Assembly (NCBI GenBank): GCA_038049695.1
Contig: CP142452.1
Coordinates: 74,718,501 to 74,782,500, forward strand
DNA length: 64,000 nt
DNA from: Cinnamomum chago
Lineage: Eukaryota > Streptophyta > Magnoliopsida > Laurales > Lauraceae
Direction of reading: 5' to 3'
This document shows, piece after piece, positions 1 through 64,000 of this stretch. The notes beneath the pieces are model-generated. The model worked only from the letters and a program-made list of their open reading frames with translations. It was not told the origin of the DNA and searched no databases. A program made the position numbers and the translations under genes. Numbering within the stretch: the first letter of the stretch is position 1; each line of letters opens with the position of its first letter.

Positions 1-1289
1 GGATTACTGTGCTACTAGTCTACGTGGATGACATTGTCATTACTGGTCCAAATGCACAAATGATTCAGGCCCTCCAAGCTTCTCTTCATCAGACATTTCA
101 AATGAAGGATCTAGGCCCCTTACACTATTTCCTTGGTCTTGAAGTTCATCAATCGACTAAAGGTATAGTACTCAATCAGCACAAATATACGGTTGACCTC
201 ATTGACTTGGCTGGCCTTACTGCTTCAGCTCCCGTCGATACGCCGGTCGAATTGAATGTCAAACTCAGTAAAGAGGAGGGTGACCTTCTTCCTGATCCGA
301 CCCCATATCGCTAGTTGGTTGGTAGCTTGATCTACCTCACCATCACTCGTCCTGATATCTCCTATGCGGTCAACCTCATGAGTCAGTTCATGACTGCTCC
401 TCGTCACCTTCATCTGGCAGCTGTTCGCCGCATCATTCGGTACCTTATTCGCACACCGACTCGCGGGTTGTTTTTTCCATCCAACAATCCTCTCTCTCTC
501 CGAGCCTATTCCGATGCTGACTGGGCTGGTTGTCCGGATACTCGCAGATCGACGACAGGATGGTGCATGTTTTTGGGTGATAGTCTGATTTCCTGGAAAT
601 GCAAGAAACATGACAAAGTTTCCAAATCTTCTACCGAGGCTGAGTACCGGGCTATGTCTGCTGCGTGCTCCGAAATTCTTTGGCTCCGTGGTCTGCTCTC
701 AGATATTGGATTTCCCGCAGACGGAGCTACCCCCCTATATGCTGATAATACAAGTGCTATTCGGATTACTGAGAATCCGATTTTTCATGAACGCACTAAA
801 CACATCGAGGTTGATTGTCACTTCATACGTGATGAGTTTAAACGTAATGTCATCAGCCTTCCGCATGTCTCTACTGAACTTCAAATTGCTGATATTCTCA
901 CCAAAGGTCTTCCACGCCCACGACATCAATTCTTGGTTGGCAAATTAATGCTTGTTGATTCTCCCGCATCAATTTGAGGGGGGGTGTTAAATAGGCCCAA
1001 GGCCCATTTTAGATCCAGTCCAGCATGACTGTCTCACGTGGTTGATTAGGTCAAAGATCACACAGTTGTACATATTTCTGTAATTACCTTGTTGTAATTA
1101 GATTAGTTTCCTAATTAGATTAGTTTCCTAACTTAGAGCCTTGTTTTTAGGCTTGTAATGCTCTATATATTGAGGCTGGTTCTCCAAAGAAAGAGAAGAA
1201 GGATAATACAATTTCATAGCTTTATGCTATTTCAGAGTTCCATCCGTGAGTTATCTTGAGCTTGTCACGTACATCGTCCAAAACTTACA
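1..1289 (+). mobile_element. Ty1/copia retrotransposon, 3' part (RT end, RNase H, 3' LTR)
   Basis: The visible part begins inside the reverse transcriptase at the LLVYVDDIVITG active-site box and runs through the RT thumb. RNase H follows (DADWAGCPDTRRSTTG, KSSTEAEYRAMS, LYADNTSAI, HIEVDCHFIRDE), with the typical copia ending LTKGLPRPRHQFLVGKL. A purine tract with seven G (976-984) precedes an LTR at 985-1289. The 5' part lies outside the window. It is a fossil with about one break in the visible coding part. It sits upstream of the first visible AP3B exon, probably in a large AP3B intron, in the same orientation as that gene. The target duplication and LTR divergence cannot be judged because the other end is missing. 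Confidence 0.93.
985..1289 (+). repeat. 3' LTR of the first copia element
   Basis: The LTR starts TGTTAAATAGG directly after the polypurine tract and ends about AACTTACA (TG...CA), roughly 305 bp. It contains a TATA-like stretch (ctctatatatt, about 1160) followed by the likely transcript start and R region. The exact right end is inferred from the TACA terminus only, since no partner LTR is in the window. Confidence 0.7.
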
Positions 1290-2504
1290 ATGATGAAAGA
1301 AAATCTTAAAAAAAGAAATACATCACTGTATGAAATTAAGGCATATGTGTTTTGGTTATTTAGTGTGAACTTAAATAACGATAGGTGGTTTCCTTTAGTC
1401 AGATGAACATTACATCTAACCTATGATTGGTTAGATCTTCTAGAAAATGTGGTTTTGATGTTCCAAAATATATGCAAAAGGACCTCAAAAGCCTCAAACA
1501 TCATCTCAAGCTAAGAAAATAGGGAAAAAGTATTGGTTTTGGCCCTTTACCAATAGAACTCTGCCATACTCGATCCGGGGGTGCTGAATTTGAGTTGACT
1601 TGGTTGATTTTCAAAACTATGATCACGATCAAATTAGATCTTTTGTAGGGGAGTTTTCATTGGTTGTCTAATCAATTCATAGAGGGTAATTCTCGATGGA
1701 TTTAGATCCGTCTAGATTTCGTACTAAGAGATGGTAGTCATTAGGGAATAAAAAATGTTCGTTAAGTTGTTTAATTATAATTCCAGATTGATACAGGCCC
1801 TTAGCTATTTTAGGGGATTGGTAATATATTTAAGTTCTCACTTAAGATGGTTCGAACATGTCCAATGTAGACCAATAATGGTGCTAGTGAGGAAAAGTTT
1901 CTCTATGCAAGCTGATGGCCTCTCCAAGGAAAGGGGTAGGTGAATAGGACATCGGTGGAGGTAGTAAGAATAGATTTGAAGAAGTGTAACCTATCCAAGG
2001 ATTTGGCCCAGGATGGACTGGACTGGAATGAAGAAACAAAATTCATGTAGCTGACCCTAGATAAGGCTTTGATGATTATGACGATGATCAATATTTTTTA
2101 AAGTTGTTTCATCATAAGGGTGATTCTCTTTGGATTTATGTACTTACTGAAGTCCACCCTGATGGTTGGGTGATGTAGTCCCTTAGTCTTTAGAGAATCA
2201 GCAATATTTGTTAAGTTGTTTCATTATGATTCAAGATTGATATAATCCCTTAGTCATTTTAGGGGATCAACAATCTTTGTTAAGTTGTTTCATCATAATT
2301 CCACTGTCCAACCAGACAAACTGCTCCTTTCCTAAAGTTTTGCTAGTTGCTACCCTTATAATTTGTGGTAGTGGTTGTTAGTTGTGAATTGCAGAATAGG
2401 CATTATCTTGGGAGTAAAAAAACTTGGGTTAAATAGCGGTAGTGCATGGTTTACATCTTTGCAAGGCACTGACCGACTATGTTATGGATCTTTTGGTACT
2501 GCAG
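1290..2504 (+). other. AP3B: Intron sequence 5' of the first visible AP3B exon
   Basis: No coding exon is visible here. A phrase beginning gttaagttgttt recurs at about 1757, 2096, 2207 and 2279, with a following stretch of the type cccttagtcattttagggga. An RTE-type LINE tail (about 1815-2100) lies among these repeats. The stretch ends in a good acceptor, ctgcag, at 2504. Confidence 0.6.
1815..2100 (+). mobile_element. RTE-type LINE, 5'-truncated 3' end
   Basis: The translation in one frame reads LRWFEHVQCRP, then diverged sequence matching the C-terminus of plant RTE LINE proteins (family pattern LRWFGHVQRRP...RGRPKKTW...DLAQDR..W...IHVADP). The 3' end is GGCTTTGATGATTATGACGATGATC, the degenerate GAT-rich tail usual for RTE elements. 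Only the last 280 bp or so are present. This is typical 5' truncation, and the piece carries frame damage. Related tails occur in this window at about 3020-3055, 5045-5520 (minus) and 63575-63640 (minus). Confidence 0.75.
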
Positions 2505-17810
<15,306 letters not shown>

Positions 17811-18180
17811 TCTGTGTAGGGTTGTTAAAGATTTCAACACATTATGAAACAAGGTGTGTTGAAGATTGGTTTGGCCTGCTGTGTTTTCATTCTAAATGAT
17901 GAAGGAATTTTATTTGTATCCCATTCTATTATAAATGATGAGGTATTGGCCTTTGTGTCAGTTTAGATAAAAGCAGGATTAGTTGTATTGTTTTGCCTTG
18001 AATGACTCTCTCATGAAGAGAGTTGTGGTCTTGCAAACTAGCAATCTCTTTGTTTAGTCAGAAGGCTAAGGATTAGTTTTCTGCTCAAATGTTGCATTAA
18101 AACTGCATTTGCCTTTTGACTTCTGAGGCCATCTATGTGATGAGTTTCTCATATCATGTGCCTTGTATTTGAATTTGATC
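17811..18180 (+). other. AP3B: Likely AP3B 3' untranslated region and downstream sequence
   Basis: This follows the TAG stop at 17808-17810. It is AT-rich and without conserved coding sequence. The transcript end is not marked by a perfect AATAAA. It borders directly on the first MBD-unit relic at about 18185. Confidence 0.5.
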
Positions 18181-18184
18181 CATA

Positions 18185-18760
18185 TGATTAAATTCAGAGA
18201 GACGGAAGGGAGGCGCTTACGTTGTGCACCAGAACCTAACATCACCTCTGTGGAGATCAATGTAGCTGCACTGGCTGGTGATGCAGCCGGTGAAGCTATA
18301 GAATTGCCAGGGAAGAATGCCGATTCAACATTTCTAATGTGCTTTTAGAAGTGAGCATTGCTCCATGGCTGGTGTTGAGAGAGTTGACAAGCGGGGTGAA
18401 AGTAGAAGTCAGAGTAGAGGGAGGGGTTTTGGTCTTGGAGGCTAGACTGGCAACTTTACTCTCTTCTTTCTAAGAAATGTTCTTGTTATGGTTTTTATTT
18501 ATTTATTTAATTTGTTTGAATCCGTGGGATTTAGAATAGAAGGTTGGATTTAAAAGAGAGGTTTGTTGTTGGGTGCGTTCATTGTTCCTTCTTTGGAATC
18601 AAATGATGAAGATATCAGTGATGGGTCAGATTAAATGGAAGTTTGACACTATTACATTTGCTTTACAATCTAAACTACAGTTTACCTAAGTTTGATTGGT
18701 CGTGTTTTTCTATTTTTTTTGTATATGTATCACTCACCGTAAGAAATCTTGAAGTACCGG
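18185..18760 (+). pseudogene. U1: relic of MBD-family exon 1 and intron 1
   Basis: A short open stretch reads EPNITSVEINVAALAGDAAG..., which resembles the acidic N-terminal repeat of U4 (EPNTTPDETNIATLAEAMSEE). The following non-coding sequence (about 18530-18700: gggatttagaatagaaggttgga, then tttgttgttgggt, later tttacctaagtttgattggt) matches intron 1 of U4 (43880-44060) and of U3. The MBD half itself is not legible here. This is the leftmost trace of the MBD cluster and abuts the AP3B 3' end. Confidence 0.5.
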
Positions 18761-20540
18761 TTATTTGAAATGACAATTTGATGCATTTACATATGTTTTG
18801 CAATTTATGTAGACTTGAGTTTGATTGGTTATATTTATTATTTGTGGAAATGTAAAGATTTTGAAGCATTTAGTTGTTTGATTTACAAAGCGCGAACTGT
18901 TTGTTATGAGTTTGAAACAGTGGTAGGATTGAATGAAAAATCATTAATGTGATATGCCCAGTCTATGAATGTCAAGCGTTGATGGTTATTTCTTTGGTAA
19001 GATGAGATATTTGAGAATTCTTTTCATCTTTTGTGTTTGCTGGTATATGGTTTCCACAAAAAAAGCAGTGGTCGGTTCTCACATTAGGCCAATCAGACCA
19101 CCTATTTGACAAGTGTGGCTGGGTGGGCACGCTCATATGGTTTCTCCAAGTATCCAACCCATTCAGATCACACACGCAGACACCTTGTTTGTATCTATAT
19201 ACACTGGCTTGAATGCTGGATTAGGTCAGTGGTATAGGACTTGAGTGATAACCTTCTTCCTTTCCTCCACTTTTCTTTCCAAAATGAAAGTCTGCATTAT
19301 CGGTTTCTCCTTTTACTATACTTTGAGAAAAGGCCCTTCTCTGCGATTAGTTGAATTTGGGCATCTTGGCTAGCTATCCTTTAGAATCAATAGGAGTTGG
19401 TCATATGGTATTTATGTTTTAAAATATGATGTGTTAAATCTTTTGGTATGACCAAATCTTATTGAAGTAAAATTTGGAAAAAGTCCAATAAGAAGGGGCC
19501 ATTTATTCCAAGTAGCATGGATATTAGATTTTAACTATTCACCTTTTTGCGGCATTAGCTAATGACTGTTTGCGGCGTGCTCTAAACTATCACTATCCAT
19601 GCTTGCCATAGGCATCAAGGCCATCAAATGATCACAAGTAACAAGTCGATGAATATTCAAGCATCCATGTCTACCATAGGCATTGTAGCTCATTAAACGA
19701 TTAAAAGTAACCAATCAACAAGTTTTTATTAATTAATTATGGGTGGATTGGTTAATATATGATCAATATGATACAGGCCTACCTTGATTAGAGCGAGATA
19801 TAATAAGTCCTAAATCAAGTAGGAAAATATTATTTTGCGCAATTTGGGGCAATTATTGTGAGCCCTACTATTTTTGGATTTTAATTGTCTTCTAAGTTTT
19901 GAAAAATCATATCTTTAAAAATTTGAGGTATTTTCAAATTTAGGTTTTTTTCCCTCTAATATTAGGAAAAACTTTGCAAAAAATATATAAATTTACTTTA
20001 AAATGTTAAGAAAAGGATCGACAAATATGAAAATATTCTCAATCCCCTCTAAAAAAAAAATCTTGGCTCCATTGCTATTAGTCGGCAATCACTTGCGTCC
20101 TGGGATGAAAAATCCAAGCTCCACCATTGAGTCCAAGATTGATGTTTCAAAGCACGGAGTTTTCTGCAATAGAAAAGGGAAATCCAACACGTATGAAAAG
20201 AGAAGGAAGGATTTTTGGTGAGCGCAGCACCCTTGCATTATTGAAATTTAAAATGCCTTCATGCAAAGAGATGTTAGAATCCTAGACCGGGGAAATTAAA
20301 GAAACATATGCCTGCCAGGTTACTAATTGAATGGCACGAGTGATGTCGTTCCCATAGAAAACAGTTTCATTATAGCATGCATACAGAGGTTGCATGCAAC
20401 ATGAAAGTCAGACAATTGCACCATCCAATTTTTAGGCATTGTGGTGTTAGGATGCCAAAATTGATTCCATTTGGTTGTCGTAGACCTTGATTTAAGGGCC
20501 TCAAAATTAGACAATTTTTAGCCCTAGGAATCATGTGTTT
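18761..20540. other. Intergenic, little recognisable
   Basis: There is no conserved coding sequence. Around 19590-19715 a stretch containing catccatg...ccataggcat is present twice as an imperfect tandem copy of roughly 65 bp. Otherwise it is AT-rich spacer. Confidence 0.4.
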
Positions 20541-22110
20541 TTCGCTTGATTGATTTAATGGTGAATAAATTTTACTTCCAACATATTGGCTCTAATATTT
20601 GTTGTCTTTATGTTAAAACTATTTGTCTTTATTCACGGATTAACATGTTGTCGGAAAATGCAGGTATTTGTATTTATAAAAGCCTTAATTTTGTGGTTAT
20701 CCCAAATGTTAGCTCAATTCATGCATGCATCTTATCATCATCGATAAATCTGAGGGTTTGGATTTAACCTACGTGGGATCAAGTGGCTTCACAAACCAAG
20801 CCTCTTACAACTCAAAAAGACTTGCAACGAGTTAATGCTTAGACTTATTTTGGGACATAGCCTTAACAATAGATTGCCTCGTCTAATTGAGGCTCTAAAA
20901 GGGTCTATGTTCGGTTCGTTCCATCGGATACCAAACTCTGCCTTTTAACTAGCATGTATTTTGGTGAGACATGATGGACCCAATGGACTTAGACCTAAAT
21001 CATTTTTGTAATTCTTATTATTATTAGTATTAAAAATATTTAAATTAATGTTATTCAAGTAATAATGCAAATCTTATATAAGGGTCAAGTGAGACTCTCT
21101 TTTTGGGGAGGTTTCAAGTACAAAAGGGTGTACTCTCTTTAGGTACAAAAGCCCTTTTGTACTTGAAACCCCCCCAAAAAGGAGAGTCCCTCACCACACA
21201 TGATAAGAAAATCCCTCACTTGAATATTTCCCATATATATAAATATGTGTGTGCGTTTTTTTTTATATATCAATACTAATTCATCCGGTGCACTAGAAGA
21301 TCAAAGACCCACCTTCAACAGGAACCACAAAAATTACTTTCTTCTCGTGGTATTGCAAAGAGTCGTAATGCATTCAACCTAACAATCACCCTTGTTCCAT
21401 TTTTAGCAACTGCAATTGTCACCCATAGCTAATAAATTTTAGTTGTGTTATTTTAGTTGCGTTATTTTAGTTGTGTTATCCAAATTTTTAAATCAAGCAT
21501 CACATGTTTACCCTAATATTTGTTGCTTTTATGTTACAACTATTTATTTGTAGGATCAATGAGCTGTCATATAATGAATATATTTGTGCTTATAGAAGCT
21601 TTAATTTTGTGGTTATCTTAAATATCAGTTTAATTTATGTTGGCATCTTATCATCGTTCAATTAATTGCCAATCCCTCAGTGAGAGATAAATTACTCTAC
21701 TTGAGTCCATATCACCTGTCGAAGTTGTTATACCTTCACCGTGAGTATAGCAATAACAGTCCGCCACGTCAGGTGAATTTAAGGTTTAAAAAATTTAAAT
21801 AAGGAGAAAGTAGATTTTTTTTATCCCATCTTCTTAATTTATAGCCAACAATCATCATCCCACTCCCTGTGGGTGTGTATGATGAATTGCCACCAAATCT
21901 AATTTCATATTCATCATGACTATCTTCACTATTTGGGTTCCCTCACCATTTTTAAACTATAAAGTCTTAGGGAGAGAGCGGTGTGAAAGATATATCATTA
22001 TTTCATATCTTTTGTGATGAGATTTAGTGGATCCTGTATCCAAGCATAGCCTTATCCATTCCCCATACTTTCTATATATATTATAAGTATTTCAGTAATT
22101 CATCACATGT
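20541..22110 (+). repeat. Inter-unit spacer shared by the MBD units
   Basis: This matches spacer preceding the other units. A segment with taatatttgttg(t)ctttatgtta and ttaattttgtggttatc occurs at about 20590-20720 and again at 21510-21640, and is alike at 36410-36620. A segment with gagttaatgcttagactta ... gacccaatggacttagacc (20830-20990) is alike at 36670-36850 and 41890-42080. So the whole spacer, not only the genes, was duplicated. Confidence 0.65.
21089..21194. repeat. Long near-perfect hairpin
   Basis: Two arms of about 42 nt face each other across a loop of about 23 nt. The left arm contains GGTTTCAAGTACAAAAGGG and the right arm CCCTTTTGTACTTGAAACC. Only a few positions in the outer arms differ. 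It could be a foldback MITE or a source of hairpin small RNA. No coding function is suggested. Confidence 0.85.
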
Positions 22111-25100
22111 ATAAGACCGGTGACTCACATCTAACATGAAAAGCTTACCTAAAATGGATGGCTAAGATGCTGTCTATTACAAAATCACCGGTCTTGATCA
22201 TTCTCTGTGCCTTCAAGGTGTACAAAACCTTTTCTATTAGATTCATATACAAAAATAGTTAATCTATGGGTGCTGGAAAATCCGTATCCTTATCTTTTAG
22301 TACTAAACCTCATAAGGTTCCCTAACGCAATTAATTAAATTGATACCCCTTACCATATTTAGCAATGGAAACTTATCACCTACACGGTTAGAGCACCCCT
22401 CCTCGTCAATACCCCATTTTTAGCAATGACAACTCATCACTGCCAGTGACTCACATCTAACATGAAAGCTTACCTAAAATGGATGGCTAAGATGCTGTCT
22501 ATTACAAAATCACCGGTCTTGATCATTCTCCGTGTCTTCAAGGTGTACAAAATCTTTTCTATTAGATTCATATACAAAAATAGTTAATCAATGGGTGCTG
22601 GAAAATCCATATCCTTATCTTCTAGTACTAAACCTCATGGTGTCTGAACGCAATTAATTAAATTGACACCCCTTTCCATATTTAGCAATGGAAACTTATC
22701 ACCTACAGGGATAGTCCGCCTCCTCCTAGTCATTCATGCTATTTTTAGCAATGACAACTCATCACTGCCAATGACTCACATCTAACATGTAAGCATACCT
22801 AAAATGGATAGCTAAGATGTTGTCTATTACAAAGTCAACGGTCTTGATCATTCTCCGTGTCTTTAAGGTGAACAAAATCTTTTCTATTAGATTCATATAC
22901 AAAAATAGTTAATCAATGGGTGCTGGAAAATCCGTATCCTTATCTTCTAGTACTAAACCTCATAAGGTGCCTGAACGCAATTAATTAAATTGACACCCCT
23001 TTTCATATTTAGCAATGGAAACTTATCACCTACAAGGATAGTGGGCCCCCTTCCTAGTCATTCACACTATTTTTAGCAATGACAACTTATCAGTGCCGGT
23101 GACTCACATCTAACATGAAAGCTTACCTAAGATGGATGGCTAAGATGCTGTCTATTACAAACTCAACGGTCTTCATCATTCTCCGTGTCTTCAAGGTGTA
23201 CAAAATCTTTTCTATTAGATTCATATACAAAAATAGTTAATCGATGGGTGCTGGAAAATCCTTATCCTTATCTTCTAGTACTAAACCGCATGGTGTCTGA
23301 ACGCAATTAATTAAATTGACACCCCTTTCCATATTTAGCAATGGAAACTTATCACCTACACGGATAGTGCGCCCCCTCCTAGTCATTCACACTATTTTTA
23401 GCAATGACAACTTATCACTGCCAGTGACTCACATCTAACATGAAAGCTTACCTAAAATGGATGGCTAAGATGCTGTCTATTACAAAATCAACGGTCTTGA
23501 TCATTCTCCGTGTCTTCAAGGTGTACAAAATCTTTTCTATTAGATTCATATACAAAAATAGTTAATCGATGGGTGCTGGAAAATCCTTATCCTTATCTTC
23601 TAGTACTAAACCGCATGGTGTCTAAACGTAATTAATTAAATTGAGACCCCTTTCCATATTTAGCAATGGAAACTTATCACCTACACGGATAGTGCACCCC
23701 CTCCTAGTCATTCACACTATTTTTAGCAATGACAACTTATCACTGCCAGTGACTCACATCTAACATGAAAGCTTACCTAAAATGGATGGCTAAGATGATG
23801 TCTATTACAAAATCAACGGTCTTGATCATTCTCCGTGTCTTCAAGGTGTACAAAATCTTTTCTATTAGATTCATATACAAAAATAGTTAATCGATGGGTG
23901 CTGGAAAATCCTTATCCTTATCTTCTAGTACTAAACCGCATTGTGTCTGAATGCAATTAATTAAATTGACACCCCTTTCCATATTTAGCAATGGAAACTT
24001 ATCACCTACACGGATAGTGCGCCCCCTCCTAGTCATTCACACTATTTTTAGCAATGACAACTTATCACTGCCAGTGACTCACATCTAACATGAAAGCTTA
24101 CCTAAAATGGATGGCTAAGATGCTGTCTATTACAAAATCAACGGTCTTGATCATTCTCCGTGTCTTCAAGGTGTACAAAATCTTTTCTATTAGATTCATA
24201 TACAAAAATAGTTAATCGATGGGTGCTGGAAAATCCTTATCCTTATCTTCTAGTACTAAACCGCATGGTGTCTAAACGTAATTAATTAAATTGAGACCCC
24301 TTTCCATATTTAGCAATGGAAACTTATCACCTACACGGATAGTGCACCCCCTCCTAGTCATTCACACTATTTTTAGCAATGACAACTTATCACTACCAGT
24401 GACTCACATCTAACATGAAAGCTTACCTAAAATGGATGGCTAAGATGATGTCTATTACAAAATCAACGGTCTTGATCATTCTCCGTGTCTTCAAGGTGTA
24501 CAAAATCTTTTCTATTAGATTCATATACAAAAATAGTTAATCGATGGGTGCTGGAAAATCCTTATCCTTATCTTCTAGTACTAAACCGCATTGTGTCTGA
24601 ATGCAATTAATTAAATTGACACCCCTTTCCATATTTAGCAATGGAAACTTATCACCTACACGGATAGTGCGCCCCTTCCTAGTCATTCACACTATTTTTA
24701 GCAATGACAACTTATCACTGCCAGTGACTCACATCTAACATGAAAGCTTACCTAAAATGGATGGCTAAGATGTTGTTTATTACAAAATCAACGGTCTTAA
24801 TCATTCTCCGTGTCTTCAAGGTGACAAAATCTTTTCTATTAGATTCAAATACAAAATAGTTAATCAATGGGTGCTGGAAAATCTGTATCCTTATCTTCTA
24901 GTACTAAACCTCATGGTGTTTGAACGCAATTAACTAAATTGACACCCCTTTCCATATTTAGCAATTGAAACTTATCACCTACAGGGATAGTGCGCCTCCT
25001 CCTAGTCATTCACACTATTTTTAGCAATGACAACTTATCACTGCCAATGAGTCACATCTAACATGAAAGCTTACTTAAAATGGATGGCTAAGATACTGTC

Positions 25101-25464
25101 TATTACAAAATCAACGGTCTTGATCATTCTCCGTGTCTTCAAGGTGTACAAAAACTTTTCTATTAGATTCATTTACAAAAATAGTTAATCGATGGGTGCT
25201 GGAAAATCTGTATCCTTATCTTCTAGTACCAAACCTCATGGTGTTTAAACGCAATTAATTAAATTGACACCCCTTTCCATATTTAGCAATGGAAACTTAT
25301 TACCTACAGGGATAGTGCGCTCCCCTCTTAGTCATTGCGCCCCCCTCTAGTCATTCACACTATTTTTAGCAATGACAACTTATCAGTGCCAGTGACTCAC
25401 ATCTAACATGAAAGCTTACCTAAAATAGATGGCTAAGACGTTGTCTATTACAAAATCAACGGTC
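22111..25464 (+). repeat. Satellite-like tandem array, unit about 325 bp, left block
   Basis: The anchor gactcacatctaacatg (allowing one mismatch) starts at 22122, 22448, 22773, 23101, 23425, 23751, 24075, 24401, 24725, 25049 and 25394. Spacing is 324-328 bp, with 345 for the last. Each unit also holds gatggctaagatg, gtgtacaaaatcttttctat, ccttatcttctagtact and ccatatttagcaatgg. The same words occur once or twice in the 5' flank of each MBD unit, so the array is an amplified gene-flank segment. Units 23425-24074 and 24075-24724 share alternating variants (ctaaacgtaatt / ctgaatgcaatt) and look like a recent 650-bp dimer duplication. Confidence 0.95.
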
Positions 25465-27274
25465 TCAATTGTTAGGGATTTTGTATTTGCAATTTGATGG
25501 ATGCATTTCATTCTAGCATCATTTGATTTACACACTTGCATTGTTTTAAATAAACTTGAAATCTTGTTTTATTCATGCATTGTTTTTAAGAGATGTAAAA
25601 GTATTGTTTTATGCATGTTTTGTTTTCAATCTTGGATGCATTTGTTTTAAGAAAGAGTTTTCAAGAAATCAAGCAAGCCTTTGTTTTAAAAGTCTTTGAA
25701 TCCTTTTAGGCTTTTTATGTACATGTTTTTAAACATCTTAGAATATCTTAAAACATGTGTTTAAGCTTGATTTTAATGGCCCAAAAGATCCCCAAAGGAA
25801 AACTTCAAAAACCCAAAAAATGGGAAAATGGGGCAGCAGGCTCGGTCAACCGGCCATGTGTGGACGGTCAACCGGCCAAGAGGCCCGGTTAACCGGCCAC
25901 ACAGGGCAGGTTGACCGGGCTCCTGAGCACAACGGCTCTTTTTCTGACCGTTGGGCACCCGGTTAACCGGCCTGTCATGCGGTTAACCGGGTACACGCAG
26001 GAATCCCTCTTTTCAAGTATAAAAGCATTTCATTCTTTTGAAAAAGGGTGATCTTTGGTGGAACTAAAAAGGGGATTTTCAAGCCTTCTTTGAAGAGGTT
26101 TTTGAGAAGGAAAGGGGGATGATCTAAGAGACATCAAAGGGGTCATTAAGTGAAGCTTAAGCTTGGATCAACTAAGTTAAATCTCCAAGTAAGTTTTACT
26201 TTTAATTAATCATTTGTTATGTGCTTTATTTGAATCTTTGGAAAATGATTTCAAGCATGATAACCATGATGTGTTGAATCCTTTCTTCCTTTCATCTTTG
26301 ATATTCAAGATTGGATTCATCACTTTGATTTCAACCCAAGTTTTGTTTTAAACTTTCTTAATCATGCTTAGCCTAAATCTTTGATTTCTTTCATTGCATG
26401 ATTCCTTCACTTGGTTGAAACTTCCTTTGTTGTTTTCATTCATTTAAACTTTAGTTAAACTTATTAGTTTTGAAAACAACATTGCACATGCATCACTTGA
26501 TTAGGCTTAAACACTTTCATACAACTTGTGATCTTTAGATTTTCATATCATTCACAAGTGTGTAATTGTTCAAGTGATTTGCATAGAACTTCAATCATAT
26601 CTTTTTGTGCCTCAAACTTTCAAAGTGCATTAAGCACAAATTGATTGAGCTTACTTTTAAACTTGATTGAAGTTTTCACACACACACTTCATAAGCATAC
26701 ATCTTTGCATTCATTGAGTGTTTGTGTGAGTTAGGATTTTCATTTTCATATCCGCCTATTTAGAGGCAATTTATATGAGCTTAAATTGTATCTCTTAGAG
26801 TGATCTTTTGTGAAGACACTTTCTTTGAGAAATCCTTATTTGTAAAGGTTATTGCTTAGCCTTAGAAAAGCACATTGTGTAAGGGTTATTGCTTAGCCTT
26901 GAAAAGCATTTTGTAAAGGTTATTGCTTAGCCTAGAAAAGCACATTAAGAGGTTGTTGTTTAGCCTTGAAAAGCAACATTGTAAGGGTTATTGCTTAGCC
27001 TAGTAAAAAGCATACATAGTGGAAATCCGGTGGGGTGATTGGATCACAAGCCGGTAGTGGATGTAGGCATTGAGGCCGAACCACTATAAACCTTGGTGTT
27101 GTGGTGCTTGCATTTGTGGTGGTTGTTTTGTTAGCTTCCGCATATTGTTTGATTAATCATCACATGTGACTAATTTATGTTAAGAAATTAAAATTGGTTT
27201 AAATTGGTCATAGTTGTAGCACACCCTATTCACCCCCCCCTCTAGGGTTAGGATCCTCGTGGACTTTCATCAAT
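25465..27274 (+). mobile_element. Solo LTR (family A) with 5-bp target duplication, in the satellite
   Basis: The element spans 25470-27269 (1,800 bp). It starts TGTTAGGGATTTTG and ends GGACTTTCA, flanked by TCAAT on both sides (25465-25469, 27270-27274). It interrupts a satellite unit. Inside are repeated CCGGTTAACCGG-type motifs (25850-25990), a tandem run of phrases like ttgcttagcc...aaaagca (26840-27015), and near the right end cacccccccctctaggg. There is no coding region. A related copy in opposite orientation lies at 50952-52701. The size, TG...CA ends and 5-bp duplication indicate a solo LTR of a large-LTR retrotransposon. The lineage was not assigned. Confidence 0.88.
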
Positions 27275-28030
27275 CACTCTCCATGTCTTTGAGGTGTACA
27301 CAATCTTTTCTATTAGATTCATATACAAAAATAGTTAATCTATGGTGCTGGAAAATCCGTATCCTTATCTTCTAGTACTAAACCTCGTAAACCTAAAATG
27401 GATGGCTAAGATGTTGTCTATTACAAAATCAACGGTCTTGATAATCCTCTGTGGCTTTGAGGTGTACAAAATCTTTTTTGTTAGGTTCATATACAAAAAT
27501 AGTTAATATATGGGTGCTGGAAAATCCGTATCCTTATCTTTTAGTACTAAACCTCATAACGTGTCTGAACGTAATTAATTAAATTGACACCCCTTTCCAT
27601 TTTTAGCAATGGAGACTTATCACCTATAGGGTTAGTGAGCCCCCTCGTCATTCCTACTTTTTTTTTTTTTAGGAATGACTACTCTTTACCGCCAGTGACT
27701 CACATCTAATATGAAAGCTTACCTAAAATGGATGGCTAAGATGTTGACTATTACAAAATCAACGGTCTTGATCATTCTCCGTATCTTTGAGGTGTACAAA
27801 ATCTTGTCTATTAGATTCATATACAAAAATAGTTAATCCATGGGTGCTGGAAAATCCATATCCTTATCTTCTAGTATTAAACCTCATAAGGTGTCTGAAC
27901 GCAATTAATTAAATTGACACCCCTTTCCATATTTAGCAATGGAGACTTATCACCTATAGGGTTAGTGAGCCCACTCCTTGTCATTCCCTCTTGTTTTTTT
28001 TTTAGCAATGACAACTCATCAGTGACAACT
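27275..28030 (+). repeat. Satellite array, right block
   Basis: This continues the 325-bp array after the solo LTR, with about two further diverged units. Anchors are at about 27697 (gactcacatctaatatg), with gatggctaagatg at about 27402 and 27736. The last unit merges into the 5' flank of MBD unit U2, which shows where the unit sequence came from. Confidence 0.9.
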
Positions 28031-28261
28031 AATATACACCCATTATAGCATCACACCGTCCATTCTCCTATGCCGTATTTTATTAGGACACATGTACAGC
28101 AGATGATTGGTGGATGAAAGACACCACCTCGATTTAAAAGAGCACCATCCTTTGCCTCTTTACATAGAAGCTATGTAAGATGGAAAGCCTAAGTTCAAAA
28201 AAATATTGCTGCAATTTCCTTCCTGCTCTGTAACACCCAAAATATCGGCCAATTCATTGCC

Positions 28262-28501
28262 TTGACTTGTTGGCATACAAGGCTTCTCTCCTATCCAATG
28301 ACCCACAGCCAATATCCTTCTCATTACCCACAATGGGAGAATCAAGGAGGTAGCAAAAGAAGAAGATGGAAGAGGAGCAAGAGGAATTCTGGTTGGATGA
28401 TGGAGGTCAGAATCCAGATGAAAAGTGCCACTAAGGGCATGAGGCATAGGGTAACTTGGTTGATTGGGTTTTTTTTATTGGTATCTGCTTTTCTTTTCTA
28501 A
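28262..28501 (+). pseudogene. U2 exon 1: degenerate MBD-family exon (first half of the MBD)
   Basis: The 3' part reads SGWMMEVRIQMKSATKGMRHR up to a donor, AGG|gtaact, at 28450. It aligns with EGWTMNVKVRKDGATAGIRDR of U3. Upstream, the paralogues' RRGRKKKTEEE(E) block is present out of frame (caaaagaagaagatggaagagg). The frame that carries the MBD half is open from an ATG at 28262 but has lost the normal N-terminal residues. It is preceded by the conserved 5' flank. It ends in phase 0, like all exon 1 copies here. It is either a relic or the first exon of a rearranged chimeric gene. Confidence 0.7.
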
Positions 28502-30164
28502 CACATGTAGTTTCAAATAGAAGAAATGTAGAGTTAGATATGGATTCTACTTTCTAATTTATTTTTTATATGTAGTATCATTTTCTTTTATTTTCAAGTT
28601 CATTTCCTTTTCCTAAACCAATATTAAGAATTTTCAAGTTCATGTTCTTTAATATTAGCAACTTTACTCTCTTCTTTCTGAGAAATTTTCTGCTTATGGT
28701 GTTTTTAGTTTTAGTTTTTTAGATTTATTTGAGTTTGTGGCATTTAGAATAGGCTCAAATTTTGCTCCAGCTATAGTTATATTTTATGAAATTATAATCT
28801 AACATGAGGAGACTCCTAGAGCCCAATAATTAATTAAAACTTCAAGCAGCTCAAAATAAAAGCCTTCTAAATATATGGGGCATCCTCAATTTTACCCCAT
28901 TAGGAGTTCATCCTACGTTAAGATTGATTTTTTCATTCTCGGGTAAAGCTTGGGGATGCTCCTACACTATGGAGGTGGCTTTGTTTTGAGGGGCTCAGAT
29001 TTTTAATAGGTGATCCCATAATGGAGTTCTACTAATTTAAATCAACATTTCTCTAAGTCAAAGCTTAAGAGGAACTAGACTCATCATGGATTCCGATCAA
29101 AGGTGGGATCCACACCAGTCAAAAACCTTGAACCAAAAAAGGTTTAAAGTGACTAGTGACTACCATTAGGCCACTCATGTGTTTCCGGTTGGATGTTGAA
29201 ATTCCAGCTCATCTTCCCTCTTTCCAGTGATAGACTTGCATCTTAGTGGGCTCTACTAGCTGGAGTTGGACTTCCATATGAGCAATGTGCTATCTGCTGG
29301 CGAAATAAATGCTACAAAGGCCTCAAATTGAGCTAGATTTGGAACTTACTCTTAATTTCTCTTTGACCTATTGATTTTCAGCCCATATCTAGATATTTTG
29401 GTTTTGAAAATTTGGGACTTCTTCTAGATCTAGTGAATTTGAGCCTAAATCTTAGTTTCTCAGTTTCTCGTAGATCTAGTTTCTCTTATTGTACCCTCTT
29501 AAGGTTAATGTTATGTAGTTTTCCATGAAGTTCATTATTGTAACTTGCAGGTAGTGGCTTTGATTCAGATCACTAAGAAATTGACTCACTCGGATGGCCA
29601 TTTAGATTTTGAGGCTTAAAACCTAAAGCTATGATTTTCTATGACAATGATATTTAGTTCATCCATGACTCTGAGTCAGCTCAATCCATTTTCTCAACTT
29701 TTAATTTTTATGCATCTAAAGCGGACCTTAAAGCTTGAGCTTATCTTGACATTTTTTTTAGTTGGATTATCCTGATAGATTGTAGTCTATCCCTAGAATA
29801 GAAAAAAAAAGTAATCTTTTTTTAAACATTTTTTAAACAAATGTGTAAGGGTGAAATAAAAATGTGATGCAATGAAATGCATCAGGGCAATGATTTTTTC
29901 CATTCAATAAAAGACAATTGTTTTAATCTGCTCAACAATTTCTTATTCACCATGAACTTTTGCTTTCTTTAATGAGACAGTATTAACTTTGATGAAATTA
30001 AACAGACCCCCTCTTTTACATAGAAGACATTTTCTTAAGAGGACACAGACTCATGTTTCAAGACCATGGTCATATATCATAGAATTTACTTTGGTTGAAC
30101 CTAGCCTACTATAGGACTCGTTTAGTAGAACTCACACTCACAAGCAAGGTCTATACTCATGCAG
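28502..30164 (+). other. U2 intron 1, left part
   Basis: The start matches intron 1 of U1 (gcaactttactctcttctttct at 28659 and at 18448). It contains a MITE at about 28807-29036. From 29040 to 30150 nothing coding or repeated was recognised. It ends with the acceptor tcatgcag before the demethylase-like exons. Confidence 0.55.
28807..29036. mobile_element. Small MITE with inverted ends of about 50 bp
   Basis: The left end (ggagactcc...attaaaacttcaagcagctcaaaat) and the right end (ttttgaggggctcagatttttaataggtgat...ggagttctact) are imperfect reverse complements. The same design, longer, occurs at about 44858-45211. The target duplication could not be read safely, so the superfamily is open. 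Confidence 0.55.
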
Positions 30165-31241
30165 TGCGAACCTATTATTGAAGAGCCGGCAACACCAGAA
30201 CCAGAGTGCTTAGACACTTTGGAAAGTGCAATTGAGGATGCTTTCTGGACAGAAGATCCTGATGAAATTCCAATGATCAAACCAAATATTAAAGAGTTCA
30301 TGCAGAATGTAGAGAATTACATGCAAGAAAAGGGTGAACTCCAAGATGTTGATATGTCTGGGGCTTTAGTTGCTCTAACTCAAGAAGCTGCCACTACCCC
30401 TATGCCCAAGCTGAAGAATGTCAGTCGTCTACGAACAGAGCATCAAGTGTAAGTATTTTCCTACCTTCCTCATATTGGCATTAACATTTATAATGAAGTA
30501 TTTAACATAGAATATACATAGGAAAACCATTACCACATGGAAGCATTGAAATATTATTATCAGCTTAGGTGCTCATTCTCATTATTAAATTGAGCCCATG
30601 TGATATTATTTCTCATTGTACAATAATCATTTTGTTCTCCTCACTGCAGGTATGAACTTCCAAATGCACACCCTCTCCTTGCAAAGGTTAGCCGCTCTCC
30701 AACCATATATTTAAGCAAGAATCTTAAGCTAATATCTACTCAAAACCCTTTAGGTGGGTTAAGGATTAATGATTATACACTTAGATTTTTGTTTGCAATC
30801 TTATCATTACAGTTGGACAGAAGAGAGCTTGACGATCCATGTACATATCTTCTTACTGTATGGACACCAGGTATGCGCAAGCATTAAAGATTATATATAG
30901 CTATATGCACTTCAAAATATTGTTCTGTATCTGCTACTTAATAACACATGGCATTTGATGACAGGTGAAACGGCACAATCCATTCAACCACCTGAAATTG
31001 ATTGCACCTCCCAAAAGTCTGGTAATCTATGCAGCAAGAAGACATGCTTTACATGTAATAGCATGCGAGAAGCAAATGCACAAGCAGTCAAAAGAACGCT
31101 TCTGGTGAGAAACAGCCATGGCTACTATATATGTACGATGTAGGAAAATTTTACTTTACAAGAATTAGATTATATTGACCTCCAAAATATCACCATTGGA
31201 CAGACTTTCCACTCAATGGCACTTGTTTTCAAGTTACTGAG
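30165..31241 (+). pseudogene. DEMETER/ROS1-like DNA glycosylase fragment (permuted CXXC region)
   Basis: Four exons with intact GT-AG sites, 30165-30448, 30650-30686, 30813-30870 and 30965-31104 (519 nt, 173 codons, phase 0 at both ends), encode a segment of the C-terminal half of the plant 5-methylcytosine demethylases. Seen: CEPIIEEPATPEPECLD, EDAFWTEDPDEIP, KLKNVSRLRTEHQV, YELPNAHPLL, DPCTYLLTVWTPGETAQSIQ, and the permuted CXXC motif CTSQKSGNLCSKKTCFTCNS. A fifth exon is partly kept at about 31203-31241 (FPLNGTCFQVTE, start of the RRM-like fold). The HhH-GPD glycosylase and Fe-S parts upstream and the rest downstream are absent. It sits in MBD U2 intron 1. The reading frame inside the four exons is clean, so it is recent or under some constraint. 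Confidence 0.87.
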
Positions 31242-32441
31242 GTAAATTTGCATTCTTGCAAGAAATGATAGAGCTAAGCCTAGAAGCAATTACTACAGAT
31301 GAACATTGAACTCCAATCAAACAGAATCAAACATGAGAAAAGCATTATCAGAATACAGTGTATATAAGAAAATGTCACAAATTGTGAGAAAAAAATTAGA
31401 ATATGTGAAAATGTTACATTTTGATGTTTATTTGCATTCTCAAATAGTGTATAAATATGTATCAAACTTTAAGTGACATGCAAATCTGATGTCTCAGTTT
31501 GAGTATATAGAAACCAAAGTGTTGAATATCATATTTTCTATTATATCGTTCAATCGATTAGTTGAGATCAACTAATATAGAAGTCAAAAGCATGTAATTT
31601 ATGTTATTGGTAGCAACTCGGTTGAACCATTGGCTATAATGCATATATCACTCTTATTCTTAAAGAAGGGGAACATTTCTAAACAAGAAAAGGTATCAAT
31701 TCATATTACTTTCCAACCTATATGTGGAAAAGTAAGAAATCTGATAGAACTGGATACTGTAATGGACTAAGTGTAGTAGGATATGTTGCATTGCAATTGC
31801 AGTTTTAACTTTACAAGTATCTCTGCAGGATCTGACTGATGCAAGGGGCCGAAATGAGACCCATTCATAATATAGAAGATAGGCACACAAAGGAACTTGC
31901 TTGAAGCCTTGCTTGCACAAACCCCTACTTAGAGCATTTCTTTTTTCTGTTGCGTTTTTCTTTTTTTGAATCCTTAAAAATAGCCTTTATTGTAGTACTC
32001 AACTAGATATTATTCATTTGCCTGTTGTGTTTTGTCTCCTCTTTATTTTAATTCCAAAAGCATCCTGTAAGCTAAGTATTAATTTATCTTTCCAAGTTTT
32101 TTTAAAATTTATCTTGATTAGTGTTGTTTATTTTCTAATATGTGACATCATCTTATTGCATATGGGATTTTTTTGCTAGTCTTACATTAGAAAATCAATT
32201 AATTAACATTTCAATTTTCTATGTATACTGTAAAAGCAGGGCAGGAAGAATGTAATAACAGTCTATTTAGTACATTACAAAGGGATATAGGAGCATAGCC
32301 AATGTTATTGTGGCCATATTGTAATGATTATTATGTTGGATATGATTAAAACATCATGCCTGGTGGTTGTACTAGTACTTTTTTTTTCTTTCTTTTATAC
32401 ATCTCAGTCATGATTAATGGGCTTTTTAATGAATATCTCAT
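31242..32441 (+). other. U2 intron 1, right part
   Basis: Nothing coding was seen up to about 31950. From about 31950 the sequence matches 58210-58700 (aaaaatagcctttattgta, gtaagctaagtattaattta, tgtgacatcatcttattgca), the left side of a duplicated block shared with U5. Confidence 0.6.
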
Positions 32442-33410
32442 ATGGTGCAGATATATATATGGGAAATTCTAAAAAACGCAGCACTTAAAAAACGCCCCAT
32501 TTTCTACTTCAGCCATGCCTCCACCCCACTCGCTGGTGGAGGATCAAGAGATAGAGACCCGAAGAAGTTGCGCAACCCAAACCAGAGTCGGAAGAAGGCT
32601 GAAGGGCCGCTGGGTTCCAAAAACAAGCCCAAGCCACCCATCTACATGACCCACGAATTTGACTACACCACACATACCACCATGATCGAGATCCCCCCAG
32701 ACGGCGACATCGTCAAGGGTGTCGCCGACTTTGCCTTCCGCCGCCGCATCGGAATCTGCATCCTAAGTTGCAACGACGCTGTCGTAAACGTCTCCTTCAC
32801 CGACTTCGCCTCCTCCCATTCCCATGCATCAACCGTCACGCTGAATGGACATTTTGAAACCCTCTCCCTATTTGCCTTCTTTCTCGCCTGCCCTATTCCG
32901 CCGCCACCGTTGCAATCCTCCTCTCCGGGCTCTCCAACGAAGTTGCCAATCACCATTAATCTCGCAGGAGCTAACGAACAGGTGATTGGAGGGAAAGTGG
33001 TCGAAGCGTTGATTGTCGTTGGCCATGTTGTCGTGGTGGCAGCGTCTTCTAGGTACATATCTTTACTCCGTCTGCAGCCGGTGAGTGAAAAAGCCAACGA
33101 TACAAATCCTAACGTTGGCGTCGCCAATGCCTGCTATGGCGATGCCGGTTTACGGCGCCCCAACTCCAAACACCATCAATCGCCAGCTTCCTTCATCGAA
33201 AATGCTTTGGTTGTGCAGTACTATTTCTATGATGCTAGGAGTGGCCATCAATTCCGATCAAAGAAAGAGGTTGACAGCTTCGCCCGTTGTGGGGATGTCG
33301 GTTTGCGGCGCCCCAGCTCCAAACACCAGCAATCACCAGCTTCCTTCATCGAAAATGCCTTGGTTGTGCAGCACTATTTCTATGATGCTAGGAGTGGCCA
33401 TCAATTCTGA
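32442..33410 (+). CDS. AHL (PPC/DUF296) domain reading into MBD modules; 322-codon chimera
   Basis: One uninterrupted frame joins two protein families. Residues about 55-200 match the plant AT-hook AHL family: GSKNKPKPPIYMTHEF, DGDIVKGVADFAFRRRIGIC, ILSCNDAVVNVSF, TVTLNGHFETLSL, PITINLAGANEQVIGGKVVE, ALIVVGHVVVVAASS. The family forms are GSKNKPKPPI(I/F)VT, LHGRFEILSLSG, YLAGGQGQVVGGSVVG and VVIMAASF. The AT-hook core RGRP before GSKNK is not kept (EGPLGSKNK). Residues about 235-322 hold two copies of a module with the second half of an MBD (VVQYYFYDARSGHQFRSKKEV), the second ending at a stop. AHL proteins bind AT-rich DNA and trimerise through PPC. MBD proteins read methyl-CpG. Whether it is expressed is unknown. 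It may be an AHL retrocopy captured in MBD intron 1 just before exon 2. Confidence 0.7.
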   Translation: MVQIYIWEILKNAALKKRPIFYFSHASTPLAGGGSRDRDPKKLRNPNQSRKKAEGPLGSKNKPKPPIYMTHEFDYTTHTTMIEIPPDGDIVKGVADFAFRRRIGICILSCNDAVVNVSFTDFASSHSHASTVTLNGHFETLSLFAFFLACPIPPPPLQSSSPGSPTKLPITINLAGANEQVIGGKVVEALIVVGHVVVVAASSRYISLLRLQPVSEKANDTNPNVGVANACYGDAGLRRPNSKHHQSPASFIENALVVQYYFYDARSGHQFRSKKEVDSFARCGDVGLRRPSSKHQQSPASFIENALVVQHYFYDARSGHQF

Positions 33411-33752
33411 TAAAAAAAAGAGGTTGACAGCTTCGCTGGCAGTGGCGATGCCGGTTTACGGTGCCCCAGCTCCGAACACCATCAATCGCCAGCTGCCTTC
33501 ATCGAAAATGCCTTGGTTTTACAGTACTATTTCTATGATGCTAGGAGTGGCCATCAATTTCGATCAAAGAAAGAGGTTGACAGCTTTGCCTGTTGTGGCG
33601 ATGCCGGTTTATGGCGCCCCAGCTCCAAACACCATCAATCGCCAGCTTCCTTCATCGAAAATGCCTTGGTTGTGCAGTACTATTTCTATGATGCTAGGAG
33701 TGGCCATCAATTCCGATCAAAGAAAGAGGTTGACAGCTTCGCCTAGATGGGA
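33141..33752 (+). repeat. Four exact-length 153-bp (51-codon) tandem repeats of an AHL-MBD junction module
   Basis: Units start at gatgccg/gatgtcg: 33141, 33294, 33447 and 33600, each 153 bp and so frame-neutral. Each encodes GDAGLRRPNSKHHQSPASFI (AHL-tail-derived), ENALVVQ, then YYFYDARSGHQFRSKKEVDS. Units 1, 3 and 4 keep the MBD segment open. Unit 2 has a stop just after SGHQF. The paralogue U5 has a single unit, so amplification followed the U2/U5 duplication. Confidence 0.93.
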
Positions 33753-34111
33753 GAGGTTCCAAGATACAAACCCAAAAGCTGTAAGTGAAGAATCCAATGT
33801 TTTACATACAATGAGTTCACCTCCAACTCTTATTTACCTCAGCAAGCAGTTGCCAAGTTTCAAGAGTAAGTTCATTTCATTTTTCTCATTCATCACAATT
33901 AAAATATGTATTCCAGGTTGTACTCTTGAGAGCTCTCTGTATCACTTATTCTCACTACTGGTTTTCAGGTCGTGGTAGAAGTAATCAGCAACCTGTTCCT
34001 TCTAACATTGATGATGGGTGGGAAACAGTGTTTGATCTTGACACAGAAAAGGCAACAAGAAGAAGACATCAAGCTGAAATAGACAGAAAAAAATCGTCAT
34101 ATAATGTATGC
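33663..34111 (+). pseudogene. U2 MBD-family exons 2 (end), 3 and 4
   Basis: After the last module the frame meets a TAG where U3 has CAG (U3: KFIQIGEVPRYKPKPK; here SFA*MGEVPRYKPK). U5 has the same TAG. The text continues SEESNVLHT and SSPPTLIYLSKQLPSFK to a donor at about 33868 (gtaagt). The next exon starts after ttttcag at 33968 and reads SRGRSNQQPVPSNIDDGWET, FDLDTEKATRRRHQAEIDRK. It therefore keeps the gene's 3' exons although the frame is closed in exon 2. Confidence 0.7.
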
Positions 34112-35717
34112 ATTTGTACTGATAAAGGCTTTAATCTCACGGTTACCGCACATGTTAGTTCAATTTATTCATGATATCCTATCATTGTCAAAATGAATTC
34201 AGCATAATTCCCGAGATGGTGATGAGTGAGTGGGTTCGAGTATGACCTAAATTGGACCAAATTGATGCAAGAGCAAAGACTCATACAATGCAGAAAAATT
34301 AACACAATCAATTCCTATACTTGCCTCACCTAATAAAGGCTGTAAACAGACTTGGTCTCCATCCATGGGATACCAAGTGCTTTTTAATCAACAGGTGATT
34401 TTGGCTTTGACCTATGGATCCATTAGACTCAAATCTTATCAGTTTCCTTTTTTTTATTTTGTTGGAAAGATCTTATCATTTACTCGGTTATTGTTATTAT
34501 TAAATATTAATTATATTAAACACAATATTATACATGCAATAATGCATATTTATTATACATATATTGGTCATTTTGTTCACCTGAGCATCACCACTCAAAT
34601 GAACTTATGGGAGAGACCGCAGCTGAGTTGTCACCAATTTAATTTCATATTGAAGGAAAAATCCTCATCATTGGGTCTCACCCAACAAGTTTTTGAACCA
34701 TTTATTTATTTATTTGAGTGGGAGAGAAGGCATAGATATTTCCACCCACATGCCTTTTAACCACATATCTATTTATGTTCTGTGTTATATAGGATTGAAA
34801 GCATACTCAGCTTGGTTCATATTGAACCCTGATCAAACTTCAATTCATTATTCATCATTTACAATAAATGGATATAGTTCAGTTGGCCTAAGACCACGGT
34901 TTGCACTTAGAGGTTGTGGGTTCGAAACTAACATGTTATACTCCCATGAGCTTCAAAGTATCACGTACCAGAAACCCATGGAACACTCATCAAGAAATAA
35001 GAACTTAAATAATCATATCCATTGGTCAAGGAAGAGTTACATGGATCCCAGTATTGCAAATTGTGGTTCATGGCTCATGGGTTATGATTCACCTCGTCTA
35101 TTATTCCGTTATAGGCATATGAAATATCATATATTTTGAATCATTTGTGTAGTTAGGCTCATTGCTTTCAATTCTATAGTGGGTCAGGCTTTAAATCTAA
35201 AATTCAAGTGATTGATCTGATTATCCATTTTCTATTATTAGTTGCGGATATTAAAATTTGGGTGACAATGGAAGAGGATCCAGCCATCTATTTTCCATGT
35301 TGAGACTCATGAGATGAACTGTATGGACCATGAATGAAGCCTTGGTCAACTTGAAAAATACTCAATTTCTCACATTCCATGAAAGATTCTCACTTAAAAT
35401 GGGTAGCTAAGATATTTACTGTTACCAAACCAATGGCTTGATCCCTTTGTCTCGAAGGTATACAAATCTTTTTTGTAAACAATTCACACGCAAGAATCAC
35501 ATATGCAAATGTTAATGCATATCATTATCCTCTAAAACTAAACTTGCCAATCAAATATAGTTTACCCAACAAAACACCCAAACTTCCTCTCCCGCTTCAA
35601 CTCACAGTTACACACAGTTACTATCCCCTGATCACTTGTAGTGAAGTTTCGAACTATCGTGGCACCCGACCCAATGGATTCATGCAAGAACGCAGCCCCT
35701 TTTAAAGAGTCATCGCC
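34112..35717 (+). other. Spacer between U2 and U3, left part
   Basis: The left part to about 34870 is duplicated at 59890-60670. After that it is unique in this window and holds a tRNA-like segment at 34872-34945 and a flank-type segment (gatatttactgttaccaaacc...) near 35400-35540 resembling the 325-bp unit. No gene was seen. Confidence 0.5.
34872..34945 (+). repeat. tRNA-like promoter pair (SINE head or decayed tRNA)
   Basis: TAGTTCAGTTGG fits an internal A box and GGTTCGAAACT a B box, about 35 nt apart as in tRNA genes and tRNA-derived SINEs. The stretch begins exactly where similarity to the U5 copy ends (caataaatggat). No cloverleaf with a full acceptor stem was found, so a SINE head is the likelier reading. 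Confidence 0.42.
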
Positions 35718-36148
35718 AAAGCTACCATACAGCCGCGCTGCATCTTAGTATGATGCAGCACCTGGCATATGCAAGTGGGTGGGGTCCACCTTCAAAAATC
35801 CAATCCGTCCATCATCTTTTACACTCATATCCTGTTCTTTGCATGTAGAACTTTAAAGTGTATTTTGTGGGGCCTACTGTTAGATTGACCTGTTGATTTT
35901 AAATATGTGCCCAACTTCTATTTCCATAAGGAAAGAGAGAAAAAGTAAATAAAGTTGAATCATGCGTTCAAGATTTAGTTAATCCAACCGTGTGCATATT
36001 GTTGATTTGAATACTATTTTATATGTAATATCTTACAGTGGGTGTTAGAACCAATGGACGGATTTGATTTTTTAAAGGTGGGCTGACCCACTTGCATATC
36101 CCAGGTGCTGTATCATACTATGATGCAGCGTCGCTGTATGGTAGCTTT
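35718..36148. mobile_element. MITE with inverted ends of about 95 bp (Mutator-like design)
   Basis: The left end AAAGCTACCATACAGC...GCTGCATCTTAGTATGATGC and the right end, read in reverse complement, AAAGCTACCATACAGC...GCTGCATCATAGTATGATAC match over about 95 bp, through gtgggt and tccgtccat. The total is 431 bp with no ORF. Such long terminal inverted repeats are usual for Mutator-type MITEs. I could not confirm a 9-bp target duplication. Confidence 0.8.
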
Positions 36149-38037
36149 ACCCTCAAATGATTGCACTGTCCATTTTATTGGCCTCCCACCCCTGTAAAAA
36201 TATAAATAAAATAACACCGTTGTCGTTGCATAGAAGCTCTTCCATAATGCACGTTAAAGATCTATGAATAGGCTAGGTATATGCAAAACAAATATGCCAT
36301 TTGATTATCATAGCTCTTGAGCTAAGGTTCTCAATTTTCAACCTTCGGATTCATATGTTAAGTATGATTGATCCAAAGGAAATTAGATTTTAAACCCACG
36401 GTTGCATATTTGCTCAAATATGTGTTGTTTTTATGTTAAAATTAGATATCGCTATCCACGTGCAATGAGCTGTCATATAATGGATGTATCTATATACATT
36501 TTTTTTTTTAGTAATCTAGTCAAGGGGGGGATGTATCTATACTTATAAAAACATAATTTCATGGTTAACCCAATTTTTTTGTTCAATTTATGCATGGCAT
36601 CTTTCATTGTCAATAAATATGATATGAGACAAATGGCCGCACCGGGCAAGCCTCTAACAACTGGAAAAAATCTCGAGGAATTAATGCTTACACTTAATTT
36701 GGGACATAACCATATTTATAGATTGCTTCATTTTAAGGTTGAAAAATGTCTAGGGCCAATGTCCGGGTTATCGTGCCTATCAAATACCAATGCCAGCTTT
36801 TAATTACCATATATTTTTGCCTGGACCTGATGATCCAATGGACTTAATCTATATCATTTACTTGATTATTATTATTATTATTATTATTGTTATTATTATT
36901 ATTATTAAATATATAAAAATTATGGGAGAAAGCCTTTTTGCTTATCGTATATACATATATTGGTAACTTTATTCACTTGAGCGTCAATACAGAAAGAACT
37001 TTATGAGAGAGAGCCTCTATGTGGCCCAGTTCTGAACCCATCCTCCCTATTTATAGCCAGTTACCAACTCTATTCCCACCTAGTGTGCATGCAGAAGTCT
37101 GCCAACACTAACTTCACATCAATTTAGACTATCTTCAACTTTGGGTTTCACCGAGCAAATTTTTAGACTCACTCATAATGGATGGCTAGGATGTTGGTTA
37201 TTATCAAATTTGGTCTTGATCCGTCTTTGTTCCATGAAGGCTTACAGATTTAGTTGCAAAAAATTCATGAAAAGGATAAACAAATCCACAAGTAATGGTA
37301 GTATGTATCAATATCCTCCAATCCTGAACTTGCATAGAGTCCAAATGCATTTGACCTAACTAACATCCTCTCTCCATTTTTTGCGACTACAATCCAATAC
37401 CCATAGTTAAAAGGTTCCCCTCCTTGTCACCACTGGATTTCACACGTCAAATTTAATTTTGGGGAGAGGGTGGTGTGGAAAATATCTCGATTGTCTGATT
37501 TCCTTTGAATATTAAATTTAGTGGACCCTCTATCCATGCATAGCAGTTTTCCTTCCCCTTAGCTTTTTAAATATTGAATTGATTATACTAATTCATCATA
37601 TGTATAAGATCAATGGCTCACATCCAACATGAAAATTCACTCAAAAAGGATGGCTAAGAAGTCAACTATTAATAAATCAATGGCTCTAATCCTTCTCCGT
37701 GTCTCCTAGGTGGACAAAATCTTTTGTACTGGATGCATGTGCAAGAATAGTTAATTTACAGGCAACAAAAAATCTGTATCCGTATCCTACAATACTAAAC
37801 TTCGTAGAGAATCCAAATGCAAGTAATCCAATTAAGATCCTTTTCATATTTAACAATGCCAACTTATCACCATAGGTTAATGCACCCCTCAGTTATTCCC
37901 ATTTTTAGCAATCACAACTCATTATATATAGATGTCTGCTGGATGAGAATCGCCATCTCAACTTAAAAGAGCACCTTCCTATGTCTCTCTACATCAAAGC
38001 TCTATAGAAACTTTATCGTTCTTCTTCTTCTTCTTCT
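36149..38037 (+). repeat. Spacer and 5' flank of U3
   Basis: It contains a (TTA)n microsatellite at 36862-36905. It then holds a flank block (36950-37930) that is nearly the same as 60840-62470 apart from a MITE in the latter, and similar to 42130-43080 before U4. The stretch 37610-37930 is a single copy of the sequence that forms the 325-bp array. A (CTT)n run at 38020-38038 leads into exon 1. This shared flank presumably carries the promoter. Confidence 0.65.
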
Positions 38038-39720
38038 TTGGAGCCAAGATCCTTCTCCTTACCGACGGAGTTGGATTCGTATTCTGAGATCCTCCTTGGC
38101 TTTCAATGGCTCTCCATACAGGAACTATCTTCAAAGAAGCATAAGAAGTGGTGAGGGAAGATTGTGAATATTAAATTTTTTTTGCAATGCCATCTGAAGT
38201 GAACCCTGCTCCATTACCCGCGACAATGGGTTCGAGGAGGGGGCGTAAGAAGAAAACTGAGGAGGAGCGTGACGAGTTCTGGTCTCGGAGGCCAGATTGG
38301 CTGCCAGAAGGCTGGACAATGAATGTTAAAGTCCGGAAGGATGGTGCCACAGCAGGCATAAGGGATCGGGTAATTTGGTGTTTTTATTTTTAACCTTTTG
38401 ATTATATGGATTTCTGAGATTTAGAATAAAAGATTGGACTTACATAAGAGATCTATTGTTGGGTTCTGTATGATGTATGTTGTTTGTTGTTTGGTATCAA
38501 ATGACAATAATGAAAGTAAGGGTTGATAAAATGGTAGTTTGATACCTTTACATCTATTGTATAATCTAGGTAGAGAGTTTAATTGAATTTCGTTTGTGTT
38601 ATTTCATGACTTATAAAACTTCAGTACTTACCCAGTATTCATCACTTTTTAGTATTATTATGAACCGAGGACCGGCCATCGATTCCGATCGAGGAAAGAG
38701 GTCGAGAAGTTCATCCAGATAGGCGAGGTTCCAAGATACAAACCCAAACCTAAAACCAAAAAATCCAATGTTGTACATAGAGTGAGTTTTTGAATTGTTG
38801 TCTTCAAGATTCACTATTGAGATGTGAGTGCTAGAGATTTTCATGATAATGTGTTTCTTCCTTTCATTTTGAAATCTTCTCAGAACTCCAAACCTACTCC
38901 AAGTAGTGACATGGTGTTGCCTCCAACCCTTGAATTCTACATCAAGAACTTGCAAAGTGTGAGAACATGTCCCACATCGCCTATGAGGCTGCCCCGAGTT
39001 CTGGCTATATGTGGGATGCTGACCTTACTTGGTTGACGCGTTTTGGCGACGTTGCGACGGAATGCCATCAAGTAAAATCGTGCAGGCCGAGGCCCAGAGC
39101 GGACAATATCAGCCCGGTAGAAATGGGCCGGATCCTTACACAATGGTATCAGAGTCGAGGGCGGCTCTCCTCTAAGTAGGTGGGATTGTGAGAACATGTC
39201 CCACATCGCCTATGAGGCTGCCCCGAGTCCTGGCTATATGTGGGATGCTGACCTTACTTGGTTGACGCGTTTTGGCAACCTTGCGACGGAATGCCATCAA
39301 GTAAAACCGTGCGGGCCGAGGCCCAGAGCAGACAATATCAGCCCGGTAGAAATGGGCCGGATCCTTACACAAAGTTACATGAGTATGTTTATTTTTTTTT
39401 CTCAATTTGTCATTACTGCAATATGTGTTCTGGGTATTGTGGACTTGAGAGATTCAGTGCATCACTTGTTCTCACTGTTGGTTTTCAGGTGGTGGCAGAA
39501 TTAATTAACAGTCTGAAATAGGAGCAACAATAATTGGGCAGATTATGAAACAGAAGAGACAATAGGAATTAAGCAGCCTGTTCCATCGAACACTGATGGG
39601 TTGGTAACAACAGTTAATATTGAGAGAGAGGAGGCGACAGGAAGAACATCAATCTGAGATGGACACGGAGAAAAAAGGAGTTGAAAACTCCAAATCAGGG
39701 AAAAAAATTGTCTTAACAAA
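38038..39720 (+). pseudogene. U3: methyl-CpG-binding-domain protein gene, most complete copy, interrupted by a TRIM
   Basis: Exon 1 homology starts about 38038 (EPRSFSLPTELDSYSE). An ATG at 38187 opens MPSEVNPAPLPATMGSRRGR, a KKKTEEERDEFWSRR stretch, then the MBD start DWLPEGWTMNVKVRKDGATA up to the donor at 38369. Exon 2 (38653-38781) gives YYYEPRTGHRFRSRKEVEKF, IQIGEVPRYKPKPKTKKSNV. Together they form a good plant MBD fold, with the conserved Trp, the RKDGATAG loop and the YEP-TG-FRS hairpin. Exon 3 starts at 38884 (NSKPTPSSDMVLPPTLEFYI) and is split by a TRIM. Exon 4 starts at 39489 but soon meets stops, and its original text (KQPVPSNTDGL) survives in another frame. Plant MBD proteins read methylated CpG in chromatin. 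The N-terminus is shorter than in U4, and the gene is probably dead or 3'-altered. Confidence 0.8.
38958..39369 (+). mobile_element. Complete TRIM (miniature LTR retrotransposon)
   Basis: Two 183-bp LTRs (38958-39140 and 39187-39369) start TGTGAGAACATGTCCC and end GGATCCTTACA. They flank a 46-bp internal part with the tRNA-Met primer site TGGTATCAGAG (39144-39154) and a purine-rich tract before the second LTR. The 5-bp target duplication CAAAG is at 38953-38957 and 39370-39374. The LTRs differ at only a handful of positions, so it is fairly young. It looks structurally whole but carries no coding capacity, as is normal for TRIMs. It lies within MBD U3 exon 3. Confidence 0.95.
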
Positions 39721-41100
39721 AGAGGCAAGAGGTAGAAGTATAATTCAACAATCTAAATTAGAAACATTGGCTCTAGGAGTTCAGCAGTCAAATCAGTCTG
39801 TTTCTTTAAACTTCTCTGGACATGAAGCCAACTTTTCAAGAACAAATAAGGGGGCCTCAAAGGTGGACTGGAACATTTTTGTACACCTGGGAAGAGAAAT
39901 ATGTATAAAAGGGCTATATTTGCTAACTCAAATGCACTGCAAACAAGGTATTACATGCATGTTGCCTTTAAAACATTCAAGAATACTAGGAGAGCATGAT
40001 AAGAAATAGCTGAGAGTTGATTTATGATTTGGATGGGCAGTGTACCGGATTTTCCTTGTACAAAAACATATTTGAATTCTATTCAGAATGAATCAGATTT
40101 AGTTTGAATGTGATTCTTGATTTTGAAAGTGTTAGTGGTGTCAACTATTGCATACTCGCCATTCTTACGTTAGTGTAAAACTCTTGCATATTCAAATTAT
40201 CAACTTATGTGATCTGGGACCCACAAGAGATTAGATCCCACATAAATGTATGCCCAATGCAATATTTGTATTATCTTAAAGTTAGGATAATCCCTGTTTT
40301 TAAGGGGAATTGACATTTGTAAACATTCTATAATGAGAGAGCATTGTATGCTTTGTAACTATAGCATGTTTACCTCCAGCTATAGTATCCAATTGATTTT
40401 TCAGGGTGAGGTGCATTGTCCCATAGTGCATGTGGTAGGGCTGATGCTCTCGGTGTTAAATTCTTTTGAAAATGTAGTGGGCTTTTTTTTCTACTGTGCA
40501 AATGTACATTCAAAGAAGTGGATGGGTTTGCAGATAATATTCCATCCTTTAGTTGTTTGAATGTGTTTTCTGAAGTTACTTGCCAACTCTTGGGTTTTCC
40601 ATCAGATCAGGTGTTTGCCAAGAGTTTTTTAGAATTGGAGAAGAGATCCTTCTAAAGATGGAGGAAAGCTTCTCTGGCGAATCCCTCCAACTTTGTGTAA
40701 ACATTATCTTCAACAATATGGCAGCTGCAATAGATAGGCTAATGAAAAACACCAATAGAAGCGTAATCAAGTTGGCTCTTACTGAAGAATGTTTTCAAGG
40801 TTATTGTAGGATGAGTTTAAAAGGATAATGTATGGTGGAGATTGAACAATTGATCTTTCTAGTGAGTCCTTGCACTAAAAGAAATTTGACACAACTAACA
40901 CCCTGTGGCCTCTACCCAACTCTAGCAACCGCAAGCCCATCCTCATTACTACTTGAGTCAGTAGCAACGAAAGTCCAGAAAAGTTGCTCCCAAACCTACG
41001 GGTTCATGCCAGAACATACTCTTTTCTTAAAAGATGTTAGTCATTCGCAACACCTGTTGTAATTCGGATGAGTCCGGATTTGACGAGGAAAAACCCCACA
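39721..41100 (+). other. Region 3' of U3
   Basis: A 129-codon frame (39620-40009) begins in exon 4 of U3 (RRRQEEHQSEMDTEKKGVEN). It continues as a polar stretch that may be the old C-terminal coding region of the MBD gene. An 82-codon frame at 40580-40828 (GVCQEFFRIGEEILLKMEES) follows a plausible acceptor (ttccatcag) but matches no family I know. Neither is a confident gene. Confidence 0.35.
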
Positions 41101-43180
41101 GTGACCGTGAGTGGACACACTTAGAGGATCCCGATTCAATTCAGACGATTGCATCATCCAATTTCTGTGCCTTGGGGTGTTAGGAAAGGTGTAAAGAAAA
41201 TGTCTAGTCTAGAGTCCAGAACACCGTCTAATTGGGCCATTTGATTATTGTAGGCTTTATTTTCAAAGCTTCAAAGTTAGATAATATTTAGCCTCTGGAA
41301 GTCCGAATTGCAGGACTGCAGGTCTAGGTACCCTGTGGGCTCAACCCGAATCTCACCTGGTTTTACAACTTTGCTTTGAGCGGTTATACAGTTGAGTTTT
41401 GGTTCTATGGGCTTAAACAAGCCCTCTTTTCTAGCTTGGTAACTGAATCAGTCAGGTATGGGCCAGCGCTTTCAAAGAGCAAAGTAGATGGCCCAGCCCA
41501 ACCTGACAAATTAATGCAAACAAATCTTATCTTATACTAATTGGGTTTGGCAATTCACTTGCTGGTGGATGGATCCTTATTTTAGGACATTGCCATATCT
41601 ATTAGAGGGCCTCAACTAATTAATTGTTAAAGGTTTGGGTCCACATACAGGTCGCATCTATGGGATACCCGGACCCATTGGACTTCACACAAGTGGGATG
41701 AGGAAGCCCACAAAGTTAGGCTAGAAGACGACATAAGAAGGAAAATGAGATCCCACTAAGTGGGAACAAAAGCCCACTCAACTAGGAAGAAGAGCTCACA
41801 CAAGTGGAAAAGTAGCACGCCCAGGGATCAACCCTAGAGCAACCAGGTGACAAGTGGGGTGCCAACCGACCGAGCAACCCCTATTGTCCTCAAGGAGTTA
41901 ATGCCTACACTTAATTTAGGAGACAACCATATCTATAGATTGCCTCATTTTAATTTTTAAGGCTATACAATGTCTGGGGCCAATGCCCAAGCATCATGCC
42001 AATCGGATACCTAGGCCTGCTTTTAATTAAAATTTATTTCTCATGGACTTGATGATCCAATGGACTTAGACCTAGATAATTTACTTGTTTATTATTGTTA
42101 ATATATATATATATATATATATGGGAGAGAGCCTCTGTGCATATGGTATATACATACATCTATTGGTAAATCTATTCATCTAAGCATCAATACTCAAAAG
42201 AACTTTACAGGAGATGGCCTCTGCGGCTCAATATTTATGATCTCATCCTCCCTGTTCATAGCCAACTACCACCACCATTCCAACCTGGTGTGCATGCGGC
42301 AATGCCACCTATATTAACTTCATATCGATCTAGACTATCTTCAATGTTGGATTTCACCAAGCAAAATTTTAAACACACTCATAATGGATGCCATTAATGT
42401 TGGTTCTTTCCAAACTTGGTCTCGTTCCCACCCAACACCCGATGCATATAGATTTCTTTGTAATAAATTCATGAACAAGAAAAGCAAATCCACAAGTATG
42501 TATCAATACCATCCAATCCAAAACTAAACTTGCAAAGTGTGCAAATTAATGCATTTCCTTTTTGTCTATTTTTAGCAACCACATGCAAGCCGTCGCCCAT
42601 GCATAGTTAAAAGGTGTCTCTCGTTGTCACAACTGGACTTCACACATCAAATCTAATTTTGGGGAGAGGATGGACTGGAAAATATGTCAATCATCACATC
42701 TCCTTTGAATATAATATTTAGTGGAACCCCCCCTTTTATATATAGCAATTCATCAAATGTGTGATATCATGAACAGCTCACATCCAACATGAAAACTCAC
42801 TCAAAAAGGAAGGCTAAAATGTCAACTATTACCAAACCAATCGTTTTGATCCTTCTCCACGCCCCCTAGGCGTACAAAATCTTTTGTATTGTATTCATGT
42901 GCTAGGATAGTTAATCTATGGGTAATGGAGAATCTGTATCTTTATCCTCTATTAATAAACCTTTTAAATAGTCCAAATGCAAGTAATCCAATTGAAACCC
43001 CTTTTCATATTTAGCAATGCCAACGTATCACCCATAGCCACAAGTTAATGAACCCCTCCTAGTCATTTCCATTTTTAGACATCACGACTCATCATTTATA
43101 GATGTCTGCTGAATGAGAAACACCACCTCAACTTAAAAAGCACCTTTCTTCTTCTTCTTCTTCGGTACGTAATAGCAAAA
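41101..43180 (+). repeat. Spacer and 5' flank of U4
   Basis: The part 41890-43100 is paralogous to 36670-38000: gagttaatgcctacactta, a microsatellite (TA)n at 42103-42121, caccaagcaaaattttaaac, then one copy of the 325-bp unit-like sequence at about 42776-43090. The part 41640-41885 is GC-richer, with repeats of the words cccac and agtggg. It is not present in the U3 flank. No gene was recognised. Confidence 0.55.
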
Positions 43181-43831
43181 ATGTCTTCTACTTCATCATC
43201 CAACTCATTTGAAGATAATATTTCTCGTGTATTTAACGATCCGGAGCCAATATCATTCTCCTTACTGATGGAGTTGGATTCATTTGCGGAAACCCCCGCG
43301 AGCTTTCAAAGATCCTTGGCACTAGAACCCAATACCACCCCTGATGAAACTAACATAGCTACATTGGCTGAAGCTATGAGTGAAGAAGCTTTAGAAGTAG
43401 CTAAGGAAGAATGCCAATCCAACATCCCTGAAATGCCATTTCAAACCCCCAATGAAACTAACATAGCTACATTGGCAGGAGCCATGGTTGAAGAAGCTTT
43501 AGAAACAGCCGAGGAAGAATGCCAATCCAACATTCTTGAAATGCCATCTGAAACCGCCAATGAAACTAACATAGCTGCATTGGCTGCAGCAGGTGAAGAA
43601 GCTGTAGAAGTAGCAGCGGCAGAAGAACACCAATCCATCATTCCTGCAATGCCATCTAGAGTGAACACTACTCTATCGCTCACAACGGCAGGATCTAAGA
43701 GGGGGCGTAAGAAGAAAACTAAGGAGGAGCAGGAAGAGTTATATTCTCAAAGGCCAAATTGGCTGCTGGAAGGCTGGAGAATGGAAGTCAAAGTCCGAAA
43801 GGATGCTGCCACTTCAAGCATAAGAGATCGG
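43181..43831 (+). CDS. U4: MBD-family exon 1 with three acidic 36-residue repeats
   Basis: The start ATG at 43181 follows a (CTT)n leader. The 217 codons run without a break to the donor CGG|gtaagt and end in phase 0. Residues 1-50 are Ser/Asp-rich. Residues 53-88, 89-124 and 125-160 are three imperfect repeats (TPDETNIATLAEAMSEEALE... CQSNIPEMP). Residues 171-185 hold a basic patch GSKRGRKKKTKEE (NLS-like, RGRK resembling an AT hook). Residues 191-217 are the first half of an MBD (RPNWLLEGWRMEVKVRKDAA TSSIRDR). Exon 2, with the MBD hairpin, is not found before the next repeat block at about 45240. The gene is therefore 3'-truncated or its second exon lies beyond the copia element. It is the best-preserved N-terminus of the cluster. 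Confidence 0.78.
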
Positions 43832-46099
43832 GTAAGTTGGTGTTTTTTATTAATTTTTTTTTAATTATATGGATATGTGGGATTTAGAATTGAAGGTTGG
43901 ATTTATATAAGATATTTGTTGTTGGGTTTTGCTCGTTGTTTGTTGTTTGATGTCAAATGACAAAAATGAAAGTGACGGGTTGATAAAATTGTAGTTTCAT
44001 ACTATTTCATCGGTTTTACAATCTAGGCATATAATTTACCTAAGTCTGATTGGTGATAATTCAATATTTATAGAACTATATTACTTACTGTGAAGATTTC
44101 AAAGCATCAGGTTGACTAAAATGATAGTTTGATGCATTCAAATTTGTTCTGCAATCTTTGTTTTACAGTATAATTATCTGTTCTTGATTGTTTATATTTA
44201 CTATCTACAGAACTTTTAAAATCTCAGTGCATTTAATCCGTTGATTTTATTATTATTATTTTTTTCACCTGCTTTCTTCCTCTTTGGTGGTAGGTTGAGA
44301 CCAAATCCTTTTATCTCTTGTGTCGACTTGTATACGATTTACATAAAAAGAGAGGGTCAAGTCTTATGTTTAGGGCTAGTCCAGCCACTTATTGATATGT
44401 GTGGGCCCTCATATGGCACCTCTAACTATCCAACATATTCATGTCACACACCTCATTCCATTGTAGGAATTGGCTCAATTTCTACTCCCAGCCACAAATT
44501 GAATGTTCAAATTTTAGTTATGTTTTACAACATGATAATCCTAGTATAAATCGATATCCAGTTTTGTAAGGTAAAAGTAGATCGATGTAGGCGAAGCAAC
44601 AAGCCTGTTTCTTTACTAGAATTCCATGAGTTCATGTTTGGAGAATTTAAAATTGTCCAAAAGTCGTCCCCTTGAGATGGAATTTCAAAATCCTCATCTT
44701 TGTGGAGCATTTGAAATTCCAACATAAAGCAAAGAGATTGGGAATCTAGGAATTTCAAAAGGCCATTTTTAGGCTTGTACAAAGTTGAGCATGTTATGGG
44801 TCGAGTGCAGATCCTCTAAGGCTTTGAATTAGAGAGATCCTCAGTTAAAGGAGTTGGACTATATAGTGGAGCCCACTTATTAAAACCCCAAGCTGCTCAA
44901 GATAAGGGCCCACCCAGTTTATGTGGTATCACCAAACTTTATGTCAATAGTATTTTGTCCCACGGTAAAGATTGATTGTATGATAAGAAAGCGTGATTAA
45001 CACAATGCTTTGAAGAATCAATTTTCATTTTTACTCAATCTTTAAATGTGATTATCATTTTTTAATCAATCAGTCAATCTTTGTGTGGGATTAGCTCCTA
45101 TTGGGAAAATCTTGAAATACACTATATAGTTTTTGAGGTGGAGGGTGGCTTATTTTGAGCGGCTTATATTTTTAATAGGTGAACTCAACTGTGGAGTTCA
45201 ACTCCAATAACTCATGATTTATAGGACTCAAAGCTTCAGATAAGATCAACGACCCACATCCAACATGCAAACTCACTCAAAATGGATGTTTAGGATGTGG
45301 ATATTAGCAAATCAATGATCCACATCCTTCATCACGTCTCTAAGGTGTACAAAATCTTTTGTAGTGGATTCACGTGCAATAATGGTTAATCTACAGGTAA
45401 TGTAGTATCAGTATCCTTATCCTCCATTACTAAATTAATAAAGAATCAAATGGAATTAACCAAATTAATATCCCTTTCCATATTTAGCAATGGAAACTTA
45501 TCACCCACACATTTATACTCATGTCTCTAAAGTATACAAAATCTTTTGTAGTGGATTCGTTTGCAATAATAGTTAATCTTTAGGTAGCAAAAAATTTTGT
45601 GTCCTTATCCTCCATTACTAAACCTCAAAAAGAGTCCATATGCAATTAACCAAATTAATACCCCTTGGTACTCATGTCTCTAAAGTATACAAAATCTTTT
45701 GTAGTGGATTCATTTGCAACAATAGTTAATCTTTAGGTAGCAGAAAATTTTGTATCCTTATACTCCATTACTAACCTAAAAAAGGGTCTGACTGCAATAA
45801 ACCAAATTAATACCCCTTTTCACACACGCGCGCTCTCGCGCGCACACACAACACAGAGATATATAAATATAAATATCATAAGATCAATGACTCACATCTA
45901 ACATGAAAACTCACTCAAGATTGATGGCTAAGTTGTTGTCTATTATAAAATCAATGATCTTGATTTTTCTCCATTTCTTAGGTGTAGAAGATCTTTTCTA
46001 TTAGATGCATATGTAAGAATAGCTAATCTATGGGTGATAGAAAATATGTATCCTTATCTTCTTGTACTAATAATAGTTAATCAATGGGTGATAATAGAT
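43832..46099 (+). other. U4 intron-like sequence and following flank repeats
   Basis: The part 43870-44200 matches intron 1 of U1, U3 and U6. A MITE lies at about 44858-45211. From 45240 onward come two to three diverged copies of the 325-bp flank unit (ttgtagtggattc...taatctttaggtagcaaaaaat, repeated at about 45370, 45550 and 45700), with a CA/CG purine-pyrimidine run at 45820-45850. This is then cut by the copia element at 46104. Confidence 0.6.
44858..45211. mobile_element. MITE with imperfect 49-bp inverted ends
   Basis: The left end GGAGTTGGACTATATAGTGG...CACTTATTAAAA...GCTGCTC pairs with the right end gagcggc...tttttaataggtgaac...ggagttcaactcc. About 354 bp, no ORF. It has the same design as 28807-29036 in U2 intron 1. 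The target duplication is not clear. Confidence 0.62.
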
Positions 46100-46104
46100 C
46101 TGTA

Positions 46105-46556
46105 TGTTGAAAAATTCTATCATGTGGGGCCACACATGTAATTATTAAATGTGTTATGCTATCTTTGGTTAAGCCTATATTAAAGTGATCTAATTAAGAA
46201 TTAAAGTTCTAAGGCTTAAGGGTATAATTGTCATGGGATTAATGTGTAGATACCAGAATGTTATTTCTAATTTGATGAGGGGCCAAATTAGAAATAACAA
46301 ACTTATGATATCTTATATATTAGGGTTATGGTCCCCAATTCATATGGTGAATTCCTATTCTCTCTGACATCCCATCATCAGAAGAATCAAGAGGGTTTCT
46401 CTGGGTAGCCATATTGGATTGGAAGATCAACAACCTGCGAACAAGTTCATTCAATGGATTCAGGTATGTTTTTCCGCTTTACTTTTCTCAATGATTTGAC
46501 ATGGAGGATCTTGGTTGATCAAAGGGTATTCCAGATCTAGATTATTATTTCCAACA
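46105..46556 (+). repeat. 5' LTR of the second copia element
   Basis: TGTTGAAAAATTC...TTTCCAACA, 452 bp. It contains a TATA-like tatcttatatatta at about 46310. It differs from the 3' LTR by about eight substitutions and two single-base indels in my alignment by eye. Confidence 0.93.
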
Positions 46557-49500
46557 ATTGGTATCAGAGCATCTCTATGTTAAGCCATTGGGAATCAAGA
46601 TATAAATCAATCTGTTGATATTCTGTTATTTGGTTGCAATCTGCCTTCTTTTCTTCCTGGGACAACGAAGCCCTAAAAAGGGTTTAATGAGGAGATGATA
46701 GAACATAACTGGGGTTCCTTCTTCTGTTTGCTGTCGTGTCTCTTCTCAATCTATCTTTCCCATGTTCGTCTGACAGATCTTGACCTCTTTATCTCGGTCG
46801 GATGATTTTTTTTTCTTTTTTTCGGACAATCCTCTCTTTTACCCAACTTTCCCGCCTCAACATTCCCTTAACCAAAACTCGCTCAATTCCAACGAAAGAA
46901 GAGCTTCGGGTCGCCTTTCATGGCCACCATACAGAACAGACGATGCGAAGCGCTTGCATGCCGTTACATATGATTCCGATAAGGTGGATTAGTGTTTTTC
47001 TGCTGATTTTAGATGAAAGTGTATCTGGGTGAGAGTTGGTTTCTGAAGGTGATAGAGGAATGAATGCTTTTTGTTGTGGGAAGTGATTTTCCGTGGAAAA
47101 GATTTGGAATTGGAGAACTATGGAAGAGTGAAATCGTTTTGGGTACTTGTCAACGGTGATGGAATTACCCTTGTGGAACCCATGGATCCAGGTTACAGAA
47201 CCTTTCATCTAAAATTGGGATGCGGATTTTATGCAACTTCTCTGTTTTTTGGCTTTTTTTTTTTTTTTTGGTGGGTGTTGATGGGTTTGCTTTCTTTTCC
47301 TATTTTTTTCTTTTCCATGTTTTGGATTGGAGTTGTAGTTCTTTTGGTGTTAAAATCAGGTTCTCTGTACATTTTATGGGGTTCTTATGTCTGGGTGTTT
47401 TTTTTTTGGTTTGATGATTTACATTGGTTAATGCTTGTTAAGGCTGGGGCACCTGTTGACTAAACCATCAAGACACTTTCAGTCATCTAACTTACTCCAA
47501 CAATTCTGTTAAAAAAAAAAATTGCAATGGAAGAAGCCAAACCAGAACATTTTTGGTGAAGGAAGATGGTGGGTCATTGGGTGGTCTGTGGGAGCACACT
47601 TTTGGATGGTCCGATATATATATATATATAAAATTTATTTATTTATTTATTGTGACATGTGAAGACAACTAATTGGTTTTCTTCAAATAACAATTCAAAT
47701 ATTTTATGGTATATCTTTTATGGTTAAATTACATAGTCCATTATTCTAAATGGGCTAATTGAAACAAGATGTAACCAAAGTGACCTCTCTTGTGTAGATT
47801 GTTCATGAGGAATATTGGATGTTTATGTGTGTGTAAATTCATGCGGGTCTTAGTTGGCCCAAAGGAAGGTTAATACTTGGCCGAATTGCATACACACCTG
47901 TGGTGGTAAACTTGTGACGATTATAAGATTTTACATGTGAATAATAAGTCGATCCAAAGATAGATTTATTATTTGACATGAAATATTGTCAGTGTTTGAT
48001 CACTACAACAAGATGACCATTTACAATTAATATTACTGTCCAAAGACTTGATATTAATGTTGTGCTAGGTACCTTGACATGAGACTTACCATTATTTGAA
48101 TTTGTTGCTTCTGTATTTGGTTATAATATGAGCATGTTTGTCTATTTGTTTTTGTTCTCTTTACAGCTAGTGTTTCTACTATATCTGCTAATAGCAACTC
48201 TATACCTGTACTTAATGGGACCAACTTTAAGGATTGGAAGGAGAACATAGAAATTGTTCTCGGCTGCATGGATCTAGACCTTGCACTACGGATTGAGCAA
48301 CCCGCTTCTCTTACGGATGCAAGTTCTCCTGATGACAAGAAGAACTTTGAGAAGTGGGATCACTCAAATCGCATGAGTCTTGCTTTGGTCTGTCTTGAGG
48401 TAAATTTAGCTTCAGTACCTAGAAACACGTAGTGGTTGGATTCTGGTGCTACTACTCACATCAGTGTTTCTATGGAAGGTTGCCTGAGCTACCGAAAGCC
48501 AAGTGATGTTGAAAGACACATCTTTGTGGGCGATGGAAAGTCGGTAGAAGTAGAGGCAATAGGGCATTTTAGGTTGTTATTAAAAACTGGTTCTTATTTG
48601 GATTTATTAGATACTTTTATTGTACCGTCTTTTCGACGGAATTTGGTTTCAGTTTCTTTATTGGACAAGTTTGGTTATTTTTGTTCATTTGGAAACAATC
48701 AATTCAGTTTATCTATAAATTTAAATGTTGTTGGAATTGGTTCTCTATGTGTATATGACAACTTATATTTGCTTGATACAATTGTTTCTTATAATGAATC
48801 CTTGCATGTGGAATCACGAGGTACTAAACACAAACTGAATAAAGAAAACTCGGCTACATTATGGCACAAACGCTTATGTCACATCTCTAAGTCTAGAGTT
48901 GAGCGACTTGTGTCTGATGGCATTTTAGATTCCCTTGACTTTACAGACTTTGATGTTTGTATTGCTTGCATCAAGGGAAAACAGACCAAAATGAAGAAAT
49001 TAGGTGCCAATAGAACTACAGACGTCTTAGAATTGATACACACAGATATTTGTGGACCATTCCCTACGGCTTCCTGGAATGGCCAACAGTATTTCATATC
49101 ATTCATAGACGATTACTCTCGCTATGGGTACCTATTTCTCATTCATGAGAAATCACAGTCATTGGACGTGTTCAAAACATTTAAAGCTGAAGTTGAGAAC
49201 CAACTCAACAAAAGAATAAAGAGTGTCAGGTCTGACCGTGGTGGTGAATACTACGGCAGATATGACAGTTCAGGTGAACAACGTCCAGGACCATTTGCTA
49301 AATTTCTTGAGGAATGTGGAATCGTCCCACAGTACACCATGCCAGGGTCACCTAGCATGAATGGTGTAGCTAAAAGACGAAACCGGACTCTTAAGGATAT
49401 GGTAAGGAGTATGATTAGTCATTCCACTTTACCAGAGTCACTCTGGGGAGAAGCACTCAAAACAGCAGCTTATATTCTGAATAGAGTGTCAACTAAAGCA

Positions 49501-50946
49501 GCTGCAAAAACACCTTATGAGCTTTGGACAGGCAGAAAACCTAGTCTAAAACATTTTCACATTTGGGGATGTCCTGTTGAGGCAAGGCCTTACAGGCCAC
49601 ATGAAAAGAAACTGGACTCCAAAACTGTGAGCAGCTACTTCATTGGCTACTCTGAGCGATCTAGGGGCTATAAGTTTTATGATCCCACACTTAGGTCAAT
49701 TTTTGAGACGGGAACTGCAACATTTTTTGAGGATGTTGAGTTTAGGGGGAGAAATAAGGTTAGAGACATTGTCTTTGAGGAAGAATCGGTTACGATTCCC
49801 ACTATTGCTTTTGACAATGTGCAGGTTTCTATACCTGTCATTGATCAAGAAGCGAATCCGAATCCTCAACAAGATAATGTTGATCAACCCCCCATTCAAG
49901 ATGAGGAACAAACTCAACAACCTTAAGAACCAGTGCCTTTAAGGCGGTCCACTAGAGAAAGGAGAAATGCTATTTCAGACGATTTTTTCGTATTTCTCCA
50001 AGAACATGAGGAAGAAATTGGAATGGTGGAAAATGATCCAATCAACTTCCATCAAGCCATACAAAGTTCTAACTCTCAAAAGTGGATTGATGCCATGAAT
50101 GAGGAGTATAAGTCTATGCAAGACAATAAGGTTTGGGAACTTGTCCCATTACCAGAAGGTGCGAAGCCCATTGGTTGCAAATGGATTTTTAAAACCAAAA
50201 GGGATTCAAATGGTAATGTGGAGAGGTATAAGGCTCGTCTTGTAGCTAAAGGCTTTACCCAAAAGGAAGGGATTGACTTTAAAGAGACTTTCTCTCCGGT
50301 TTCATCGAAAGACTCTTTTAGGACAATCATGGCACTAGTTGCACATTTTGATCTTGAGCTTCGTCAAATGGATGTCAAAACAACATTTCTCAATGGTGAC
50401 ATTGACGAAACAATTTATATGGTGCAGCCAGAAAACTTTGAGTCGGGAGACCCAAAGAATATGGTCTGTAAATTGACAAAGTCCATCTATGGACTCAAGC
50501 AAGCTTCTCGTCAGTGGTATCACAAGTTTCATCAAGTGATTATCTCGTTTGGTTTTGAGAGAAACGCTGTTGATAATTGTGTGTATCACAAATTCAGTGG
50601 GAGTAAGCACATATTCCTGGTTTTGTATGTCGATGACATATTGCTTGCCACAAATGATATAGGCATGTTGCATGAAACCAAGAGATTTATATCAAAGAAT
50701 TTTGAGATGAAAGATCTTGGTGACGCCTCTTTTGTATTAGGGATCCTGATACAACGAGATCGCTCTCGGGGTATTCTTGGATTATCACAAAGAAGCTATA
50801 TTGATAAAGTGCTCAAAAGGTTTGGCATGCAGGACAGCAAACCTAGTGACACCCCTGTCTCTAAGGGAGACAAGCTTAGTCTCAACCAATGCCCTAAAAC
50901 TAACCTTGAAGTTAAGGAAATGTAGAGGATTCCTTATGCATCAGCT

Positions 50947-52706
50947 GTAGGTGAAAGTCCTTGGGATCCTAACCCTAGAGGGGGGGGGGGGTGAATAGGG
51001 TGAGCTACAATTGTGACCAATTTAGACCAATTTTAACTTCTTAACAAAAACTAGTCACATGTGATGATTAATCAAACAATATGCGGAAGCTAATAAACAC
51101 AATCACCACAAAAGCAAGCACCACAACACCAAGGTTTATAGTGGTTCGGCCTCAATGCCTACATCCACTACCGGCTTGTGATCTAATCACCCCACCGGAT
51201 TTCCACTATTTATGCTTTTTACTAAGCTAAGCAATAACCTTTACAATGTTGTTTTTCTAGGCTAAACAACAACCTCTCAATGTGCTTTTCTAGGCTAAGC
51301 AATAACCTTTACAAAATGCTTTTCTTAGGCTAAGCAATAACCTTACAATATGCTTTTCTTAGGCTAAGCAATAAGCTTACAAGATGCTTTTCTTAGGCTA
51401 AGCAATAACCTTTATAAATCAAGATTTCTCTAAGAAGGTGTCTTTACAAAAGATCACTCTAAGAGATACAATTTAAGCACAATGGAATTGCCTCTAAATA
51501 GGCTTATATGAAAGTGAAATTCCAATTACAAACATACACTAAATGAGCTAAAGTGTGTGCACAAGTGTATGAATGCTTTTCTTCAATCAAATTCAACAAT
51601 GAAGCTCTTAAATGAATGCATGATGCATTTTAAAATCAAAGCTTATAAAATGATGATTGAAGAGAAAACTAATCACATAAAAGATTCAAACAACTTTGAA
51701 GAAATGAAACAAACAAGTTGTATGAATGTTAAAGTCTAAGAACACATGTGATTAGAATAAGAGAGTTTGCAAACCAAACTAATTTACCAAAGATGATTTG
51801 AGTTTGCTAAACATCTCTTTACAAACTAGAAATCATGCATAAAAAGAAAATACAAAGATTTAAACATGCATAGATTCTAGTTTTAATGGAAATCAAAATA
51901 CAAGTAAAGTGTACCTTTTTAAAACTCAAGTATTTGATTTCCAAATAGCCCTCTAGCTTTTCCAACTTCTTCCCCTTTCTTTGGCTCCAATATGGTCTCA
52001 AAAGTTCATGTATCAAGCCTTGAAAAAGGTTGGAAATGAATGGACTTTATAGCCAAAAAGTGCCCAACGGCTAGTCCTCGGTCGACCTGCAAAGAGGCCT
52101 CGGTCGACCATGAACACACAACGGTAAAAAAAATGACCGTTTGAAAAACTGCTTTTAGCGGCGGACACAGAGACCGCCGGTAAAAGTGGTTTTGTCCGCC
52201 GGTAAAAGTCATGTTTTCCCAAAAATGCAACTTTTCAAAGTATTTCTTGGGGGAACTTTTGGCCACTAAATCAAGCTTGAATAACATGTTTTAGATCAAT
52301 CTAAGATGATTAAAAACATGAAACACAAAGAGCCTAAAATGATTCGAAACTTTAAATCCAAAGGCTAGCTTGATTTCTAAAAACTCTTTTCACATAAAAA
52401 TGCATATAAAGATGATTCTGAAAGAGATGAATGCATGCAAGGCACAAACCTAAATTCTCAATATGATTTCACAAAAGTAATGCACAAAGAATTAGGTTTT
52501 CAAAAGAGTTTGGATTCTTAAAACCAATGCATCCAAGTTTAGAAACAAAACATGCATAAACCAATACTTTTACAAATCTTAAAAGCTATGCATGTATAAA
52601 ACCAGATTTCAAGGTTTTCTAAAACAATGCAAGTGTGTGTAAATCAAGTGATGCTAAAGTGAAAAAGTATCCATCAAATTGCAAATACAAAATCCCTAAC
52701 AGTAGG
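50947..52706 (-). mobile_element. Solo LTR (family A), opposite orientation, nested in the copia element
   Basis: The element is 50952-52701 (1,750 bp) with target duplication GTAGG on both sides (50947-50951, 52702-52706). On the minus strand it starts TGTTAGGGATTTTGTATTTG and ends GGACTTTCA, the same termini as 25470-27269. It shares the aaaagca/ttgcttagcc tandem run (51220-51410 here) and the C-rich cacccccc...tctagggttagg near its end. It inserted in the copia RT region after that element had landed, and so is younger than it. Confidence 0.9.
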
Positions 52707-53803
52707 GAGTCTAATGTATGCTATGGTGTGTACGCGTCCGGATATTGCGTATATTGTTGGTATATTAGGCAGATATTTAAGCAATCCAGGGATGGATCAT
52801 TGGAAAGCAGCCAAGCGGGTTATGAGGTATTTATAGAGAACAAAAGATCATATGCTCACATATAGGAGATCGGATCAGTTGGAGATCATAGGGTATTCCG
52901 ACTCCGATTATGCTGGATGCCAACACAGTCTAAAATCCACATCAGGCTACATCTACCTGTTAGCTGGTGGAGCTATATCTTGGAGGAGTGCCAAACAGAT
53001 ACTCGTGATTGATTCCACTATGGCAGCAGAGTTTGTAGCATGCTATGAGGCATCCAACCATGGAATATGGTTGCGAAATTTTGTCACTGGACTGCGAGTT
53101 CTGGAGGGTATTGAAAGACCACTCAAACTATATTGTGACAATAAATCAGCAGTGCTATATTCCAACAACAACAGGAGCTCAATTAGGTCAAAACATATTG
53201 CCATTAAGTTCCTAGTTGTGAAGGAAAGAATGCAGGATGGATAGATATCCATAGAGCACATTGGGACAAACTCCATGATAGCGGATCCGCTTACAAAGGG
53301 ATTACCACCCAAGGTCTTTCATGAGCACACTGCTCATATGGGTGTTATTTTGTGTGAGGATATCACATTCTAGTGGGAGTTTGTATGATTTTATATTTTA
53401 TTGCTTTATGTTTGATTTTGAACACACTTATGCATTTATGTATTTGGATATTATTCTGATCAGAAATACAGTATTCGGTTCATTTTACTCTGTTACATTG
53501 TGTTAAACATTGATCTCACTAAGGAATACAGTAGGACCAGTTGGAAATAGACATGTATAGATCACATTGCATGTACTTTCCATGCTACGCATCCATGATT
53601 GATCTATGTCATTTGGTTATATTGGTGTACGTGACCATTTATGGGTTTAGTCATGTTGAAAGTGACGAAGACCGCTTTGATCCTATACCGGCATAATCAA
53701 TGGACGAGATTGTTCGGATATATCCTAAATTATGATAGCAAACTTTTGGAGCTCATACAGTCATACACATTTGTTAAGTTATACATATGGCCCAGTGGGA
53801 GAT

Positions 53804-54255
53804 TGTTGGAAAAATTCCATCATTTGGGCCACATATGTAACTATTAAATGTGTTATGCTATCTTTGGTTAAGCCTATATTAAAGTGATCTAATTAAGAAT
53901 TAAAGTTCTAAGGCTTAAGGGTATAATTGTCATGGGATTAATGTGTAGATACCATAATGTTATTTCTAATTTGATGAGGGGCCAAATTAGAAATAGCAAA
54001 CTTATGATATCTTATATATTAGGGTTATGGTCCCCAATTCATATGGTGAATTCCTATTCTCTCTGACATCCCATCATCAGAAGAATCAAGAGGGTTTCTC
54101 TGGGTAGCCATATTGGATTGGAAGATCAACAACCTGCGAACAAGTTCATTCAATGGATTCAGGTATGTTTTTCCGCTTGACTTTTCTCAATGATTTGACA
54201 TGGAGGATCTTGGTTGATCAAAGGGTATTCCAGATCTAGATTATTGTTTCCAACA
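53804..54255 (+). repeat. 3' LTR of the second copia element
   Basis: TGTTGGAAAAATTCC...TTTCCAACA, 452 bp, directly after the purine tract and followed by the CTGTA duplication. The flanking text ...gatctgta|...|ctgtatccttatctt shows that the element split a copy of the 325-bp flank unit. Confidence 0.93.
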
Positions 54256-54260
54256 CTGTA

Positions 54261-54720
54261 TCCTTATCTTTTAGTACTAAATAGAAAATATGTATCCTTA
54301 TCTTCTAGTACTAAGAATAGTTAATCAATGGGTGATAGAAGATCTATATCCTTATCTTATAGTGTAAGAATAGTAATCTATGGGTGATAAAAGATCTGTA
54401 TCCTTATCTTCTAGTACTAAATCCTATAAGGAGTTTCACCTTAATTAATCAAATCGACACCCCTTTCCATAGTTAGCAATGGAAACTTCTCATTCACAGG
54501 CCACAGGGTTAGTGCCGCCCTCCAAGTCATTCCTATTTTTAGGAATGACAACTCATCATTGACAACTATAGTGCGTCCATCTATCACAAATGTAACACAA
54601 TTTTAACTATCTCACCATCAATTTTCTATGCCATATTTTATTAGGACACATGTACGACAAATGCTTGGTGGATGAAAGGTGCCACCTTGAGTTAAAAGAG
54701 CACCTTCCTTTGTCTCTCTG
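54261..54720 (+). repeat. 5' flank of U5, unit-like sequence
   Basis: It contains three short partial copies of the word group atctgtatccttatcttctagtact (54260, 54285, 54395). It then has ccccttt.ccatagttagcaatgga, aggaatgacaactcatcat and a segment with gtacgacaaatgcttggtgg parallel to 28090-28110 of U2. It is continuous with 45880-46104 before the copia insertion. Confidence 0.75.
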
Positions 54721-54865
54721 CATCGGAGCTCTATAGAAATGGAAAGCTCGAGTTTGATTCTTCCATCATATTCTGTAACACCCAAATATATTGTTTGACT
54801 CATTGGCACACAATACTTCTCACCTATCCAATGACCCACGACCAATATCCCTCTCATCACCGACA

Positions 54866-54986
54866 ATGGGAGAATCAAGAAGATTGCAAAAAAAGAAGAT
54901 GGAAGAGGAGCGAAAGGAGTTTTGGTTGGTTGATGGAGGTCAGAATCTAGATGAACTGTGCCATTGAGGGCACCATGAGGGATAGG
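54866..54986 (+). pseudogene. U5 exon 1 relic (MBD family)
   Basis: The text acaatgggagaatcaagaag ... gaggagcgaaaggagttttgg parallels U2 and U3 exon 1 (ATMGSRRGRKKKTEEERDEFW). It is followed by a decayed MBD half (ggttgatggaggtcagaatc...) and a donor agg|gtaact at 54986. Frame breaks and stops exclude normal coding. U5 and U2 share changes here, which supports their common origin. Confidence 0.65.
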
Positions 54987-55833
54987 GTAACTTGTCAATC
55001 TGGTTTTCATTGATATTTGCTATGCTTTTGTAACACATGTAGTTTCAAACAATAGAAATATAGAGTTAGAGATTGGTTCCACGTTTTAATTTAGGTTTTT
55101 ATGTATAGTATCCTTTCCTTTTGTTTTCATGTTCAATTCCTTACTTTGCTAAATCAGTTTTTATGTATAGTTCCTTTTGTTTCCTATATCAGTAAATCTC
55201 CCCAAATTCCACCAGTTTCTTGGAAGGGGTCGTTTGGTGGCTTCCAGTTCGGTTCCTTGTGATGAGGAAATGACTAAAGTCATCATCCTCCACATTAGAC
55301 ATCAACACCTTTGTTAGGTCTTATTACCGTCCACAACCCATACACAAAGCTGTCAATCAGTGGCGGACCTAGGGTTTTTGTTTGAGGGGTGCTAACGATG
55401 CTCATTTGAAAAGGTTTCTTTTTCTTTTTTTTCATAAAAATCCAATTTGATACATGTCCATGAGTTCTAAGAGCTATTACAAAAATCATAATACTTTTTT
55501 AATACCACAAAATTCATAATAACTTTCTATAAACACAAAAATCATAGTAGTTAATTAAACTAATATGAGATAAAGAGCCAAAACCATATAAAGTTCTTTG
55601 CTCTTGATTGATTAAGTATGACACGTATCGGGCTACATCGATATGAGACAGACTCATTAAACTCCTATGTTAGTGGAGACAAAGAATCACATATTGCGAA
55701 ATGAGACAGATAAATGGGAAAGAGATGCAAAGAACCGAGTTCCTCAACAAAAAGGTTGGAAGAGTGGCAAAGAGTGGGAATAGGGTTAATGCGATCATTT
55801 AAATTAGGGCTAGGCCATATGGGCTAATAGCCC
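54987..55833 (+). other. U5 intron 1, left part
   Basis: The first 250 bp match U2 intron 1 (gtttcaaacaatagaaatatagagttagaga). Around 55355-55400 a phrase agtggcggacctaggg begins a stretch that looks like a dispersed repeat. A similar phrase (gggcggatctagc) lies at 57230 beyond the LINE. No coding sequence was seen. Confidence 0.45.
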
Positions 55834-57180
55834 TTTTTTTTTTGCTAAATTGCAAATTGAATTAAGAAGAGCAAAGGGAGAAACAACAGCCTAAGAAGGC
55901 AACAGAAAAGAAAAAACAGAGCACCAGCAAAAAACAAAACTCTATCTTATAAAAGGATAGAGCTGATTACAAAGAGAGAAGAAAGAATCTAAAATATGAC
56001 TAGAAAAAGGAGAAGACAATTTGCTAAGAGAAAAAGAAGCATCCGCCAAAAAGAAATTAATAGCTGAGTCCAGAGAAGGCACCTTGTTGTTGAAGATAGC
56101 CAAGTTCCTAACCTTCCAAATGCTGAAAATTGCAATGATGAAGAGGGCACCCAGACCCTTTTTTGCTCTAGAGTAGGCGTTAGAGGAGAAGGAGACCCAT
56201 TTAGAAGAGACAAAGTTGGAAGGAAGAAACCTGAAATTCCCTTTATCTTCTAACTAGGCCCAGAAAGCTGAAGCGAAAGGGCAGAGGAAGAACATAAGGT
56301 AAGCAGACTCTTGATGAGTGCCACACAGACGCTAGTTGCACTCCAATAGATTGGGCCCAAGCATTGGTGGGGAGTTTGTTATGGAACAATTTCCATGCAA
56401 AACAAGCGATGGAAGGCTTTAGAAGACTGTTCCAGTCAAACTTTGACCAAACTCTAGGAAGATTTCTAGATCTGATGGAGTCCCAGGCAGCAACAAAAGA
56501 GAGGTGGTTGGTGTTGGTGCTTGACCAAATCAGCTGATCTGGCTCATCAACTAGGGACAAAGAAGCTACGATGGAGGAGGACAAGGATAACACCTGCTGG
56601 GGAAAAGAAAGACTTGAGAGCCTCTGTTGATTTGAATAAATAGCGTTCACAGAATCAGACCAGGGGAAGATAACCTCAGGAAAAATCTGTGCCAGGGATA
56701 GAGGACCATGCCATTTATCATGCCAGAAGTCCGTGCTTTTCCCATCTCCTAAAAGCCAGTGGCTGCTGTGGAAAAAGAATTAAGAGATTCTCTTGATAGG
56801 CCTCCAGATGCAAGAACCAGAAGAAAGGGAGATAGGATGCCAAGGAGAAAAACCTTTGAAGTATTTAGCTCTAAACCAGCTAGCCCACAGAGAAGAAGAG
56901 GAGAAAGCTGCCCACCCAAGCCTAACCGAATTGGCATTGATCATGTCCTTTATACGACGGAGGCCCAACCCACCTTCCAAGTTAGGCATACAGACAGAGT
57001 TCCAGTTAAAAAGGATCCTTTTTGCTTTATCAGGACCCCCAGACCAAAGAAAGTTCCTCATCCATTTCTCCAGAAAAATGCAAACAGAGTTAGGAATGGG
57101 GAGAACAATGGGCAGAGGTGTTCTAGGAGCCACATGATCTATTTCATTGACCAGCATTGATAGCAGGGCCAGACCCACGT
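55834..57180 (-). mobile_element. L1-type LINE, 5'-truncated, with poly(A)
   Basis: On the minus strand the sequence encodes the C-terminal part of a plant L1 ORF2: IPNSVCIFLEKWMRNFLWSG, NWNSVCMPNLEGGLGLRRIK (RT thumb region), then ESVNAIYSNQQ-like spacer. A zf-RVT domain follows (WSKFDWNSLLKPSIACFAWK, LFHNKLPTNAW, then a Cys/His-rich segment). It ends with A10 (T10 at 55834-55843 on the + strand). Only about 1.35 kb of some 6 kb is present, and there are a few frame breaks. It lies in MBD U5 intron 1. Target duplications were not resolved. Confidence 0.85.
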
Positions 57181-58209
57181 TGAAGGGCCTGGGAGCTTCA
57201 GCCCCCCACCGTCCTAAAAAATGTCCATAAGGGCGGATCTAGCTACCATCCACAACCCAAACCTGTTTGTTTAGCATGAGTAGTGTAGCAGAGGAAAAAA
57301 TTGATAGTTTTGACAAAGCTTAAATGGAAAAAGTAAAAGGAGAGTAAACTTTTGTTTTTAAGGAAAAGGAGAGTCCTTGATGTGACATACATTTTTACTT
57401 AATGTATATTTGGATGGAAAAGTGGAGGGGTGTGTAAATAACTGATGTGAGTATTACCCCACTTTATACCTTTTTGTTTATTCTCCACAACTTGGATAAA
57501 TTGGGGGTAGTGTAGAATTCTGTCTTTTGTGCTCTTTTACTTAAACCCTCTCTTTCCTTTATTCTTGATTTGGACCATACTCCTCTTATACTCCACTTCT
57601 CATGTAAACAAACATGTAAGAGGAGGAGTAAGTAAGTCCCACATTAGGAGTCTTTTAGAGGAAAGAGTAAACAGAATGACATAAAGATTGTCACAGAGAT
57701 GTAATTCTAATAAATCAAGCATAATCTAAACTATTCACTTATTGAATGTTTGAGGTGATTTGAGGGTCATCTGAGTCTTCTTGTGGTCGAGAATATATAT
57801 ATCAGGCCCAAAGAAAGAAATAATATCCTACAAGACCTATACATCTTTCTCTATTTAAAGCAAATCTCTATTTATATCCCACACATCTTTCTCTATCTTC
57901 TCATGCATCAAAATGAGGAAAACTCATCTAAGTACTTTATAAAAATCTAGATATTTGATTTTTCTTTTTGCTTTGGTTATTTAAGGTGTCTCTTAATTGT
58001 TTATCTTCAAAGAAAGATTGTTTTTATAAATTCGGTTTTATATTTAATATCTCCCTCCTCTTCAATTGTTGAATTTTCATTTAGGAATTTTTAGTTTTTT
58101 CTTTTATGAAGATCCATACAACTATAATTAGTGAGTTTCAGTAGTTTAGATTCTTTTTTTCTATTGTGCCTAGTTTTCTCTTATTTTTCTTTTTTCCACA
58201 TTTTCTATT
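57181..58209 (+). other. U5 intron 1, middle part
   Basis: It contains a MITE-like inverted pair (57262-57620). From 57740 to 57920 it resembles 63335-63540 in U6 intron 1 (gaggtgatttgagg / gaggtggtttgaga; tacaagacctat / tacaaggcctat). No coding sequence was recognised. Confidence 0.45.
57262..57620. mobile_element. MITE-like inverted pair
   Basis: CTGTTTGTTTAGCATGAG at the left faces ctcatgtaaacaaacatgt at the right (reverse complement ACATGTTTGTTTACATGAG). Words such as ggagagtaaac and agagtaaac recur inside. It is about 350 bp with no ORF. The ends and target duplication are not exact, so this is tentative. Confidence 0.4.
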
Positions 58210-58769
58210 AAGTTTTATTTTTTTAATCATTAAAAATAGCCTTTATTGTAATATTCAACTAAATATTATTCAGTTACCTACTTTTTTTTGTCTCTTCTGT
58301 TTATTGTCTCTTTTTTTTTAATTCTAAAAAAATCCTGTAAGCTAAGTATTAATTTATTTTTCCAAGTTTTTTTAAATTTATCTTTACTAGTGTTGTTTAT
58401 TTTCTAATATGTGACATCATCTTATTGCATGTGATTTTCTTTTTGCTAGTCTTACGTTAGAAAATCAATTAACTAACATTTCAATTTTCGTTTTATATTT
58501 TAAAAGAAGGAAGAATGTAATAATATTCTATATAGTACATTACAAGGGGATATAGGTGCATTGCCAATGCTATTGTGACCATATTGTAATGATTATTTTG
58601 CTGGATATTATTAAAACATCATGTCTAGTGGTTGTACTAGTACTTTTTATCTTTTATACATCTCTGTCATGATCAATGAGCTTTTTAATGATAATCATGT
58701 GGTGCAGATATATATATAGGAAATTCTAAAAAACGCTCCACTTAAAGAATGCCCCCTTTTTTGCTTCAA

Positions 58770-59478
58770 CCATGCCTCCACCCCACCCGCTGGCGGAGGA
58801 TCAAGAGGTAGAGACCCGAAGCGGCAGCACAACCCAAACCAGAGCCAGGAAAAGGCCGAAAGGCCGCTCGTGGGCTCCAAAAACAAGCCCAAGACACCCA
58901 TCTACATGACCCGTGAATCCAACTGCACCAGGCAGACCGCTGTGATTGAGATCCCCCCCGGCGGCGACATTGTCAAGGGAGTCGCTGTCTTCGTCTTCCG
59001 CTGCCGCATCGGAATTTGCATCCTCAGCTGCATTGGCGTCGTCGCAAATGTTTCCTTCATCCACTCCACCTTCTCCCATGCCCATGCATCGACCCCCACA
59101 CTGAATGGGCGTTTTGAAACCCTCTTTCTTTCTACCACCTTTCTCACATGCCCTATTTCGCCATCACCGTCGCAATCCTCCTCCTCGAGGTTTTCAACGA
59201 AGTTGCTTATCACCATTACTCTCGCGGGAGCTAACGGATAGGTGATTGGAGGGAAAGTGGCCGGAGCATTGATTGCCACTGGCCTTGTCGTTGTGCTGGC
59301 CGCATCTTTTAAGTATATATCTTTACTTCGTCTGCAGCCAGCAAGAGAAGAAACCAACAATACAAATCCTAACATCGGCGCCGCCAATGCTGGTAGTGGC
59401 GATGCCTGTTTACGGCCGCCCAGCTCCGAACATCATGAATCACCACCTTCCTTCATGGAAAATATCTTGGCTATGCAG
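58770..59478 (+). pseudogene. U5 AHL (PPC/DUF296) domain
   Basis: The same AHL segment as in U2: VGSKNKPKTPIYMTRESN, IEIPPGGDIVKGVAVFVFRC, RIGICILSCIGVVANVSF, TPTLNGRFETLFL, LLITITLAGANG, stop, VIGGKVAGALIATGLVVVLA. The stop falls where U2 and the family have Q (GANEQVIGG in U2). Afterwards the frame is open through NTNPNIGAANAGSGDA into the MBD exon. LNGRFETL and NPNIGAANAGSG are closer to normal AHL text than U2. The AT-hook core is missing here too. Confidence 0.75.
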
Positions 59479-59960
59479 TACTATTACTATGATGCTAGGA
59501 GTGGCCATCGATTCCGATCAAAGAAAGAGGTTGACAGCTTCACCTAGATGGGAGAGGTTCCAAGATACAAACCCAAGACCTAAAAGCGAAGAATCCAATG
59601 TTTTACATACAAAATGAGTTCACCTCCAACTCTTAATCATGTCAGCAAGCACTTGCCAAGTTTCAAGTGTAAGTTCATTTCATTTTTCTCATTCATCGCT
59701 ATTGAAATATGTATTCCAGGGTGTAGTCTTGAGAGCTCTCTACATCACTTGTTCTCACTTCTGGTTCTCAGGTTGTGGTTGAAGTAATCAACATTCCGTT
59801 AGATCTTGAGACAGAAAAGGCAACAGGAAGAAGACATCAAGCTGAAATAGACAGAAAAAATGGCTTTATGATGTATCCATTTGTACTGATTAAGGCTTTA
59901 ATTTCACGGTTACCGCACATGTTTGTTCAATTTATTCACGATATCCTATCGTCGTCAAAA
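59479..59960 (+). pseudogene. U5 MBD-family exons 2, 3 and 4
   Basis: YYYYDARSGHRFRSKKEVDS follows directly on the AHL frame at an acceptor-like atgcag. The TAG shared with U2 comes next, then MGEVPRYKPRPKSEESNVLH. Exon 3 text (SPPTLNHVSKHLPSFK) and a donor gtgtaag at about 59669 follow. Exon 4 after ttctcag (59771) is shortened relative to U2 (LDLETEKATGRRHQAEIDRK). The frame is closed in exon 2, so this is a relic. Confidence 0.7.
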
Positions 59961-60753
59961 TGAGTTAAGCACAATTCCCGAGATGGTGATGAGTGTGAGG
60001 GTTCGGGTATAACCTAAATTGGACCAAGTTGATGCAAGAGCAAAGACTCATGCAACACAGAAAACTTTTTTTTTTTGTAAGAAACAATGTGGAAAACTTA
60101 ACACAATCAATTCCTAGACTTGCCTCACCTAATAAAGGCTGTAAAAAGACTAGGTCTCTGTCCATGGGATACCAAATGCTTTTTAATCAACAGATTTTGG
60201 CTTTGACCTATGGATCCAATAGCCTCAAATCTTATCAGTTACCTTTTTTTTTTTTGTTGGAAAGATCTTATCATTTATTTGGTTATTGTTATTATTAAAT
60301 ATTAACTATATTAAACATAATATTATACATGTTATAATGCATATTTATTATACATATATTGGTCATTTTGTTCACCTGAGCATCACCACTCAAATGAACT
60401 TATGGGAGAGAGCTGTGTTGAGTTGTCACCAATTTAATTTCATATTGATGGGGAATATCCTCATCATTGGGTCTCACCCAACAATTTTTTGAACCATTTA
60501 TATATTTATTTGAGTGGGAGAGAAGGTATAGCTATTTCCACCCACATGGCTTTTAATCACATAGTTTTTTATGTTTTGTGTTAGACAGGAGTGAAAGCAT
60601 ATTCAGCTTGGTCCATATTGAACCCTGATCAAACTTCAATCCATGATTTATCATTTACAATAAATGGATGAAACCTTAATTTTTCAGGTCAGATTGGTCA
60701 AAACGATATTATAATTAGTCTCATTTACAGCCTCGCAAGTATCTTAAACTTGA

Positions 60754-60805
<52 letters not shown>

Positions 60806-62823
60806 ATTTATAAAAATTATGGGAGAAAGCATCTATGCTTATGGTATATACATATATTGGTAACTTTATTCACTTGAGCGTCAATACATAAAGAACTTTA
60901 TGAGAGAGAGCCTCTATGTGGCCCAGTTCTGATCCCATCCTCCCTATTTATAGCCAGTTACCAACTCTATTCCCACCTAGTATGCATGCAGAACTCCGCC
61001 AACACTAAGGTAATGTTCGGATCGTTTTAAGTTTGGGTCTTAATGTCTTTTGTCTTAAGCGCTAAGAAAAAAAAAGTAAATAAGATTGTTTGGTACGCAA
61101 TAACAACATGTCTTAAGCGCTAAGACGACTTGTTATTTAAGTTGAGATTTATCTTAATTCTAGGAGCTCGAAATCCAGCTCCTGGAATTAAGACCCCAAC
61201 ATCTTAACCGGTAAGACAGTTCAGGACTTTAAAATAATTTTATAATTTCCGTAATAACCCTCACCAATATCAACGATTGGAGCCCTAATATTTTATATCT
61301 CTTTCGTTGGTGATTGATGTTTATGTAATAATGTTGGTGATTATGACGTGGAACATGCATTGTGATAGTTAAACCATATTTCTTTTTTAAGTTAAAAAAA
61401 AAAACGAGTACAGAGTGTACTGGGCATTGTCCGAGTTTAAAAAGAAACATATTTGGAGTGTCACAGAAGTTTTTCTGGCTTAAAACCATTTTTTAAAAAA
61501 TGACAGAAATTACCCTTAACTTAAGACATGGATTAGATGCATTACCAAACAGTCTTGTTCAATTCAGATCTCATAGCGTTCGGGTATTACCAAGCGATCT
61601 TATTACAGAACAGCTAATTAGATCTTAAACTCGCAGCTCTAATAAGATCTTAAACTCACTGATCTTTTTCAGACAGATAAGAACGTCAAAAAAAATAAGA
61701 TGATCCAAACAAGGCCTAACTTCACATGAATCTAGACTATCTTCAACTTTGGGTTTCACCGAGCAAATTTTTAGACTCACTCATAATGGATGGCTAGGAT
61801 GTTGGTTATTATCAAATTTGGTTTTGATCCCTCTTTGTTCCATGAAGGCTTACAGATTTAGTTGCAAAAAATTCATGAATAGGATAAACAAATCCACAAG
61901 TATTGGTCAAATGTATCAATATCCTCCAATCCTAAGCTTGCATAGAGTCCAAATGCATTTGACCTAACTAACACCCTCTCTCCATTTTTTGCGACTACAA
62001 TCCAATACCATAGTTAAAAGGTTCCCCTCCTTCTCACCACTGGATTTCACACGTCAAATTTAATTCTGGGGAGAGGGTAGTGTGGAAAATATCCCGATTG
62101 TCTGATATCCTTTGAATATTAAATTTAGTGGACCCTCTATCCATGCATAGCAGTTTTCCTTCCCCTTAGCTTTTTAAATATTTATTTGATTATACTAATT
62201 CATCATATGTATAAGATCAATGGCTCACATCCAACATGAAAACTCACTCAAAAAGGATGGCTAAGAAGTCAACTATTAATAAATCAATGGCTCTAATCCT
62301 TCTCCGTGTCTCCTAGGTGGACAAAATCTTTTGTACTGGATTCATGTGCAAAAATAGTTAATTTACAGGCAATAGAAAATCTGTATCGTTATCCTACAAT
62401 ACTAAACTTCATAGAGAATCCAAATGCAAGTAATCCAATTAAAATCCTTTTCATATTTAGCAATGCCATCTTATCACCATAATAACCGTATCCTTATCCT
62501 TATCTTTTGTATTGGATTCATGTGCAAGAATGGTTAATTTACAGGCAACAGAAAATCTGTATCTGTATCCTACAATACTAAACTTCGTAGAGAATCCAAA
62601 TGCAAGTAATCCAATTAAAATCCTTTTCATATTTAGCAATGCCAACTTATCACCATAGGTTAATGCACCCCTCTCAGTCATTCCCATTTTTAGAAATAAC
62701 AACTCATTAAATATAGATGTATGATGGATGAGAAGCGACATCTCAACTTAAAAGAGCACCTTCCTATGTCTCTCTACCTCGAAGCTCTATAGAAACTTTA
62801 TCGTTCTTCTTCTTCTTCTCCTG
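59961..62823 (+). repeat. Spacer and 5' flank of U6
   Basis: To 60670 this is the end of the U2/U5 duplication. A (TTA)n microsatellite of about 50 bp lies at 60755-60804. From 60830 to 62820 it is paralogous to 36950-38038 before U3, interrupted by a MITE at 61009-61716. The 325-bp-unit-like sequence is present about twice (62215-62470 and 62500-62710), the second with the near-repeat gtgcaagaatggttaattta. This shows the first step of tandem growth. Confidence 0.7.
61006..61719. mobile_element. PIF/Harbinger-type MITE with TAA target duplication
   Basis: The element is 61009-61716 (708 bp). The left end is GGTAATGTTCGGATCGTTTTA and the right end, in reverse complement, GGCCTTGTTTGGATCATCTTA. 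The 3-bp duplication TAA is at 61006-61008 and 61717-61719. The paralogous flank of U3 (about 37106-37118, caacactaacttcac) has the single TAA and no element, i.e. an intact empty site. TAA duplication and GG(N)CCTTGTTTGG-type ends fit Tourist/PIF-Harbinger. There is no transposase ORF inside. Confidence 0.92.
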
Positions 62824-64000
62824 GAGCCAATATCCTTCTCCTTACCAACAGAGTTGGATTCGTATTATGAGATCCTCCTTGGGTTTCAATGGCCCTCCAC
62901 ACAAGAACTATCTGCAAAGAAGTAGAAGAAGTGGTGAGTGATGAATGTGAATCAAACATTTTTGCAATGCCATTTGAAGTGAACCCTGCTCCATTACCCG
63001 CGACAATGGGATTGAGGAGGGGGCGTAAGAAGAAAACTAAGGAGGAGCGTGACGAGTTCTGGTCTCAGAGGCCAGATTGGCTGCCAGAAGGCAGGACAAT
63101 GAATGTTAAAGTCCGGAAGGATGGTGCCACAACAGGCATAAGGGATCGGGTAATTTGGTGTTCTTATTTTTAACCTTTTGATTATACGGATGTCTGAGAT
63201 TTAGAATATAAGATTGGATTTACATAAGAGATCTATTGTTGGGTTCTGTATGTTGTTTGGATTTACATAAGGGTGACATTGTTGGTTTTGTCAAAATTAT
63301 AATCCTTATAAATGTAAATAATTTAAACTTCTGTTCTTCATTGTCTGAGGTGGTTTGAGAACCACACCAGTCCTTTCGTGGTTGGAAACATAAATATCCT
63401 ATTCGTGCAGACTAAGATAAAAATAATTTCTACAAGGCCTATGGATGTTTTTTTTTTCAAAGAAAACTTCTATTCAAATCAATGTCTTTATGAAAATCTT
63501 CCCATCAACATCTTACCCTATTCTCCAATACATCAACATAAGGAAAATCTTTAATTACCATTATGCAGAAGGGAGTACTCGTCGTCGTCGTCGTTCTTCT
63601 CCTCATCATCAAAGCCTTGTCCCAATAGTGTTGGGAATTATATGGAGAATATATATATATATATATATGTTTGTGTGTGTGTATAACATTAAAACCTTTT
63701 TCTATTTATTTTAAAAAAATTATTCAAAGTTTAACCACTTCGGTAAAATTGGTATAATATTAATTCTAAACATAAGCCATAAGATTGATTGTGTATATAA
63801 TAGAATTGGTTAGTTTTGGTATTTACTAGAAAGTTATAATTGAAAATTGTTGGTGTGCTTTCTGTTGCTATTTTTATTTATTGAGTTTATTTATTTGAAA
63901 TTGGTTATTTTGGATAAGCCTTAATATTATCAACTTTTCAGTACTTTTATGAACCAAGGACCAGCCATCGATTCCGATCGAGGAAAGAGGTCGAGAAGTT
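62824..64000 (+). pseudogene. U6: MBD-family gene, exon 1 and start of exon 2 (runs off the window)
   Basis: Exon 1 homology begins about 62824 (EPISFSLPTELDSYYE in one frame). An ATG at 62889 opens 87 codons: ALHTRTICKEVEEVVSDECE, SNIFAMPFEVNPAPLPATMG, LRRGRKKKTKEERDEF, then DWLPEGRTMNVKVRKDGATT to the donor at 63149. Exon 2 starts at 63942 (YFYEPRTSHRFRSRKEVEK) and leaves the window. The conserved MBD Trp after LPEG is replaced by Arg (GRT for GWT), and TG in the hairpin is TS. The intron is 792 bp against 283 bp in U3. It is labelled pseudogene because of the Trp loss and shortened N-terminus. The 3' part could not be judged. Confidence 0.68.
63575..63640 (-). mobile_element. RTE LINE tail relic in U6 intron 1
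   Basis: CATCATCAAAGCCTTGTCCC with a degenerate GTC/ATC-rich run before it is the reverse complement of the RTE LINE 3' end seen at 2060-2100 and 5045-5100. Only about 65 bp are left. A (TA)n run follows at 63650-63668. Confidence 0.6.

Follow-up and report, generated by a model that had tools for sequence, protein, structure and literature searches.

An open frame joining an AHL PPC domain to half of a methyl-CpG-binding domain in Cinnamomum chago is probably a chimeric relic of a tandem MBD gene array

Introduction

Does the open frame that leads from an AHL-type PPC domain into part of a methyl-CpG-binding domain (MBD) in Cinnamomum chago encode a chimeric protein, or is it the relic of a gene fragment that came to lie within an unrelated gene? 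The frame occupies positions 32442-33410 on the plus strand of a 64,000-nucleotide stretch of contig CP142452.1, the whole of which we refer to as the window. If the former were true, a PPC oligomerisation module would have been spliced into a methyl-DNA reader, and its expression would make the locus a clear-cut example of a new exon created by insertion of a gene fragment at a splice acceptor. In the available text of the literature searched, there was no report of a fusion of AHL, PPC or DUF296 sequence with an MBD or a methyl-CpG reader. All genomic searches described here covered this one genome (1.06 Gb in 14 contigs).

Results

The frame comprises 322 codons plus a stop without interruption, as the original prediction had stated, and extends to 325 codons when read from stop to stop (from 32433). 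It closes with TGA and then TAA in the second of four tandem 153-bp units, the corresponding codons in the sister units being CGA and CAA. A profile search for the PPC domain, which had been suggested as a check, matched PF03479 to the 322-residue product with a score of 45.2 bits (cut-off 25), and homology to MBD exon 2 follows in frame, so the proposed union of an AHL PPC domain with this exon held up. As to membership of the AHL family, the PPC/DUF296 domain is present and an upstream in-frame AT-hook motif is absent. The PPC core motif, given as GRFEIL for AHL proteins in the available part of PMC4209074, reads GHFETL in the window copy and GRFNIL in an intact AHL gene on C11. Searched against solved structures, the 322-residue product gave no match at E <= 1.

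The C11 gene is also the closest intact AHL found by protein search outside the C2 cluster described below (C11:51541387, 51.54 Mb; 59% at the amino acid level, compared with 46% for the next-best AHL). Using blastn, the AHL fragment of the window aligned with it (L015 4825-5546) at 76.7% over 722 nt (8e-157), and lacks the start codon, the last 10 codons and the stop of the source. The gene itself (C11:51541276-51542079, L015 4776-5579) is an intact, divergent AHL of 267 codons that carries RKRPRGRP ahead of its PPC domain, the latter scoring 65.8 bits, slightly below one copy of the array (69.1 bits). Relative to C11, 4 nt are missing around the AT hook in the window copy (U2) and 1 nt in the other six copies of the cluster, and a further 8 nt are missing from the tail. 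As a result of these small deletions, the frame passes through AHL DNA out of register with the C11 AHL at residues ~22-56 and ~232-256; across the PPC domain and immediately around it, the AHL register is kept. Loss of the AT-hook core had been noted from the window alone and was borne out, since the 4-nt deletion shifts the frame and turns the site from RKRPRGRPLGSK in the C11 gene into RKKAEGPLGSK in the window copy.

C-terminal to the PPC domain, and in frame with it, the product continues with YYFYDARSGHQFRSKKEVDSFA, which corresponds to the latter half of a plant MBD. Exon 2 starts at 33219 on a codon boundary of the open frame, and the donor of the upstream exon 1a, GTAACT at 28451, is in phase 0 (Table 1). 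The domain profile search returned no MBD match for the chimeric product at E <= 0.1, and PF01429 was matched at E <= 1 neither by exon 2 alone nor by the spliced exons 1a and 2 of the AHL-bearing unit. In control joins, the exons 1 of two plain MBD copies (38.24 and 43.70 kb), with the 38.65-kb copy supplying exon 2 in both cases, matched PF01429 at 4.6e-11 and 1.5e-10, respectively. The contention that only half of each MBD is present therefore agrees with the absence of a complete PF01429 domain from the chimera and with the matches of the control joins, and the failure of the chimera, of exon 2 and of exons 1a and 2 combined to match PF01429 makes the MBD of the window unit look decayed.

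Table 1 Features of the AHL-MBD unit and of its second copy in the window
Feature	Position	Strand	Basis and remarks
3' part of decayed MBD exon 1 (type a)	28349..28450	+	tblastn, context
DME/ROS1-like glycosylase segment (exons and introns) in MBD intron 1	29300..31940	+	coding similarity 30153 to ~31240
Unit sequence upstream of AHL, with candidate acceptor GTGCAG ending at 32450	31943..32506	+	comparison of copies
AHL gene fragment, codons 17-257 of the 267-codon C11 AHL	32507..33210	+	blastn against L015
PPC (PF03479) domain	32679..33047	+	hmmscan 1.4e-11, residues 80-202
Four tandem 153-bp units, each with AHL tail and MBD exon-2 start	33137..33748	+	repeat search, 87-95% pairwise identity
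Junction overlap TTGG (TGG against L016) of AHL and MBD homology	33207..33210	+	ends and starts of matches
First half-MBD, start of MBD exon 2 after CAG (33216-33218)	33219..33284	+	matches exons 2 of AHL-free C11 MBD
MBD exon 3	33983..34105	+	tblastn; homologous to L016/L017 (C11 MBD loci)
Second AHL-MBD copy in the window (U5)	58763..59541	+	stop in PPC breaks frame

Genome-wide, a search for PPC domains identified 37 places, seven of which fall into one cluster on C2 (74.75-75.03 Mb; two in the window), and a protein search returned the same seven AHL-MBD loci. The stretch from the PPC domain through exon 2 is open in two of the seven, U2 and a copy at C2:75008676 (L012), and is broken in the remaining five by a stop (U5, G978 and G1031) or a frameshift (G868 and G909). 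The PPC of the second open copy (C2:75008847-75009506, L012 5347-6006) scores 55 bits, compared with 47.8 for the PPC stretch of the window copy. In a tree with C11 as the outgroup, U2 was sister to the other six copies with 100% support.

We compared U2 with four of its six sisters (G1031, U5, G1008 and G868) and found the PPC part to be 80-84% and the AHL tail 77-82% identical, as opposed to 88-89% for the 5' flank, 91% for the 3' side and 89-94% for the exon-2 part; the PPC part was more diverged than the flanks in all four comparisons. Neutral expectations were obtained from 2000 simulations with rates taken from the flanks, exon 3 and the foreign-frame AHL stretches. The PPC domain carried 65 substitutions, compared with 58.6 expected from the context-specific rates outside it. 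The dN/dS of the AHL part, which the original prediction had put forward as a measure of constraint, fell below 1 (0.48 for the PPC of U2 against the six-sister consensus) but was indistinguishable from neutral (mean 0.66, 95% 0.38-1.10, P = 0.14). Raw dN/dS values ranged from 0.40 to 0.59 for U2 against its six sisters and from 0.48 to 0.72 for the seven copies against C11. Read by themselves, such values might be taken for purifying selection on the fused frame, an interpretation that we rejected because the context-aware neutral mean is 0.66 and pairs among the six sisters, most of them broken, lie at 0.44-0.72.

The persistence of the open frame was assessed in the same manner. Under neutral simulation, the PPC domain would escape a stop with a chance of 0.26, and for the 278 fused codons (3000 simulations) the chance was 0.16 at 61% of the divergence, the tree-based estimate of the share of the U2 branch, and dropped to 0.044 when all of the divergence was placed on that branch. 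The AHL part of U2 contains no stop, no frame-breaking indel and a single 3-nt indel in 758 aligned bases, compared with 14 indels in 1,325 for the flank against G1031. We discarded this scarcity as a signal of selection, given that the sister copies likewise seem indel-poor there (0-2 indels in the AHL part versus 4-9 in the flanks, n = 4 comparisons). Counting against a simple relic, the majority consensus of the six sisters is open from the AHL part into exon 2, so that the fusion may have remained unbroken over some period, and a dN/dS below 1 may reflect weak or past constraint on the fused frame. With five of the seven copies disabled and a neutral-like divergence, the set has the characteristics of a pseudogene family, though U2 itself is open, and the doubt cast on function from the outset appears justified.

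These data bear directly on the possibility that the locus produces a functional, expressed AHL-MBD protein, in which exon 2 would gain the AHL sequence, by exonisation, as a 5' extension through use of an acceptor at 32450 that agrees in phase with exon 1a. A candidate acceptor, GTGCAG at 32445-32450, does lie ahead of the AHL piece (GTGTAG in one of the seven copies), and its AG is kept in all seven. Because exon 1a closes at 28450 in phase 0 and the base after the candidate acceptor falls on a codon boundary of the frame in the window copy, the AHL piece could be exonised in frame there. The PPC domain is still recognisable and two copies remain open as far as exon 2, and the replacement of the AT-rich intron end by AHL sequence would have removed the old acceptor context. 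Against this stand the five broken copies, the neutral-like divergence, the out-of-frame AT hook, the change of GRFEIL to GHFETL, and an MBD reduced to one half behind a decayed exon 1a, and we consider such a protein improbable. Slightly less probable still is a family on C2 with the in-phase order MBD (N-half), AHL PPC and MBD (C-half) that would have arisen through exonisation and of which one or two of the seven copies would still produce the protein.

Within the array, the elements follow the order MBD exon 1a, DME/ROS1-like fragment with introns, AHL piece, exon 2a and exon 3, and the AHL-bearing units are interleaved with plain MBD copies (exons 1b, 2b and 3). The number of units is a lower bound, parts of the array having been read and some units showing only part of the elements. 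The DME/ROS1-like segment matches C11:40.894-40.897 Mb at 84-87% of DNA positions, its part at 31205-31940 matches C4:14.46 Mb, near RRM_DME matches, and we take 30153-31104 to be DME/ROS1 glycosylase sequence. A piece of a demethylase (DME/ROS1-like) is in this way located within a methyl-reader gene, an arrangement also seen in other C2 units.

Several relatives of the unit are free of AHL sequence. The upstream sequence of the unit (positions 31943-32272) recurs at 68% (C2:59.676 Mb) in an AHL-free relative at C2:59.675 Mb, which has exon 2 as well. On C11, exon 1a and exon 2 are found on the same strand at 40904861/40877310 and at 27437551/27473531, 27 and 36 kb apart, respectively, and we infer that each pair represents one unit. 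The first of these pairs has the DME fragment between its exons; neither contains an AHL match among the genome-wide PPC and protein matches, the pairs having been read in part (L016, L017 and L035). The AHL-free relatives on C11 and at C2:59.675 Mb suggest that the AHL insertion is probably later than that of DME and confined to the C2 lineage.

The presence of two unrelated gene fragments, DME and AHL, in one intron would also be in keeping with delivery of the AHL piece by a gene-capturing transposon (Pack-MULE, Helitron or CACTA) whose ends were later lost, and such capture, along with chimeric transcripts, is described for plants in the available part of PMC4274372. However, the AHL piece directly adjoins the MBD acceptor, no end of an element intervening, and the DME fragment also occurs in a C11 unit that gave no AHL match, which makes it unlikely that the two fragments arrived together. 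We rate this route as just as improbable as the expressed protein.

The junction itself lies within MBD intron 1, where AHL homology ends at 33210, 8 nt before exon 2, in agreement with the site originally proposed. Homology to the AHL-free C11 MBD exons begins at 33207 (L017, first two repeats) or 33208 (L016), and the left AHL breakpoint falls between 32273 and 32506. The GC content of the 80 nt preceding exon 2 is 26-30% in AHL-free relatives (n = 2, L017 and L036) compared with 51-54% in the presence of AHL (n = 2, U2 and U5), and, at E <= 1e-5, nothing upstream of exon 2 in the window unit matched the intron end of L016/L017; the AHL piece thus seems to have replaced the intron end. Since every 153-bp unit of the window copy combines an AHL tail with an exon-2 start, it is the junction that was amplified, and the other six AHL-MBD loci have one junction each among the matches listed. 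The second MBD "module" inferred earlier therefore belongs to this 153-bp junction repeat.

The original prediction had tentatively explained the junction by an mRNA-derived AHL retrocopy that landed in MBD intron 1, and the AHL piece is indeed intronless, sense-oriented and far from its source gene. The source gene also has no intron, however, so intron loss cannot be scored. A processed retrocopy is expected to be 3'-complete and to carry poly(A); in the window, AHL homology covers no codon beyond 257 of the 267 and thus misses the last 10 as well as the stop, the 5' end is truncated too, there is no poly(A) between the AHL end and the MBD acceptor, and the joint shows a 3-4 nt overlap as in end joining. 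Without start, last 10 codons, stop and poly(A), the piece is not a typical retrocopy, and we find this origin the least probable of those named so far. A chance open reading frame devoid of homology is ruled out by the strong PPC match.

Discussion

The locus is likely to be a chimeric pseudogene, in which an AHL fragment entered a decayed MBD gene, the unit was duplicated in tandem, and the frame stayed open by chance. This is mainly the fossil side-by-side insertion that the original prediction had offered as its own alternative. In the order of events that we would reconstruct, the 3' end of intron 1 of an ancestral MBD gene that already carried the DME/ROS1-like fragment received a piece of DNA from an intronless AHL gene (codons 17-257). 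The putative repair mechanism would be break-repair-like, with the 3-4 nt overlap at the joint, and would have replaced the AT-rich native intron end, leaving 8-12 nt of native intron before exon 2. Small deletions (4 nt in U2 or 1 nt elsewhere near the AT hook, and 8 nt in the tail) would have put the PPC domain in phase with exon 2. Duplication of the unit to at least seven copies on C2 would account for the cluster, and in the window copy the junction would have gone on to multiply into four 153-bp repeats. Survival by chance would then explain the open frame in the window copy and in one other, with function presumably absent.

Insertions with filler DNA, small deletions, microhomology, gene-fragment capture and chimeric transcripts are all described for plants in the available part of PMC4274372. 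Like plant fragment insertions that arise through double-strand-break repair or transposon capture, the AHL piece is truncated at both ends, has a short overlap at its joint, came with a slight loss of target sequence and can give rise to a chimeric frame; unlike them, it was later amplified in a tandem gene array, where its junction turned into a 153-bp repeat. With Type-I (Clade-A) AHL proteins, the chimera shares the PPC domain and an intronless stretch, and one intact AHL of this genome matches it closely. It differs from them in the absence of an in-frame AT hook and of the AHL start and end, in its altered GRFEIL motif, and in a tail formed by an MBD exon in place of the AHL tail. With plant MBD genes, in which the domain is split over exons 1 and 2, the chimeric unit shares the splice phase and exons 2 and 3, which are homologous to MBD copies at other places in the genome; its exon 1, by contrast, is decayed, and downstream of the AHL part the domain is represented by its second half alone. 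Read as a chimeric relic, the locus exemplifies how fragment insertion and tandem duplication can yield convincing chimeric frames without a clear sign of selection, and calls for caution where genes of large plant genomes are predicted from open frames.

Further features of the window concern the plain MBD copies and the neighbouring sequence. Repeats of ~325 bp occur at 22100-25400, 27290-28000, 37600-37870, 42650-43035, 45240-46060 and 62060-62690; several are located directly upstream of MBD exons 1, they are common to the units and to L016 on C11, and they perhaps represent amplified promoter sequence. Judging from the list of open reading frames, we take 315-977 and 48127-53244 to be coding remnants of Copia-like retrotransposons, and 6400-17800 presumably contains exons resembling the gene for the AP-3 complex beta subunit. 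At 43079-43864, a plain MBD copy has a long, open exon 1 with three internal 108-bp repeats, and this copy is possibly a live gene.
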